51,193 nt of DNA from a virus. Position 1 is the first letter of the stretch. Each line of letters begins with the position of its first letter. The DNA lies in IMG/VR virus record IMGVR_UViG_3300030099_004204, positions 1-51,193 of that record; one strand, written 5' to 3'. This document shows, in pieces, positions 1 to 51,193 of the stretch. The notes beneath the pieces are model-generated. The model saw only the letters and a list, made by a program, of their open reading frames with translations, did no database searches and had not been told where the DNA came from. The translations under genes were made by a program, and so were the position numbers.

Positions 1-513
1 AGTAATGGTAAAAACGGAGGTTGTGGTGGCGGTGCTCAATACTTTGCTTCAGGAGGTAGTGGAACTAGTGGACAAGGTTACAATGGTGGTAACGGTGCAG
101 TAGGTACGCCTGCATATGGCGGAGGCGGTGGTGGAGCAAATGGTCCTGGCTCAAGCTCAGGAAGCGGAAGTAGTCCACCAAGCGGAGGAAGTGGATTAAC
201 TTCATCAATCAGAGGTTCTTCAGCTACTTATTCGTCTGGAGGTTCTGGTGGTGGAAATACATTTCCTGGTGCACGAGGAGATGCGTCACCAAATACAGGT
301 GACGGAGGAGCAGGCTCTTATCAAGGACAAGGAGCAGGTAGTGGAGGCTCTGGTATAGTAATTTTAAGAACATCTGTGGCTTCAGCAACCTTTAGCGCAG
401 GAGTGACATGCAACGGCACAGCAGGAGGAGGAACAATTAGTGGAGCTTCCGCAGGTTCAGATTATGTATATCAAATAACAGCAGCAGGCGCATCAGATAC
501 AGTAACATTCTAA
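1..513 (+). CDS. Glycine-rich tail fibre/adhesin protein, C-terminal part (5' end off window)
   Basis: The reading frame is open from base 1 and stops at 511-513, so only the last 170 residues are present. Roughly the first 115 residues are dominated by Gly, Ser and Ala with poly-Gly runs, followed by GSGIVILR. From memory, a G-S-G-I-V-I-hydrophobic-R motif closes the glycine-rich domain of many phage tail fibres and adhesins. The last 45 residues are a Ser/Thr/Ala-rich tail. It heads a run of four tail-fibre-type genes, with only one base before the next ATG. Likely role: host-surface contact at the virion tail. The missing N-terminus prevents assigning an attachment domain. Confidence 0.6.
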   Translation, partial: SNGKNGGCGGGAQYFASGGSGTSGQGYNGGNGAVGTPAYGGGGGGANGPGSSSGSGSSPPSGGSGLTSSIRGSSATYSSGGSGGGNTFPGARGDASPNTGDGGAGSYQGQGAGSGGSGIVILRTSVASATFSAGVTCNGTAGGGTISGASAGSDYVYQITAAGASDTVTF

Positions 514-514
514 T

Positions 515-1462
515 ATGGCACATTACGCATACATATCAAACGCAGAATTTACAATAACCGAGAGAGCTCGGCTTTTTGAAGTTGAGCAAGAAATTAATTC
601 TATTTGTCAAAACAACATAGACACCGAAGGGTATAAAATATTAAATGAGACTTTAGAAACTAAATATACAAGCGATACATTAGAAACCCTACAAGCCGAA
701 GCTTTGAATCTTGAAACTTATTCTGATGATTGGTTTACAAAACAGGAAGAAATACAAGCTGAAGAACTAAACCTTAAAAATCAAAGACTTGAAATAATAG
801 ACCAATTGCATGAGCTAGAGTATAATAATACAGAAGATTTAATTGCTGAAAAAGAAACTTTAGAAACAACTATATCTAATGCTTTGTGCAGGGTCACAAA
901 TGTGATTGTTGGCAAGGATGAGATTTATTATACTGATGGTGATTCTAGCGAAATTGATGCAGAAATACTTGCCCTTGAAGAAAGCAGACGTGGCAAATCC
1001 GAAGAAGAAGTTGAGCCAATAAATGAACAGATACAAAACAAAATACAAGAAAAACAGAGCATACCAAAGATTGAGGTTGATAATACTGTTTATTTAGAAG
1101 CGGTGTATGGAGGGGCAAAAAGAACATCGTATAATAACAACATTAGAAAAAACTTTGCAGGTGAAGGTATGATATATGACCCTGTGAGAGATGCTTTTTA
1201 TGAGGAGCAGCCCTATGAAAGCTGGACACTAGATGAAGATACTTGTGTATGGCAACCTCCAACACCAAAACCAGGTGACAAATATTTTTGGAAAGATGAT
1301 ACAACAGAGTGGGTTGATTATGTATATTTTAACCCTGACAAAAATCAACCATACCCCAGCTGGACATGGAATACAGAAACAGGTGTTTGGGAGCCTCCAG
1401 TAGAAAAACCTATAGGACCTTTCTACAAGTGGGATGAAGAAACACAAACATGGATTATATAA
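515..1462 (+). CDS. Tail-fibre-associated protein with coiled coil and C-terminal W/P repeats
   Basis: 315 residues. Residues about 15-190 are highly charged and helical (many E, K, L, I), consistent with a coiled coil. Residues about 215-315 hold three degenerate repeats of the type P-x-x-S-W-T-x-(D/N)-x-x-T-x-x-W-x-P-P followed by Y-x-W-x-(D/E)-(D/E)-x-T-x-x-W. From memory, the same W-x-P-P / tWv pattern recurs at the ends of small marine-phage proteins encoded beside tail fibres. Fibre chaperone or minor tail protein are both possible. It starts one base after the preceding glycine-rich gene and ends 3 bases before the next, so it is in the same transcription unit. Confidence 0.5.
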   Translation: MAHYAYISNAEFTITERARLFEVEQEINSICQNNIDTEGYKILNETLETKYTSDTLETLQAEALNLETYSDDWFTKQEEIQAEELNLKNQRLEIIDQLHELEYNNTEDLIAEKETLETTISNALCRVTNVIVGKDEIYYTDGDSSEIDAEILALEESRRGKSEEEVEPINEQIQNKIQEKQSIPKIEVDNTVYLEAVYGGAKRTSYNNNIRKNFAGEGMIYDPVRDAFYEEQPYESWTLDEDTCVWQPPTPKPGDKYFWKDDTTEWVDYVYFNPDKNQPYPSWTWNTETGVWEPPVEKPIGPFYKWDEETQTWII

Positions 1463-1465
1463 ATT

Positions 1466-2398
1466 ATGGCAACAACAAAAGTAATAGCGGACTCACTAGA
1501 TTTAAATTTGGCTAATACAACCAATTCTTTTAAAATGCCTTCGGGCACAGCTTTTTCTGGTACACCTGTAGAAGGTATGGTAAGGAATGATACAAGTCAA
1601 TCTAGTCAATCATCAGTTTCTACTATGCAGTTTTATAACGGAACAGCCTGGAAAAATTTTGTAAATGCAGCTAGCTGCACTACTAGCACTCTTAATTATC
1701 CTACAGGTGTTACTGGCACAGCGTTATATGAGTTTGACGGAAACGCAAACTCTACAAGTAGTTCTTCTTACGACGCTGCATCTACTGCAAATTTAACATT
1801 TAACACAAGCATAAAAAGATATGGCACGTCATCCGCTTATTTTAATGGCTCAAACACTACAATAAATCTGCCCTTAACTTCATTTCATTTTAGTGCTTTT
1901 ACTATTTCATGCTGGGTTTATCTTCCTACATATCCACCGAGTTCAGTATATGTAATTGCGAGCACTTATGATTACGGTCCTGGACCAAGCAAAGGTTGGC
2001 AACTTTACATCACAGGAGATGGTAAATTACAAGTAGATTTACATTCAGGTGATTGCGGCTCTCCATACCCTGTTGACCCTTCATGCACAGCTTATACTAG
2101 GATTACCTCTACTAATCTTATACCACAAAACACTTGGTCTCATTTAAGTTTGGTATGTGGAGGAACAGGCAATCCTGTAACTCTTTATATTGATGCCAAT
2201 CAAGAAGCAACTACAACTATGCAAGGATTAGCGTATCACGCAGGTGCTACACCAACTATAGGTTATAGAATTTACAGCGTTTCAGGAACAGTGTATCAAG
2301 AAGGTTATTTTGGTGGATATATAGACCAGTTTAGAGGTTACAATACAGCATTAACTGGCACACAAATACAGTCTTTACAAAATGAAGTACCTTGTTAA
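1466..2398 (+). CDS. Tail protein with LamG/concanavalin-A-like domain
   Basis: 310 residues. The N-terminal 70 residues (KMPSGTAFSGTPVEGMVRND, then FYNGTAWKNF) match the short 'new-text-to-fibre' entry module seen at the start of phage fibre proteins, also present in the next gene. Residues about 85-305 look like a LamG/ConA-like lectin fold: YEFDGNANS, then SAYFNGSNTTINLP, FTISCWVYLP, and a terminal GGYIDQFRGYNTALTGTQI. Such domains commonly bind glycans. It probably binds a host surface polysaccharide as part of the tail appendage. It starts in the context AAATTATGG, the same start context as the 960-residue gene downstream. Confidence 0.65.
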   Translation: MATTKVIADSLDLNLANTTNSFKMPSGTAFSGTPVEGMVRNDTSQSSQSSVSTMQFYNGTAWKNFVNAASCTTSTLNYPTGVTGTALYEFDGNANSTSSSSYDAASTANLTFNTSIKRYGTSSAYFNGSNTTINLPLTSFHFSAFTISCWVYLPTYPPSSVYVIASTYDYGPGPSKGWQLYITGDGKLQVDLHSGDCGSPYPVDPSCTAYTRITSTNLIPQNTWSHLSLVCGGTGNPVTLYIDANQEATTTMQGLAYHAGATPTIGYRIYSVSGTVYQEGYFGGYIDQFRGYNTALTGTQIQSLQNEVPC

Positions 2399-2408
2399 AA
2401 AATAAATT

Positions 2409-5291
2409 ATGGCAATCACTAAAATTACAAAAACAGAATTATTAGAACTTACATCAACTACAGGTGCAGTAAGATTACCCAGCGGTACAACAGCTGAAAG
2501 ACCTTCTACTAATTTAAATGCTGGTGATTTTAGATACAATACAGACGATAATAAAGTTGAGTATTATGATGGCAGCAGTTGGTTTCAAATAGATGATGAG
2601 AGTTTACCACCTGTTCCTAGTGAAAATTTTAATACGCTTTTATATTCAGGTAACGGAGGCACACAATCAATTACAGGGGCGGTATTTCAACCAGATTTAG
2701 TTTGGGTTAAAAGGAGAAGCTCTTCAGAAGACCACGTGCTTTTCGATTCTGTACGTGGTGTGCAAGAACAATTAAGAAGTAATTCAGATGGTTCGCAAAG
2801 TACAAAAACAAATGCTTTAAGTTCTTTTGATTCAAGTGGTTTTACAACAGGTGCTAATAATGCACTGAACACAAATGGTCAAACCTATGTGGGATGGTGT
2901 TTTAAAGGAGGAGGAGCGCCTACTGCAACTAATTCAGCAGGAGCAGGTAACGTGCCAACAGCTGGTAGTGTAAAAATTGACGGAGCAGATTCTAGCGCAG
3001 CGCTGTCAGGCTCTATAGCCGCCACTAAAATATCAGCTAATACAAAAACTGGATTTTCTATAATAACTTGGACAGGTACACAGGTTAATGATTCTATAGA
3101 CCACGGATTGAATGCAGCACCAAATCTACTTATTGTAAAAGACACTTCTAATAGTTATAATTGGTATGTATTTACAAAACCATCTGGAACTTCAAATAAT
3201 TTAAGAATTGAAGGCTTAAATACACAAAATGCTGCATCAACACAAAATTCACAATTTACAACAACAACCTCATTAATTGAAAATTTAACAACCTTTGTTT
3301 CTCTTAATACATCTGGCGCAACTATGTTAATATATGCTTTTCACGATGTAGCGGGCTATCAAAAAATCGGAACATACACGGGCAATAATACAGGAGGTCT
3401 TGAAAACCAAATAATACAAACGGGTTTTGAACCAGCGTGGTTATTAATAAGAAATATAACTTCTTCAAGTAATGATTGGATAATAGTAGACAATAAAAGA
3501 AGTCTATCAAACCCAAGAAACCGAGTTTTAGAACCAAACAAAAATAATCCCGAAACAGAACAAACAGTTAATGTAAATTTTCTTACTAATGGATTTGAAC
3601 TTACAAATGGAAATAGTGATGTCAATGATAATGGTGATGTTTATCTATATTGGGCAATAGCTGCGGACCCAGACACCACAACACCAACTCTAGCAAACAG
3701 TTTCAAAACAAACTTATATACTGGTAACGGAAACACACAAACAATAGGCGGTCATTTGAGCGGGGCAGCACAGTTTAATGGCAGCAATAGCTTGATTGAT
3801 ATTACAGGGTTTTCCAATTTTGCTTCAACAGGAGTAAGTATATCTGCATGGATTAATGTAAAAAGTTTTAGTAGCGGACCCACTATTTTTAATTTATACA
3901 GTAATAACAGTATAGTTTTTGGAACTAATTCATCAGGTAAATTTTTTAGGTCAGGTCAAGGTACGACTGTTACCTCTGCTGCTACAATGTCCACAGGCAC
4001 TTGGCATCATGTTGTAATGACAGCGAATACAAGTGGTTTTACAAACCTGTATTTGAATGGTTTCGGAGCTGGAAGTGGTGATTCAACAACTGCAATGTAT
4101 AATAGTAACAGTGATAAAGATTTAATTGGTGCTTATGGAACTAACAGCCAACCAATGGATGGTAGTATAGACCAAGTAAGAATTTATAATTCTGTTTTAA
4201 CCGCATCACAGGTTTCTGAATTGTATAATGAAACATCTTCTACCGCTAACACATTAGATTTTCCTACTGGCGCAGGATGTATTGCTGCATATCCTCTTAA
4301 TACAAACTCAAACGATTTGAGTGGAAACTATAATGGAACAGATTCAAATATAACTTACAGTGATGGACCTGGATTTAAACCAACCTTTATTTGGATGAAA
4401 GCTAGGGAGGCGACAACCTCACAAGCATTACAAGATAGCGTTAGAGGTGTAAGTAAATTTTTAGCAAGTAATGGTGTAGACCCTCAATATAGTTATCCAG
4501 GATATGGAGTGGTATCATATAACAATGACGGTTGGACATTAACAGATGTCGCTTCAGGTGGATATGGTATTAATGGAGCACCAGGTGGAACATACGCTGG
4601 CTCTAATGCTTATTATGTCGGATGGGCCTGGAAAGGCGCAGTTAATCTTCCCACAATAAATACTGATGGAAGTATAACAAGTATAGTCAGCGCAAATCCA
4701 GCAAGTGGATTTAGCGTGGTAAAATATAAAGGAACAGGTTCAGCTGCTACAATTGGACATGGATTGGATGATGTACCTGAATTTATTATAGTAAAAAATA
4801 TGAGTTCTTCCGCTAAATGGAGAGTCTATGTTTCAGCAATTGGTGCAACTAAATATTTAAATTTAAGCGATGATGATTCTGAGGGAACTGCTTCAACAAT
4901 ATGGAATGATACTACACCAACCGAAGATGTATTTAGCATTGGAAGTGATTCATCTGTGAGCGCAAACAATGATTTATTTGTTGCATATTGTTTCCACTCT
5001 GTGTCAAATTATTGTAAAGTAGGGTCGTATACAGGAACTGGCGGCTCAGGAAATGCACAAGATATAGGATTTCAGCCAGGGTTTATAATATTTAAAAACT
5101 CTGATGGACAAAATTCTTGGTGGATGTTTGATTCAGAAAGAGGTGATAATAGCAGGCTTTTTGCTAATTTATCTAACGCAGAATCTACATCAAGCAGTTT
5201 AACAACAAATTCCACGGGCTTTTCTTTTAATGACGGAAACAGCAACTTAAATACACTGAATGATGTTTATGTTTACTTAGCAATAAAATAA
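2409..5291 (+). CDS. Large multi-module tail fibre/receptor-binding protein with internal LamG domain
   Basis: 960 residues. After an entry module like that of the preceding gene, the protein contains six related hydrophobic motifs, each followed by a W- or Y-containing strand: FQPDLVWVKRR (about 92), APNLLIVKD (about 236), FEPAWLLIRN (about 339), FKPTFIWMKA (about 655), VPEFIIVKN (about 787) and FQPGFIIFKN (about 887). They are separated by YTGNG / GYQKIGTYTGN-type segments. This is the repeating domain of many marine phage fibres. A LamG-like domain interrupts the series at about 450-605 (AQFNGSNSLIDI, GSIDQVRIYNSVLTASQV). Inferred role: receptor recognition. The repeats suggest growth by duplication. 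Confidence in 'tail fibre' is good; the receptor is unknown. Confidence 0.7.
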   Translation: MAITKITKTELLELTSTTGAVRLPSGTTAERPSTNLNAGDFRYNTDDNKVEYYDGSSWFQIDDESLPPVPSENFNTLLYSGNGGTQSITGAVFQPDLVWVKRRSSSEDHVLFDSVRGVQEQLRSNSDGSQSTKTNALSSFDSSGFTTGANNALNTNGQTYVGWCFKGGGAPTATNSAGAGNVPTAGSVKIDGADSSAALSGSIAATKISANTKTGFSIITWTGTQVNDSIDHGLNAAPNLLIVKDTSNSYNWYVFTKPSGTSNNLRIEGLNTQNAASTQNSQFTTTTSLIENLTTFVSLNTSGATMLIYAFHDVAGYQKIGTYTGNNTGGLENQIIQTGFEPAWLLIRNITSSSNDWIIVDNKRSLSNPRNRVLEPNKNNPETEQTVNVNFLTNGFELTNGNSDVNDNGDVYLYWAIAADPDTTTPTLANSFKTNLYTGNGNTQTIGGHLSGAAQFNGSNSLIDITGFSNFASTGVSISAWINVKSFSSGPTIFNLYSNNSIVFGTNSSGKFFRSGQGTTVTSAATMSTGTWHHVVMTANTSGFTNLYLNGFGAGSGDSTTAMYNSNSDKDLIGAYGTNSQPMDGSIDQVRIYNSVLTASQVSELYNETSSTANTLDFPTGAGCIAAYPLNTNSNDLSGNYNGTDSNITYSDGPGFKPTFIWMKAREATTSQALQDSVRGVSKFLASNGVDPQYSYPGYGVVSYNNDGWTLTDVASGGYGINGAPGGTYAGSNAYYVGWAWKGAVNLPTINTDGSITSIVSANPASGFSVVKYKGTGSAATIGHGLDDVPEFIIVKNMSSSAKWRVYVSAIGATKYLNLSDDDSEGTASTIWNDTTPTEDVFSIGSDSSVSANNDLFVAYCFHSVSNYCKVGSYTGTGGSGNAQDIGFQPGFIIFKNSDGQNSWWMFDSERGDNSRLFANLSNAESTSSSLTTNSTGFSFNDGNSNLNTLNDVYVYLAIK

Positions 5292-5296
5292 TAATC

Positions 5297-5452
5297 ATGA
5301 ATGTAAATGATATAAAAATATTAGGATTAAATAGTATAGTTTTAGGTATTTCGATGACGCATATTGATGTGTTTTTAAAGATTGTTTTATTATTAGTATC
5401 TATTGGATATACTATCCATAAATGGTACTTAATGTATGGAAAGAATAAGTGA
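5297..5452 (+). CDS. Small membrane protein at head of lysis cassette
   Basis: A 51-residue frame starting at ATG 5297, 5 bases after the fibre gene, and ending in TGA at 5450-5452. It overlaps the start of the M15 peptidase gene by 17 bases. Residues about 12-42 are strongly hydrophobic (FLKIVLLLVSIGYTI), consistent with one membrane segment, followed by a basic C-terminus (HKWYLMYGKNK). Size, single predicted membrane segment and position directly before a cell-wall peptidase and a 3TM holin-like gene suggest a holin, pinholin or spanin-like role. This is inferred from context only. Confidence 0.5.
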   Translation: MNVNDIKILGLNSIVLGISMTHIDVFLKIVLLLVSIGYTIHKWYLMYGKNK

Positions 5453-5897
5453 GCACATATCATTCAAAGAAGCAACCAAATCAAATACTGCTCTAAGGTT
5501 AAATTTAGATAATACTCCAAATGATTATCAGATTACTAATATGGTTGGCTTGGCTCTTAATATTTTCGAGCCTCTTAGAAAATTTGTAGGTGGACCTATA
5601 AAAATAAACAGTTTTTTCAGATGTGAACAGCTTAATCGTGCTATCGGCGGAAGCAGTCGCTCACAGCATTGTGAGGGCAGAGCGATAGACCTGGATGATA
5701 CTTTTGGTCATAAAACAAACGCTGAAATGTTTCAATATGTGAAAGATAATTTAAATTTTGACCAAATAATATGGGAGTTTGGTGATGACAATAACCCAAA
5801 CTGGGTTCATGTTAGTTATATATCAGAGGATGAAAACAGAGGTAGATGTATGAAAGCTACAAAAGTAAATGGTAAAACTAAATACATTCTGATATGA
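5436..5897 (+). CDS. M15-type D-Ala-D-Ala carboxypeptidase (endolysin candidate)
   Basis: 153 residues, close to the normal size of single-domain phage M15 peptidases (Peptidase_M15_3 type). Zinc-binding residues are visible: His78 and Asp85 in SQHCEGRAIDLD, matching the family S-x-H-x-x-G-x-A-x-D motif, and His125 in WVHVSY. An upstream SFFRCEQLN resembles the conserved S-G-Y-R segment. The enzyme should cleave peptidoglycan stem peptides at lysis or entry. No signal peptide is visible, so release through a holin is expected. The stop codon overlaps the start of the 3TM holin-like gene (ATGA). Confidence 0.8.
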   Translation: MERISEHISFKEATKSNTALRLNLDNTPNDYQITNMVGLALNIFEPLRKFVGGPIKINSFFRCEQLNRAIGGSSRSQHCEGRAIDLDDTFGHKTNAEMFQYVKDNLNFDQIIWEFGDDNNPNWVHVSYISEDENRGRCMKATKVNGKTKYILI

Positions 5898-6316
5898 GCA
5901 AATCTAAAAAACCATTCAAAGAGACTGGTGTAGGTAAATTTTTAATTGAAAAAGCCCCTTCAATATTAGGTATTGTGGGTGATGCAATATTACCAGGCAA
6001 TGTTATATCTGAGCTCATTACAGGCAACAAAGAATTATCAGAAACAGACAAAAGTATAGCTCTTGAAAAACTTAGATTAGAAAGAGCAGAAATTGATGGT
6101 GTAACTAGACGTTGGGTCGCAGATTCTGGTAGCCAAAGTTGGCTCGCTAGAAATGTTAGACCGCTTACTTTAATAGTTCTTGTCGGTGCTTATGTAGGTG
6201 GATGGTATATGGGTTTAGAAACTTCTGATACAGCCTCTCTTTTAACTTGGGTTTTATGTGGATATTTTGGAGCAAGAACAGCAGACAAGATAGGTGTAAA
6301 ACTTCCAGGTAAATAA
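5894..6316 (+). CDS. 3TM holin-like protein
   Basis: 140 residues. The C-terminal half carries the signature of the 3TM holin family (PF11351-like): SQSWLARNVRPLT, then a hydrophobic helix (about 91-108, LIVLVGAYVGGWYMG), a second helix (about 114-128) and a terminal GYFGARTADK. The N-terminal half is a charged/helical segment (EKAPSILGIVGDAILPG). The gene overlaps the peptidase stop by 4 bases, giving a translationally coupled lysin-holin pair. Role: permeabilise the inner membrane to release the M15 enzyme. Only two helices are obvious, so the third may be the amphipathic N-terminal stretch. Confidence 0.7.
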   Translation: MSKSKKPFKETGVGKFLIEKAPSILGIVGDAILPGNVISELITGNKELSETDKSIALEKLRLERAEIDGVTRRWVADSGSQSWLARNVRPLTLIVLVGAYVGGWYMGLETSDTASLLTWVLCGYFGARTADKIGVKLPGK

Positions 6317-6320
6317 TCGT

Positions 6321-6328
6321 TATATTTG
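6321..6328 (+). promoter_or_regulatory. TATATTTG box: Bacteroidota-type -7 element
   Basis: TATATTTG matches the Bacteroidota TAnnTTTG -7 consensus and lies 18 bases before the ATG at 6347, in the 30-base gap after the lysis cassette. It could start transcription of the packaging/head module. No convincing -33 TTG element is visible. It is one of several such boxes placed at gene-cluster starts in this window. Confidence 0.45.
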
Positions 6329-6346
6329 TTTTTATAATTTAATACA

Positions 6347-6574
6347 ATGGTAATTAGAAAAATATCTATTGGTTCTGATTATAAATCTAGTGCTATGCAC
6401 TATATAGTTGGTCAAGAAATATTAGGTGGTACACATCAAATATATCTGATTCGTTATGATGAGAAAAGTAACACATATAAAGTGTGGATTCAAAAAAATA
6501 AAGAAGTATTTTTATGGAAAGAGTTTAACTCATCAATTCCTGTTACGTTAGAATATAATATTAATATTGAATGA
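6347..6574 (+). CDS. Hypothetical protein upstream of GroES-like gene
   Basis: 75 residues, mixed beta-strand-like composition with alternating hydrophobic residues (IYLIRYDEKSNTYKVWIQ). No recognisable domain, signal peptide or membrane segment. It follows a TATATTTG box and its stop overlaps the next start (ATGA), so it appears co-translated with the GroES-like protein. A functional partnership with that neighbour is possible but not shown by the sequence. Confidence 0.6.
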   Translation: MVIRKISIGSDYKSSAMHYIVGQEILGGTHQIYLIRYDEKSNTYKVWIQKNKEVFLWKEFNSSIPVTLEYNINIE

Positions 6575-7134
6575 GGTCACCTTTTTATTTTATAGTCAAA
6601 CCTATAAAAGGCAAAAGATACAACAATACAAAAGAAATAGGAGGTATAGATTTTATTACTAGTACCTCTGAAGAAAATCATCTAGCTTCAAACAGAGAAG
6701 CTTTGGTTGTAGCCACACCTATAAATTACACAGGGGATATAACCGCTGGAGATATACTCTTAGTACATCATAATGTTTTTAAATATTACAATGACATCAA
6801 AGGTCGTCAAAAAAGTGGCAGAAGTTATTTTATGGATGATTTGTTTTTTATAGACAATGACCAGTTTTTTATGTATAAGAAAAAAGGCGAATGGCATTGT
6901 CACGATAGATATTGTTTTATAAAACCAATACCTGTAACTGAAGCATATATTTACAAACCTTTTTCAGAAGAACCTTTAATGGGTGAAATAAGGTATATAA
7001 ATAAAAAGTTAAAGAGACAAGGTTTATGTCAAGGAGATTATGTGAGTTTCAAACCAGATAGTGAATATGAATTTACAGTTGATAATGAAAAACTATATAG
7101 AATGTTTGACCATCAAATAACTGTAAAATTTTGA
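6571..7134 (+). CDS. GroES-like co-chaperonin candidate
   Basis: 187 residues. The pattern resembles a phage-type GroES beta barrel: ASNREALVVATPINYTGDI, then AGDILLVHHNVF (the 'G-D-x-V' strand), a mobile-loop-like polar stretch, and a C-terminal CQGDYVSFKPDSEYEF followed by DNEKLYRMFD. The last element matches my memory of Bacteroidota-phage GroES-family proteins, which are longer than the 95-residue cellular GroES. If correct, it would pair with host GroEL for capsid folding, as T4 gp31 does; its place just before packaging and head genes fits. Beta-barrel structural protein is the alternative. Stop and next start overlap as TTGA. Confidence 0.4.
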   Translation: MRSPFYFIVKPIKGKRYNNTKEIGGIDFITSTSEENHLASNREALVVATPINYTGDITAGDILLVHHNVFKYYNDIKGRQKSGRSYFMDDLFFIDNDQFFMYKKKGEWHCHDRYCFIKPIPVTEAYIYKPFSEEPLMGEIRYINKKLKRQGLCQGDYVSFKPDSEYEFTVDNEKLYRMFDHQITVKF

Positions 7135-7280
7135 AGAATAAAATTAAATGTAGTCAATGTGATATGCAGTTTCCACATGGAGATGATTATAGAAAACACT
7201 GGGAGGCTGAACATTTGCAATACGCAATAGAACAAAATGAACTCAGAAGAGCTAAAAAAGAAAATAATACTAGCGGGTAG
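7131..7280 (+). CDS. C2H2 zinc-finger micro-protein
   Basis: A 49-residue frame from TTG 7131 to TAG 7278-7280. The TTG overlaps the stop of the GroES-like gene (TTGA), implying coupled translation. The sequence has C-x2-C-x12-H-x4-H (CSQCDMQFPHGDDYRKHW then EAEH), a classical C2H2 zinc-finger spacing, with an aromatic residue at the usual position, followed by a helical charged tail. No in-frame ATG would keep both cysteines, which supports the TTG start. It overlaps the next gene by 44 bases. Role unknown; nucleic-acid or protein binding during packaging is possible from its place before the terminase genes. Confidence 0.5.
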   Translation: MKNKIKCSQCDMQFPHGDDYRKHWEAEHLQYAIEQNELRRAKKENNTSG

Positions 7281-7518
7281 AAAGGCTGTCGAGCAACTTA
7301 TTAAAGTTGCAAGAGAAGATATAATTAAACCTGACCCTGAAGACGAGCTTGCAGCAGATAGATTAAAAAATGCAGCAGCCACAAAAAAATTAGCAATATT
7401 TGATGCTTTTGATATATTAAATAAAATTGATTTAGAAGAAGAAAACATAGGTTTATCTAATAACATAAATACACAAGTTGATACAAAACAAGGATTTGCA
7501 GAAAGAAGGTCAAAATAG
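7237..7518 (+). CDS. Small helical protein, candidate terminase small subunit
   Basis: 93 residues, almost entirely helical and charged: LKKKIILAGRKAVEQLIKVA, an acidic break (PDPEDE), then a second helix with AADRLKNAAATKKLAIFDAF. It directly precedes and overlaps the large terminase (41 bases), the standard position of TerS. From memory, short 90-120-residue helical proteins hold this position in related Bacteroidota phages. No explicit helix-turn-helix is obvious, so the assignment rests mainly on position and size. Confidence 0.45.
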   Translation: MNSEELKKKIILAGRKAVEQLIKVAREDIIKPDPEDELAADRLKNAAATKKLAIFDAFDILNKIDLEEENIGLSNNINTQVDTKQGFAERRSK

Positions 7519-9742
7519 TTTATATAAAATTTTAAAAAATTATATACCTAAAACAGTGTTGTCCAATAAAAACAGGGCAAGAACTTGGGAGTATGGATAC
7601 AATGAAAAGTATGATTTTGTTTGTATCTCACAAAATGGTCAGCTAGGTGATGTGGTACAAATTTCTGGCTTGAATATTGGATTGCCGCCTATTTCAAAAA
7701 AAATACATACAAGGTCTAAAACTAACGCAGAACAATATTGGCAAAGAACTGAGCTTCCTAGAGAACTCAATCGTATACAATCTATATTTCAATGGAATGA
7801 GATGCCTCTAAATTTTAAAAGTAAATGGGTAGATTATATTGAAAAAGAGTTTGACAAAAGAGAAGAAGGCTTATGGTTTATGAATAATGGCGAACCTACT
7901 TACATAACTGGTTCACATTATATGTATCTACAATGGTCTGCTATTGATGTAGGATATCCAGAATTTAGAGAAGCTAATCGAATATTTTATATTTTTTGGG
8001 AAGCATGCAAGGCAGATAAGAGAAGCTTTGGAATGATATACCTTAAAATAAGAAGGTCAGGATTTTCATTTATGGGTTCTTCAGAATGTGTAAACTCTGG
8101 AACATTAGCAAAAGATTCGAGGGTAGGAATACTTTCTAAAACAGGTTCTGATTCAAAAAAAATGTTTACTGATAAAGTCGTTCCTATATCAAGTAGGTTA
8201 CCTTTCTTTTTTAAACCAATACAAGATGGAATGGATAAACCAAAAACAGAGTTAGCTTTTCGTGTACCTGCGTCAAAGATTACTAAAAAAAATATGTATG
8301 AAGTTGTTGATGATGAGCTTACAGGACTAGACACAACAATAGATTGGAAAAACACAGACGACAACTCTTATGATGGTGAAAAGCTTTTGTTGTTAGTACA
8401 CGATGAAAGTGGAAAGTGGATTAAACCAAATAATATTTTAAATAATTGGCGTGTTACAAAAACCTGTTTACGATTAGGTAGTAAAATTATTGGCAAATGC
8501 ATGATGGGTTCTACCTCAAACGCTTTGGACAAAGGAGGTAGTAATTTTAAAAAACTTTTTGAGGACTCTGATATAAGTATGCGTAATGCAAACGGGCAAA
8601 CTAAAAGTGGCATGTATTCTTTATTTATACCTATGGAGTTGAATATGGAAGGTTTTATTGATATATATGGTCAGCCTGTTTTGCGTGCGCCAAGACAAAA
8701 AGTAAAAGGGGTAGACCATGAATGGATTACTAATGGCGCTATTGATTATTGGGAAGCTGAAGTGGATTCTTTGAAGTCAGATGCTGACGCATTAAATGAA
8801 TTTTACAGACAATTTCCAAGAACAGAGTCACATGCTTTTAGAGATGAGAGTAAATCTTCGTTGTTTAATTTAACAAAAATATACCAACAAATAGACTATA
8901 ATGATTCTTTAATAATGGAGCATCATTTAAATAGAGGAAATCTTTATTGGAAAAATGGAATCAAAGACACTAAAGTAATTTTTAGCCCTGATAAAAGAGG
9001 TAGATTTTTAATTAGCTGGTTTCCTGATAAATCTTTACAAAACAATTTGATTGAAAGAAATGGAAATAAGTTTCCAGGTAATGAACATCTAGGCGCTTTT
9101 GGTTGTGACTCATATGATATTTCAGGTACAGTTGGTGGCGGAGGTTCAAATGGAGCTTTACATGGCATAACAAAGTTTAGCATGGAAGATGCGCCAGCTA
9201 ATGAGTTTTTTTTAGAATACGTAGCTAGACCACAGACTGCTGAAATATTTTTTGAAGAAGTTTTAATGGCTTGTGTATTTTATGGTATGCCAATTTTGGT
9301 TGAGAATAATAAACCAAGGTTATTGTATCATTTTAAAAATAGAGGTTATAGAGGATTTTCTATGAACAGACCTGACAAACATATTTCAAAACTTTCAAAA
9401 AGCGAAAAAGAGTTAGGTGGTATACCCAACAGCTCTGAAGATGTTAAGCAATCTCACGCAGCTGCTATTGAATCATATATAGAAAAAAATGTTGGATTAG
9501 ATTTTGAAGGCGATTATAGAGAGTCTGGTGATATGGGTTCAATGTTGTTTACCAGGACTTTAGAGGATTGGGCTAAGTTTGATATTAATAATAGAACTAA
9601 GTTTGATGCTAGTATAAGTTCAGGTTTAGCGATTATGGCAGCTCAAAGACACATGTATCAAGTTGAGAAAAAACAATCAAAAATAAAGCTTAACTTTGCA
9701 AGATATAGAAACAAGGGAACATTAAGTGAATTAATTACATAG
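7478..9742 (+). CDS. terL: Terminase large subunit (TerL)
   Basis: 754 residues from a TTG at 7478; no in-frame ATG occurs nearby, and the first residues overlap the upstream gene, so the exact start is uncertain. The ATPase half has a deviant Walker A region near 190-200 (KIRRSGFSFMGSSE, lacking G-x-x-G-x-G-K-S), a Walker B near 303-311 (LLLLVHDESGK) and a coupling-type motif MGSTSN near 345. The nuclease half begins near 543 with GCDSYDISG (RNase-H-like first Asp) and has later acidic positions (VENNKPR). It packages DNA into the prohead with the portal encoded immediately downstream; portal ATG follows the stop with no gap. Confidence 0.8.
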   Translation: MIQNKDLQKEGQNSLYKILKNYIPKTVLSNKNRARTWEYGYNEKYDFVCISQNGQLGDVVQISGLNIGLPPISKKIHTRSKTNAEQYWQRTELPRELNRIQSIFQWNEMPLNFKSKWVDYIEKEFDKREEGLWFMNNGEPTYITGSHYMYLQWSAIDVGYPEFREANRIFYIFWEACKADKRSFGMIYLKIRRSGFSFMGSSECVNSGTLAKDSRVGILSKTGSDSKKMFTDKVVPISSRLPFFFKPIQDGMDKPKTELAFRVPASKITKKNMYEVVDDELTGLDTTIDWKNTDDNSYDGEKLLLLVHDESGKWIKPNNILNNWRVTKTCLRLGSKIIGKCMMGSTSNALDKGGSNFKKLFEDSDISMRNANGQTKSGMYSLFIPMELNMEGFIDIYGQPVLRAPRQKVKGVDHEWITNGAIDYWEAEVDSLKSDADALNEFYRQFPRTESHAFRDESKSSLFNLTKIYQQIDYNDSLIMEHHLNRGNLYWKNGIKDTKVIFSPDKRGRFLISWFPDKSLQNNLIERNGNKFPGNEHLGAFGCDSYDISGTVGGGGSNGALHGITKFSMEDAPANEFFLEYVARPQTAEIFFEEVLMACVFYGMPILVENNKPRLLYHFKNRGYRGFSMNRPDKHISKLSKSEKELGGIPNSSEDVKQSHAAAIESYIEKNVGLDFEGDYRESGDMGSMLFTRTLEDWAKFDINNRTKFDASISSGLAIMAAQRHMYQVEKKQSKIKLNFARYRNKGTLSELIT

Positions 9743-12178
9743 ATGAAAGATGTTACAATAGACATTGCATCTGTAGGTTTTCCTAGTCAGTTTGTTTCAG
9801 ATGCAGAAAAAGCAACTGATGAATTTGGATTACAAATAGGTCAAGCTATTCAATACGAATGGTTCAAAAAAGACGGAAACCAATGTAGGTATTACAATCA
9901 GTGGAGAGACTTCCATAGACTACGATTGTATGCTAGGGGTGAGCAATCAATTGCAAAGTATAAAAACGAAATTGCAGTTGATGGCGATTTATCATATTTG
10001 AATTTAGATTGGACACCCGTTCCGATATTACCAAAGTTTGTTGATATTGTTGTTAATGGAATGCAAGACCGTGAGTTCAAAGTTAAAGCTTACGCACAGG
10101 ATGCATTATCACAAGCCAAACGTAATAAGTATCAGGACATGATAGAAGGTCAAATGGCAGCTAAAGAAGTCTTGACTACTATTCAAGATGAAACAGGTAT
10201 CAATCCATTTATAATGGACCCTAATGATTTACCAGCATCTGATGAAGAGCTTTCTTTATACATGAATCTTAATTACAAACCTGCAATTGAAATAGCAGAA
10301 GAGGAAGCTATTGATACTATGTTTGAAGAAAACCATTACCAAGACATAAGAAAACAATTGGATTATGATGCTATGGTTATTGGTATGTCTGTGGCAAAAC
10401 ATGAATTTTTACCAGGAGCTGGTGTTGAAATATCTTATGTTGACCCTGCTAATGTAGTTTACAGTTATACTGAAGACCCACACTTTAAAGATTGTTTTTA
10501 TTGGGGAGAAATAAAAACATTGCCTGTTTCTGAACTTTTAAAAATAGACCCCACCCTTACAAATGCAGATTTAGAAGAAATATCAAAATACAGTCAAAGC
10601 TGGTATGATTATTATAATGTAGCTCAGTTTTATGAGAATGATATTTTTTATAGAGACACTTGCACTTTAATGTACTTTAATTATAAAACCACTAAAAAGA
10701 TGGTTTATAAAAAAAGAATAATGGATGGCGGTGGCTCAAAAATGATTGAAAAAGATGACACTTTCAATCCACCAGAAGAAATGCTTGAAGAGGGCAACTT
10801 TGAAAAAATAGAAAAAACTATTGATGTATGGTATAACGGTATTATGGTTATGGGTACAAACATTATTTTAAAATGGGAGTTAGCGAAAAACATGGTGCGC
10901 CCTAAGTCATCTTCACAGCATGCCTTACCTAATTATGTAGCAGTTGCGCCTAGAATGTACAAAGGTGTGATTGAATCTCTTGTTAGAAGAATGATACCAT
11001 TTGCTGATTTAATACAAATTACACATTTGAAATTACAACAAGTCATAGCTCGTACTGTTCCTGATGGTGTTTATATAGATGCAGATGGGTTGAATGAAGT
11101 TGATTTAGGTACTGGAGCTGCGTATGACCCATCTGACGCATTAAGATTATATTTTCAAACAGGTAGTGTTGTGGGTAGAAGTTATACGCAAGACGGAGAG
11201 TTTAATAATGCTCGTGTACCCATACAGCAGCTTACAAGCAGCTCTGGCGCTTCTAAGACACAAATGCTTATTGCTAACTACAACCACTATCTTGATATGA
11301 TAAGGGCTGTAACAGGCTTAAATGAAGCGAGAGACGGAACTACGCCTGACCCTGATTCCTTGGTAGGCATTCAAAAACTAGCTGCTCTTAATTCCAATAC
11401 AGCTACAAGACATATATTAGATGGTTCGCTGTATATATATAAAACTTTAGCTGAAGCACTTACATATCGAGTTGCTGATATATTAGAGTATTCTGATTTC
11501 AAAGAAGATTTTATAAATAAAATTGGCAAATATAATGTAAGTATATTGTCTCAAATAGCTGATTTATATATATATGACTTTGGTGTTTTTATTGAGTTGT
11601 CTCCTGACGAAGAGCAAAAAGCAATGTTAGAGCAGAACATACAAATGGCTTTATCTAAACAAGATATAAACCTTGAAGATGCTATTGATATTAGAGAAAT
11701 AAAAAATTTAAAACTAGCTAATCAGTTATTAAAAGTTAAAAGACTTGCTAAACAAGAACGTGATGAAAAGATGGCTATGCAGAAGCAAGCAATGGTTGCG
11801 CAGCAACAAATAAAATCACAAGAACTAGCAGCTCAAGTAGCTCTTCAGAAAATACAATTAGAGACTGAATCTAAAATGAAAGTAAAACAAGCTGAAATAG
11901 CTTTTGAAATTGAAAAGAATAAAAATGAGGCAGCATTAAAATCTCAACTTATGGAGCAAGAGTTTAATTATAATGTTAGATTAAGAGATGTCAGCGAGCA
12001 ATCTTTAGCATTTAGAGAAGGTGCTAGGGAACAGGCTAAAAGCGATAGAATTAGTCAACAAAACTCTGAGCAAAGTAGATTAATAGCTCAAAGAAAAAAT
12101 AATCTTCCGCCTCAAAACTTTGAATCAAATGAAGACAGTTTAGATGGTTTTGATTTATCAGAATTTGAACCAAGATAA
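9743..12178 (+). CDS. Portal protein
   Basis: 811 residues, larger than most portals but similar to podovirus-type portals. The N-terminal core contains YNQWRDFHRLRLYARGEQ, then WTPVPILPKFVDIVVNGMQD, then repeated aromatic/acidic portal-core segments. Residues about 660-790 form a long Gln/Lys/Glu/Ala coiled coil (crown/barrel-like). It is flanked by TerL immediately upstream and a scaffold-like gene downstream, the classical order. It forms the dodecameric DNA entry channel at the capsid vertex. Confidence 0.8.
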   Translation: MKDVTIDIASVGFPSQFVSDAEKATDEFGLQIGQAIQYEWFKKDGNQCRYYNQWRDFHRLRLYARGEQSIAKYKNEIAVDGDLSYLNLDWTPVPILPKFVDIVVNGMQDREFKVKAYAQDALSQAKRNKYQDMIEGQMAAKEVLTTIQDETGINPFIMDPNDLPASDEELSLYMNLNYKPAIEIAEEEAIDTMFEENHYQDIRKQLDYDAMVIGMSVAKHEFLPGAGVEISYVDPANVVYSYTEDPHFKDCFYWGEIKTLPVSELLKIDPTLTNADLEEISKYSQSWYDYYNVAQFYENDIFYRDTCTLMYFNYKTTKKMVYKKRIMDGGGSKMIEKDDTFNPPEEMLEEGNFEKIEKTIDVWYNGIMVMGTNIILKWELAKNMVRPKSSSQHALPNYVAVAPRMYKGVIESLVRRMIPFADLIQITHLKLQQVIARTVPDGVYIDADGLNEVDLGTGAAYDPSDALRLYFQTGSVVGRSYTQDGEFNNARVPIQQLTSSSGASKTQMLIANYNHYLDMIRAVTGLNEARDGTTPDPDSLVGIQKLAALNSNTATRHILDGSLYIYKTLAEALTYRVADILEYSDFKEDFINKIGKYNVSILSQIADLYIYDFGVFIELSPDEEQKAMLEQNIQMALSKQDINLEDAIDIREIKNLKLANQLLKVKRLAKQERDEKMAMQKQAMVAQQQIKSQELAAQVALQKIQLETESKMKVKQAEIAFEIEKNKNEAALKSQLMEQEFNYNVRLRDVSEQSLAFREGAREQAKSDRISQQNSEQSRLIAQRKNNLPPQNFESNEDSLDGFDLSEFEPR

Positions 12179-12202
12179 TGCTAAAAAAGTGCATTAATAT
12201 TT
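12176..12202 (+). terminator. Weak stem-loop after portal gene
   Basis: TAATGC (12176-12181) pairs with GCATTA (12191-12196) across an A-rich 9-base loop, followed by ATATTTT. The stem has only 6 AU-rich pairs, so at best it partly terminates before the TAAATTTG promoter box immediately downstream. Confidence 0.25.
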
Positions 12203-12206
12203 TAAG

Positions 12207-12214
12207 TAAATTTG
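12207..12214 (+). promoter_or_regulatory. TAAATTTG box: Bacteroidota-type -7 element upstream of scaffold/capsid
   Basis: TAAATTTG followed by TAA lies 18 bases before ATG 12233, inside the short gap between portal and scaffold-like genes. It fits TAnnTTTG and would give an extra promoter for the scaffold-capsid pair, whose products are needed in large amounts. Confidence 0.5.
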
Positions 12215-12232
12215 TAACCTAAATTAAATCTA

Positions 12233-13378
12233 ATGGAATTAAAAGTAAGAGCAGTTGAAGCTGTTGAAGAAAAATCTGTACAACAGGTTGAGCAAGAGCT
12301 TCTTGACAAGCATGAAGAAAAAATTAACGACCAACAAAAAGAGTCGGAAGAAGTAAAAGAAGTCGCAGTAGAAAGCGAAGAAGTAAAACAGGAAGAAAGT
12401 GTCGTAGAAGACACTCCTGAAAAGACAGAAGAAGTGGTTGAAAAACCCGTGGAGCTGTCTGAAGAAGACGTTCTTTCATATATTGGAAAAAGGTATGGTA
12501 GGGAAATTAGTTCACTTGATGAATTAAATACAGCAAGAGAGGAAGCAGAGGAGCTACCTAAAGATGTTGCAGCCTACTTTAAATACAAAAAAGAAACAGG
12601 TAGAGGCATTGAAGATTATGCTAGATTGCAGAAAGATTTTAGTGCTATGTCACCTGATTCTTTGCTAAGAGAGTATATAACTGTTACTGAAGGTGAAGGT
12701 TTAGACCCTGAAGATATTGATTCTTTAATGGAAGATTATTCTTACACTGAAGATGATGATGAGACAGCAATTAAAAAAATTAAATTAGCAAAGAAAAAAA
12801 CTATTGCCAAAGCAAAAAAATTCTTTAATGAACAAAAAGAATTATATAAGCAGCCCCTTGAGTCGAGTACGGCTGCTAATCCTCAAGTTCAAGAAGAAAT
12901 ACAAGCATATAGGCAATATTTAGAATCTGTTAAAACTCAACAACAAGAGGCAGAGGTAAAACGAAATTGGTTTACAAAAGAAACTGATAAAATTTTTACT
13001 GATAAATTCAAAGGTTTTGATTTTACAATAGGTGAAAATACTTTTACTTACAGTCCTGTGGATGCGGCAACTCTAAGACAAAGCCAAGATAATGTTATGA
13101 ATTTTATAAATAAATTTATTGACGATAAAGGTTTACTTAAAGATGCAGCTGGATACCACCGAGCTTTAGCAATAGCGATGAATCCCGATAAGTTTGCTCA
13201 ATTTTTTTATGAGCAAGGCAAATCGAATGCTACTGAAGATGTTATGCGTAAAACAAAAAATATAGAAATGACAGAACGCAAAGCACCAGAAGTAACAAAT
13301 AAAGGAGGATTTCGTGTTAAAGCAATCAACCCTGATTCGGGTCGAGGCTTAAAAATAAGAAGTATAACTAAAAAATAA
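12233..13378 (+). CDS. Scaffold-like/head assembly protein
   Basis: 381 residues. Residues about 1-90 are extremely acidic and Gln/Val-rich (repeated EEVKE and EEVVEKPVE blocks), the middle is charged and helical, and the C-terminus is basic (KGGFRVKAINPDSGRG then SITKK). Position between portal and major capsid, high charge and lack of a catalytic motif are typical of a scaffolding protein whose basic C-terminal tail docks on the capsid protein. No protease domain is visible. The family is not recognised. Confidence 0.6.
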   Translation: MELKVRAVEAVEEKSVQQVEQELLDKHEEKINDQQKESEEVKEVAVESEEVKQEESVVEDTPEKTEEVVEKPVELSEEDVLSYIGKRYGREISSLDELNTAREEAEELPKDVAAYFKYKKETGRGIEDYARLQKDFSAMSPDSLLREYITVTEGEGLDPEDIDSLMEDYSYTEDDDETAIKKIKLAKKKTIAKAKKFFNEQKELYKQPLESSTAANPQVQEEIQAYRQYLESVKTQQQEAEVKRNWFTKETDKIFTDKFKGFDFTIGENTFTYSPVDAATLRQSQDNVMNFINKFIDDKGLLKDAAGYHRALAIAMNPDKFAQFFYEQGKSNATEDVMRKTKNIEMTERKAPEVTNKGGFRVKAINPDSGRGLKIRSITKK

Positions 13379-13390
13379 AAATTATTTAAA

Positions 13391-14812
13391 ATGCCAGGAA
13401 GTGTACAAGCAAACCCTACGTTTGCATTACAGCCTAGCGCAGAACAAGTTGCGCTGGCTACTAATTATATAACAAACTTTGATTTCTTAAATCAGTATTT
13501 ACCTGATACATATGAAAAGGAGTTTGAGCGATATGGAAATCGCACGATAGCATCTTTCCTACGAATGGTAGGAGCAGAGATGCCATCTAATTCTGACCTT
13601 ATTAAATGGGCAGAACAAGGAAGATTACACACTAAATACGTTAATTGTGCTTCAGCAGGTAATGCTGGTGATGATACGGCTACAATTACAGTAAATGATA
13701 CATTAGTACCAGGTACTGGAAGTATAGCTATTCGTGTGGGTCAAACTGTAGTTATCTCAGATAACGCAGGGTCAGGAGAAAACAAAGCAATAGTTACTGC
13801 TGTAAATACAGGAGCAGGTACTTTTGATGTTGCATATTACGAAGCGGCTGGACAAGTAGGTGCAGCTGGTCTTACAAGAACAGTCTTTATTTATGGTTCT
13901 GAATTTAAAAAAGGAACAGTTGGGATGACAGGCTCTTTAGAAGCTGATGATGTTATTTTTGATAACTCACCAATTATCATAAAAGACAAATATGCTGTTA
14001 ATGGTTCTGACATGGCACAAATAGGTTGGATTGAAATTACAACTGAAAATGGTGCAAGTGGTTATTTATGGTATATGAAATCTGAGCATGAAACAAGACT
14101 TAGGTTTGACGACTATTTAGAAACTGCAATGATTGAAGCTGTACCAGCTGAAGCAAATTCAGGAGCTATCGCAGCTACAGGTGATGTAGGTAACAAAGGT
14201 TCAAAAGGTATTTTCTTTGAAGTAGAAAACAGAGGAAATGTTTGGGCTGGAGGAAACCCTTCTACTTTAGCCGACTTTGATTCAATTATTTCAAGATTAG
14301 ACAAGCAAGGTTCTATTGAGGAAAATGTGATTTTCGTTGATAGAGATTTTAGTTTTGATATAGATGATATGTTAGCTGCTCAAAACTCTTATGGAGCTGG
14401 TGGAACATCTTATGGTTTATTTGACAATGATAAAGATATGGCATTAAACTTAGGTTTCACTGGATTTAGAAGAGGTTATGATTTCTACAAATCAGACTGG
14501 AAATATTTAAATGACCCAACTATGCGTGGTGGTTTACCAACTGGTGCTAATTCAGGAAGAATAAATGGTCTTCTTGTACCAGCAGGTTCTACTACAGTGT
14601 ATGACCAAATTTTAGGTAAGAACGCTAAGAGACCATTCTTACACGTTCGTTATAGAGCTTCTGAAACAGAAGACAGAAGGTACAAAACTTGGATTACAGG
14701 TTCTGCTGGAGGTGCAATGACTTCAAGCTTAGATGCTATGGAGGTTCACTTCTTATCAGAAAGAGCTGTGTGTACTTTAGGTGCAAACAACTTCTTTATT
14801 TTCCAAGAGTAG
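13391..14812 (+). CDS. Major capsid protein
   Basis: 473 residues. The N-terminus has no signal peptide; RYGNRTIASFLRMVGAEMP at about 45-65 resembles the conserved start of capsid proteins in marine Bacteroidota phages (from memory). A Gly/Ala/Thr-rich beta insertion follows at about 90-150 (DTATITVNDTL). The C-terminal third carries LGFTGFRRGYDFYKSDW and HVRYRASETEDRRYK. Evidence is mainly position (after portal and scaffold), size, and a strong intrinsic terminator directly downstream, as expected for a highly expressed gene. HK97 fold is presumed, not shown. Confidence 0.75.
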   Translation: MPGSVQANPTFALQPSAEQVALATNYITNFDFLNQYLPDTYEKEFERYGNRTIASFLRMVGAEMPSNSDLIKWAEQGRLHTKYVNCASAGNAGDDTATITVNDTLVPGTGSIAIRVGQTVVISDNAGSGENKAIVTAVNTGAGTFDVAYYEAAGQVGAAGLTRTVFIYGSEFKKGTVGMTGSLEADDVIFDNSPIIIKDKYAVNGSDMAQIGWIEITTENGASGYLWYMKSEHETRLRFDDYLETAMIEAVPAEANSGAIAATGDVGNKGSKGIFFEVENRGNVWAGGNPSTLADFDSIISRLDKQGSIEENVIFVDRDFSFDIDDMLAAQNSYGAGGTSYGLFDNDKDMALNLGFTGFRRGYDFYKSDWKYLNDPTMRGGLPTGANSGRINGLLVPAGSTTVYDQILGKNAKRPFLHVRYRASETEDRRYKTWITGSAGGAMTSSLDAMEVHFLSERAVCTLGANNFFIFQE

Positions 14813-14822
14813 TATTTATTTC

Positions 14823-14852
14823 AAGGGAGGTTTAACCGCCTCCCTTTTTTTT
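14823..14852 (+). terminator. Rho-independent terminator after major capsid gene
   Basis: AAGGGAGG (14823-14830) pairs perfectly with CCTCCCTT (14839-14846) across an 8-base loop and runs into eight T residues (14845-14852). It begins 10 bases after the capsid stop. This is one of the strongest hairpins in the window. Confidence 0.85.
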
Positions 14853-14873
14853 AATCAAATTAAATTATATATA

Positions 14874-15617
14874 ATGAAATTAGAACCAAAAGACAGAGTC
14901 TATAAACTAACACGAGATAGAGCGCCTTTATCTACAATTATACCCGCAGGCGGCTCTCCAAAAAAACCAATACTTTACTTTGATGAATCTCAAGGGATTA
15001 ATCGAGAAATAAGATATGCTTCAAATCAGAAATCTATTTTTGTAGATGAACAAGATGGTTTAGCTGAAAGAGAACATATAGATTTTATTGACGGGTTAAA
15101 AGTTGTTCCTAAAACTAACCCAGCGTTACAAAAATTTTTACACCTTCATCCATTGAATGGAAAATTATTTGAAGAAATAAATGATGAAAAAGATGCAGCA
15201 GACCAGCTTGAACAACTTGACGTTGCTTTTCAAGCTGAATCTGAAGCACGTAAACTGAACATCACACAATTAGAAAATATTTCAAGAGTTTTTTTAGGTA
15301 TAAACCCTGATAAATTGTCTACAAAAGAACTTAAAAGAGATTTACTAATTAAAGTTGCTAGTTCACCAGTAGAATTTTTAAAAGTTATAAATGACCCAAT
15401 GTTAAAACTGCAATCTCAAGTGCATTTATTTTTCGACAAGGGATTGTTAAGTTTTAGAAAAAATCAAAAAGAAGTATGGTTTAATTTAAAAACAAACAAA
15501 ACTAAACTGTTGACAGTGCCTTTTGGTGAAGACCCATTTTTTATTGTCGCTTCATATTTTCAAAGCGACAATGGTATAGAGTCACTAAAAATACTAGAAA
15601 AAATACTAGAAGATTAG
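14874..15617 (+). CDS. Hypothetical virion-associated protein downstream of capsid gene
   Basis: 247 residues from ATG 14874. A longer in-frame start at 14781 is rejected because it would translate through the capsid terminator. The N-terminal part is beta-like (DRVYKLTRDRAPLSTIIPAG), residues about 105-170 are helical and acidic, and the C-terminus again is mixed. No known motif is recognised. It stands alone between two strong terminators, so it must have its own start signal or depend on read-through. Head decoration or completion is plausible from position only. Confidence 0.6.
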   Translation: MKLEPKDRVYKLTRDRAPLSTIIPAGGSPKKPILYFDESQGINREIRYASNQKSIFVDEQDGLAEREHIDFIDGLKVVPKTNPALQKFLHLHPLNGKLFEEINDEKDAADQLEQLDVAFQAESEARKLNITQLENISRVFLGINPDKLSTKELKRDLLIKVASSPVEFLKVINDPMLKLQSQVHLFFDKGLLSFRKNQKEVWFNLKTNKTKLLTVPFGEDPFFIVASYFQSDNGIESLKILEKILED

Positions 15618-15639
15618 TCTGTTAAATCAACTGCTACAA

Positions 15640-15670
15640 AGAGGTCAAAATAAACGACCTCTTTTTTTTT
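15640..15670 (+). terminator. Rho-independent terminator
   Basis: AAGAGGTC (15640-15647) pairs perfectly with GACCTCTT (15657-15664) across a 9-base loop and continues into a run of nine T residues (15662-15670). A TATCTTTG promoter box begins four bases after the T-run. Confidence 0.85.
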
Positions 15671-15673
15671 GTT

Positions 15674-15681
15674 TATCTTTG
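15674..15681 (+). promoter_or_regulatory. TATCTTTG box: promoter of connector/tail operon
   Basis: TATCTTTG followed by TAG lies directly behind a strong terminator and 14 bases before ATG 15696. The terminator-promoter junction makes this one of the best-supported promoter calls in the window. TATCTTTG is also the exact form used upstream of 29158 and, on the other strand, at four places between 46917 and 49140. Confidence 0.6.
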
Positions 15682-15695
15682 TAGAAAAGAAATCA

Positions 15696-16652
15696 ATGAT
15701 TAATTCTGTTAGAAATACGGTACTTGCTATCCTAAACAAGAATAATTATGGGTATATATCTCCCTCTGATTTTAATTTATTTGCCAAGCAAGCACAGCTT
15801 GATATATTTGATGAATATTTTATAAGTTATAATAATCAGATAAATAAAGAAAACGCAAGAGTTTCTGGAACAGGATATGCTGATATTAATAAAGGATATG
15901 AAGAAGTAATAGATACCTTTTCAGTTACAGCAAGTTTATCTTTAAGTAGTAAAAATATTTATTCTGCACCAACAACAGCGACTACTGGTTCTGAATATTA
16001 TTTGTTAAATAAAATATTAGTTTACAATACTGTAACGTCTTCTGGAACAACTACTGGAACAAGCGGTAATAACACATTAATTGATTCAACAGCTACTTTT
16101 CAAACTGATGGTGTAGCACAGGGAGATGTTGTATCTGTAGTTTTAAGCAATGCTGTAGTTACAAACTTAGAGGTTGTTTCGGTTACTAATCAAACAGAAT
16201 TGACTGTTAATGTAGCACAATTGTCTTCATCAGGGTTAACATATGCAATTTATAAACCTACAAATTTAAAAAGTGAAGCAGAAACAGTACATCACAGTAA
16301 AATTACTATGCTTAATAAATCAATGCTCACTGCGCCTAATATTACCTTCCCAGCCTACACACAAGAGGGCAACCTGTTGACATTATATCCAAATATTATA
16401 ACTCAAGTGGGTCGAGTTGTTTGTCAATATGTAAGGTATCCTAAAGACCCTAAATGGACATACAATACTTTAACTGGTGGTGAGCCTATATTTGACCAGT
16501 CTCAATCAGATTATCAAGATTTTGAACTTCCTCCTGATGATGTAAATAATTTAGTAGCTAGAATATTACAATATTCAGGTATGTCTATTAGAGAATTATC
16601 TACAGTACAATTTGGACAAACAATAGAACAATTAGAAAACCAAGAGCAATAA
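15696..16652 (+). CDS. Head-tail connector/structural protein
   Basis: 318 residues from ATG 15696; a TTG nine codons upstream lies inside the promoter box and is rejected. N-terminal helices (SVRNTVLAILNKNNYGYISP, NLFAKQAQLDIFDEYF) precede a Thr/Ser-rich beta insertion (about 75-185, STATFQTDGVAQGDVV) and a C-terminal PPDDVNNLVARILQYSGMSI. This helix-plus-beta organisation, with the following 309-residue gene, is typical of adaptor/neck proteins of podovirus-like phages. One base separates it from the next start codon. Confidence 0.55.
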   Translation: MINSVRNTVLAILNKNNYGYISPSDFNLFAKQAQLDIFDEYFISYNNQINKENARVSGTGYADINKGYEEVIDTFSVTASLSLSSKNIYSAPTTATTGSEYYLLNKILVYNTVTSSGTTTGTSGNNTLIDSTATFQTDGVAQGDVVSVVLSNAVVTNLEVVSVTNQTELTVNVAQLSSSGLTYAIYKPTNLKSEAETVHHSKITMLNKSMLTAPNITFPAYTQEGNLLTLYPNIITQVGRVVCQYVRYPKDPKWTYNTLTGGEPIFDQSQSDYQDFELPPDDVNNLVARILQYSGMSIRELSTVQFGQTIEQLENQEQ

Positions 16653-16653
16653 G

Positions 16654-17583
16654 ATGGCATATATAAACCAAAAAAAATATTATACAAATGACGGTGTAAA
16701 TCCTACTAATACTAACTGGGGCTCATACCAATTTGTAAGTTTAGAGGACATAGTAAATAATTTTGAACTTATGTATTATGGTAATCATTCTTTGATTAAT
16801 AACGAACCACGATACAAAATATTATTTCATGCAAAAAGAGGTATACAAGAACTAAATTACGATGCATTTAGAGAAATAAAATCACTTGAGCTTACTGTAT
16901 ATAGTGATTTAAAATTTATTTTACCATCTGATTATGTTAATTGGGTAAGGGTATCCTTATTTAAAGATGGATATATAAGACCTTTAGTTGAAAATATACA
17001 AGTTAACACAGCTCTATCTTACGTGCAACCAAATGCTTCATATCCTAACACTGGTGTTCCAGACTTTACTGGGAATGATGCCACTGTTGACACTTCTACT
17101 TTAGATACAGAAAGATTAAATGGTCAACTAAAAAGTATTTATTTAAACAGAGAAAACACTGATGATGAGATACCCATTGATTCACAAGGCAACTTGTATT
17201 TTGATTATACAATAGGTGCACGTTATGGATTAAATACTGAGACGGCAAATATCAACCCAACTTTTAGAATAGATAAATCAGCTGGTGTAATTAATTTTGA
17301 TTCCACAATGGCAAACGAAAATTGCATTTTAGAATATTTATCTGATGGTATGGAAGCGGGTGATGATTCTAAAGTTTCAGTAAATAAATTGTTTGAAGAT
17401 TATATTTATGCATACATAGAGTACGCTATATTGAATAGTAAATTCAATGTTCAAGAATATATAATTAATAGAGCAAGGAAAAGAAAATCATCGTTACTAA
17501 GAAATGCAAAAATAAGATTAAGCAATATTCATCCAGGTAGATTACTTATGAATCTTCGTGGAGAGAATAAGTGGATTAAGTAA
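16654..17583 (+). CDS. Tail tube/adaptor protein (gp11-like position)
   Basis: 309 residues. Residues about 55-110 contain FHAKRGIQELNYDAFREIKS and LKFILPSDYVNWVRVSLFKD, a pattern I recall from connector/tail adaptor proteins of Bacteroidota phages (a helix followed by an 'LP.DYV.wvR' strand). The C-terminus is basic (NRARKRKSSLLRNAKIRLSN). It follows the previous connector gene and its stop overlaps the ATG of the 1752-residue tail protein by one base. The order resembles the tail adaptor - nozzle pair of T7-like phages, but that is inference. Confidence 0.55.
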   Translation: MAYINQKKYYTNDGVNPTNTNWGSYQFVSLEDIVNNFELMYYGNHSLINNEPRYKILFHAKRGIQELNYDAFREIKSLELTVYSDLKFILPSDYVNWVRVSLFKDGYIRPLVENIQVNTALSYVQPNASYPNTGVPDFTGNDATVDTSTLDTERLNGQLKSIYLNRENTDDEIPIDSQGNLYFDYTIGARYGLNTETANINPTFRIDKSAGVINFDSTMANENCILEYLSDGMEAGDDSKVSVNKLFEDYIYAYIEYAILNSKFNVQEYIINRARKRKSSLLRNAKIRLSNIHPGRLLMNLRGENKWIK

Positions 17584-20500
17584 TGGCAAACATTCAAAGA
17601 AATTTTATACGAGGGCGAATGAATAAAAGCCTTGATGAAAGGCTTGTACCAAACGGCGAATATATTGACGCTCTTAATGTAAGGTTGGGTTCAACTGAAG
17701 GTTCTGAAATAGGTTCAGTTGAAAATTCAAAAGGTAATACTTCCTTGACAACTTTGATGTTTAATGAAATAGAAGTAAGCAATAATGCTAGATGTATTGG
17801 TGCTTTTGAGGACGGTGCTAATGAAACATTATATTGGTTTGTGCATGACCCGTCTTTTCCATTAGGCTCTACAAGTAAATTAGACCTTATAGTTTCATAT
17901 AATACAAATGACAACTCTTTAACTTATCACGTTATAAGTATTGATGATGGAACAAATCTAAATACTACATTAAACTTTAGCCCACATCATTTAATTACAG
18001 GTATAAATTTAGTGGACAATGAATTGTTATTTTTTACTGATAATTTAAATCCTCCACGTTACATAAATGTTAATAGACGATACAGCGTACCTGTAAATAA
18101 TTTAGATAATTTTAGCGCTGAGTCTTTGCTTGTAATTAAAAGACCACCTATTGAAGCACCAACTTTTCAGGCTTTAAATATTGTAGGACAACAAGATGAC
18201 TTTTTAGAAGATAGGTTTATATGTTTTGCTTATAGATATAAATATGCTGATAATCAATATTCAGCGACTTCACAATTTAGCAAAGAAGCATTTAGCCCAG
18301 GGTCATTTAATTTTAGTTATAACAGCTATTTAAATGAAGGTATGAAAAATACCAAAAATGCTGCTATTATTACATTTAATTCAGGTAGCTCGTTAGTTCA
18401 GGGAATACAATTATTATTCAAAGAATCAACTACAAACAATATAAAAGTAATTGAATATTTAGATAAGAACAATTTAGGATATTCCGATAACACAAACTAC
18501 ACTTACACTTTTGATAATAGTCAAATATTTACACTTCTTCCTGATTCTGAATTATTGCGTTTATTTGACAATGTACCTCTTGTAGCTAAAGCTCAAACTT
18601 TGATGGGCAATAGGTTAATGTATGGAAACTATAAAGAAGGTTATGATTTAAAAGATAAGTTTGACCAGGATATAAAGCTTGAATTTTCTGCTGCTTTAAA
18701 CTCTACAGTTATTGATAGTTCTTCATTATTAGATTCTACAGGCGGTGGTAATTATACGTTCGGTCCTACACCTGTTACTGTGCCTAACTCTGTTGTTTAT
18801 TTTGATTTATCAAATCAAAACGGAACTACTTTAGAGCTTACTGCTGGTTCAAGTATAACGCTTGACTTTACTATTTTACATAGTCAATTTACTGGCACAA
18901 CTCCTACAGCACAAACAGGAAGTACAACATTAGTTTTTGACTATACATTACCTATAGATTTTAATAATGTATATGATTTGGCAACAAGCACAGATTTTAT
19001 AGAAAAAATAGGTACATCTTCTAATATACAATCTGTAACGAATGCATGTAATGGCTCTACTCTTACTGACCAAGTAAATTGTGCTTTACCTGCCACTCTT
19101 GGAACTTACACAAAAACTGCAAGTGGTATCAACGCTACTGGAGAACCAATAAATATTATTGCTTCACCTGCTAGTAATACCATTGGTCTACAACTAATAG
19201 CTATGAATTATGTAGATGGAGGTAATAACTCATACGAGTTTTATGCGGTAAGTGCAGCTACGGCTACATTTGGCACAGCAAGTTCACCAAGTAGTTTACA
19301 TAGTAATAGAGGCTATGAAATTGGTATTGTGTATATGGATAATTTTAACAGAGCTTCAACTGCATTAGTTAGTCCTAACAATTCTGTTTACATACCATGC
19401 TCAAACTCAATTAACAAAAATGATATTAGAGTTACAATACCACAACAACAGCTAGCTCCTAGTTGGGCAACAAGGTATAAGCTTGTTTTAAAACCATCAG
19501 AATCTACATACGAAACTATATTTACTAATATATATTATGAAGACCCAGCTAGCAATGCAACCTACTTTTTACTTGAAGGAGAAAACGCTAATAAAGTAGA
19601 AGAAGGAGATAGATACTTTGTAAAATCAGACAGTAATGGTCCGATTCTAAGATGTGTTGAAGCTACTGTGTTAGAAAAAAAATCTCAAACTGCAAACTTT
19701 ATTACAGTTTATGATAGTGCGCAAAACCAAATACAAGTTCCTGCTGGAACTTATATGAAAATAAATCCTAGTAATTTTTCTACTACTGTTATTGAAAACG
19801 ATGTAGTTGCTGAAGGCAGTCAAACAGTTCAAGAAAACTCTTCTGGTGATTATCCAATACTTGCATACCCTATTAATTTACCACCACCTTCTGGTACAGG
19901 TAATTATGTAGATTACACTGTGCCTGCTGGAAGTAGAATTAATATAAGTATAAGACAAGAAAGGCTTGGACCTAATCAAGGTGATGGAAACTGCGAAAAA
20001 AGAATTAACACTATAGATGTAGAGCTTATAGCCTCACAAGATTATGCAAATATGTCTGAATGGTTTTATGGTGATAACGTGTCTACTGTATTTACAAACA
20101 GAGCAGTAAGCGAAGTCGGTGGTAACGGTAGTCCTGTTGTAAATACATGGGAAGCCGCAACTAGCGGCACTGGAGCTCCAGATACCTCATCTCCTAGTTC
20201 AGATATTAGCACTGCTGTTGACACGAATTACTACAGAACATATAGAAACAACACTACTAATGAATTATTCTTATTAGTAACAGGAACTGTTAGGTGCGGT
20301 GGTGTTGCATCAAGAGCTAAAAGGCGTAGCTCTGTCACAGTAGATATTGAAGTGTATCGTTCAGGCTCTGTGATAGCATTTGAAACTCAACCTGCTGATG
20401 CATCACCAAGCATATGGTATGAAAATCATTTATCTTTTCCTATTAGCGCTGATGGTATGCATACAGGTAACGTGCAAACACAAACATCTAGTCAATCAGC

Positions 20501-22841
20501 TATAGTAGATTCTGAGTTTTCAAATTGTTACACGTTTGGAAATGGCGTGGAAAGTTATAAAATACTAGACTCTTTAACAGGCAAAACTAAAAATTTTGGA
20601 GAACGAGTTACTTCAACTTCTAATATGGATTATAAAGAAGAGCATCGTTTTGCTGATATTACTTATAGTGGCGTGTTTAATGATGAGTCAAATGTTAATA
20701 AGCTTAACGAGTTTAATTTAGGTTTGTTAAATTTTAAACCACTAGAAGAATCCTACGGTCCGATACAGCTTTTAGATGGCAGAAAAACAGACATACTTAC
20801 ACTTCAAGAAGATAAAATTTCTTATGTTTTAACAAAGAAAAATTTATTAAGTGACTCAACAGGTGGAGGAGCAGTTACTTCTGTTCCTGAAGTATTAGGA
20901 ACGCAAATAGCTAGAACTGAAGAATACGGTATAAGCGAAAACCCTGAAAGTTACTCTACTTACGGTCCTAATAAATATTTTACAGACGCAAAAAGAGGCG
21001 CTGTAATAAATCTTATAGGTAGCGAAATGAGTAATGAACAGCTTCGAGTAATATCAGAAGCTGGCATGCGTGGTTGGTTTAGAGATTTATTTATTAGAAC
21101 ATTTAACACACAAAAACTTGGAGGGTTTGACCCTTACATGAATGAGTATGTTTTGCACTCAAATGTACAATTACCACAACCATCTACTGATTGTTTTCAA
21201 TGTAACACCAATAGAGACTTAACAGTTTTGCCAGGGCAAACTTTTAGTTACTGTGTTGATTTAGAAAATTTATTAGGAATTGTAGATATAGATTTTGTAA
21301 TACCCTTTCAAGGTTTCGACAATATAGTTACTGAGCTCAACTCAAACACAGTAACTGAAACTAATAGTAATGAGATTGTAGCTGAAACCACTATTAGTGG
21401 CGTAGGATTTACAATAACAGCTGTTTACAATGGTGTTTCACATACCACAGGTGTTGTTTATCAAGACGGAACTTTATCATTTAATAAAAATAGCGTTACA
21501 GCGGATAAGGTGCAAATAAATGTTTCTCACGATAGCACATCAGCACAAACAATAGATATAACAACAGGATGTCCACAAGCAGCAAGCATGACGGTATTTA
21601 ATGTAGCTGTCACCAGTAATGCTGATGCATCGCAAAGAATTACAAATGTTTATAGCTGGACTGATGGTAGCTTTACTTCTAATGAACACTCATCTTTAGT
21701 AACCTTTTCAAGTAGCAACACCAATCCTATAGTATCTCAATATACACAAGTAAATGGCTCTCAAGGAGGAGGTATAATTCCAGGAGATGGAGCAACAGTT
21801 TCTATTATAAGTAGAAAAAACTCAGGAGACAATTTTGTTTTTGATGCATCAAAAAATAAACTTAGATATTTAAGAACTTCAACTTTTTATGACAATAATG
21901 CTACAGATATAAATGCTTTATTGTCTGCATCGACTAATGTTACTCCTATATCAAGTCAGACTAATCCAAACCAATTTGTTGCAAACTTTACTTTGCCAGC
22001 AGGTGGTAGCTTTTTGTATATAATTTGGGATTACAGAAAATCAAACTCTCAAAAACTTTGTTATTCATCAACTAGCACTACTGATGCGTGTACAGGTTGT
22101 ACATTTCCACCTGTTCCCGCACCTACATCTCCTGTGCCAGTAACACCTGTGTATAGATGGCTTATCGAATCAGGAAGTGGTAGCACAACTAGCCCAACGA
22201 CTTGTCCAAATGCTTCAGTGCCTATATATAGCACTGCAAGTTCGTTTGCGACTACATTTGCAAATAGCACTGTTTTTTATACTGATGCTGGACTTACAAC
22301 GCTTTTTCAGGGAGGAAATAATTATTTTGGTGTAAGAGAACCAAATCAAGGTTATGGTCAGTCACAAGGTATTATGAGAATGACTAATTTAGGAACAGCT
22401 TCTAATATAGACACTGCTGGAGTTTGTAATCCAAATCCCACGCCTGTGCCTGTGCCTGTACCTGTGCCAGCGCCAGTATCACCCACGCCAGTGCCTGTAC
22501 CTACAACACCTGTTCCAGCGCCCGCAGCGAGCACTACAGCATTTACTATGACAAGCATAAATACTTATTGGTCTAGCCAAATTGATGCTTGTAACAATGG
22601 TCCGTCAGCATCTATGCAAACTTACTATCATAACGGAGTAGGCTCATGTCCTCAAGGAGCACCTGGTAACCAAAATATAATTTATATAGATGCGGCAGGC
22701 ACAACAAAACTATCAGATGTAGTCAATACAGCTGGAAGATATTATTTTATACCATCTAGTGTTTGCTTTGGAATAGGAAACGGACAGATTATACAAATTG
22801 ACCCAAATAATGGAATCATAAACACAAGAATAAATTGTTAA
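17583..22841 (+). CDS. Giant tail protein, nozzle-like N-terminus with C-terminal Pro-rich appendage modules
   Basis: 1752 residues. The N-terminus (RNFIRGRMNKSLDERLVPNG, then DALNVRLGSTEGSEIG) resembles the opening of podovirus tail-nozzle (T7 gp12-like) proteins. The body is beta-rich and Asn/Thr/Ser-rich, as in a propeller or fibre. The C-terminus changes character: a short Pro-rich linker at about 1508-1523, a Cys-containing module with VFYTDAGLTTLFQGGNNYFG, a long Pro-Val/Ala/Thr linker at about 1617-1650, and a final module with IYIDAAGTTKL. Related modules and linkers appear in the genes at 22843 and 27292. Likely function: distal tail tube with surface-exposed appendages. Confidence 0.65.
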   Translation: MANIQRNFIRGRMNKSLDERLVPNGEYIDALNVRLGSTEGSEIGSVENSKGNTSLTTLMFNEIEVSNNARCIGAFEDGANETLYWFVHDPSFPLGSTSKLDLIVSYNTNDNSLTYHVISIDDGTNLNTTLNFSPHHLITGINLVDNELLFFTDNLNPPRYINVNRRYSVPVNNLDNFSAESLLVIKRPPIEAPTFQALNIVGQQDDFLEDRFICFAYRYKYADNQYSATSQFSKEAFSPGSFNFSYNSYLNEGMKNTKNAAIITFNSGSSLVQGIQLLFKESTTNNIKVIEYLDKNNLGYSDNTNYTYTFDNSQIFTLLPDSELLRLFDNVPLVAKAQTLMGNRLMYGNYKEGYDLKDKFDQDIKLEFSAALNSTVIDSSSLLDSTGGGNYTFGPTPVTVPNSVVYFDLSNQNGTTLELTAGSSITLDFTILHSQFTGTTPTAQTGSTTLVFDYTLPIDFNNVYDLATSTDFIEKIGTSSNIQSVTNACNGSTLTDQVNCALPATLGTYTKTASGINATGEPINIIASPASNTIGLQLIAMNYVDGGNNSYEFYAVSAATATFGTASSPSSLHSNRGYEIGIVYMDNFNRASTALVSPNNSVYIPCSNSINKNDIRVTIPQQQLAPSWATRYKLVLKPSESTYETIFTNIYYEDPASNATYFLLEGENANKVEEGDRYFVKSDSNGPILRCVEATVLEKKSQTANFITVYDSAQNQIQVPAGTYMKINPSNFSTTVIENDVVAEGSQTVQENSSGDYPILAYPINLPPPSGTGNYVDYTVPAGSRINISIRQERLGPNQGDGNCEKRINTIDVELIASQDYANMSEWFYGDNVSTVFTNRAVSEVGGNGSPVVNTWEAATSGTGAPDTSSPSSDISTAVDTNYYRTYRNNTTNELFLLVTGTVRCGGVASRAKRRSSVTVDIEVYRSGSVIAFETQPADASPSIWYENHLSFPISADGMHTGNVQTQTSSQSAIVDSEFSNCYTFGNGVESYKILDSLTGKTKNFGERVTSTSNMDYKEEHRFADITYSGVFNDESNVNKLNEFNLGLLNFKPLEESYGPIQLLDGRKTDILTLQEDKISYVLTKKNLLSDSTGGGAVTSVPEVLGTQIARTEEYGISENPESYSTYGPNKYFTDAKRGAVINLIGSEMSNEQLRVISEAGMRGWFRDLFIRTFNTQKLGGFDPYMNEYVLHSNVQLPQPSTDCFQCNTNRDLTVLPGQTFSYCVDLENLLGIVDIDFVIPFQGFDNIVTELNSNTVTETNSNEIVAETTISGVGFTITAVYNGVSHTTGVVYQDGTLSFNKNSVTADKVQINVSHDSTSAQTIDITTGCPQAASMTVFNVAVTSNADASQRITNVYSWTDGSFTSNEHSSLVTFSSSNTNPIVSQYTQVNGSQGGGIIPGDGATVSIISRKNSGDNFVFDASKNKLRYLRTSTFYDNNATDINALLSASTNVTPISSQTNPNQFVANFTLPAGGSFLYIIWDYRKSNSQKLCYSSTSTTDACTGCTFPPVPAPTSPVPVTPVYRWLIESGSGSTTSPTTCPNASVPIYSTASSFATTFANSTVFYTDAGLTTLFQGGNNYFGVREPNQGYGQSQGIMRMTNLGTASNIDTAGVCNPNPTPVPVPVPVPAPVSPTPVPVPTTPVPAPAASTTAFTMTSINTYWSSQIDACNNGPSASMQTYYHNGVGSCPQGAPGNQNIIYIDAAGTTKLSDVVNTAGRYYFIPSSVCFGIGNGQIIQIDPNNGIINTRINC

Positions 22842-22842
22842 A

Positions 22843-23490
22843 ATGGCAACACTAGCAACATATTATTTTGATACAGCAAGTTTTACAAACGCAACAACTA
22901 TTTATGATGATGCGAATTTAACTACTATATCACAAAATGGATGGTATTCAGATGACAGTATTGTAAGGCAACAAATAAGTGGTGTTTTAATGGCAGCACA
23001 ATCATGTAGTATTCCTACACCAGTTCCTACACCTACAGCGCCAATACCTGTGCCTGCACCTGTATCACCTACTCCAGTTCCGAGTCCTGTGCCTAGCCCT
23101 GCTCCTACATCACCCGTGCCTGCACCAGTAGCGCCTAGTCCTGTGCCTAGTCCTGTTGCACCTAGTCCTGTGCCAACAGCCCCTGTGCCCGCACCAGTAG
23201 TAGCTCCACAACCTGTGCCTGCTCCTGTTGCTCCTGTGCCTGCTCCTGTTGCGCCTTCACCAGTACCTGCACCAGTAGTACAATGTTATGCTATAAGTGT
23301 GCAAAAAGGCAGTTATGTTTGTTCTGGTTCTTATTCAGTGCATTATTTTGATGCGTCAAGTTTATCAGCAGCAACTACAGCTTATGCAAACTCAAGTTGT
23401 AATTCAAACGCTAGCGCAGGATATTATAGACAAGGGTTATCATACAGATATTGGAATGGTTCTAGTTTTACGTCATCAGGTAGTTGTTAA
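22843..23490 (+). CDS. Proline-rich (PVPxP repeat) tail appendage protein
   Basis: 215 residues. Residues 58-147 are an uninterrupted low-complexity linker of Pro alternating with Val, Ala, Ser and Thr (P at almost every second position). It is flanked by two related small modules: residues 5-45 (YYFDTASFTNATTIYDD) and 148-215 (HYFDASSLSAATTAYAN), each with a Y/H-Y-F-D-x-(S/A)-S core. Cysteines at 55, 148, 160, 186 and 215 could form disulfides. It starts one base after the 1752-residue gene, whose C-terminus is built the same way. The linker is a plausible substrate for the prolyl-hydroxylase-like enzyme encoded 10 bases downstream. Confidence 0.65.
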   Translation: MATLATYYFDTASFTNATTIYDDANLTTISQNGWYSDDSIVRQQISGVLMAAQSCSIPTPVPTPTAPIPVPAPVSPTPVPSPVPSPAPTSPVPAPVAPSPVPSPVAPSPVPTAPVPAPVVAPQPVPAPVAPVPAPVAPSPVPAPVVQCYAISVQKGSYVCSGSYSVHYFDASSLSAATTAYANSSCNSNASAGYYRQGLSYRYWNGSSFTSSGSC

Positions 23491-23499
23491 TTTAATTAA

Positions 23500-24111
23500 A
23501 TGGTTTTAATAAAAGAAAAAAGAGATTACATCCCTTACGACCCTAGTCCTTTGCAAAAAATAACTAGGGCAACTAAAAAGGGGTTTCAAGTATTAGATGT
23601 TCCACCAGCAGTTTATAGTATTCTTACTGAATTTTATGACAGAAATAAAATGCACGAAGAAAACTATGCTGGAAAGGAAAATTATTCAAAACAAGTAAGT
23701 TATCTACAAGACATAAACCAGTTTGGAGATAGAGTTGCTTTTATAAAAGAAACAATGTTAGACTTACACCAAGAGTGGTGTGGTAGAAAATTAAAACCAG
23801 CTGTTGTTTATGGAGTCAGAAGTTATAGCGCTAATACTATTTTTAACGCTCATTTTGATAGACAAGATACGCACCATGTAGCCTCTAGTATAACACTAGG
23901 AAAAGATGCTCCTTGGAATCTCAATATTCAAGACCATGATAATCAATGGTGGGGTGTAGATGTTGAACCTGGACAAATGATTATGTTTGAATCAGGGTGC
24001 TGTATGCACGGAAGGCTAGACGAATACAAGGGAACGTATTTTGATAATTTATACACGCACTTTACTTATGAAGAACCTTTTGAGGAATACCAAGAAAGTA
24101 TACATATATGA
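23500..24111 (+). CDS. 2-oxoglutarate/Fe(II) dioxygenase, prolyl 4-hydroxylase-like
   Basis: 203 residues. The double-stranded beta helix core is readable: VVYGVRSYSANTIFNAHFDR, with the H-x-D iron ligands His118 and Asp120; then HHVASSITL, WNLNIQDHDNQWW, VEPGQMIMFESGCCMHGR with the distal ligand His170; and basic Lys177 positioned to bind 2-oxoglutarate. The E-P-G-x-M-x-x-F-E-S-x-x-x-x-H-G-R stretch is characteristic of the P4H family. Predicted reaction: hydroxylation of peptidyl proline using O2 and 2OG. It lies immediately after a gene for a 90-residue proline-rich segment and before a glycosyltransferase, suggesting tail-protein modification. The substrate is inference. Confidence 0.75.
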   Translation: MVLIKEKRDYIPYDPSPLQKITRATKKGFQVLDVPPAVYSILTEFYDRNKMHEENYAGKENYSKQVSYLQDINQFGDRVAFIKETMLDLHQEWCGRKLKPAVVYGVRSYSANTIFNAHFDRQDTHHVASSITLGKDAPWNLNIQDHDNQWWGVDVEPGQMIMFESGCCMHGRLDEYKGTYFDNLYTHFTYEEPFEEYQESIHI

Positions 24112-24202
24112 ATCACCTGATAAAGGTAAAACTATTTACAGAAGAGAATTTGGTAATTACGATAAAAAAGAATTAATCAAGTCGCCTAATAGTGAAAAAT
24201 AG
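24080..24202 (+). CDS. Micro-protein between oxygenase and fucosyltransferase genes
   Basis: A 40-residue frame from TTG 24080 to TAG 24200-24202, overlapping the oxygenase end by 32 bases and the fucosyltransferase start by 11 bases. The sequence reads KKVYIYESPDKGKTIYRREF then GNYDKKELIK, a compact protein-like pattern that I recall as a recurring short protein in marine phages. An alternative ATG frame at 24107 encodes only 22 unremarkable residues. The start codon is uncertain. Function unknown; its tight packing in the enzyme cassette suggests co-expression. Confidence 0.45.
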   Translation: MRNTKKVYIYESPDKGKTIYRREFGNYDKKELIKSPNSEK

Positions 24203-25256
24203 GTACATATCTTTTGATTGGTGGTGGGGTGGTTTTAATAATATTCGGATGTGCTATGAAATGGTTGGTGCTATGTCATATGTGTCAGGCAGAAAAATTA
24301 TATTACCACCTCCAGGATATTGTTTGTTTTTATCAGAACATCATGACAAAAAAACTTTTTGGGATATATGGGAAATATTAGATAAAAAGGCTTTTACTGA
24401 TAATTTTGATTGCGTTGATTATCAAGATACTGAGCTTATAAAATATTCTTCAGATAAACAAAATTACGAAGGCATCTGTAATGATATTAAATGTATTTTA
24501 TTTAACGATGAAGACATTAATTGGGGTCCTCAAAAGTTTATAGGTAAAGGTTTAATATACCACAGCATCGAAGACATAAATCATTTTAACAATTTTAATT
24601 GTGATAATAGAGAGTTTTTGTATGATATTATGTGCGATGATGAGATTATACATTTTCCAAGAAATTTATTAGGGCATTTTGGTTATCACGTCTATCCTCC
24701 AAACGATATGGCACGTAGAGTTATACAGCAAAAAATAAAAAGAGGTGTAAAGTTTCAGGATAAATACATTCAAAAAGCAAGAGAAATTATGCAAGGAGAC
24801 TATGATGCTGTGCATATACGTAGAGGCGATTTCAAATATACACAAACTCAATGGACAGAGGAGATGTATGATAATCTTGAATCGCTTCTTGATGTAAATG
24901 TAAGAAAATCAGTACCTTTATACATAGCAACTGATGAACCTGACTTGTCTATGTTTGATTTTTTAAAAACAAAATATAATACTATATTTTTAAAAAACAT
25001 AACACAGGTTGAAATGGCTGAAGGATTGGTTCTTGACACTTTAATATGCGCTAATGCATATAATTTTTTTGGTTCAAGGATGTCAACCTTTTCAGATTAC
25101 ATTAATATAATTAGAGGATATAATAATAAAATCGATAATCATAGAAAGTCTTTAAATTTTGAAAGACCGAAAATAAAATACAATAAATACCCCTGGGAAG
25201 TTGAGCCTTATAATTGGCAAGACTTGTGGGGTGAATTATATTATGGCAAAATTTAA
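24192..25256 (+). CDS. GDP-fucose O-fucosyltransferase-like glycosyltransferase
   Basis: 354 residues from GTG 24192. Three O-fucosyltransferase (GT65/GT68-type, PF10250-like) signatures are visible: an N-terminal WWWGGFNNIRM (nucleotide-binding G-G-x-x-N-x-R), a central YDAVHIRRGDF at about 205-214 (the H-x-R-R-G-D donor motif), and a C-terminal FFGSRMSTFSDY at about 291-302 (S-x-F-S). No membrane anchor is present, so it acts in the cytoplasm. It would transfer fucose or a related sugar to a protein or glycan acceptor. It overlaps the carbamoyltransferase gene by 14 bases. Alpha-1,2-fucosyltransferase-type acting on glycan is the alternative. Confidence 0.65.
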   Translation: MKNRYISFDWWWGGFNNIRMCYEMVGAMSYVSGRKIILPPPGYCLFLSEHHDKKTFWDIWEILDKKAFTDNFDCVDYQDTELIKYSSDKQNYEGICNDIKCILFNDEDINWGPQKFIGKGLIYHSIEDINHFNNFNCDNREFLYDIMCDDEIIHFPRNLLGHFGYHVYPPNDMARRVIQQKIKRGVKFQDKYIQKAREIMQGDYDAVHIRRGDFKYTQTQWTEEMYDNLESLLDVNVRKSVPLYIATDEPDLSMFDFLKTKYNTIFLKNITQVEMAEGLVLDTLICANAYNFFGSRMSTFSDYINIIRGYNNKIDNHRKSLNFERPKIKYNKYPWEVEPYNWQDLWGELYYGKI

Positions 25257-26703
25257 TTTAGGGATACACGGGTCTCATAACGCTGCAATAGCAATTTCAT
25301 ATGGTGGAGATATTTTAGAAGTGGTTGAGCTTGAAAGATGGGTGCAAGTTAAAAACGCTGCATTTTTTTATTATCACCCTATACTTAATCCTATAGAAGT
25401 TCTTAATGAAATACTAGATTATTTTGATTTTAAATATCAAGCAAAGCGTTATGATTTTGCAATGATAAACTCATTCCCACAAGAACATTACAAAGATTTA
25501 CGTGCAGATAACGTGGTATATGTGCCACACCATGAAGCTCATGCTTGTAATGTTATGTATCATTCTAGTGCTTTAGAATCACTTATAGTTTCATTTGACG
25601 GTGGTTCAGATAATGGACATTTTAATATTTATTTAGGAACAAAAGGACAACCCTTACAATTAATACACCAATCAAATAAAGACCTTTGCGTGCCCTATGC
25701 AGCTTTAGGTCATTATATGGGTGATATAGTTAGAGAAAGAGATTGGTGGTTTGGTAATCTTGCTTATGCTGGAAAGGCTATGGGGCTCTCTTCTTATGGT
25801 AAAAGAGATGACGAGCTTTTTAATTATGTAACCCAGTTATATGACAGAAGTGTTACAAACAAAGTTGATGAAACGCATAATAACTGGGCAGAAATTTTTT
25901 GTGGTTGTCATCAAAAAGAACAAAAATCAAAAGATTTAGCATATGCCAACCAATATATGTTTGAGAAAAACTTTGCTGATATTGTGCTTCCGTTTAAATT
26001 TCAATATCCAGATAGAGAGTTGCAGTTTACAGGTGGTGGTGCAATGAATATATTAAATAACACTACTTACAAGGCTTTTGTGTCTCCAAACTCTGATGAC
26101 AGAGGTATTGCATTAGGCTGTTTGCTTAGTCTTATAAAACCAATGAATCCTGTTGATAGCACCTACTTGGGTTCAGAGCCCTATGATGATATGCCAGAGG
26201 CAAAAGAGATTACAATAAAACAAGTTAGAGACATGCTCGACCAAGATAAAATTATTGGGTTGATACAAGGCAGGGCAGAACACGGAGCAAGAGCTTTAGG
26301 TAATCGTTCTATATTGTGTATACCAAAACAAGGCGTAAAAGACAGGCTTAACGCAGACGTAAAAAAAAGAGAATGGTTTCGACCTTTTGCTGCTGTGTGT
26401 AGAGAAGAAGATGCTAATTTATTTTTTAAAGCTTACGGACTACACCGATGGATGACACATAATGTAAAAGTAAATACTGATGCTTTTCCTGCTATTACAC
26501 ACGTAGATAAAACCTGTAGATTACAAACTGTAACTGAAAATCAAAATAAATTTTTATATGATTTATTACAATACCATCCTGTATTATTAAATACTTCTTT
26601 TAATATTCAAGGTAAACCCATACTAAATACATATAAAGAAGCAATGTGGATGAAAAACAATACAGGTGTTGATGAAATAATAACCGATAAATATATATTA
26701 TAA
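25243..26703 (+). CDS. NodU/CmcH-type carbamoyltransferase
   Basis: 486 residues from ATG 25243 (a TTG 14 codons upstream is less likely). The N-terminal domain starts LGIHGSHNAAIAI and has VPHHEAHACNVMY (96-106) and SFDGGSDNGHFNIY (117-130), the ASKHA-fold catalytic signature of carbamoyl-phosphate-dependent O-carbamoyltransferases. The C-terminal Carbam_trans_C domain is marked by GRAEHGARALGNRSIL and WFRPFAAVCREE. It should place a carbamoyl group on a hydroxyl of a sugar or similar acceptor. Neighbours are a fucosyltransferase-like and two oxygenase-like genes, so the acceptor could be a protein-bound glycan. Its TAA overlaps the next ATG (TAATG). Confidence 0.85.
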   Translation: MAKFNLGIHGSHNAAIAISYGGDILEVVELERWVQVKNAAFFYYHPILNPIEVLNEILDYFDFKYQAKRYDFAMINSFPQEHYKDLRADNVVYVPHHEAHACNVMYHSSALESLIVSFDGGSDNGHFNIYLGTKGQPLQLIHQSNKDLCVPYAALGHYMGDIVRERDWWFGNLAYAGKAMGLSSYGKRDDELFNYVTQLYDRSVTNKVDETHNNWAEIFCGCHQKEQKSKDLAYANQYMFEKNFADIVLPFKFQYPDRELQFTGGGAMNILNNTTYKAFVSPNSDDRGIALGCLLSLIKPMNPVDSTYLGSEPYDDMPEAKEITIKQVRDMLDQDKIIGLIQGRAEHGARALGNRSILCIPKQGVKDRLNADVKKREWFRPFAAVCREEDANLFFKAYGLHRWMTHNVKVNTDAFPAITHVDKTCRLQTVTENQNKFLYDLLQYHPVLLNTSFNIQGKPILNTYKEAMWMKNNTGVDEIITDKYIL

Positions 26704-27245
26704 TGTTAAAAAAAATAAAACTAGATTACGATTGGAGTTATTTTTTACCTCCAAAACAAGATTATACTGTACATAAAGGCAGCTGTTTGACGCATCAAAC
26801 TAAAGAACTTACAGACATACATGAAGAATATGGCTTGGGTGAAACTTATACTTTTGACAATACAGTCATACAACAGCTTTGGTATACAAATAAAGAATTA
26901 GACTTTGAAGAGCTTGGAAAACAAACTGGTATGGAAGTAATTACTGTATCAAGTATTTTACAACCTCCAGGCAATGTAATTGCTTTGCATAGAGACACGT
27001 TTTATCAAATCAAAAAAAAGTTTCCTAATGATAAAAGATTAAAAGTACGTGCAAATATTTACTTAGAAGATTGGAAAGTTGGGCATATGTTACAATATAA
27101 GTCTGAAGAAGATAACATTTGGAAAACTTCTGATAATTGGAATGCTGGTGATGGGTATATATGGGATGCAAAACCTTTGCACCTTTCTGCAAATGCAGGC
27201 ATGAAAAACAAGTATACACTGCAAATCTCAGGCTTTTTGCTTTAA
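26703..27245 (+). CDS. 2OG-Fe(II) oxygenase-like protein (aspartyl/asparaginyl hydroxylase type)
   Basis: 180 residues. LQPPGNVIALHRDTF gives an H-x-D pair (His96, Asp98), followed by KVRANIYLEDWKVGHML, NAGDGYIWDAKPLHLSANAG with a distal His160, and KNKYTLQISG with Lys170 as a candidate 2OG ligand. The P-G-x-x-I-x-x-H-x-D arrangement resembles the Asp/Asn beta-hydroxylase branch more than P4H. It is coupled to the carbamoyltransferase (TAATG) and closes the enzyme cassette. Likely a second hydroxylase in the same modification route; the substrate is unknown. Confidence 0.6.
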   Translation: MLKKIKLDYDWSYFLPPKQDYTVHKGSCLTHQTKELTDIHEEYGLGETYTFDNTVIQQLWYTNKELDFEELGKQTGMEVITVSSILQPPGNVIALHRDTFYQIKKKFPNDKRLKVRANIYLEDWKVGHMLQYKSEEDNIWKTSDNWNAGDGYIWDAKPLHLSANAGMKNKYTLQISGFLL

Positions 27246-27259
27246 AACAAGCAAGCGAT

Positions 27260-27275
27260 TAAATTTGTAAATTTG
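27260..27275 (+). promoter_or_regulatory. Tandem TAAATTTG boxes upstream of third Pro-rich gene
   Basis: Two adjacent TAAATTTG octamers occupy 27260-27267 and 27268-27275, the second followed by TAG, 16 bases before ATG 27292. Both match TAnnTTTG. The duplication may give two start points or simply reflect local repetition. The box would let the proline-rich gene be expressed independently of the modification cassette upstream. Confidence 0.5.
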
Positions 27276-27291
27276 TAGCTAAATAAATCAT

Positions 27292-29136
27292 ATGTCTTTT
27301 TATTATCAGTTACAAAGTTGTGACAACTCAAGCGTTATAGTTGACGCTCAGTTTCAGACTCAACAAACTATGAATCAAGTTTATTTGATTTATGGTTTAG
27401 CTTCTGGTCAAGGAGTTGGTAATTGTTGGAAAGTATATGGTTTAGCAAACTCAGGACAATTTGTAAACCCTATAACGGATTATGGAATAAACGGATGTTC
27501 TAGTTGTAATGCGCCTGCCCCTGCACCTACCACAGTTACTTCGTATGCTTGGCAGTTCAATCAAGTTCAAGGTAATGGTAGTTTTGTAAAACCAACTTCT
27601 TGCACAAACTGTCCTGTTACCGTTTATTCAGATGTAAATACTTATAATAATGTAGTTTGTGGCACACAACATTTTTGGCTTGACGCTAATCTTACAACTC
27701 CATTTAATGGAAGTAATCAATTTTACATTGCTACCCCTGGAAGCACACCTGCCACAGGAACAGGTATGCTTCTTATTGAACCTAACGGAACTGTTACAAA
27801 TAAATATGATTGTAATGGTGCTAACATTTGTTTTGGTCCTGCTCCTACTCCAGTTCCTACAGCACCAGTTCCTTCGCCAGTTCCTACAGCACCAGTTCCT
27901 TCGCCAGTACCTGCTCCAGTAGCTCCAAGTCAACCAGAATATTGTTTACAATCTACAAACGCAGTAACATTTCAAGTAATTGGAGGGGTAAACAAATATA
28001 TTTTTGGTGGAAATTATGGGGTTTATGGTAGTGGAACAGGAGTTTTTGTTCTTACAGGAATACCTTCAACACATCCTATAGCATTTCAAAATTTTGGTAA
28101 AACATCTTCATTTCAATATGAGGGTCAGTTTAGTGTAGGCACCAAAACAGGACAAGACGGTAACACATATGAATATTTTTATGGTGATGTAACTATAACT
28201 GTTACTGGAGCATATGGAATTATTGGATATGAGTGTTATTATCACGGATATATGGGCGGACAAAATAATTTAATGTTTGATAATGTTATTTGTCCAAACT
28301 TACAGCCACCCATCATACCTCCACAGGGCGACCCATCGTTACAATACACTTTGACTTATAGTGATAGTGTTCAAGGGTGGGCTTCTTTTTATTCTTATTT
28401 TCCAGATTGGATGATAGGAATGAATAATTATTTTTACACATTCAAAGCAGGTAATTTATATAGACACAACACAAATGATACAAGAAATAATTATTACAAT
28501 GTTCAATATAACTCCACACTAACGAGTGTATTTAATGAGCAACCGCTTGAAAATAAACTATTCAAAACAATAAATTTAGAATCTGATAAACCTTGGTCCG
28601 TAACTCTTGATAGTGATATACAAACTGGAGCATCTATAGACTACACTTGGTTTGAACAAAAGGAAGGAGCTTGGTTTGCTTTTGTCCGTAACAACGGCAC
28701 ATTGCCTGCTGCAACTTCAGAGTATCCTATGCGTTCAGTAAATGGTATTGGAAGAAGCACTTCGGTTACAATTATTGGAACAACTACTATTATAAATTTT
28801 GCAACAGACCCGCTTATAGTTATTGATGGGGATTTGAGTGTTGGCGATATTATTTATTTTGCTTCGCCACCATACAATTCAGTTGAAATGGCAGGTCAAG
28901 TAACTGCAATAAGTATAGACTTGCAAAATAATACAAACAGCATTACTATTGATAATTCTATTACAGGAGCTGTAGCCATATCTTTACAAGATGGATTTAT
29001 AATGTATATAAAAAATCAACAGGCAGAATCTAACGGAGTGTTAGGTCATTACTGTCAGTTTACAATAACAAATACAGATACTACAGCCACTGAACTGTTT
29101 GCTGTTGAATCGGAAGTAATGAAAAGCTATCCGTAA
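27292..29136 (+). CDS. Cys-containing, proline-linker virion protein (tail appendage)
   Basis: 614 residues. The N-terminal module (1-75) has CDNSSVIVDAQFQTQQTMNQ and GINGCSSCN. A second module (about 80-178) contains TSCTNCPVTVYSDVNTYNNV and FWLDANLTTPFNGSNQFY, clearly related to a module of the 1752-residue tail protein. Residues about 181-216 are a Pro-Val/Thr/Ser/Ala linker. The rest (about 217-614) is beta-rich, including a segment resembling a cupredoxin-type fold (GYECYYHGYMGG near 320) and a C-terminal virion-like beta domain. It shares the architecture of the genes at 17583 and 22843. Surface-exposed tail appendage is likely; the central fold is uncertain. Confidence 0.6.
   Translation: MSFYYQLQSCDNSSVIVDAQFQTQQTMNQVYLIYGLASGQGVGNCWKVYGLANSGQFVNPITDYGINGCSSCNAPAPAPTTVTSYAWQFNQVQGNGSFVKPTSCTNCPVTVYSDVNTYNNVVCGTQHFWLDANLTTPFNGSNQFYIATPGSTPATGTGMLLIEPNGTVTNKYDCNGANICFGPAPTPVPTAPVPSPVPTAPVPSPVPAPVAPSQPEYCLQSTNAVTFQVIGGVNKYIFGGNYGVYGSGTGVFVLTGIPSTHPIAFQNFGKTSSFQYEGQFSVGTKTGQDGNTYEYFYGDVTITVTGAYGIIGYECYYHGYMGGQNNLMFDNVICPNLQPPIIPPQGDPSLQYTLTYSDSVQGWASFYSYFPDWMIGMNNYFYTFKAGNLYRHNTNDTRNNYYNVQYNSTLTSVFNEQPLENKLFKTINLESDKPWSVTLDSDIQTGASIDYTWFEQKEGAWFAFVRNNGTLPAATSEYPMRSVNGIGRSTSVTIIGTTTIINFATDPLIVIDGDLSVGDIIYFASPPYNSVEMAGQVTAISIDLQNNTNSITIDNSITGAVAISLQDGFIMYIKNQQAESNGVLGHYCQFTITNTDTTATELFAVESEVMKSYP
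27850..27903 (+). repeat. Perfect 27-bp tandem duplication in proline-linker coding sequence
   Basis: A 27-base unit beginning CCAGTTCCTACAGCACCAGT occurs twice without mismatch at 27850-27876 and 27877-27903. Each copy encodes nine residues (PVPTAPVPS) in frame. The identity of the two copies points to recent slippage or duplication, showing how the linker length can change. Confidence 0.9.
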
Positions 29137-29142
29137 AATTAG

Positions 29143-29150
29143 TATCTTTG
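29143..29150 (+). promoter_or_regulatory. TATCTTTG box upstream of GNAT gene
   Basis: TATCTTTG followed by TAG is placed 7 bases before ATG 29158. If transcription starts about 7 bases after the box, as for Bacteroidota -7 elements, the mRNA would begin at or next to the start codon, giving an almost leaderless transcript for the GNAT gene and the internal virion genes behind it. Confidence 0.5.
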
Positions 29151-29157
29151 TAGCTAA

Positions 29158-29559
29158 ATGAAATTAAATATTAGACCACTGGAAGAATCTGACTATGAGC
29201 AGATTTTAGTAGGTTGGTGGAAAGACTGGAATTGGACACCACCAGAAAAAGATTTTTTACCAGACAATGGTACAAGTGGTCTGATAGTATATGACAAAAA
29301 AACACCTGTATGTGCAGGATTTATATATATGACAAACTCAAAAGTAGCTTGGGTGGATTGGATAATATCTAATAAAAAATATAAAAACAGAAAAAGCGCT
29401 TTGACTTTTTTAATTAATGCATTGACAAACGCAGTAAAATTATCAGACAAAAAATTTTCCTATGCACTTATAAAACATGATGGTCTTATAAAAACATATG
29501 AAGAAGCTGGATACATTCAAGGCGATAGTTACAATAAAGAAATGATAAAAATATTATAG
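29158..29559 (+). CDS. GNAT-family N-acetyltransferase
   Basis: 133 residues, a typical single GNAT domain length. The N-terminus KLNIRPLEESDYEQI is the standard GNAT beta1-alpha1 start. The central strand GFIYMTNSKVAWVDWIISN leads into a basic stretch (KYKNRKSAL) in place of the acetyl-CoA pyrophosphate loop, and the C-terminal KTYEEAGYIQGDSYNKEMIK matches the family's 'YekaGF' motif. From memory, similar small GNATs are common among tail and ejection genes of marine phages. The acetylated target is unknown; a virion protein or host factor is possible. Confidence 0.7.
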   Translation: MKLNIRPLEESDYEQILVGWWKDWNWTPPEKDFLPDNGTSGLIVYDKKTPVCAGFIYMTNSKVAWVDWIISNKKYKNRKSALTFLINALTNAVKLSDKKFSYALIKHDGLIKTYEEAGYIQGDSYNKEMIKIL

Positions 29560-29560
29560 T

Positions 29561-30337
29561 ATGGCAGCGTTTACTACAATAGCAACAGCGGCAGGTTTAG
29601 CAATGTCTGCTGGAACAACAGCCGCATCTTTTGCACAAGCTAATAAACAAAAAAAATTACAGAAAGAAGCCGAAAGGGAAGCTACTGAAGCTTTTCAAGC
29701 AGCTGAAAAAGAACTTCAAAAGAATTTTTACGAAGGTCTTTCAGTACCTAAAGAACCTTTTGAAATGGCTAGAGAATCTTTGCTCTCTGCTGGAGAACAA
29801 ACTCTGCGAGCCGCACAAGAAGGTGAAACCAGAGGTGTTGCGGCTGCGGCAGGTAGAATAAATCAAGCCCAACAGCAAGGACAAAGAGCGATAGCTGGAA
29901 ATATGGGCGCACAAATGTTGGCATTGGAACAAGCTGCAAGAGCTGAAGATTCAAGACTTGCAGGCTTGCGTGCAGAATTGCAAGGAGAGAGAGCCACGGG
30001 GGCTGGTCAAGCTGCATTGGAGGCTCGTAGAAATAGAGCAGCATTAATGCAAAAAGGTTTTGAAGGATTAGGAAACACTTTAAAGCAAGGCGCTTCACTT
30101 GTTCCGTTAATGGGAGGAGGCAATAAAGGTCCTTTTGACCCTACAGATGCATCTTTTTTAGAAACTCAAAAAACATTTAACCCTACTTTACAGAGCATGC
30201 AATTAGGAGTAGACACAGAAGGAAGGTTTATGGCTCCTGTAAGAGTGCCTACTGCTAATTTAATTAACCCTGTTGAGTCGGAATTTACTTTTTCATTACC
30301 TGATTTTTCAGGTTTAGTTCCACCTAAGATTCAGTAG
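29561..30337 (+). CDS. Internal virion/ejection protein, small (gp14-like position)
   Basis: 258 residues, mostly long Ala/Gln/Glu-rich helices. It begins with a hydrophobic/Ala stretch (TTIATAAGLAMSAGTTAASF) that could insert into a membrane, followed by coiled-coil-like sequence (about 25-175) and a C-terminal proline/aromatic tail. It is first of three consecutive genes of rising size just before the end of the virion strand. This resembles the T7 gp14-gp15-gp16 order of core proteins ejected with DNA. Assignment rests on order and composition, not on detailed similarity. Confidence 0.5.
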   Translation: MAAFTTIATAAGLAMSAGTTAASFAQANKQKKLQKEAEREATEAFQAAEKELQKNFYEGLSVPKEPFEMARESLLSAGEQTLRAAQEGETRGVAAAAGRINQAQQQGQRAIAGNMGAQMLALEQAARAEDSRLAGLRAELQGERATGAGQAALEARRNRAALMQKGFEGLGNTLKQGASLVPLMGGGNKGPFDPTDASFLETQKTFNPTLQSMQLGVDTEGRFMAPVRVPTANLINPVESEFTFSLPDFSGLVPPKIQ

Positions 30338-30338
30338 T

Positions 30339-32273
30339 ATGTCAAAATTTTATAAATATGCTGCTGATAACGCTGCTAATGTAGTAGATTGGAGCGCTAT
30401 AGGTAAATCTATATCTGAGAGCTTAATAGACGAAGCCAAAAGAAGAGAGCAAGCTAAACAAAATATAATAGATGCAACTTTAAAAGATTCTGAAACTCTT
30501 GCAAATGCACCTATGGGGCAATCTAAAAGTATCAACGATTTTACTTTAGAGTTTGCAAGCAATGCTGAAGAGTACAGAAAAATGCAAGATAGAATGATTG
30601 CAGATGGTAGAATGAATTTGCGAGATTATAATATAGGTAGAGCAAATTTATTATCAGGCACAAAACAGCTTTTTACTTTAGCCAAAGATTATAACGCAGT
30701 GTATGCAGACAAAATGAAACGTCTTAATGATGGAGACGCAGCTCTTTTTGAAAGCTGGGCTTTAGGTAATATAGAAGGTTATTCTAATTTTACAAATCAC
30801 GGTGCATTTATAGACCCTAATACAGGTCGTGTTTCTGTGGCTAAAAAAATAAAAAGTGAGGGTCCTGACGGAACTGTAATTTACACAATTAGCAGCAACC
30901 CTGATGATTTTAAAGCTGTTAGTGAACTTAAAAATTTAATTAATGTAAAATATGATAAGTTTAAAGTAACAGAAAATTTAAAACCAGAAGTAGACAAGCT
31001 TGGAGAATACGTAAAAGTTAAAATGAAAGACGGTGTCAGAACTTTATCTGATATCAAACAAAGTCCAGAGTATAAAGAAATTAGAGACAAATATATTGAT
31101 TCTGTTATAGAGACTAATCCTGATAATGTTATGTCTATTTTAACTGACAGTATGGGTGCTGTAATTACTGAGACAAAGGATGGCAAAAAAATAATAACAA
31201 CAAAAGGTGAGGCTTACGATTTTACTTATGACCCAAAAGAGGCTACAGAAGAGCACATGATATTAATGGTTCGTAATCCAAACACTGACCGTTACCAAGC
31301 TGACTTTTCATCAGTAATAGGTAAAAAGCAAAAAGAAGCAGCAAGGAAGTATTTACAAGGTCAGTTTGATGCAATGATTGATGTCAAAGAAACACCTATG
31401 ACAGTTGTAAACCCGAATAGCGTTTCTTTCCTTAGATATCAAAAGACATTAGATACTGGGGCTGAATTAGCTAAAGTATTAACTAGAGCTTTGACTGCAC
31501 AAACTGAAGAAGAGGCTAAGAAAGCTTTAGCATTGTTGCCTACATTTGGTCTTAACACAAGAGGAGCAGCTAAAAAAGGTGGTGCACTTAATTTTGAGGT
31601 GTTTAATAAATCTACTAAAAAGTACGAAGAAATTCCTATTTCATATACTGGACTTACAACTCAAGAAGCTGTCAGCGATTTAATGATACGTCTTCTTGGG
31701 CAAGATGCAGACGTAAGGGGTATGTTAGGTAAGTTGCCAAAAAATTATTTTGATGGCAAGACTATAACTGAAACTGAAGCTATATTTAAACCTAAAGAAG
31801 TTGTTGAAATAAGAGATATTGATGATGTAAACAACATTGTGTCTGACCCAACAAGAATCCCTAAGAGTGTAGCGGAAATAGAGCAGATGCAGATGACAGT
31901 AGCCGCATTGATTGACCAGTTAGCATCAAATGAATTTAGCAATGAGCAAGTTCCAATAGTTCTTACAAAAATATTAGAGAAACAAGGTATAGATGATGCT
32001 CAAATTGTGTTAGATGAAGATGTAAAAACTCGAGGAGCGCTTACTGATATGATTGGCGCTAAGGATGACAGCCCTTTTATAACTATAGTATCGCAAAAGT
32101 ATTTTCCTGAAGGTAAAAAATTTACTAAAAATGAGTTCTTTGACGGTATAAAACAGTTTTTAGACCTATTGACCAAAAGAAGACAACAAGAAGAAACTTT
32201 TGGTAGCGCCACGGGAATTGGTGGTAACCTTAATCAAACTCAAACTCCTGGTGAATTAGACAATATTAATTAA
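30339..32273 (+). CDS. Internal virion protein (gp15-like position)
   Basis: 644 residues, charged and largely helical, without membrane segment or recognisable catalytic motif. Sections such as SKSINDFTLEFASNAEEYRK and RMNLRDYNIGRANLLSGTKQ look like stacked helical repeats. It lies between the small Ala-rich and the 1690-residue ejection-type genes with 1-6 base gaps. A middle core-stack or ejection protein is the best reading; a structural scaffold role cannot be excluded. Confidence 0.45.
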   Translation: MSKFYKYAADNAANVVDWSAIGKSISESLIDEAKRREQAKQNIIDATLKDSETLANAPMGQSKSINDFTLEFASNAEEYRKMQDRMIADGRMNLRDYNIGRANLLSGTKQLFTLAKDYNAVYADKMKRLNDGDAALFESWALGNIEGYSNFTNHGAFIDPNTGRVSVAKKIKSEGPDGTVIYTISSNPDDFKAVSELKNLINVKYDKFKVTENLKPEVDKLGEYVKVKMKDGVRTLSDIKQSPEYKEIRDKYIDSVIETNPDNVMSILTDSMGAVITETKDGKKIITTKGEAYDFTYDPKEATEEHMILMVRNPNTDRYQADFSSVIGKKQKEAARKYLQGQFDAMIDVKETPMTVVNPNSVSFLRYQKTLDTGAELAKVLTRALTAQTEEEAKKALALLPTFGLNTRGAAKKGGALNFEVFNKSTKKYEEIPISYTGLTTQEAVSDLMIRLLGQDADVRGMLGKLPKNYFDGKTITETEAIFKPKEVVEIRDIDDVNNIVSDPTRIPKSVAEIEQMQMTVAALIDQLASNEFSNEQVPIVLTKILEKQGIDDAQIVLDEDVKTRGALTDMIGAKDDSPFITIVSQKYFPEGKKFTKNEFFDGIKQFLDLLTKRRQQEETFGSATGIGGNLNQTQTPGELDNIN

Positions 32274-32279
32274 TAATAT

Positions 32280-35200
32280 ATGGAAGAAATTCAAAAGCTT
32301 TATGATGTATTAGTTAGAGATGGTTATTATACAAAAAGCTTAGATGATTTTATTGTACAGTACCAAGACCCTGCTTACGTTGATAAAGTATTTGAAGTTG
32401 TTACAAGAGATGGCTTGTATACAAAAGACAGAGAAACTTTTGATACACAATTTTCAATAAAAAAAAAAGAGAACGAACAACCGCAAGAAGAACCAGATAC
32501 GGTTTCAGAATTGGAGCTTGGTTTTTCGGAATTACCAAGTGGTGAAAAAGATACTTTGCTTGAAAGAACATTTGGTAAAAACTTTGTAACAGATTATTTT
32601 GGAGACATTTATCGTGCAGGCGCACAAGGTTTTGCGCAGGGCGCTACAGTAGATGATGCTTTAAAACTTTTTGCGTCTGGTAAAGATGCAGACAGTGAAG
32701 ACATACAAGATTATATAGCTGCTGTTCAAAACATGGAAAGCTATCAGCCTTCAGACGAAATGAAGGAATTTGATAGGATATATAGACAAGAAGGAGGAGG
32801 CTTGATGGGTTTCATCAAAGGTCTTGCAAAAACAAGAGCACAAGTTATACCACAAATTTTTACCTCATCTATGATTGCTATGTTTAACAAAGGTTCTTTG
32901 GCAGCAGGAGCAGTAGGAGGAGTTGGAGCGGGGTTAGCTACTGGTGGTCTCGGAGCTATACCAGGTGCGATAGCAGGTTTGTCTGGTGCATTAGAAACAG
33001 GAGTTTCATTTACAGAATTTTTAAAAGAGGAGATTGGAGATAAGCCATTTACTGAAGAAAACATACGTGAAGTATTAGAAGACCCTGGTAAATTAGCTAA
33101 AATACGAGCTAGAGCAGGAGCTAGAGGCGTTTCAATAGCGGCATTAGATGCAATAGCAGGTGGGGTAGCCTCTAAAGTAGGAGCAAAGTTTGGTAAAAAT
33201 TTGAGCAAGGCTGGAGTAACATTAACTGCTGGAGCTATTGAAGGTGTTGGTGGTGGTACTGGTGAAGTAGTCGCTCGTGCATTAGCAGACCAAGAAATGG
33301 ATGTAGCTGAAATAGGTTTTGAAGCTGTAGCTGGAACTGCAACTGCCCCGTATACTGTAGGCGCAGCACTATATAATATGCCAAAATATCAAATAGGGGG
33401 TAAAAAACTAACGAGAAAAGATTTTATAAAAACTATTAATGAATCTACACCAAAGCAAATAATTGAAATAGCAAATAGTAAAGCCCCTGTAGAAGTAAAT
33501 AATGATAAAGAAGCATTAGCTATATACAATAATGCATATCAAGAGGCTCAAATAAAAGTTAAAACTGAAGAGGTTGCGCCCAATATAAATGAAGAAGAAT
33601 TAAATAAAGTCGTTGAATTAACAAGAAGAAAAGAATTTTTAGAAAACAATGCAAGTGAGGTAGCAAAAGCCGAACTTTCAGATATTAACAAACAAATTAA
33701 AGATATAACAGATGCCGTTCGTAAGCGAAGCTCAGAGGAGGTGGTTCTACAAGAACAAACCGAGGTGGGCACCGATATGGGAGAAAGAGACTCCACCAGG
33801 GAAGTTGCCAGAAAGACTACACCCGAAGAAAATCAAGAGACCGAAGTTCAAGAAGGTGAGAATATCCAAGCTCAAGAGACAAATCAGGAGGAAGTAGCTG
33901 TAGAGCTCACCGAAGAACAACAGGATGAAGTAAGTGATTTAGAATATACCCTAAACATAACAGAAGAGACTACAGAAACTACACCTGATGATATTCCTAC
34001 TTTACCTAGAGATTTAACAATTGAACAAGTAGTAGAACAAGGAAGACAGAATGGTTTTTCTGATGCGTCTATAAGAGCTGTATTGCTTAAAAGAAAAAAC
34101 CCACAACAAAATCGAAGGTATAGCGCTGCTGAAGTAAATGAAGCCATGCAGATTGATTTAGAGAAAAACGAAGTATTGCCTGCTGCTATACAAAATATTG
34201 AGGGTGGTGTTGAAAAGGGTAGACAATTGCTTAGAGAAGTCAATGCACAAATTGAATCATTTAAAAATAAAACACAGAAAGAAACTAAATCTCCAGCTAC
34301 CAATGCTCAAATAAGAGAAAAAGCTTTAGAGTTTTTGAGAGCTAATGAAATATTCAAAAGCTTAAATGAAAATGAACAACTAGAAGTTACTTTGGCTTTT
34401 GATAAAACTTTACAAACCAGAGCCAATCCTAGAGTACAACAAGAAATTTCAAGGATTAAAAGTTTAGTGAGAGGTTTTAAACGAGGTGTAAAAGACTTGA
34501 GAAGTGCACAAATCCAGTTGAAAAATTTTATTAGAAATAATTTAAAACAAGCTGACAACTTGCTTCCACTTATAACAGGCGTGAAAAGCGTAAAAGATTT
34601 ATCAGCACAAGCAGAGCAAGTAATTAAAAGAGCAGAAAGACAAAGAGCACAACAGAAAAAATCTTTAATCAAAGAGATTGAAAAATTTATTAATAAAAAA
34701 TCAAAAGGCAGAAAAACTGCCAGTAGAAAAACTAGGGCTGCAACTTTGGATGCACAAGGAAAAGATTTTTTTACAGAACTTAAACGGATATTTAAACTTG
34801 ATGCAAAACAACTTGATAAATTAAGAGAAGAGATAAATGAAAATGAAACAGAATATAACAAGGCTGTTCTTAAAGAGGCTAGAGGTGAAAAGTTAGATAG
34901 AAAAGATACCCAACTGTTAGATACTAAATTAGCTTTTGACTTGATAGCAGGTATAGAAAATAAATCAATAGAAGAAATTGAAGTTTTATTTGAAGATTTA
35001 AAAACTGGCGCAAAAGAATCTTTGAATCGTTTAAATAGAGCTAAAGATATACAAGCGCAAAGACAAGAAAGAATTAGTAATACAGCGCAAGCAACGGTAA
35101 AAAAGCTATACGGATTTTTATTTGGTGAAGATGGTAAACCTTTAACTAAAGCTGAAATAAAGCAAAAAAGGAAACAGATGTTAAGGAGTTTTGGAAAATT

Positions 35201-37352
35201 AAAAATATTTGAAGGAACTAAAGCTTTCGCAAAAATATATGGTCCGCTGCTCACAATTAATGCATTTAGAGCAATAAGAAATAGTTTAGGTCATCTGGGT
35301 TCAATAACAGAAATATTAGACAGATATGAGCCAGGATTTTTTAAGGAACAGCTTTACGATAACGTAAATGTTATGGAGGAAAAATCTTTGCAAGGTAAGT
35401 ATCGTCAAATTGATGAATTAAATAAAATTGCAAATACAATATCTGGAATAAAAAAAGGGTATAACGAAATACTAGGTAAATTCAAAAAAACAGATATAGA
35501 AATTATAGTTAATGGAAAAAAAGAAATTTATTCTGATGATAATTTGCTTAGAATATATGCTCTTAGTTTGAATGAAACGCAAAGACAAAAACTAAACAAG
35601 CAAGGTTTTACTGATAAAGTTTTAAGTGAAATAGAAAAAAAATTAGACCCGTCTTTAATTGAGTTTGCTGATAAAGTAGTAGAGTATTTTAGCACTAGAT
35701 ATTATGAAAGCGTTAATGATGTTTATTCTTCAGTTAATAATATAAATCTAAGTTATGTAGATAATTATTTTCCAACTCGTACAGTTTCTGACCAAGTAAA
35801 TAAAGAATGGTTTAACGAGTCTGCATTTGATAAAATATTTGCAGCAGATTCTTCACCAGCTTTTAGGGATAGAACAGATACACAGGGCAAGGTTGACGTA
35901 GATGACATGTTTACTTTTACAAATGTCATGATGGACCACATTACATCTATGGAAAGATATAAAGCTTTTGCACAAGGAGTCAGAGATATAAATACCATTA
36001 TGACCGACCCTGCTGTAAATATTTTAATGCAACAAACAGGAACAGAAAAAGTAATTAGACAAAGTTTAAATTCTATTTTTAATCCTACATATGGTGTGGA
36101 GGAAAATTTATCTTTGTTTAGCGGGTTATTTAATCAATTTACAGGATACGCTTTAAGTTTTAAAGTGATACAAATTCCAAAACAAATCTCATCTTTTGTA
36201 AATGCTTTTGAAGAATATCAATACTTCAAAGGAAAAAACACACCAGGTATAGACCACATAGCTTTTATGGTTGACACGTTAAAAGTATTAGGCTCTTTAT
36301 TCACAAAAGACTCAGCTTATAAAAAAGCTTTAGACATTTCAGCTACATTTAGAGAAAGAGTGGAGCGTGGATTAGAAGGAGATATATATGGGTTAGAAAC
36401 TGGTGGTACATTAAACCTTAAACAAGTTCAAGCATTTAAAGAAATTCGTAAAAAATTTAGAAAACTCAAAGGTGCGCCAACAGTTATAGGAGATATCGGT
36501 GGTGTGTTAGGTTATATGATTAATTACAACAGAAATATAGCTAATGGCATGAGTGAGGCTGACGCTTTAAAAGCTTTTAATAATTATAATGCAACTCAGC
36601 AAAGTAGAAGAGGCTCTGATAAAATAGCTTTGCAAAGAAGTAAAAGTCAATTATTAAGAACTGTAACTATGTTTGGTAGTACGGCTTTTTTACAAATGAA
36701 CAAAGCGGCTACAGGTCTATCTGCTATAATGAAAAGAATAAGTAAGGGTCAATTTAAAAAGGCAGTTGTAAGTAAAGAAGCAAGAGCTGTAGCTTTAAAT
36801 TTAGGTGTCGCCAATCTTTTATTTGTGTTTGCAGCAAATTTTACCAAGTATGCTTTAGGAGATGATGAAGACAAAGAAGAGGTTGCATCAAGATTAAGAG
36901 ATGCGTTATATGGATTAAACTTACTATATCAAGTTCCGCTTTTTGGTGATGGTATTGAAAGTATGATGAGGTCAGCTAGAGGACAAAAACCTAGAACAGG
37001 AGGAGGTGTAAATCCTTTTTTATCCATAGCAAACGAATTAAGAAAATCGCCTTTTACAAAAGAAACCGCATTTCAAAAATTTAAACCTTTTATAGAGATA
37101 GGTTTGGGTACACGATTAGACCCTTTTGTAGGTTTATATAATATAATCGAGAAAGGTGAATTTGAAGAAGATGATGTATTGGATTTAATAGGTATAAGCA
37201 GTTCATATCGACCTAACCCTGACAAGCGTTTGACTAAGACACAATTAAAAGAATATTTGCCTGAGCTTTATGATGAGTTGTATGGTCCAGGGTCGGCTTA
37301 TGATGAAATGAAAAAAGAAATGAGAAAAATAAAAAACAGCCTCAAAAAATAA
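32280..37352 (+). CDS. Giant internal virion/DNA ejection protein (gp16-like position)
   Basis: 1690 residues. It opens with two related short repeats (KLYDVLVRDGYYTKSLDDF at about 5-23 and VFEVVTRDGLYTKDRETF at about 38-55). Residues about 185-255 and 270-350 are Gly/Ala-rich hydrophobic (GAVGGVGAGLATGGLGAIPG), suited to crossing a membrane. A low-complexity acidic/Gln/Thr linker at about 450-560 coincides with an overprinted reading frame. Residues about 640-1000 are long charged helices. A second glycine/hydrophobic part near 1400-1530 ends before a basic C-terminus. No lysozyme or transglycosylase motif is clear. Likely ejected to form a DNA channel. Confidence 0.55.
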   Translation: MEEIQKLYDVLVRDGYYTKSLDDFIVQYQDPAYVDKVFEVVTRDGLYTKDRETFDTQFSIKKKENEQPQEEPDTVSELELGFSELPSGEKDTLLERTFGKNFVTDYFGDIYRAGAQGFAQGATVDDALKLFASGKDADSEDIQDYIAAVQNMESYQPSDEMKEFDRIYRQEGGGLMGFIKGLAKTRAQVIPQIFTSSMIAMFNKGSLAAGAVGGVGAGLATGGLGAIPGAIAGLSGALETGVSFTEFLKEEIGDKPFTEENIREVLEDPGKLAKIRARAGARGVSIAALDAIAGGVASKVGAKFGKNLSKAGVTLTAGAIEGVGGGTGEVVARALADQEMDVAEIGFEAVAGTATAPYTVGAALYNMPKYQIGGKKLTRKDFIKTINESTPKQIIEIANSKAPVEVNNDKEALAIYNNAYQEAQIKVKTEEVAPNINEEELNKVVELTRRKEFLENNASEVAKAELSDINKQIKDITDAVRKRSSEEVVLQEQTEVGTDMGERDSTREVARKTTPEENQETEVQEGENIQAQETNQEEVAVELTEEQQDEVSDLEYTLNITEETTETTPDDIPTLPRDLTIEQVVEQGRQNGFSDASIRAVLLKRKNPQQNRRYSAAEVNEAMQIDLEKNEVLPAAIQNIEGGVEKGRQLLREVNAQIESFKNKTQKETKSPATNAQIREKALEFLRANEIFKSLNENEQLEVTLAFDKTLQTRANPRVQQEISRIKSLVRGFKRGVKDLRSAQIQLKNFIRNNLKQADNLLPLITGVKSVKDLSAQAEQVIKRAERQRAQQKKSLIKEIEKFINKKSKGRKTASRKTRAATLDAQGKDFFTELKRIFKLDAKQLDKLREEINENETEYNKAVLKEARGEKLDRKDTQLLDTKLAFDLIAGIENKSIEEIEVLFEDLKTGAKESLNRLNRAKDIQAQRQERISNTAQATVKKLYGFLFGEDGKPLTKAEIKQKRKQMLRSFGKLKIFEGTKAFAKIYGPLLTINAFRAIRNSLGHLGSITEILDRYEPGFFKEQLYDNVNVMEEKSLQGKYRQIDELNKIANTISGIKKGYNEILGKFKKTDIEIIVNGKKEIYSDDNLLRIYALSLNETQRQKLNKQGFTDKVLSEIEKKLDPSLIEFADKVVEYFSTRYYESVNDVYSSVNNINLSYVDNYFPTRTVSDQVNKEWFNESAFDKIFAADSSPAFRDRTDTQGKVDVDDMFTFTNVMMDHITSMERYKAFAQGVRDINTIMTDPAVNILMQQTGTEKVIRQSLNSIFNPTYGVEENLSLFSGLFNQFTGYALSFKVIQIPKQISSFVNAFEEYQYFKGKNTPGIDHIAFMVDTLKVLGSLFTKDSAYKKALDISATFRERVERGLEGDIYGLETGGTLNLKQVQAFKEIRKKFRKLKGAPTVIGDIGGVLGYMINYNRNIANGMSEADALKAFNNYNATQQSRRGSDKIALQRSKSQLLRTVTMFGSTAFLQMNKAATGLSAIMKRISKGQFKKAVVSKEARAVALNLGVANLLFVFAANFTKYALGDDEDKEEVASRLRDALYGLNLLYQVPLFGDGIESMMRSARGQKPRTGGGVNPFLSIANELRKSPFTKETAFQKFKPFIEIGLGTRLDPFVGLYNIIEKGEFEEDDVLDLIGISSSYRPNPDKRLTKTQLKEYLPELYDELYGPGSAYDEMKKEMRKIKNSLKK
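33712..33897 (+). CDS. Overprinted small basic phage protein in +1 frame inside ejection gene
   Basis: A 61-residue frame (ATG 33712, TAG 33895-33897) wholly inside the 1690-residue gene, in another frame of the same strand. It begins MPFVSEAQRRWFYKNKP, continues WEKETPPGKLPERLHP and ends in a Lys/Arg-rich tail. This closely matches, from memory, a recurrent small phage protein (S-E-x-Q-R-R then K-P, W-x-K-E-T-P, K-L-P-E) normally encoded as a separate gene. My hand count gives about 48% G+C here against about 30% nearby. In the main frame the same bases encode only low-complexity acidic sequence. So this frame looks like the older, selected one. Expression is unproven. Confidence 0.55.
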   Translation: MPFVSEAQRRWFYKNKPRWAPIWEKETPPGKLPERLHPKKIKRPKFKKVRISKLKRQIRRK

Positions 37353-37381
37353 TTCTATATATTAAATAAAATATAATAATA

Positions 37382-37404
37382 TTTATTGTTATAGTAATAA
37401 TAAA
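37382..37404. terminator. AT-rich stem-loop between convergent gene blocks
   Basis: TTTATTGTTA (37382-37391) and TAATAATAAA (37395-37404) form a 10-pair stem (one G-U) with a TAG loop in the 59-base gap between the last plus-strand and last minus-strand genes. It could act in both directions, but the stem is AU-only except the G-U and lacks a clear adjacent T-run, so termination strength is doubtful. Confidence 0.4.
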
Positions 37405-37411
37405 GCTTAGT

Positions 37412-37792
37412 CTAGGGTCTAACATATTTAAATATTTTTTTGTTATCAAACTTTAACATCAGCTCACCATCCTCAGACCAACTTGCCGTTCCTGTTAGTC
37501 CTTCAATTGGTAGATACCATATGCCATCTATACAAGACCATATCATCACTGCATGTAGTCTTTTATCTCTAAGCTTTATAATCTTTCTAGCCTCCACAGT
37601 CAAGGGAAAAGATTCTTTCATCTCAGTATTTAATACCTTTACTTCAGCATAACCTATCACTGATTTGTTTTCCCCTAGTATTCTGAAGTCTACGTCACTT
37701 GGGCTTAATTTTTTATAGCTTCCGCCTAGTCTACGTAAATATAATTCTATTGCTTTTTTTTCTTTAGCTATGTCTTGGTCTACTTCAAACAT
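37412..37792 (-). CDS. PD-(D/E)XK nuclease-like protein
   Basis: 126 residues from the ATG that overlaps the upstream stop by one base (TAATG at 37792); an ATG six codons earlier is possible. SDVDFRILGENKSVIGYAEV then K gives a D-x(n)-E-x-K core (D-F-R-I ... A-E-V-K-V), the catalytic signature of the PD-(D/E)XK fold. Preceding helix and following strands (HAVMIWSCIDGIWYLP) fit. It is the last gene of the replication block. Role: DNA processing or repair nuclease; specificity unknown. Confidence 0.5.
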   Translation of the reverse strand: MFEVDQDIAKEKKAIELYLRRLGGSYKKLSPSDVDFRILGENKSVIGYAEVKVLNTEMKESFPLTVEARKIIKLRDKRLHAVMIWSCIDGIWYLPIEGLTGTASWSEDGELMLKFDNKKIFKYVRP

Positions 37793-38511
37793 TATAAATT
37801 CATCATACAATTAAAAGCCGTGTGTCCACCCAATACTACTCCACATCCGAGTGATTGACGTTTAAAATTTTTAGCGTACGCCGCTGCATAACTTTTTATA
37901 TCTATGCCGCAACCTGTTTGCATAGCAAATACTCTGAATTTTTTTCCTACAAACCACCTTACATAAGATTCAGTGTGGGTATGTCCACAGACACTAGACA
38001 TCATATTGTTCTTTGCTTTCATCTGTGCTTGACCACCCTCTCCGTGTTCGTATAAAACATCATCGTATATAACATTCTCCATCCACTTCCATTTCATTGT
38101 ACCCAACACTTCGTTGTAGCTTCTAATCCACCTTTTTGGTATTTGTGATTCAAAACCTCTACGCATTACCATACGGTCATGATTACCTATCATGATATCG
38201 GCTTTTGTAAAAACTTTGTACCATTTTTGTACTTCATTTATAGCCAAGTCAAGCTCATCTGAACCTCCCAATCCATCGGGGTCTGTTGTATGAAATGATG
38301 CGAAGTGATTGTCTATTATATCTCCAATAAATATTACCTGATTAAGATTCCATTTAGCATATACGTCTGTACAAAAATCTAAATAATCAGGGTGATTAAA
38401 AGGTGCGTGTATATCACCCACCACTAATATTCTTTTTTCTTTTGTATTTAAATTTTCAAAAGCTTTTTTACGATTGCCTGTTAGTCTAGGTCTTATTGTT
38501 TCAAAGTTCAT
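37792..38511 (-). CDS. Calcineurin-like metallophosphoesterase
   Basis: 239 residues from ATG 38511 (an in-frame ATG at 38526 would add five residues). All metal-binding motifs of the family are present in order: GDIH, GDIIDNH, GNHD, an internal HGEGG and a C-terminal GHTH. The protein ends in a Cys/Met/Gly segment (SLGCGVVLGGHTAFNCMMNL). Phage enzymes of this type can act on nucleotides, DNA ends or phosphoproteins, so the substrate is open. The start overlaps the preceding micro-protein by 11 bases (ATGAACTTTGA), and the stop overlaps the nuclease gene start. Confidence 0.85.
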   Translation of the reverse strand: MNFETIRPRLTGNRKKAFENLNTKEKRILVVGDIHAPFNHPDYLDFCTDVYAKWNLNQVIFIGDIIDNHFASFHTTDPDGLGGSDELDLAINEVQKWYKVFTKADIMIGNHDRMVMRRGFESQIPKRWIRSYNEVLGTMKWKWMENVIYDDVLYEHGEGGQAQMKAKNNMMSSVCGHTHTESYVRWFVGKKFRVFAMQTGCGIDIKSYAAAYAKNFKRQSLGCGVVLGGHTAFNCMMNL

Positions 38512-38680
38512 CTTGCACTGATTCAAGTATTAGTTTTAGTTGTTTAATCAGCGTCTGGACCTCACTTTTTAAGGAGTCAAAGTCTTTGTCTACTAAATTT
38601 TCGTAGATATTATTGGATGAGTTATGTATATCATCCATTATATAGTTAATATTCTGGATTCGTTTATTCTCCAGACTCAT
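38501..38680 (-). CDS. Small helical protein upstream of metallophosphoesterase
   Basis: A 59-residue frame starting at ATG 38680 and ending in TGA at 38503-38501. It begins MSLENKRIQNINYIMDDIHN and ends with a leucine-heptad-like helix (LKSEVQTLIKQLKLILESVQ), suggesting a short coiled coil. It fills an otherwise empty gap: six bases after the previous gene, and an 11-base overlap with the metallophosphoesterase start. No known family recognised. Its real status is supported by position and by the helix pattern. Confidence 0.55.
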   Translation of the reverse strand: MSLENKRIQNINYIMDDIHNSSNNIYENLVDKDFDSLKSEVQTLIKQLKLILESVQDEL

Positions 38681-38686
38681 ACGCTG

Positions 38687-38920
38687 TCATTTATCCATTG
38701 CCTGAATGAGCTGTGTGCCCAAGTCAGGATTTATTTTTTTGATGGCGTAATATATTTTCCTAGAGTTACCCTTTATTAACTTGCGTTCAGATTTAGAAGT
38801 TTCTATCCCCATGTTGGTATACATCTTAGCGTCTAACTCTAAAAGTCTATCCACTTTTTTCTTCTTCGTGGAGCTGGTATCTTCAACAATATAAGGAATA
38901 TCCTCAATACTAAATTCCAT
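38687..38920 (-). CDS. Hypothetical helical protein
   Basis: 77 residues. The N-terminus is acidic (FSIEDIPYIVEDTSS), followed by KKKKVDRLLELDAKMYTNMG and a basic helical C-terminus (KLIKGNSRKIYYAIKKINPD). No domain recognised. It starts 56 bases after the DnaA-like gene; that gap is very AT-rich with no clear promoter box or terminator. It could be a small DNA-associated protein, but nothing specific shows this. Confidence 0.5.
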   Translation of the reverse strand: MEFSIEDIPYIVEDTSSTKKKKVDRLLELDAKMYTNMGIETSKSERKLIKGNSRKIYYAIKKINPDLGTQLIQAMDK

Positions 38921-38976
38921 AACATATTATTTACATATTATAAAGTTAATAAAAAAATTCTATAATTATTTGTGCT

Positions 38977-39432
38977 TTAATTATTTAGCTTCCTTTTTAT
39001 ATTTTCATACTTTCGTTTAACCTTATAATATTTAGCCTCATACATATCTTTGGTGTCTTTTATTTCTGAAAAAGCTTTCAGAAGCTGATAATACTTAGCT
39101 TTATAATAATCTTCATCAGTCTCTTTTATTTCTGTAAAAGCTTTCGGATTTTCTGCTAAAATTTGTTTTAGTTTACTTTCTAGCTTGTTATAAATTTCCA
39201 TAATTCTTTTATCTACAACCAGCCAATCTTGCAGATTTCTATGTCCGTGCAATACTGTTGCGTGGTCTTTTTCTATAGACCTTCCTATTCTTGTAAATCC
39301 AAACGTGGTGTAATCTCTGAGAAGCCCATAGTAGATAGCTCTTGCTTCTACATATTTTTTTCTTCTTGTGCGTTTGGTAATGTCAACTCCAAATTCTTTT
39401 TCTACTATGTTTTTGATTAAGATTGTGCTCAT
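38977..39432 (-). CDS. Stand-alone DnaA domain IV-like protein with C-terminal repeats
   Basis: 151 residues. Residues about 25-70 read as DnaA domain IV: YVEARAIYYGLLRDYT, TRIGRSIEKDHATVLHGHRN, where D-H-A-T-V-L-H-G matches the DnaA signature D-H-(T/S)-T-V-L. No AAA+ ATPase domain is present. Residues 99-118 and 120-139 are a degenerate tandem repeat (AFTEIKETDEDYYKAKYYQL and AFSEIKDTKDMYEAKYYKV) likely forming a coiled coil. Predicted role: sequence-specific binding of origin or promoter DNA, either recruiting replication proteins or competing with host DnaA. Start overlaps the upstream gene's stop (ATGA). Confidence 0.65.
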   Translation of the reverse strand: MSTILIKNIVEKEFGVDITKRTRRKKYVEARAIYYGLLRDYTTFGFTRIGRSIEKDHATVLHGHRNLQDWLVVDKRIMEIYNKLESKLKQILAENPKAFTEIKETDEDYYKAKYYQLLKAFSEIKDTKDMYEAKYYKVKRKYENIKRKLNN

Positions 39433-39740
39433 ATAATTTTATTTTGGTTATATAGGTCTAAATATTCATCAGAAGTTATACTCAACAACTGAAAAAAATA
39501 GGGTGCGTCATTCTCTTCATATATAAAACGCAAAGCAAAAAACACAGGGTCTCTACCACGAAGTACGCCACCAATAATTTGAGAACGATGATTCTTTCTC
39601 TGTATCTTATCGACTGCTCTTTGGATTTGCATTATTACTCTACTCGATTGTAATGGAGACATATGGTCAAGCGTTAGTAACACTGCCTCATCGAGTTCAT
39701 AAAATGTTTCATCCTTTGTATACTTCTGTAATAAATCCAT
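39429..39740 (-). CDS. Hypothetical protein between nuclease and DnaA-like genes
   Basis: 103 residues, helical at the N-terminus (VLLTLDHMSPLQSSRVIMQI), then GGVLRGRDPVFFALRFIYEE and an acidic C-terminus. No conserved catalytic motif recognised. It overlaps the VRR-NUC gene by 32 bases and the DnaA-like gene by 4, so it is embedded in a tightly coupled replication operon. Possibly a regulatory or adaptor protein. Confidence 0.55.
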   Translation of the reverse strand: MDLLQKYTKDETFYELDEAVLLTLDHMSPLQSSRVIMQIQRAVDKIQRKNHRSQIIGGVLRGRDPVFFALRFIYEENDAPYFFQLLSITSDEYLDLYNQNKII

Positions 39741-39948
39741 GCTTTTCTAATTCTTTCATACGGTATGCTTGTAAAGGAGATACCTTACCCTTTTTAGTTT
39801 TGATTTCACTAAAGATTACATTACAGTTAGGTGGTATAGCCAACAAATCAGGTATACCATTTTTGTTTGTTTTAATTAATTTAATAACATAAAAGCCTTC
39901 GGCTTCTAATTCTTTTATTCTTTTTGACTGTAGTTGTTGTTCAGTCAT
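39709..39948 (-). CDS. VRR-NUC domain nuclease
   Basis: 79 residues, the minimal size of a VRR-NUC domain (PF08774-like). GIPDLLAIPPNCNVIFSEIK then TKKGKVSPLQ gives the G-x-x-D-L ... E-x-K-x-x-x-G-x-x-S-x-x-Q signature. The fold is of the PD-(D/E)XK superfamily; cellular and phage members cut branched or flap DNA. The likely job is resolving recombination or replication intermediates before packaging. It overlaps the upstream nuclease gene by 4 bases. Confidence 0.8.
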   Translation of the reverse strand: MTEQQLQSKRIKELEAEGFYVIKLIKTNKNGIPDLLAIPPNCNVIFSEIKTKKGKVSPLQAYRMKELEKHGFITEVYKG

Positions 39949-40319
39949 ATTGTAGCAAATTTACTTAATTCTTTGATAGGAATTAATACTGCCAAAGAAC
40001 TATTATTGTCTCCCATTTCTTTTATTAAACCTCTTATGGCAAAAACTTTTGTAATCTTTTTTAGTTTCTCTGTCTCTACCACAAGCATTAACTTGTCTTC
40101 ATATTCTGCTGAAAAAACAAATACCCAATAGTCTGCTTCGGTAGTCAGTATACCTGATGGTTTTTTTCTGCTTTGAAATTCAACTGCGATATTACCTGTT
40201 CTCCCGACCCAAAAATCTCTCTTAACTTCGATGGTCTTATTTTTGAAAAGGTCAGCAACTATCCTTTCTCCTTCTTTACCTACCTCTAAATCGTATTTAA
40301 AATCGCTATTGTAATCCAT
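39945..40319 (-). CDS. Phage PD-(D/E)XK endonuclease-like protein
   Basis: 124 residues. YDLEVGKEGERIVADLFKNK provides the N-terminal helix with conserved Glu, KRDFWVGRTGNIAVEFQSRK the D/N ... E-F-x-(S/K) core, and KPSGILTTEADYWVFVFS the family's S-G-I-x-x-T-x-A-D-x-W motif. From memory this layout is common in phage nucleases found near primase and helicase genes. It is one of three small nuclease-fold proteins in this operon. Nineteen bases separate it from the helicase gene; that gap contains the palindrome TATGCATGCATA (40324-40335). Confidence 0.65.
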   Translation of the reverse strand: MDYNSDFKYDLEVGKEGERIVADLFKNKTIEVKRDFWVGRTGNIAVEFQSRKKPSGILTTEADYWVFVFSAEYEDKLMLVVETEKLKKITKVFAIRGLIKEMGDNNSSLAVLIPIKELSKFATI

Positions 40320-40338
40320 TTATTATGCATGCATAGTA

Positions 40339-41574
40339 TTATAAGTTAAATAAATCCTTTTTGAAATGAGACAAGGTATAGTCTCTCTTTTTGGTTACGG
40401 CTTTGTATATCTGCTTTTCAATCCCGTGTTTACTGAAGACCCAATACACATCGTTTTGCAATGTATCTTTAGTTGTCATTCTGTCTCTGCTTTGCCAATA
40501 ACTTGTAGCACTAAAAGCTATATTGTAATACACAAGACATTCAGCTTGCCGCAAGCTTATACCCTCTCTGCCGCTAACTATTTGTAATGCTATGCTTTTG
40601 TTTGTGGTTTCAAACTCAGCTAAACTTGTGGTTATATTATCCCCGTATGCGTGTTTTAAAGCCTCTAATTCGGCTTTGAACACATAAAAGATACCCACCT
40701 TCATTCCTTTAAATTTATTGGCTATAAACTTAGCTTTTGTAAAATCTAAAACTTCAGCGTTACCACTCTCAAATTTTACAGTGCCCGAATAAATTTGGTG
40801 TAGTTTTGTCATAAGTTTTACAGGTGTGTCGGCTAGTAAAACCTCGTGTTTGCCTTCTATAACTTTTTCTTTTTTCAAAAGCCTAGCAAGTTTATAAGTA
40901 GAGTCTTTCATCTCTATCTCTAATACCCTTTCGTTTGTTTTTACTTTGAAGCCAGCTTCTTTCTGAGAATAACTTATTAAGTATGGCTTCATCTCTTCCA
41001 TTATAGTTGGTTTGCCATTTGAATAATCTCTTATACGCATACTGTTTATCATCTTCTCTGTTACATAAACGTGGGTGTGTGCAAACTTGTAAAAGTTTAC
41101 AAACTCCTGGAAAGGGTTGCCTGGAATACCATATACCTGATGATATATCTGTGAATATGATTCAGGGGTTGGTGTGCCTGAAAGAAGTATAACCTTTGCA
41201 TGGCTTCTTACAATACGCATCTTTACGTCTCTTGCCCTTTTACTAGGCTTGGGAAACGCACCAAGTGAATGTGCTTCATCGCAAATAATTATATCCCATT
41301 CTAAATCATAGTGTACCTTGTGCAGGCTCTCATAGTTTGTAACGTGCAAATACATTGCACAATCAAGTTTTTCAAAATCATCTTCAATAGATGGTATTGC
41401 TTTTTTCTTTGTGATAAACAAAACTTTTTGTGCCCCCACCCTGTATGCAATAGACAACGCAGTGAGTGTCTTGCCCGTTCTTACCTCCATCGCTAAGTAA
41501 ACAAAGCCTTTGTCTTTTAATACTTTAGTACCCTTGTTTACTATATACTCTTGATAGTCTCTTAGCCGTATCAT
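40339..41574 (-). CDS. SNF2-type superfamily 2 helicase
   Basis: 411 residues from the ATG at 41574 (MIRLRDYQ, the usual start of such helicases); an in-frame ATG at 41613 would add 13 residues. Motifs: Q-motif-like LRDYQ, Walker A EVRTGKT, motif II DEAH (IIICDEAHSLG), motif III LLSGTPTP, and C-terminal motifs V/VI (IVSGREGISLRQA, YWQSRDRMTT). The length is typical of compact phage SNF2 proteins. Predicted to translocate on or remodel DNA during replication or recombination. It overlaps the preceding gene by 50 bases. Confidence 0.85.
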   Translation of the reverse strand: MIRLRDYQEYIVNKGTKVLKDKGFVYLAMEVRTGKTLTALSIAYRVGAQKVLFITKKKAIPSIEDDFEKLDCAMYLHVTNYESLHKVHYDLEWDIIICDEAHSLGAFPKPSKRARDVKMRIVRSHAKVILLSGTPTPESYSQIYHQVYGIPGNPFQEFVNFYKFAHTHVYVTEKMINSMRIRDYSNGKPTIMEEMKPYLISYSQKEAGFKVKTNERVLEIEMKDSTYKLARLLKKEKVIEGKHEVLLADTPVKLMTKLHQIYSGTVKFESGNAEVLDFTKAKFIANKFKGMKVGIFYVFKAELEALKHAYGDNITTSLAEFETTNKSIALQIVSGREGISLRQAECLVYYNIAFSATSYWQSRDRMTTKDTLQNDVYWVFSKHGIEKQIYKAVTKKRDYTLSHFKKDLFNL

Positions 41575-41797
41575 AAAATTTAATTTTTGCTCGTAGCGTT
41601 CCAATCTTAACAAGCTTATCCCATTCTTTTTTAAGCTTGAAGTAGTTGTACATATCTTTTAATATGTCGTCTGTTATTTCTTCGTTTGGATTGTGCATAA
41701 AATAATTGTTGCTTGTGTATACAAAATTATCAAGTGACATTTTATTCACAATAACCTCATATGAATTTCTCATTGCTATGTCTAAATAATATTTCAA
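41525..41797 (-). CDS. Hypothetical protein between primase and helicase genes
   Basis: 90 residues, helical with a basic C-terminus (LKLKKEWDKL-type region, then KFYDTAKRLSRVYSKQGY). No recognised domain. Its ATG overlaps the primase stop (ATGA) and its end lies inside the helicase gene, so it is probably translated together with both. A helicase loader or replication accessory factor is possible from position only. Confidence 0.55.
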   Translation of the reverse strand: MKYYLDIAMRNSYEVIVNKMSLDNFVYTSNNYFMHNPNEEITDDILKDMYNYFKLKKEWDKLVKIGTLRAKIKFYDTAKRLSRVYSKQGY

Positions 41798-44202
41798 AAT
41801 ATAAATTGCTCTTGCTTGTTGGTTTCTTTAAGTTCAATCCATCTGCCCGATGCATCTCTGCCCTGTCTTGGCATTGACCCCTGCATATACACCCCGTAAG
41901 CTACAAGCCACCTGTAAAATCTTGTTCTCGATATAGAATATTTTGCTCTTGGTTGGTAGTCAGGATACTCCTGAACAAAGTCTTCGTATAAAGTTTGCTT
42001 TGATAGTCTGCCTCCTTCTGCTATGTTTCTGTTTGGTGTTGCACCTTCAATAAGCCCACACCATTCAATAAAGTCGTGACAGGTCTCTGCTGATAGTTGT
42101 CTTACCTTTAGATTGACAAACTTACTTTTCATCAAACCTTTTTTTAGATAGCCTTGAAGACAATCAATCATAAAGTTGTCAAACTGTGACCATTCTTCTG
42201 TATCCCAATCATTAAAAAAGTTTTTTCCAAATTCATTGAAAGGTACGTGGTTAGCATTATAATGCTGGTGGAGTTCAAGTTCCCATTTTCTTCTAGCAAA
42301 AGAGTTGCCCGACCCTTTTATTGCATAGTTTGTTGTAATAATAATTTTTGGTGATTTAGAAAATGGTATGGTAATTGCATCTTTATTTTTTTTCTCCAAA
42401 GTCAAACCTTCTGTAACAACACTAAACAATCTTTCAAAGTCAAAGTATTTTTTTACATCATCAAAACATATAATTTGCGTGTCTGCTGATACTAACTGAT
42501 AAGCAAATGCTCTTTCAAACACAAAAGCTTTACCATCAATAGTAACTAGCTTTTTCATTTGTGCGAGTGCCTTTGTAAATACACCTTTGCCTGTTCCCCC
42601 TTCGGGGTTGTCTGAAATTATCTCATCATTTAAAATTACTGCTGGACAATGCGACATGTTTTTATATCCATGAAGCATAAAACCTATTGTAGATTCCATT
42701 GATTGAGTCCTACTGCTATCTTTAGCACAGATGTTATTTATAAAAGTTTTGTAGTCACAATTCTTAACTGATTCCTTTTTAAAGTTTCTGTCAATGACGT
42801 GCTCTTTCCAAACATATGCACCTAAATCTAGATACTCTATTGTTTTAATCTCATCTGAAGTTATGCGTACTGCACAATTATTGTAATACAGGTACGCTGA
42901 TTTTTCAGTGTCCTCCATAAACAGAATGTCTATTGTTCCTAACAGAGTAAGAAACTCTTCCTTAAAAAATCTTGTTTGGTCTGCAAAATAATTATACACA
43001 GACACATCATCATTGTCTTTCAAATGGTCAAGCACAAAGTCTTTGATTTCTTTTTCGCTAGTGTGGTCAATAAGGTTGTTTGTCACACGCACAAACAAAT
43101 AGTTCTTGCTACCTTCGGGGCAGTATTTATAGAAACCATTGTCTTCTAAAAATTCTTTGAAAACGAAGTGTATAATTTTTATCGCCCCTTTCTCTGTCTT
43201 AGTCCAAAACTTCATCTGCTTGTTCTCTTCATCAGCACGATTAAGAACAGACTCTATCACATCTTCTTCAATATCTAATCGTGATAGTTGGCTTCTTATT
43301 TCTGATTTGTTTACACCTCGTTTTAGTTTTTGTTTTATTTCGCTGATAGCCTCATCATCTTCATAATATTTTGTGTTGAATTTAGCCGTGTTCTGATACG
43401 CTGAATTTATAGTCTGCTCTATTTCTGAAATGGTAAAGTCTGAAGATTGATACTGATTACATATATATTGTGCTAGGTTTTTGTTAATGCCGTAGTCATT
43501 AAATGCCATAGCTAATACATACACGTTATGGTTTCGTTGTCCTTCTACCATTGGATACTTTCGTTGCCACCACTTAACAAGTATGTCTACAATTTTGTTC
43601 TCATCTGTGATTGGAATGGTCGGTTGGTCTTTGTTAATTCTTACCTCTCTGTACTCTGTCTCTTCAATCTTATCCCAAAGAGTAGATTTATCATTCACAT
43701 AAATCAAGGGGTCATAAGACTCATAACATACTCTGCTTATGTTTTTGCTTGTGGTATCGAAGTGCGTAGAGTTGTAGTATTTTTCTAATGACTGAAAATA
43801 TTTAACGTGATTCTCTGCATCAGCAGGTATCTTTACTAAAACTTTTAACCCATTACCTGATGGAGAAATAAAAACAGAAAAGGTATACTTGTCTTTCATC
43901 ATTTTATTTTTATCATCAGTCATGTCTTTCTTTTTCTCATAGCCATCGAAGTCAAGGCATATGAGACCACTATGTTCAAGCAAAGAGTTGTCTGCTCTTT
44001 TGGAAAACTTTCCACTAAAACATACAGAGGGCAATCGTTTCTTTAGTTCATTCCTTTCTGATTTATTTTTCTCTCTTCGTATTTGTGTCACAAGTTCTTT
44101 TGATGCTCCTTCTCTTATTCTGTCTAGTATTTTAGAAACTTGAACGTGAAAGGGTGTATCAATATGCTTGATGTCTTTAAAAATTGTGCAAGTATTTGTC
44201 AT
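41794..44202 (-). CDS. Primase-helicase: VirE-N/BT4734-like domain plus SF3-type ATPase
   Basis: 802 residues. Residues about 60-170 match the VirE-N/BT4734-like domain: SGLICLDFDGYEKKKD, FSVFISPSGNGLKVLVKIPA, then NISRVCYESYDPLIY; this primase-related fold is frequent in Bacteroidota elements. A middle region has helical repeats. The C-terminal ATPase has Walker A NPEGGTGKGVF at about 530-540, Walker B IICFDD near 577, and PKIIITTNYAIKGSGNSFAR (SF3/D5-like sensor and Arg finger region), followed by a winged-helix-like end. It should prime and unwind DNA at the phage origin. It is first in its block, right beside the proposed origin. Confidence 0.8.
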   Translation of the reverse strand: MTNTCTIFKDIKHIDTPFHVQVSKILDRIREGASKELVTQIRREKNKSERNELKKRLPSVCFSGKFSKRADNSLLEHSGLICLDFDGYEKKKDMTDDKNKMMKDKYTFSVFISPSGNGLKVLVKIPADAENHVKYFQSLEKYYNSTHFDTTSKNISRVCYESYDPLIYVNDKSTLWDKIEETEYREVRINKDQPTIPITDENKIVDILVKWWQRKYPMVEGQRNHNVYVLAMAFNDYGINKNLAQYICNQYQSSDFTISEIEQTINSAYQNTAKFNTKYYEDDEAISEIKQKLKRGVNKSEIRSQLSRLDIEEDVIESVLNRADEENKQMKFWTKTEKGAIKIIHFVFKEFLEDNGFYKYCPEGSKNYLFVRVTNNLIDHTSEKEIKDFVLDHLKDNDDVSVYNYFADQTRFFKEEFLTLLGTIDILFMEDTEKSAYLYYNNCAVRITSDEIKTIEYLDLGAYVWKEHVIDRNFKKESVKNCDYKTFINNICAKDSSRTQSMESTIGFMLHGYKNMSHCPAVILNDEIISDNPEGGTGKGVFTKALAQMKKLVTIDGKAFVFERAFAYQLVSADTQIICFDDVKKYFDFERLFSVVTEGLTLEKKNKDAITIPFSKSPKIIITTNYAIKGSGNSFARRKWELELHQHYNANHVPFNEFGKNFFNDWDTEEWSQFDNFMIDCLQGYLKKGLMKSKFVNLKVRQLSAETCHDFIEWCGLIEGATPNRNIAEGGRLSKQTLYEDFVQEYPDYQPRAKYSISRTRFYRWLVAYGVYMQGSMPRQGRDASGRWIELKETNKQEQFIF

Positions 44203-44353
44203 ATTTGTGTCGTTTTAATGTCGGTTGGTGTCTTTATAATTAGGGTGTTGTCGATAATGTCGTTTTTTTTCTTATACATATAAGAATAAAAAAATATATA
44301 AATAAAAAAATATATATATAGTAGCAAAAACAAAAAGTGTCATAGCAAGAAAC
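44203..44353. other. Intergenic region upstream of primase: candidate replication origin/operator
   Basis: This 151-base gene-free stretch contains four TGTCG pentamers (starting 44208, 44219, 44249 and 44258), a hairpin CTTATA-CA-TATAAG (44271-44284), and an A/T-only tandem repeat (44285-44316). The layout of repeated short sites next to an easily melted AT block, beside the replicative primase gene and in a genome with two DnaA domain IV-like genes, is what an initiator-dependent origin would look like. The same sites could instead be operators for the primase promoter. No TAnnTTTG box is seen. Confidence 0.35.
44285..44316. repeat. Perfect 16-bp AT-only tandem repeat
   Basis: AATAAAAAAATATATA occurs at 44285-44300 and again at 44301-44316 with no mismatch, continuing into TATATA. 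It contains no G or C in 32 bases, so it would unwind readily. Confidence 0.85.
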
Positions 44354-44382
44354 TAAAAAAAGGGGTGCTTTGATACACCCCT
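44354..44382 (-). terminator. Rho-independent terminator of the recombination operon
   Basis: On the minus strand AGGGGTG (44382-44376) pairs with CACCCCT (44367-44361) across an 8-base loop and is followed by a seven-T run (44361-44355). It lies 17 bases after the last gene of the 46895-44400 operon, isolating it from the primase operon. Confidence 0.85.
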
Positions 44383-44399
44383 AGATTAGCCTAGCATAA

Positions 44400-44651
44400 T
44401 TACAAGTCCAGCGTTTCAGCTGGAGTAGTTTGATTTTTTTTCTTTGGCTCAAACGTATCGAGTTCTGTATAATACTTTCCCGATTTTGCAATTTTTGTTT
44501 GCGTGTTTACCCATCCATTCTTTGCGTTCTTTTTTAAGAAAGCAATAAATTCATCTACTTTGTAGGATTGATTTACTACTACAAAGTCGGGTGCGTTGTC
44601 ATTTCTTTTGCTGATTAGTCCATCTGCAAAAACTTTTTCTTCTTGTGTCAT
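44400..44651 (-). CDS. Hypothetical protein downstream of exonuclease gene
   Basis: 83 residues: a charged N-terminus (EEKVFADGLISKRNDNAPDF), a central beta/alpha segment VVVNQSYKVDEFIAFLKKNA, then GWVNTQTKIAKSGKYYTELD and a Pro/Thr-rich end. From memory, short proteins with 'G-W-V-N-x-x-x-K-x-x-x-x-G-K-Y-Y' occur near phage recombination genes, but no function is established to my knowledge. It is the last gene before the terminator. Confidence 0.55.
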   Translation of the reverse strand: MTQEEKVFADGLISKRNDNAPDFVVVNQSYKVDEFIAFLKKNAKNGWVNTQTKIAKSGKYYTELDTFEPKKKNQTTPAETLDL

Positions 44652-44667
44652 ATATAAAAATTTAAAG

Positions 44668-45489
44668 TTAAATAGGTGTGTTGATAATAAAGTTGTCTAT
44701 ATTATCGGTTGATGCAGGAGCAAACCATTTGTGATATGATGCTACTGCTTGTTCTACTTTTTCTTCTGCCATGCCCATAGTCTCTTCACTAACAGGAAAG
44801 ATGCCTAAGTCAAAGTATCTGTTATTATCTTTGTCTAGCTTCGGTGTTTTACCTGTTACCAAAAAGACAACAGGTCTATTAAATAGAGTCTGATAAATAA
44901 ATGCTTGTGTGTGGTAGAAATAAAAGGGAGCATTCCTTTTGAATTTAAAAACATCTGACGAAGTTTTCAAGTCCAAGACATATTTATCCGTAAGGATATC
45001 AGCCTTGCCCTTCCACAATACTCCCTTTATTTCCCCTACCATAGGCACCTCGTACCTAGCAGTAGGGTCATTAACCAAATCAAAAAAGGTAAGGTCAGAT
45101 AAAGTATAATCTACTTGTTCTCTTATGAGTTCAGCATCTTTAGTAAGAAGTGCATAGTCAAGTTTATTATCCTTCACATAATCTTTGTATACCTTCGTGC
45201 TTCTCGAAGTTGTATCCACAATAGGAAAGCTTTTAGCTTTGTTCTCTTCAAGTATTAACTGATGAAAGTATCTACCCTTGACAAAAGCTTCTCCATCTTT
45301 CTTAGGTGCTTGAAATTGTCTAGGCTCGGTTGTTAATGCTTCAATGTCAGAGTTAGATAAAAACTGATTACCAAACTTACCATAGTAATGCTTATCATCT
45401 TTTAATTTTTTAATTATAGATGACCCGTTATCTTCTAATTCTTTATCAAGCTTTTTGTTAAAGTCTTTGGCTATCTTATTTCTTGTCAT
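44668..45489 (-). CDS. RecE/Cas4-like PD-(D/E)XK exonuclease
   Basis: 273 residues. Motifs in order: GRYFHQLIL (G-x-x-x-H), then WKGKADILTDKYVLDLKTSS (the D ... D-x-K core), and YFYHTQAFIYQTLF (Q-x-x-x-Y), the arrangement of the RecB/Cas4/RecE-type exonuclease subgroup. It should digest double-stranded DNA ends to expose single strands. The gene overlaps the ssDNA-annealing protein gene by 14 bases, forming a two-component recombination pair like lambda Red or RecET. Confidence 0.8.
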   Translation of the reverse strand: MTRNKIAKDFNKKLDKELEDNGSSIIKKLKDDKHYYGKFGNQFLSNSDIEALTTEPRQFQAPKKDGEAFVKGRYFHQLILEENKAKSFPIVDTTSRSTKVYKDYVKDNKLDYALLTKDAELIREQVDYTLSDLTFFDLVNDPTARYEVPMVGEIKGVLWKGKADILTDKYVLDLKTSSDVFKFKRNAPFYFYHTQAFIYQTLFNRPVVFLVTGKTPKLDKDNNRYFDLGIFPVSEETMGMAEEKVEQAVASYHKWFAPASTDNIDNFIINTPI

Positions 45490-46030
45490 AAGCCTCCTTG
45501 ATTTTTGCTATCTCATTTACTTTTAACTCGCCATACTTCTGCTCTTCCAAAACTTTTACTATCTCTTCCAAAGTCTTTTTGTTTTTTTGTGCTTCGATAT
45601 ATTTCAAAGCTTTCGCCCAATTGTCTGTTTCTAAAATAAAATGCTTTGGTTTTTGGTTGTCCTTTTCTTCGTTGGCAATAGCGTTTTGTACCTCTTCATA
45701 AGAAGCAATGCTTCCATCACTACCTATACCAAGTAGCCCTAATGCTCTACCAACTGCTGATGTTTCGCAGTTCTCAACGTGGTTTCGTTGGTTGATTCTA
45801 CTGCCATCTTGCTTTTCAAAAGCATGACCAACAGAAGCTATTCTACCATCGGGATAGGATATGATTGCCTTCATAAGAATCCAAGACATATCCTCAGCGT
45901 GTGCTATTACCTCACATTCTTCTCCCCAATTCTCGTATTTCTTTTGTGAACGAAAATAGTTTACTCTTGTGTGTACCTCAGCGTATTCTTTACCACCTTG
46001 TACCTTGATTGTTTTAAGTTGACTTGACAT
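45476..46030 (-). CDS. Single-strand annealing protein (Erf/Rad52-like recombinase)
   Basis: 184 residues. The signature VENCETSAVGRALGLLGIGS (about 83-102) closely follows the (A/E)-x-T-S-A-x-G-R-A-L-x-x-x-G-x-G motif of Erf/Sak-type annealing proteins. The N-terminal region (YAEVHTRVNYFRSQKKYENW, then SWILMKAIISYPDGRIASVG) forms the beta-sheet part. The C-terminus is a charged helix suited to partner binding. Coupled to the downstream exonuclease, it should anneal homologous single strands for repair and concatemer formation. Confidence 0.7.
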   Translation of the reverse strand: MSSQLKTIKVQGGKEYAEVHTRVNYFRSQKKYENWGEECEVIAHAEDMSWILMKAIISYPDGRIASVGHAFEKQDGSRINQRNHVENCETSAVGRALGLLGIGSDGSIASYEEVQNAIANEEKDNQKPKHFILETDNWAKALKYIEAQKNKKTLEEIVKVLEEQKYGELKVNEIAKIKEAYDKK

Positions 46031-46427
46031 TTTTATTTAGTTTTTGTGTGATATTATAATATTTATTTAAAGTATTTCTTCTTGTATCTTTCAAGAATCC
46101 TATATAATTAGGGTTGTTTTTGCCATTGATTTCTTCTTTCATTTTTTGCTCAATGACATCTAACCTTTCCTTGTATTTGACAAGCGTAAGTTTCCTTACC
46201 CCTGTCTTCCATCCATTCTCAAAGAACATATTATATTGTTCTTCATTCATCTCCCTGTAGTAGTCTCCACCTCTTGCAGTATCGTATATGGTTATGTCGT
46301 GAGTGTCCTTGTCTTTGACTATCTTTATGCCATAATACATACGTGCTAGATAAGTCTCTCCATCTAGTTTGGTTGATGACGAATGGTTCATTGCCTCTTC
46401 AAAGACATTGTATAGTTCGTTAAACAT
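46014..46427 (-). CDS. Hypothetical protein in recombination operon
   Basis: 137 residues. The N-terminal half alternates strands and helices (TYLARMYYGIKIVKDKDTHD, then YDTARGGDYYREMNEEQYNM), and the C-terminal half is a basic helical region (LVKYKERLDVIEQKMKEEIN). No catalytic motif recognised. It overlaps the annealing-protein gene by 17 bases and the DnaA-like gene by 8. ssDNA-binding or recombination accessory roles are possible but unsupported. Confidence 0.55.
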   Translation of the reverse strand: MFNELYNVFEEAMNHSSSTKLDGETYLARMYYGIKIVKDKDTHDITIYDTARGGDYYREMNEEQYNMFFENGWKTGVRKLTLVKYKERLDVIEQKMKEEINGKNNPNYIGFLKDTRRNTLNKYYNITQKLNKNVKST

Positions 46428-46725
46428 TAGCAGTAATAACTTCTAGTCTTGCTAGAACCTTTTGATATTCTTCATTAGACTCAATGGTCTGTGTTATCTT
46501 TTGGATTCCTCTAATGATAGTAGAGTGTTCTGCCTTGTAGCCAATCCCTTCTAAAAACTTTTGTATAGTCACAACAGGGATGCCTTTTTTATTACACAAA
46601 TAAAAGAATAATCTACGTGGCTCTACAAGTTCGTAGTGCTTTGTACCTGAAAAGATTTTTTTTTCAGGTATACCATAGTATTGAGTGATGTTGTCAATGT
46701 ATGACCTAAATATATGCTTGTTCAT
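46420..46725 (-). CDS. Second stand-alone DnaA domain IV-like protein
   Basis: 101 residues. Residues about 36-78 match DnaA domain IV: EPRRLFFYLCNKKGIPVVTI, then FLEGIGYKAEHSTIIRGIQK, where H-S-T-I-I-R-G aligns with the (D)H-(T/S)-T-V-L-x-(A/G) signature. There is no ATPase domain. The N-terminal 35 residues resemble a short helical lead-in. It differs from the 151-residue DnaA-like protein at 38977, so the phage carries two divergent copies in separate operons. Predicted function: binding DnaA-box-like DNA as initiator, repressor or host-DnaA competitor. Confidence 0.65.
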   Translation of the reverse strand: MNKHIFRSYIDNITQYYGIPEKKIFSGTKHYELVEPRRLFFYLCNKKGIPVVTIQKFLEGIGYKAEHSTIIRGIQKITQTIESNEEYQKVLARLEVITANV

Positions 46726-46895
46726 AATTTAAAGATTTTACTAGCAAGTTCTACCATATCAACAGGTTTGTGTAATTTAATTACATCCTCTTGCTTTGGG
46801 TTACGTTCTCGATAAGGAATTTTATCTTGAAGTTCAAATTGCTTTGCTTGGTATTCATCATCAAGAAAGCGTAGTTCAAGTTCTGATTTATTCAT
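46722..46895 (-). CDS. Small hypothetical protein, first gene of recombination operon
   Basis: A 57-residue frame from ATG 46895 to TGA at 46724-46722, which overlaps the ATG of the DnaA-like gene (ATGA). It starts MNKSELELRFLDDEYQAKQF, followed by an Arg/Lys/Glu-rich middle and a helical end. No family recognised. A TATCTTTG promoter box lies 21 bases upstream, so it is the operon's leading cistron. Confidence 0.6.
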   Translation of the reverse strand: MNKSELELRFLDDEYQAKQFELQDKIPYRERNPKQEDVIKLHKPVDMVELASKIFKL

Positions 46896-46916
46896 AGTAT
46901 TAAGTTATTGATTACT

Positions 46917-46924
46917 CAAAGATA
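46917..46924 (-). promoter_or_regulatory. TATCTTTG promoter box of recombination operon
   Basis: Reading on the minus strand the octamer is TATCTTTG, an exact TAnnTTTG match, 21 bases upstream of ATG 46895 and directly downstream of a terminator for the preceding block. The position between terminator and first gene makes the call credible. Confidence 0.6.
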
Positions 46925-46945
46925 ACACATTTCAAACACATAACC

Positions 46946-46973
46946 AAAAAAAAGGGTAACATTTCTGCTACCC
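46946..46973 (-). terminator. Rho-independent terminator with CAGAAATG loop
   Basis: Minus-strand GGGTA (46973-46969) pairs with TACCC (46958-46954), with one further C-G pair beyond a mismatch, and ends in eight T (46953-46946). The loop contains CAGAAATG, which also occurs in the terminator loop at 49206-49235. It ends the 48891-47035 block. Confidence 0.75.
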
Positions 46974-47019
46974 CACACTTAAAAATCAAAGGTTTATGGA
47001 AAAAACCTAAAAATTATAA
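46946..47019 (-). ncRNA. Candidate small RNA between TATCTTTG box and terminator
   Basis: A TATCTTTG box at 47026-47033 would start a minus-strand transcript near 47019 that ends at the 46946 terminator, about 74 bases, with no start codon frame of note. It contains a first hairpin (AGGTTT / AAACCT at 47008-46990) and the terminator hairpin. It may instead be simply the 3' trailer of the upstream operon. Confidence 0.25.
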
Positions 47020-47025
47020 TCATCT

Positions 47026-47033
47026 CAAAGATA
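47026..47033 (-). promoter_or_regulatory. TATCTTTG box just after the Api92-like gene
   Basis: Exact TATCTTTG on the minus strand, two bases after the stop codon of the gene ending at 47035. No gene follows before the terminator at 46946, so if active it would transcribe only a short RNA or supply read-through into the recombination operon. Confidence 0.4.
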
Positions 47034-47034
47034 A

Positions 47035-47580
47035 TCAATTTACTTGTATTGACCTAAGGATATCTAAATTAGTTACAGGGTCTTCCAAGTCTCCGTGATA
47101 GTACCACCCTTTAGGATAAAATTCATCAAGCCTTTGATAGTCTTTTTTTAGTTTCCATACTTCATCTCCACCTTCTGTTTCTCCATCTTCTCCCCATTCG
47201 GGCTCTGTATATATTCTATGACTTGTAATCTCTCCATTAGAGTACACAATCTCCCCACCCCATCCATTTTCTTCCTCATACATTAGAGTTAAGTTTGGAA
47301 AGTGTTTCGCTAGTCTATTTAAAACGTGAGTGCTTATTGTATCCCAAGCAGTTGTAAATGATATCATCTCATTGTCTTGTCCAAGAATCTGTTGGTCGTA
47401 ACACCCCCATTTTGTTCCCCAATTATTGCAATTCCAAGCGTACCAATTTTCTTCTTGGTCTGTTGGTCTTGGCATAACTAACATAGCTAGTCCACCATTC
47501 AGTTCCTTTGACTGCTCGTGTAAAATTTTCACAGTCAAAGGTTTCTCTGTTATTAAAGTATTGTAAACGTGATTAGGCAT
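47035..47580 (-). CDS. Api92/YubB-like ferredoxin-fold protein
   Basis: 181 residues. The start MPNHVYNTL and the W-rich middle (WYAWNCNNWGTKWGCYDQQI, then FTTAWDTISTHVLNRLAKHF) match the DUF1281/Api92-like family, in which an N-H-V start and an 'NWGTKW' motif are hallmarks. The C-terminus has YEEENGWGGEIVYSNGEI. Members are common on phages and plasmids; the biochemical role is unclear. It is the last gene of the GATase-GGCT block, followed by a terminator. Confidence 0.7.
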   Translation of the reverse strand: MPNHVYNTLITEKPLTVKILHEQSKELNGGLAMLVMPRPTDQEENWYAWNCNNWGTKWGCYDQQILGQDNEMISFTTAWDTISTHVLNRLAKHFPNLTLMYEEENGWGGEIVYSNGEITSHRIYTEPEWGEDGETEGGDEVWKLKKDYQRLDEFYPKGWYYHGDLEDPVTNLDILRSIQVN

Positions 47581-47591
47581 CTTATTTAGTT

Positions 47592-47846
47592 TTAAAGGTT
47601 ATCAAGGGCATAGTCCACTATCTTATCATAGTCATATCCCCATTCTTCTAGTTTCTCGTATATGTTTTCATAATAAAAACTTACACCATCTGTCTCTGCC
47701 GAGTCGTGTAGCCAAATAGGATTTTCTCCATCCTCAGCAAATCTAAGTAGAATTGATTTGTAAACATTAAGTTTAGCATCTCCTTCTAATCGTATTTCTA
47801 ATTCCCTAACAGGGCAGTCAGAAATTATTTGAAATGTGTTTGCCAT
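47592..47846 (-). CDS. Hypothetical protein between GATase-GGCT and Api92-like genes
   Basis: 84 residues, acidic, with mixed alpha/beta pattern (FQIISDCPVRELEIRLEGDA, then IWLHDSAETDGVSFYYENIY). No family recognised. Only 4 bases separate it from the upstream fusion gene and 11 from the downstream gene, so all three should be co-expressed. Confidence 0.6.
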   Translation of the reverse strand: MANTFQIISDCPVRELEIRLEGDAKLNVYKSILLRFAEDGENPIWLHDSAETDGVSFYYENIYEKLEEWGYDYDKIVDYALDNL

Positions 47847-47850
47847 TTGA

Positions 47851-48891
47851 TTATAAATTAAAGTGAGTTAATATTTCATTCTCTGAAAACCATTGGTCGC
47901 ATCCGTTACAATGGTAGTTACTAAAGCCATCGTGTTCTAAATCTTGATAGCAATTTGCACACATAGGCGATTCCTCTACTATGTATTCTTCACATCCAAA
48001 GGCATCATCATATTCAAAGCTAAACTTCTCTACACTAGGTAGCCTTGTTGATTGCTCATAGGTATGGTGTAATACTTTGTTGTCGGAGTTCTCTACTATA
48101 TTAAAGTAAGTCCAACAAGTATACGTTTTGCCATTGACCTTGACTTCTATCTCCTCTCTTTTGTACCAAGTAGGATGACCTTCAAGCCTGTCTATGTTGC
48201 TAAGTGTAGCATCTGAAACACTAAACACATCTACCTCTACATTGTAGCCTTTACCTTTCTCGTTGATTAGATAGGGCAGACCCTGTATTATCAAAGGATA
48301 TTTACTAGCAGTTACACCCGTTCCTATATGGTTTGAGTTCTTTAAGTAGTGATTGTAATTGCTATACCCTTTCTTTAACGTGCCATATACTGCAAGTAAA
48401 TTGTCTTGCAATACATTAGTCTTGGAGTACCACACCCCATCTTTGTGAGTGTACAAATGTTTGTTGTAAATCTGAAAGCTACGATTGCGAGTATTGATAG
48501 TAACAAAACGACAAGTGTACTTCGCTAGTCTAGCTTTCCAAGTTTGCCTAGGTATGTTACCTAGCATACGTGCTAATACTTTGGTGTCACAAGTGGTGAC
48601 ATCTCCGAGTTCAGTAATCGTTCCGTTCATCATCAGCAGTTCATCTTTGTTACTGCCACATACAAAGGGATGAGTGTTGTCTCGATTGACAAGACCTTTC
48701 GTAGCATATCTAAAGTGTGCTATAAATGGTCTCTCTGTATTTAATAGCTGATACTCTTTTGATTTATGATAAGATACTTCAAATGTATCTAGCCATACTA
48801 CACCAAGTCCGTGAGGATTAATCCTTGCAGAGTTCTTAAGTATACTACTTGCAATGGTGTTGGATTTCTGTTTGATAATAATAATACACAT
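47851..48891 (-). CDS. Class II glutamine amidotransferase - gamma-glutamylcyclotransferase - zinc ribbon fusion
   Basis: 346 residues with three domains. (1) Residues 1-155: Ntn-type GATase II, with Cys2 as N-terminal nucleophile after Met removal (MCIIIIK), PHGLGVVW, FIAHFRYATKG and DNTHPF. (2) Residues about 164-265: AIG2/BtrG-like gamma-glutamylcyclotransferase, with LLAVYGTLKKGYSNYNHYL and IDRLEGHPTWYKRE, where Glu237 is the candidate catalytic acid. (3) Residues 311-331: C-x2-C-x13-C-x2-C zinc ribbon. Both enzyme types act on glutamyl amide bonds, so the protein probably supplies ammonia and/or trims gamma-glutamyl groups in the pathway of the amidoligase encoded at 50023. Cytoplasmic; no signal peptide. 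Confidence 0.75.
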   Translation of the reverse strand: MCIIIIKQKSNTIASSILKNSARINPHGLGVVWLDTFEVSYHKSKEYQLLNTERPFIAHFRYATKGLVNRDNTHPFVCGSNKDELLMMNGTITELGDVTTCDTKVLARMLGNIPRQTWKARLAKYTCRFVTINTRNRSFQIYNKHLYTHKDGVWYSKTNVLQDNLLAVYGTLKKGYSNYNHYLKNSNHIGTGVTASKYPLIIQGLPYLINEKGKGYNVEVDVFSVSDATLSNIDRLEGHPTWYKREEIEVKVNGKTYTCWTYFNIVENSDNKVLHHTYEQSTRLPSVEKFSFEYDDAFGCEEYIVEESPMCANCYQDLEHDGFSNYHCNGCDQWFSENEILTHFNL

Positions 48892-48945
48892 AATTTTAAG
48901 TTAGTGGGGAGTGCTATGGTAGGCTCTGACCCCTTGTTGATAACA

Positions 48946-48953
48946 CAAAGATA
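48946..48953 (-). promoter_or_regulatory. TATCTTTG box upstream of GATase-GGCT gene
   Basis: Minus-strand TATCTTTG, 54 bases before ATG 48891. A second identical box is 180 bases further upstream (49133-49140). A TTATCAACA sequence, one base from the E. coli DnaA box, overlaps this region at 48943-48935 on the same strand. Confidence 0.5.
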
Positions 48954-49065
48954 GCACATTTACTTCACATAACCAAATTCCTCTGTCTCTAATTTCAGTT
49001 TTAACATTGGTATATAGTATACTTTTTTATATACGCAGGGGAAATTTGGGGAAACTAGGTGTCAA

Positions 49066-49126
49066 CCCTTTACACTAGGCTCCAACCCCAATAAATACAA
49101 CACATTCACAGAAAAGTGTAAGGGGC
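49066..49126 (-). ncRNA. Candidate structured RNA/leader starting at TATCTTTG box
   Basis: Minus-strand CCCCTTACACT (49125-49115) pairs with AGTGTAAAGGG (49076-49066) in 10 of 11 positions, closing a 38-base loop. The expected start point, about 7 bases after the 49133 box, falls exactly at the 5' side of this stem. An alternative hairpin using CTAGTGT and ACACCTAG (49079-49056) shares bases with it. It could be a leader of the 48891 gene or a separate RNA. Confidence 0.3.
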
Positions 49127-49132
49127 TGACAG

Positions 49133-49140
49133 CAAAGATA
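49133..49140 (-). promoter_or_regulatory. TATCTTTG box in the 48892-49265 gap
   Basis: Exact minus-strand TATCTTTG, immediately downstream (in the direction of transcription) of two inverted repeats centred at 49162 and 49193. That is the spacing expected for operators controlling this promoter. The transcript would start with the structured segment 49125-49066. Confidence 0.5.
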
Positions 49141-49150
49141 TGTAAGTATT

Positions 49151-49172
49151 TTGTGTCGTTTGTACGACACAA
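49151..49172. promoter_or_regulatory. Inverted repeat TTGTGTCGT-N4-ACGACACAA (operator candidate 1)
   Basis: Nine-base arms (49151-49159 and 49164-49172) are perfectly complementary with spacer TTGT. It lies 10 bases upstream of the minus-strand TATCTTTG box at 49133-49140. A related inverted repeat follows 31 bases away, centre to centre. No T-run follows on either strand, so a protein-binding site is more likely than a terminator. Confidence 0.5.
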
Positions 49173-49183
49173 GCTGTAAGCAG

Positions 49184-49201
49184 AGTGTCGTGTACGACAC
49201 T
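49184..49201. promoter_or_regulatory. Inverted repeat AGTGTCGT-N2-ACGACACT (operator candidate 2)
   Basis: Eight-base arms (49184-49191 and 49194-49201) with spacer GT, sharing the GTGTCGT / ACGACAC core with candidate 1. The two centres (49161.5 and 49192.5) are 31 bases apart, close to three helical turns, so proteins bound at both sites would face the same side of the helix. Confidence 0.5.
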
Positions 49202-49205
49202 AGCC

Positions 49206-49235
49206 AAAAAAAAAGGAGCCATTTCTGACTCCTTT
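49206..49235 (-). terminator. Rho-independent terminator of amidoligase block
   Basis: Minus-strand AAAGGAG (49235-49229) pairs with CTCCTTT (49218-49212), and a nine-base T-run follows (49214-49206). The loop contains CAGAAATG, as in the terminator at 46946. It sits 31 bases after the gene ending at 49266. Confidence 0.85.
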
Positions 49236-49265
49236 CCCAAATAAATGAAAACAAATTTTTATGTG

Positions 49266-49550
49266 TCACATAAAAAAGCTTATTATAAAACTAGCTACGT
49301 GAAACATACCAAATATATAAATTAGAGTGCCAAGTGACAAATAAATCATAAGTTTTTTAAATGTTTCGTTGGATGCTCTTACTCTTTCTTCGGTTATAGC
49401 GTGTGATATATTCCAATATCTTCGCCCCTCATATACCACAGGATACATTGAATATGTTCCGTTGGCATTCTTTTTTCTCGACTTGATTAATTTCTCTCGT
49501 AGCTTTTCATCTACGATTGTGTCGGCTAAATAATCTGTTTCAAAATTCAT
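49266..49550 (-). CDS. Small C-terminally membrane-anchored protein
   Basis: 94 residues from ATG 49550, chosen because it overlaps the upstream stop by 11 bases (ATGAATTTTGA); an in-frame ATG at 49598 would overlap the upstream gene far more. The N-terminal part is soluble and basic (KLIKSRKKNANGTYSMYPVV), with GRRYWNISHAITEERV. Residues about 66-94 are a hydrophobic membrane segment (LMIYLSLGTLIYIFGMFHVA and following). It may tether an early-phase activity to the host membrane; function unknown. Confidence 0.6.
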   Translation of the reverse strand: MNFETDYLADTIVDEKLREKLIKSRKKNANGTYSMYPVVYEGRRYWNISHAITEERVRASNETFKKLMIYLSLGTLIYIFGMFHVASFIISFFM

Positions 49551-49764
49551 TATGTTCGTTTTCGTTAGTCTTGAATTTTGCCCTCCAAGATTGGGCATTA
49601 ATGGTTTGTTGTATAGACTTATTAAAAGTGTCTACATTCTTTCGATACACCTCGCTAGTGCAATACTTTTTTATTGCCCTACTTCGTGTGCATTCGCCAT
49701 ATTGTTCTTCGAATTGTGCTACTTGCTTAAGTTTAGCATCTAGCATAGCTTTAGTTAGTGTCAT
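49540..49764 (-). CDS. Hypothetical charged helical protein
   Basis: 74 residues: TLTKAMLDAKLKQVAQFEEQ begins a long helix, followed by CTRSRAIKKYCTSEVYRKNV, with two cysteines, and a polar C-terminus. No recognised domain. It is encoded between the basic 64-residue protein and the membrane-anchored protein in the amidoligase block, overlapping the latter by 11 bases. Confidence 0.55.
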   Translation of the reverse strand: MTLTKAMLDAKLKQVAQFEEQYGECTRSRAIKKYCTSEVYRKNVDTFNKSIQQTINAQSWRAKFKTNENEHNEF

Positions 49765-49784
49765 AGTTGTGCAAGTTATATAAA

Positions 49785-49979
49785 TTATTTATTATTTAAA
49801 TTGTTATTTATCAACAGGTTAGTTTTTTCCCCTGTCTCTTTTTTGTAATACCTGTTAAGTAACCCTTGCTTTTTTTGTAAAACAAGAGCTCTTTCAAATC
49901 TAGCTTTACTGCTCATTTTATTAGATTTAAGTTTATGTATCTGTTTCAACCTTTTGGCATCGTCAGTATAGGCATACAC
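49785..49979 (-). CDS. Small basic hypothetical protein
   Basis: 64 residues, very Lys/Arg/Gln-rich (AKRLKQIHKLKSNKMSSKAR, then LVLQKKQGLLNRYYKKETGE). The composition suggests nucleic-acid contact, but no fold can be named. It follows the amidoligase gene after a 43-base gap holding a GC-rich hairpin. The ending NNNLNNK is low complexity. Confidence 0.5.
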   Translation of the reverse strand: MYAYTDDAKRLKQIHKLKSNKMSSKARFERALVLQKKQGLLNRYYKKETGEKTNLLINNNLNNK

Positions 49980-49989
49980 CTATAAACAG

Positions 49990-50014
49990 ATAGGGGGCAA
50001 TGAATACCCCCTAT
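49990..50014. other. GC-rich stem-loop after amidoligase gene
   Basis: ATAGGGGG (49990-49997) pairs perfectly with CCCCCTAT (50007-50014) across a 9-base loop, just after the amidoligase stop. No adequate T-run follows on either strand, so it may be an attenuator, mRNA 3'-end protector or weak terminator. Confidence 0.45.
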
Positions 50015-50022
50015 TGATTTAA

Positions 50023-50880
50023 TTATCTAGGGAAAAACTCGGTTATATCTCGGTGTTTGACCCCTGTTAAAATGTATTTACGGAAATGTTTGGATAACTT
50101 TATTATGTAGTCAGTTTTCTCGGTGTCTCCCTCGTACATTGAAAGTATTATGGGTTTGACCTTATTGAGCAATGTTGAAAATCTACCATTTGGATTGGTA
50201 AAGGTAAAGTCAACAATGGTGTACATTATCTCGTATCTTCTGAACATTTGTTTGTAAGATATAATGCGACTAGGTAAGCGATATTCGAGTAACATATGAT
50301 TAGCAATTTTACTCACCCTGTATTTCCAATGTGCTCGGCTATCGTTTAACATCCTGTTATCTTCACTACAATATGAATTTTTAAGGCGTTTACGGAATAA
50401 GGCGTATAATACGCCAGAATTTGCTCTAATCTTTTGTTGTATCTCTAAGCCATTGAAACCTTTGACCCCAATAGTCATATGACCCCCACATCTAAAATTG
50501 CTAGGGCTCTCGCTATCATTTATAATTCTTTGTGCCTTGAACATAATATCAAATATTTTGTTTCGCCATTGACTAGGTGGTAATAAAGGCAGTATATTGG
50601 TGACTGCTTCAACCCCGCAAGAGCCATCAGTCTCAAAACAAGATATTAACTCAAACTCTCGTAGTCTATTCAAGCCAAAACTATTTTTTTCGACTTCAAA
50701 CCCAATGGTATAATTTGATTTGTAATGATTTCCAATTTGGGTGACTTTTGATTTAATATTTTTTACATCAAATTTAGTAGCCCCCGTAGAAAAATCACGA
50801 AACGGGGGTTTGTTCCTATGGTAGTTGTTAATTCTTCGGCGATTTGATTCGCCCGATAAATCATATTTAATTCCTTTCAT
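50023..50880 (-). CDS. Amidoligase (COOH-NH2 ligase, Amidoligase_2-like)
   Basis: 285 residues. Signature of the Amidoligase_2 family (PF12224-like, glutamine-synthetase-type fold): YTIGFEVEKNSFG at about 57-69 (G-x-E-x-E), CFETDGSCGVEAVTNILPLL at about 81-100 (D-G-S-x-x-x-E), and NFRCGGHMTIGVKGF at about 128-142 (C-G-x-H-x-x-I). The family is predicted to form ATP-dependent amide bonds between a carboxylate and an amine, giving isopeptide-type modification of peptides or proteins. With the GATase-GGCT fusion at 47851 it forms a probable amide synthesis and trimming system. N-terminal 45 residues are basic and may bind substrate. It starts 31 bases after the acidic gene upstream. Confidence 0.65.
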   Translation of the reverse strand: MKGIKYDLSGESNRRRINNYHRNKPPFRDFSTGATKFDVKNIKSKVTQIGNHYKSNYTIGFEVEKNSFGLNRLREFELISCFETDGSCGVEAVTNILPLLPPSQWRNKIFDIMFKAQRIINDSESPSNFRCGGHMTIGVKGFNGLEIQQKIRANSGVLYALFRKRLKNSYCSEDNRMLNDSRAHWKYRVSKIANHMLLEYRLPSRIISYKQMFRRYEIMYTIVDFTFTNPNGRFSTLLNKVKPIILSMYEGDTEKTDYIIKLSKHFRKYILTGVKHRDITEFFPR

Positions 50881-50911
50881 TTTTAAGTGTTTTTAAGTTA
50901 TTATTGATTGT

Positions 50912-51193
50912 TTATTGGACTTCTACGGGAGTCAGTAAATGCTCAGTCAAAAAGTTTATTGCTTCCTGTATCTGACTGACCGAATTAGTAGTCACTAACC
51001 CATCATTGATATCATATCTAACCGATACGTTTTCGTGGGCATTTAGCTGAAAAGTCATTGTGAATATTGTGTCTCTACTTTCGGTGGATTCTTCGCCTGT
51101 TTCGGCTTCTGTAGTGTCGCCTACGACATTTTCCGTTTCTTGTTGTTCGGTCAGATTTTGCAAGTCTGATACTTGGGCATTTTCATTCTCAGA
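50912..51193 (-). CDS. Acidic hypothetical protein, C-terminal part (5' end off window)
   Basis: The frame is open to the window edge; the 93 visible residues end at TAA 50914-50912. A TTG at 51163 could start an 83-residue form, but upstream codons are also sense, so the gene probably begins outside. The N-terminal part is Glu/Thr-rich (EESTESRD) and low complexity. The C-terminal part is folded-looking (FTMTFQLNAHENVSVRYDIN, then ISQ-type helix QEAINFLTEHLL). No family recognised. A TGTCG-N4-CGACA inverted repeat lies inside it (51115-51128). Confidence 0.45.
   Translation of the reverse strand, partial: SENENAQVSDLQNLTEQQETENVVGDTTEAETGEESTESRDTIFTMTFQLNAHENVSVRYDINDGLVTTNSVSQIQEAINFLTEHLLTPVEVQ

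Follow-up and report, generated by a model that had tools for sequence, protein, structure and literature searches.

Four enzyme genes (23500–27245) in the genome of a crAss-like phage are flanked by three tail-tip genes whose products contain proline-alternating (PxP) linkers (IMG/VR record IMGVR_UViG_3300030099_004204; the window refers to the whole analysed stretch of 51,193 nucleotides). This gene cassette probably (about 60 %) represents a phage-encoded pathway modifying the PxP linkers of the phage's own tail-tip proteins by hydroxylation, attachment of a sugar and carbamoylation. One or both of two 2OG/Fe(II) oxygenases (23500 and 26703) would hydroxylate linker residues, with proline as the likeliest target. 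The hydroxyl group of hydroxyproline, or linker Ser/Thr, would then receive a sugar (fucose being the best candidate) from the O-FucT-family enzyme (24192), and the NodU-type enzyme (25243) would carbamoylate this sugar. The tail tip would thereby acquire a spacer of glycosylated polyproline, rigid and resistant to proteases, similar in kind to the arabinogalactan and extensin glycomodules of plants.

Phage affiliation and organization of the locus

By its gene content, the source phage is crAss-like, of marine origin but related to the crAss phages of the gut: homologous genes for terminase, portal, capsid and tail occur in order, and PHROG matches and a muzzle domain are among the supporting data. 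The terminase matches that of ctfjg026 at 76 % and that of Elemovirus at 45 %. All genes described in the initial annotation were recovered in the order and on the strand given there. The enzyme genes do overlap or abut as it described, e.g., with overlaps of 14 and 1 bp; from the large tail gene (17583–22841) through the gene at 27292, the junctions measure +1, +9, +80, −14, −1 and +46 bp. A scan for promoters and terminators yielded nothing above chance.

The large tail protein (1752 aa; 17583–22841, plus strand) matches phrog_14478 (virion structural protein; E 1e-230). Its N-terminal 744 aa are conserved across crAss-like phages, and its C-terminal part holds two PxP linkers (aa 1510–1522 and aa 1619–1647), the longer of which is encoded at 22437–22523 (plus strand). 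The small tail protein (215 aa; 22843–23490, plus strand) is composed of an N-terminal module, an 87-residue PxP linker (aa 58–144) and a C-terminal module; the linker is kept in the homologue of one relative (L193) and absent from those of two others (L217 and L256). The tail-tip protein (614 aa; 27292–29136, plus strand) has N-terminal modules, a PxP linker (aa 183–215) and a C-terminal crAss muzzle domain (PF25729 crAss_MUZ_C; E 4e-17). PDB sequence matches were not found for the tail proteins.

The PxP content of these three proteins is far above chance: with V, A, S or T as X, 15, 27 and 12 occurrences were counted in the order of the genes, whereas shuffles of each protein's own composition gave 1.5, 3.4 and 0.9 on average and at most 6, 11 and 6. 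The remaining 22 plus-strand genes listed have 0 or 1 PxP each. Proline codons in the linkers are mixed (CCT, CCA, CCC and CCG), hence simple DNA slippage is not their origin.

Oxygenase genes

The gene at 23500–24111 (plus strand) codes for a 2OG-oxygenase-like protein of 203 aa ('HGR' type), as judged from alignments, HMM and a structural model. R107, H118xD120, H170 and R172 are conserved in its family, the iron triad HxD...H (H118, D120, H170) being invariant in 19 sequences. Its initial description as a prolyl 4-hydroxylase (P4H)-like enzyme was not upheld. While the iron triad is present, the family has no conserved Lys/Arg at +9/+10 from the distal His, and an invariant R172 sits at +2. 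Neither of the two oxygenases has a Pfam match, including PF13640-type matches for 23500, and a profile of the 19 homologues retrieved no P4H from the PDB. Rather, 23500 corresponds to the second domain found in two-domain P4H proteins of phages, where the true P4H domain is the first. A recent split of 23500 from such a protein was rejected, since the tree places the window clade on a long outside branch the position of which is not fixed. The AlphaFold model (pLDDT 85) matches structures including EctD, Pseudomonas putida P4H and PHD2, and further AviO1 and HygX, oxygenases of sugar-antibiotic pathways. The 'ferrochelatase' PHROGs also matched by 23500 look like mislabelled 2OG oxygenases.

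The second 2OG-oxygenase-like protein, OX2 (180 aa; 26703–27245, plus strand), was assigned by alignment and model. H96, D98 and H160 are invariant and K170 nearly so; K170 follows H160 at +10, a spacing also seen in the relatives' P4H domain. As with Pfam, no PHROG match was obtained. The AlphaFold model (pLDDT 79) yields oxygenase-fold matches including prolyl hydroxylases; the top PDB match is P. putida P4H at a TM of only about 0.5. OX2 homologues are also encountered on their own, in the neighbourhood of other sugar genes or of radical-SAM-like genes. Membership of 23500 and OX2 in a single family was dismissed, as profile comparison shows no relation. Either oxygenase could be the prolyl hydroxylase of the window.

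Glycosyltransferase and carbamoyltransferase genes

The product of 24192–25256 (plus strand; 354 aa), termed OFUT, belongs to the GDP-fucose protein O-fucosyltransferase family (PF10250, E 2e-12; 47.7 bits versus a curated cut-off of 31.5). Its motif HIRRGD at position 208 (fitting HxRRxD) and POFUT2 as best solved relative (E 4e-5) corroborate the earlier assignment as O-fucosyltransferase-like. No OFUT relatives were found in the bacterial genome contigs searched.

The adjoining gene (25243–26703, plus strand) encodes a NodU/TobZ-type O-carbamoyltransferase (CARB) of 486 aa; the ATG at 25243 (MAKFNLGIHGSHNAA) is preferable to the mechanical ORF start TTG at 25201. In agreement with the initial annotation, CARB has both domains of NodU/TobZ enzymes above cut-off (PF16861, E 2e-45, 155 bits; PF02543, 38 bits) and their signature motifs (SHNAA, RALGNRS and LNTSFN). 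It matches phrog_1601 (E 3e-99), and its solved relatives are TobZ, GdmN and the novobiocin carbamoyltransferase. The substrates of known NodU/TobZ enzymes are Nod factors and antibiotics, whereas that proposed for CARB would be a linker sugar.

The joint presence of a 2OG oxygenase, a glycosyltransferase and a carbamoyltransferase is reminiscent of the scheme of DNA hypermodification in phages, where the oxygenase would hydroxylate a base and the two transferases would extend it. Such a function is extremely improbable for the present cassette: the structures matched by the oxygenase models are hydroxylases of proteins and small molecules, with no TET/JBP among the matches listed, the O-FucT family acts on proteins, the genes are located inside the tail module, and the linkage to PxP would be left unexplained.

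Cassettes and P4H domains in related phages

The succession of linker gene, 23500, OFUT and CARB is conserved in seven IMG/VR contigs, with OX2 next in line where the contig extends that far. In L005 and L008, the cassette is 76–88 % identical to that of the window, compared to only 25–37 % for the tail backbone, which aligns in pieces; despite this divergent backbone, 33–35 PxP are present. At the level of sequence, these identities document horizontal movement of the cassette onto a divergent, linker-bearing backbone.

The true P4H resides in the first domain of two-domain proteins from relatives (L193, L046, L047 and others), with PF13640 detected in 11 of 11. This domain matches solved P4H enzymes (E 3e-23), among them Chlamydomonas P4H (E 1e-17), has invariant H92xD94, H161 and K171 (+10), and is by these matches a genuine P4H close to algal and bacterial enzymes. 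A canonical P4H domain is absent from the window clade including contigs of 59 and 65 kb, and no cultured phage with a two-domain P4H was present in the phage collection searched. In L046, a single operon comprises the linker gene, P4H, an O-FucT fused to PF11397, CARB and OX2. PF11397, to which the GlcNAc transferase modifying hydroxyproline in Skp1 belongs, is present in several relatives and absent from the window. P4H, a candidate PxP substrate and glycosyltransferase occur together in four relatives (L046, L117, L175 and L234). L023 combines P4H and OFUT-CARB with a linker nearly free of Ser/Thr (PVPAPVPAP), so that hydroxyproline would be the remaining acceptor, provided that the enzymes target the linker. 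The cassette-less relatives ctfjg026, Elemovirus, phi13:2 and Gundel_1 have no PxP run.

Co-occurrence was assessed in three samplings. Starting from the tail backbone and counting linker-bearing loci only with enough flank, P4H was found in 4 of 5 linker-bearing and 0 of 34 linker-less loci (Fisher 6e-5; this and the following p value overstate independence, since the samples share descent). The single exception (L213) has a Thr-dominated linker, and the phages with PF11397 only (L217 and L256) possess neither P4H nor PxP. Starting from P4H, a linker gene accompanied 24 of 34 two-domain clusters versus 5 of 32 single-domain ones (p 7e-6), at a distance of ≤100 bp from the two-domain P4H in 13 of the 24. 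Starting from PxP linkers, P4H, OFUT and CARB were present together in 3 of 48 loci; the other 45, located in viral contigs without the cassette, rule out PxP as a general cassette marker. Thus, the neighbourhood comparison suggested in the initial annotation reveals P4H-type genes to track PxP tail genes in the backbone-first and P4H-first samplings. Together with the cassette transfer and the linker-free, cassette-less relatives, the three samplings strongly support its core proposal, in which the Pro-rich tail linkers of the phage itself are the targets of these enzymes, apart from the role of 23500 as P4H. Its fixed succession of hydroxylation, fucose and carbamate did not stand as worded, as the order is one we infer and a sugar other than fucose is conceivable.

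Glycosylation on Ser/Thr rather than hydroxyproline, with the oxygenases acting on the sugar or other residues and PxP being merely a glycan-bearing type of linker, is rather unlikely. O-FucT relatives such as POFUT2 do act on Ser/Thr, which make up 29–36 % of the non-Pro positions in the window linkers, and such a scheme would agree with the EctD, AviO1 and HygX matches of 23500 as well as with L217, L256 and L213. However, OFUT-associated linkers can be almost devoid of Ser/Thr (3 % in L023, 11 % in L006), linkers are Ser/Thr-poorer in phages with OFUT than in those without (p about 0.01, small sample), and the association with bona fide P4H would be given no role.

Cyanophage S-SCSM1

Among cultured phages, this OFUT (36 % identical) occurs only in cyanophage S-SCSM1, the cluster of which (OX-OFUT-HGR-CARB) includes a homologous OFUT, a 23500-type oxygenase and a carbamoyltransferase. 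As in the window, PxP tracts occur in proteins annotated as virion components: one protein has an alternating tract of 109 residues, and there is a second tract besides, both apparent when any X is allowed in PxP rather than P[VAST]P alone. Pattern matches amount to 56, versus at most 4 in eight other cyanophages. S-SCSM1 can therefore be discarded as a counterexample carrying the cassette without PxP. Homologous cassettes lacking a Pro-rich virion protein, named beforehand as evidence against the proposal, are thus not represented by this sole complete cassette genome examined; several cassette-bearing fragments show no linker gene within their extent. No linker gene was found in the fetched stretch of eight loci with two-domain P4H or full cassette (L053, L055, L059, L061, L302, L310, L312 and L319), most of them fragments. 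Different from the window, the S-SCSM1 linkers are rich in R/Q/N rather than V/A, and its cassette genes are not adjacent to the linker genes.

S-SCSM1 has its own GDP-fucose genes, its cassette sits near glycan genes, and its OFUT, GMD and FCL genes were assigned by its authors to cell-wall synthesis (PMC9602691). Together with the common occurrence of NodU-type genes in phages, this would accord with a role in altering the surface of the infected host (O-antigen or capsule), e.g., to block superinfection, the tail position being a convenience of late expression. This function is distinctly improbable, as P4H tracks the PxP linkers of tail genes and is absent from linker-less relatives, and the window genes that were scanned include none recognized for polysaccharide export or nucleotide sugars.

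Beyond the window, modification of tail-tip linkers may, at somewhat less than even odds, characterize a widespread phage operon family which converts P-x-P linkers into hydroxyproline-linked, O-carbamoylated glycan rods and has been passed horizontally between crAss-like phages, cyanophages and further phages.

Relation to known systems

Glycosylation of hydroxyproline is known mainly from eukaryotes, which use it to make extracellular proteins stiff and resistant to proteases. The hydroxyproline-rich glycoproteins of plants and algae (arabinogalactan proteins and extensins) share alternating A/S/T/V-Pro repeats with the phage linkers and the P4H family with the phage relatives. In plants, non-contiguous prolines in Ala-Pro and Ser-Pro repeats are hydroxylated and glycosylated (PMC5266747). 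Plant glycosylation relies on arabinosyl- and galactosyltransferases of the secretory pathway, whereas the phage operon would rely on an O-FucT-family enzyme and a carbamoyltransferase, with PF11397 enzymes in relatives. In Dictyostelium, Skp1 is modified by a cytoplasmic P4H and subsequent hydroxyproline glycosylation (PMC3515798), the succession proposed here, and with PF11397 as a link to several phage relatives; however, that pathway targets one proline of a soluble regulator and adds five sugars but no carbamate, and the window is devoid of PF11397. Chlorella virus PBCV-1 encodes a P4H suspected to act on viral proteins (cited in PMC9301287), but infects eukaryotes and is not known to have an operon of its P4H with O-FucT and carbamoyltransferase. 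No paper linking phages with both prolyl 4-hydroxylase and O-fucosyltransferase emerged from an open-access full-text search.

If correct, the proposed pathway would constitute a prokaryotic counterpart of plant hydroxyproline-rich glycoproteins, with the same material built into phage tail tips. 2OG oxygenases and NodU-type genes of marine phages are usually filed as auxiliary metabolism; part of this unexplained gene stock would be accounted for. The enzyme–linker connection has advanced from a guess at one locus to independent samplings, and the pairing recurs in unrelated phages, one of which, S-SCSM1, is cultured and offers a testable substrate.

Tail linker genes

The analysed DNA is a 51-kb fragment of a crAss-like phage, with structural genes matching PHROG families and a terminase sharing 76 % identity with that of ctfjg026 (Manatee Spring) and 45 % with that of an Elemovirus of Flavobacterium. 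The enzyme genes that the initial annotation had noticed amid proline-rich tail genes were confirmed, all enzyme and linker genes being real and tightly packed. P-x-P motifs (PxP; x = V, A, S or T) lie far above shuffle means in the linker genes 17583–22841 (15 versus 1.5), 22843–23490 (27 versus 3.4) and 27292–29136 (12 versus 0.9), and the remaining listed plus-strand genes contain 0 or 1 each. That the proline codons are mixed speaks for selection acting on the linkers at the protein level. The product of 27292–29136 has the crAss muzzle domain at its C-terminus; because the muzzle closes the tail end of phi-crAss001 (PMC10172136), the linkers are probably located at the tail tip. A small gene amid the tail genes (29158–29559) is retained with or without the enzyme cassette, and the ctfjg026 gene in the corresponding position bears the annotation N-terminal acetyltransferase subunit. 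Gene 47851–48891 (minus strand) encodes a gamma-glutamyl cyclotransferase-like protein (PF06094) with weak similarity to glutamine amidotransferase.

Predicted functions of the cassette enzymes

Gene 24192 belongs to the O-FucT family (PF10250; OFUT), with POFUT2 as closest solved relative, and 25243 encodes a NodU/TobZ carbamoyltransferase (CARB) with intact signature motifs. From structure models and conserved residues, 23500 and 26703 are 2OG-oxygenase-like, without detectable kinship to each other. The 23500 model matches EctD, Pseudomonas putida prolyl 4-hydroxylase (P4H) and PHD2 (TM 0.5–0.6); its residues are H118xD120 and H170, with an invariant Arg at +2 past the distal His, in contrast to P4H. 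The 26703 product displays P4H-like spacing (H96xD98, H160, K170), but its model reaches a TM of just ~0.5 and family searches yielded no matching model. Some 26703-type (OX2) homologues occur away from the cassette; in contigs L065, L067 and L069 their neighbours, judged by eye, are radical-SAM-like, fucosyltransferase-like or amidinotransferase-like. The cyanophage families phrog_2954 and phrog_3531 match 23500-type proteins (window 23500–24111), and their name 'ferrochelatase' looks wrong.

A genuine P4H was found in contig L193, whose tail gene is 67 % identical to that of the window (first row of the profile used for sampling). Its linker gene, as in the window, is followed by a two-domain oxygenase gene: domain 1 matches solved bacterial (3e-23) and Chlamydomonas (1e-17) P4Hs, and H92xD94, H161 and K171 are invariant in 11 phage sequences of this domain. 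Domain 2 is homologous to 23500, which is thus a relative of a P4H's partner domain; the original P4H label holds in spirit, not for 23500 itself. No P4H domain is encoded in the window or in two long window-type contigs.

Conservation and co-occurrence with linkers

The order of linker genes and enzymes is kept in seven IMG/VR contigs. Since enzymes of contigs L005 and L008 are 76–88 % identical to those of the window on tail backbones falling, in pieces, to 25–37 %, the cassette is, by sequence comparison, one that moved between backbones; the recipients again bear PxP (33–35). The cassette-less relatives ctfjg026, Elemovirus, phi13:2 and Gundel_1 lack a PxP run in the stretches read and any alternating-proline pattern in their whole records.

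Three independent samplings were performed. A profile search with the tail N-terminus returned 80 loci; in 40 of them, the main gene was long and followed by 2 kb or more of sequence. PxP runs were present in 6/40; P4H accompanied four of these six and none of the 34 linker-less loci (Fisher 6e-5, L224 left out; indicative, as the counts take in related phages). The two linker-bearing loci without P4H seen are L224, which is cut off, and L213 (linker gene 10236–13394). The latter has a Thr-dominated, PTATPTQTP-type linker with PF11397 and Gly_transf_sug glycosyltransferase genes, and is perhaps a Ser/Thr version of the linker-modification idea. L217 and L256 possess a homologous small tail gene without linker and only a PF11397 gene. 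Starting from P4H, 80 loci formed 66 clusters at 90 %; a linker gene occurred in 24/34 two-domain versus 5/32 single-domain clusters (p 7e-6, likewise indicative) and lay <100 bp away in 13 of the 24. Among 48 loci chosen solely for an ORF containing PVPAPVPAP, three (L023, L117, L175) encode P4H, OFUT and CARB.

The core of the proposal, that the enzymes act on the phage's own linkers, gains support from these samplings and the cassette transfer. Against it, no linker gene lies within reach in eight cassette-bearing contigs (L053, L055, L059, L061, L302, L310, L312, L319), most of them fragments. Support for the predicted functional link now goes well beyond a guess from one locus; for the modification itself, a predicted hydroxylation, fucosylation and carbamoylation, we infer both the sugar's identity and the order of steps.

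Operon variants and acceptor residue

In contig L046, a linker gene is accompanied by genes for a two-domain P4H, an O-FucT–PF11397 fusion, a second PF11397 protein, CARB and OX2. The GlcNAc transferase that acts on Skp1 hydroxyproline belongs to the PF11397 family. The PTPAP linker protein of L046 (6274–7830) ends in a collagen-like GPPGPPGPPGPP stretch. OFUT is fused to CARB in L023 and L117 and to a 23500-type domain in L040, and such fusions support a common pathway for the putative cassette enzymes. L024 encodes a tail protein with Ig-like repeats and a tail of (PT)n and PEPEPV, besides OFUT, P4H, GT4 and GT9; a similar PxP gene immediately precedes OFUT in L027 and L028.

Linkers accompanied by OFUT may be poor in Ser/Thr: non-proline positions are 97 % Ala/Val in L023, and Ser/Thr amounts to 11 % in L006. 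Hydroxyproline is therefore the likely sugar acceptor, provided that the linker is the target. Linker Ser/Thr is also lower with than without OFUT (12 versus 4 values, p about 0.01), a contrast pointing weakly to the same acceptor.

Cultured phages

In the jumbo phages XacN1 (L359 9792–13509) and RAS14 (L360 11486–15303), a PF11397 gene adjoins a carbamoyltransferase gene. A giant protein containing short runs of Thr/Ser-Pro is encoded ~6–9 kb away, and P4H and OFUT are absent from the 25 kb read.

Among the GenBank phages searched (whole-record check, 13 records), only cyanophage S-SCSM1 has a window-type OFUT. It shares a cluster (L014 20204–28302) with genes for an oxygenase of the 23500 type, a carbamoyltransferase and mannose-6-phosphate isomerase and with the GDP-fucose genes, which encode GDP-mannose dehydratase and GDP-fucose synthase. 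These genes were published as cell-wall modification genes, in a paper that also identified virion proteins by mass spectrometry (PMC9602691). S-SCSM1 was considered as a counterexample, a cassette without PxP, and rejected, as tracts appear once x is unrestricted. QFG06481, a baseplate spike labelled virion protein, ends in a 23-residue tract that is absent from six spike homologues read. In QFG06275 (L019 23462–31273), annotated as virion protein VrlC, an alternating PxP tract spans 109 residues and abounds in Arg, Gln and Asn. Across whole records, the alternating-proline pattern has 56 plus-strand matches in S-SCSM1 versus 0–4 in eight other cyanophages.

Follow-up and report, generated by a model that had tools for sequence, protein, structure and literature searches.

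The stretch analysed here, called the window, covers positions 1 to 51,193 of the IMG/VR virus record IMGVR_UViG_3300030099_004204 (51193 bases). Its gene order is podovirus-like: tail fibre and terminase genes are followed by the portal and head genes and then by genes of 258, 644 and 1690 codons, the giant being the last (Table 1). The window also contains a 1752-codon ORF (17583-22841) and, in the late region, a gene for a Nol-like carbamoyltransferase (25201-26703; PHROG 1601, E 3.8e-99), which is adjoined by a weak glycosyltransferase match (24192-25256). A 61-residue ORF lies wholly within the giant ORF, one base out of phase with it (+1). A preliminary description, made from the letters of the window, had claimed that a small phage gene is overprinted inside the giant gene, and this was confirmed, since the +1 ORF is complete and has homologues with up to 71% identity. 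Over the same bases the main frame encodes an acidic, low-complexity peptide (DAVRKRSSEEVVLQEQTEVGTDMGERDSTREVARKTTPEENQETEVQEGEN), as had also been described. An earlier hand count of 90 G/C in the 186 bases of the small ORF (about 48%) was matched by the computed G+C of 0.49, compared to 0.34 for the window.

Table 1. Features of the window that bear on the nested gene, in order of position
Feature	Positions	Strand	Remarks
Portal gene	9743..12178	+	46% identity to the portal of a phage whose scaffold-like gene holds the small gene
Scaffold-like gene, between portal and capsid genes	12233..13378	+	No nested gene here; 34% identity to the L135 host ORF; homologue is the alternative host elsewhere
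Virion structural protein, PHROG 13704	13391..14812	+	By position the probable major capsid protein; 49% identity to its counterpart in a scaffold-nested phage
Giant host ORF	32280..37352	+	1690 aa; runs across the small gene in a different frame; phrog_32588 E 2e-78, residues 34-535
Giant N-terminal module	32280..33713	+	Ends at the nested-gene start; present also in giants without the nested gene
Nested-gene start region	33690..33711	+	A-rich; no Shine-Dalgarno motif
Main-frame acidic linker	33711..33896	+	Encoded by the same bases as the nested gene; DAVRKRSSEEVVLQEQTEVGTDMGERDS...
Nested small gene	33712..33897	+	61 aa; MPFVSEAQRRWFYKNKPRWAPIWEKETPPGKLPERLHPKK...; MPFxSxAQRR... family, PHROG 1375-like
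Giant C-terminal module	34008..37349	+	Common to other nested giants and the tandem giant L050

We searched for relatives of the giant at the DNA and protein levels. Its DNA had no match among the INPHARED phages, and its protein had one distant match there, MW202828.1, to the C-terminal module. No relative was confirmed in IMG/VR when the giant was used as a single-protein query. A Pfam scan gave no family above the cut-off, the sole PHROG match was PHROG 32588, and no homology to a known T7-type ejection protein was found with either resource. The large gene had been named an ejection protein gene; this name comes from gene order, by which the giant is a probable internal virion (ejection) protein, and the family that it matches has no assigned function. 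In some giants of other phages that lack the nested gene (L262, L272, L274, L278 and L284), the motif HELLH, HEILH or HEVLH appears soon after the N-terminal module. These motifs are metallopeptidase-like by eye, and the giants thus look like multi-domain proteins.

A search with the 61-residue sequence against phage proteins, which the preliminary description had proposed, found 15 relatives in IMG/VR with 43-71% identity (best E 2e-18). When an alignment of nested copies served as the query in a further IMG/VR search, 185 relatives were confirmed and 80 of them were kept. The core of the family reads MPF[KRV]SxAQRRWMYxNxPxxAKxWEKETPxGxxLPxR and is followed by a basic tail. This core appears to be shared with PHROG 1375, a family with no assigned function. 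The PHROG 1375 profile matched the window copy only with an E of 0.076 (residues 3-43) and its relatives with E values of 4.7e-5 to 1e-4, including L078 (4.7e-5) and L052 (9.6e-5), and the window copy aligns with these two over its core. The small protein had been described as resembling a widespread small phage protein that is normally encoded separately; the family is real, and it is often encoded by a separate gene. Pfam and NCBIfam scans showed no family for the small protein. The AlphaFold2 model of the small protein contained three helices (residues 6-15, 20-26 and 45-60) with a mean pLDDT of 87.7. Solved structures gave chance-level matches only when compared by sequence. A fold search found none in the PDB and no match with an E below 0.001 in the PDB or a viral library, whose best matches (E 2.4e-3 to 2.1e-2) included uncharacterised phage proteins.

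Among the first 95 loci, about half carried the small gene nested in a much longer ORF of the same strand and the rest carried it as a separate gene, many of the relatives being separate genes without a long ORF in another frame. Altogether, nesting was seen in 79 distinct protein variants; each time the longer ORF was unrelated and the small gene was in its +1 frame, and phase +1 was found in 40 of the 40 nested copies analysed. The main frame of the nested copies encodes a recurrent peptide, DAIQEPSTEKVDVQEQTxDGxxVGxGDT, and the flanks are often unrelated between phages. In 11 relatives, referred to as tandem, the small gene begins 10 bases or less from the stop codon of the giant. Bacterial MAG-binned contigs also carry nested copies; the form in an Aureispira bin is divergent. 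Two apparently nested cases, L058 and L059, were excluded: their high-G+C DNA leaves several frames open, so that the calls are probably false. One could suppose that the ORF of the window is a chance open frame with a chance resemblance. A lone open frame of 61 codons is indeed weak evidence, with a simulated chance of 0.14 for the main peptide of the window; nothing was found in favour of this explanation, and it is refuted by the homology, the invariant start and the constant phase over dozens of lineages.

To sample the giants without regard to the small gene, we used the last 200 residues of the giant N-terminal module as the query, which yielded 79 giants. The small gene was nested in 58 of them, followed directly after the giant stop in 3, and was not found nearby in 15; the remaining 3 were cut. 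The preliminary description had suggested looking for relatives of the large protein that lack the segment, and these 15 are such relatives. All 58 nested copies of this blind sample were in phase +1. Wherever the N-terminal module was recognisable, the nested gene lay near its end. At the junctions that were read in giants without the small gene, the next module follows the N-terminal module directly, and such a linker is absent. Six of the 15 records without a giant-nested copy have the small gene nested elsewhere, again in phase +1, in a scaffold-like gene; one showed a weak match and eight showed no small gene, fragments and true absence being indistinguishable in these records. Copies were counted by searching with the small-protein alignment: each of 30 records had one copy, as did 10 of 18 more, so that the 40 matching records have one copy each. 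The window likewise has one.

The scaffold-like host ORFs of the six records are 398-435 codons long, 40-62% identical to the L135 host ORF and 32-35% identical to the scaffold-like gene of the window. In L135, L161 and L095, the ORF that hosts the small gene adjoins portal-like and capsid-like genes, and it is from the position between them that we call this alternative host scaffold-like. The host ORFs of L135, L095, L096 and L161 had no PHROG match, and the scaffold-like gene of the window matched phrog_16786, which has no assigned function; homology to a known scaffold family was thus not found in PHROG. The window phage is related to the scaffold-nested phages, as seen in the portal, scaffold-like and capsid-like proteins (identities in Table 1). 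A single-protein search, which shows nothing by itself, did not find the giant in the scaffold-nested L135, L161, L132 and L095.

Both frames of the overlap bear marks of selection. In 22 nested pairs, mostly from separate lineages, the differences at positions 1, 2 and 3 of the small codons numbered 104, 73 and 191. Within the overlap, the third position of the main frame varied least, whereas in the coding flanks it usually varies most. The mean protein identity of 780 pairs over the first 40 residues was 0.61 for the small frame and 0.41 for the main frame. At every identity level compared, nested pairs showed less synonymous change than tandem pairs (0.21 vs 0.46 at 80-97% identity). The main-equivalent frame contained 2-9 stops in tandem copies and, with one exception, 1-10 in the other copies examined as separate, compared to none in nested copies by definition of the class. 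The one stop-free 'separate' copy, L096, proved to be nested in a scaffold-like gene itself. When synonymous codons were simulated at the usage of the low-G+C giants, the main frame was open by chance with a probability of 0.0005 per copy on average. The locus thus combines a complete ORF with its own start, inside an ORF of another frame, with a selection signature in both frames, as overlapping genes do.

The claim that the small frame is ancestral and the more constrained of the two is supported, because the small protein has relatives outside the overlap, its protein identity is the higher one and the differences fall at its third codon positions. We infer that the linker was overprinted on the small frame. 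The preliminary description had left two options, dual coding and a gene captured out of frame. If the captured gene were dead, the small ORF would have been pasted out of frame and would now serve only as a linker of the large protein. The giants in which the N-terminal module runs straight into the next module agree with this, as they show that the segment is dispensable to the architecture. A dead gene, however, would hardly vary chiefly at its own third positions while the third position of the main frame stays the least variable, and its start, length and motif would hardly persist across dozens of lineages, with one copy in every matching record. We therefore regard a dead capture as very improbable and favour dual coding, given that across many lineages the small frame has kept its ATG, its length and its purifying pattern.

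The genetic code offers a reason for the constant phase. In this phase, each main codon consists of the third base of a small codon and two bases of the next small codon. Since all three stop codons begin with T, removal of T from the small third positions removes every stop from the main frame, and this is always possible by synonymous change. T indeed occupied 3% of the small third positions in nested copies and 21% in tandem copies, whereas G occupied 52% and 28%, respectively. G at the third positions turns AAR/AGR runs (Lys, Arg) into GAA/GAG (Glu) in the main frame, and this would explain both why a basic protein lies over an acidic linker and why the G+C is raised. The raised G+C noted in the preliminary description is real, but inheritance from the small gene alone does not explain it, as the tandem low-G+C homologues have a G+C of about 0.33-0.47; the rise is due chiefly to the third positions, which in nested copies are rich in G and nearly devoid of T. 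This code-based account of the acidic linker and the G+C fits the composition found, and we infer that it may hold for the nested copies. The rule that stops need T at the third positions of the inner gene also predicts where further cases should lie.

We examined the start of the small frame with a DNA probe that lacked the start codon. It found 71 stretches, most of them nested; four (L129, L151, L157 and L177) had a stop in the main-equivalent frame. All stretches that could be read through the start begin with MPF, and one was cut at a contig end. An ATG start was present in 58 of the 58 nested copies of the blind set, two of which begin one codon earlier; the diverged nested start of L254 and L255, MSPFKSKKQ, is one codon earlier than the rest. 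GGAG, GAGG or AGGA precedes the nested ATG in nine copies, all from higher-G+C phages. In the window phage, 34 of the 35 other genes have no Shine-Dalgarno-like motif before the start and 1 of the 35 has one, so the lack of a motif before the nested ATG is normal there, and the phage seems to use non-SD initiation. Initiation without a Shine-Dalgarno motif is documented in some bacteria, for example Bacteroidetes (PMC6847099).

Programmed +1 frameshifting would provide a different route to the small frame: a slip at the junction would fuse the N-terminal module to the small protein, which would then have no start of its own. Such a mechanism would suit a nested gene that is always in the same phase and, where the N-terminal module is recognised, always near the end of that module. 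However, a frameshift product does not need the ATG, which is invariant, and the same protein is encoded as an independent cistron elsewhere. In several nested copies, including that of the window, a stop of the small frame lies 0-1 codons upstream of the ATG, leaving little room for a slip site, and the Shine-Dalgarno-like motifs of the nine higher-G+C copies also speak against frameshifting, which we consider very unlikely. Internal initiation is the best reading of how the small protein would be made.

It appears that the same DNA is kept as two proteins and that the small gene has changed its host gene at least once. A portable dual-coding cassette is suggested by three findings taken together: phase +1 throughout the blind sample, a second host gene, and one copy in each matching record. 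We give a probability of about 0.85 to the dual-coding reading as a whole, as judged from sequence comparisons; in its best version, a cassette with internal initiation would have changed its host gene. One frame would be a complete small gene with its own ATG, initiated internally on the late mRNA; the other, one base off, would supply a large virion protein with an acidic, unstructured linker. The stop-free second frame could have evolved by synonymous changes alone, and the cassette could then enter, in the same phase, any ORF able to accommodate an acidic linker, and that ORF would stay intact. A portable stop-free cassette would account both for the phase that never varies and for the switch between host genes.

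As to how the two nests arose, we somewhat favour movement of the cassette itself over two nestings, its stop-free second frame having let it land in the same phase in unrelated virion genes. L003 and L004 have small proteins that are identical over the first 40 residues and related C-terminal modules, although their upstream flanks are unrelated, which indicates that recombination occurs at this spot. Codon choice at identical residues was shared between giant- and scaffold-nested copies (0.597 observed vs 0.505 expected from group codon usage) as strongly as within the giant-nested copies (0.604 vs 0.531) and more than between giant-nested and tandem copies (0.424 vs 0.392). This sharing could also come from a common main-frame constraint rather than from transfer. 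Dual coding without a mobile cassette, in which the small gene was nested separately in the giant and the scaffold-like gene, each time in the one phase that is easily kept open, is opposed by the codon sharing and by the recombination at the spot. On the other side, the phase alone is compatible with convergence because every stop in this phase is removable by synonymous change, and the scaffold-nested form is one clade (100/100) in a tree of the scaffold-like protein; on the whole, separate nesting seems unlikely. Three changes are needed on the same tree, and one clade of all giant-nested forms is rejected (p 0.009), since tandem phages stand among the giant-nested members. The scaffold-like gene may itself recombine, which limits what the tree tells about the direction of the moves.

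Gene E within gene D of phage phiX174 is a same-strand overprinted gene pair, and the pair described here likewise encodes two proteins by one stretch in two frames of one strand. Unlike the usual overprinted pairs, the gene occurs here in two unrelated host genes among related phages. Overprinting is usually told as the rise of a new small protein inside an old gene, whereas here the small gene appears to be old and the linker of its large neighbour new. The family entry of PHROG 1375 is silent on nesting, whereas the nested copies described here lie out of frame within unrelated host genes. In the literature searched, no report of this arrangement was found; overlapping viral genes have been reviewed in PMC8227390. 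What the present data add to the earlier observation of the nested ORF is that the phase never varied in a blind sample, that a second gene also acts as host and that each matching record has one copy. With its many natural replicates, this one system allows tests of how overlapping genes originate and how portable they are. Nested copies would tend to be overlooked by gene finders that accept a single gene per stretch.

The neighbours of the separate copies give some indication of function. The small gene lies beside the portal gene in L054, L068 and probably L009, and between the terminase and portal genes in L052. In phage 023Pt_psg01 it is one of the small genes that separate a head-tail connector gene from a head protein gene, and other copies lie elsewhere, as in L078, where it precedes a ribonucleotide reductase gene. 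From these neighbours and the nesting in two virion-region genes, we tentatively propose that the small protein may be a basic late protein with a role in assembling the head, in packaging or in ejection. T7 gp6.7 and gp7.3 are small virion proteins encoded among head and ejection genes. They offer a possible functional analogy as small proteins amid such genes, with no relation in sequence or fold to the small protein shown. The core of the small protein also forms the N-terminus of longer in-frame ORFs in L011 (6001-7362), L060 (8001-12485) and L107 (8001-8714), which are possibly natural in-frame fusions of the small-protein domain.
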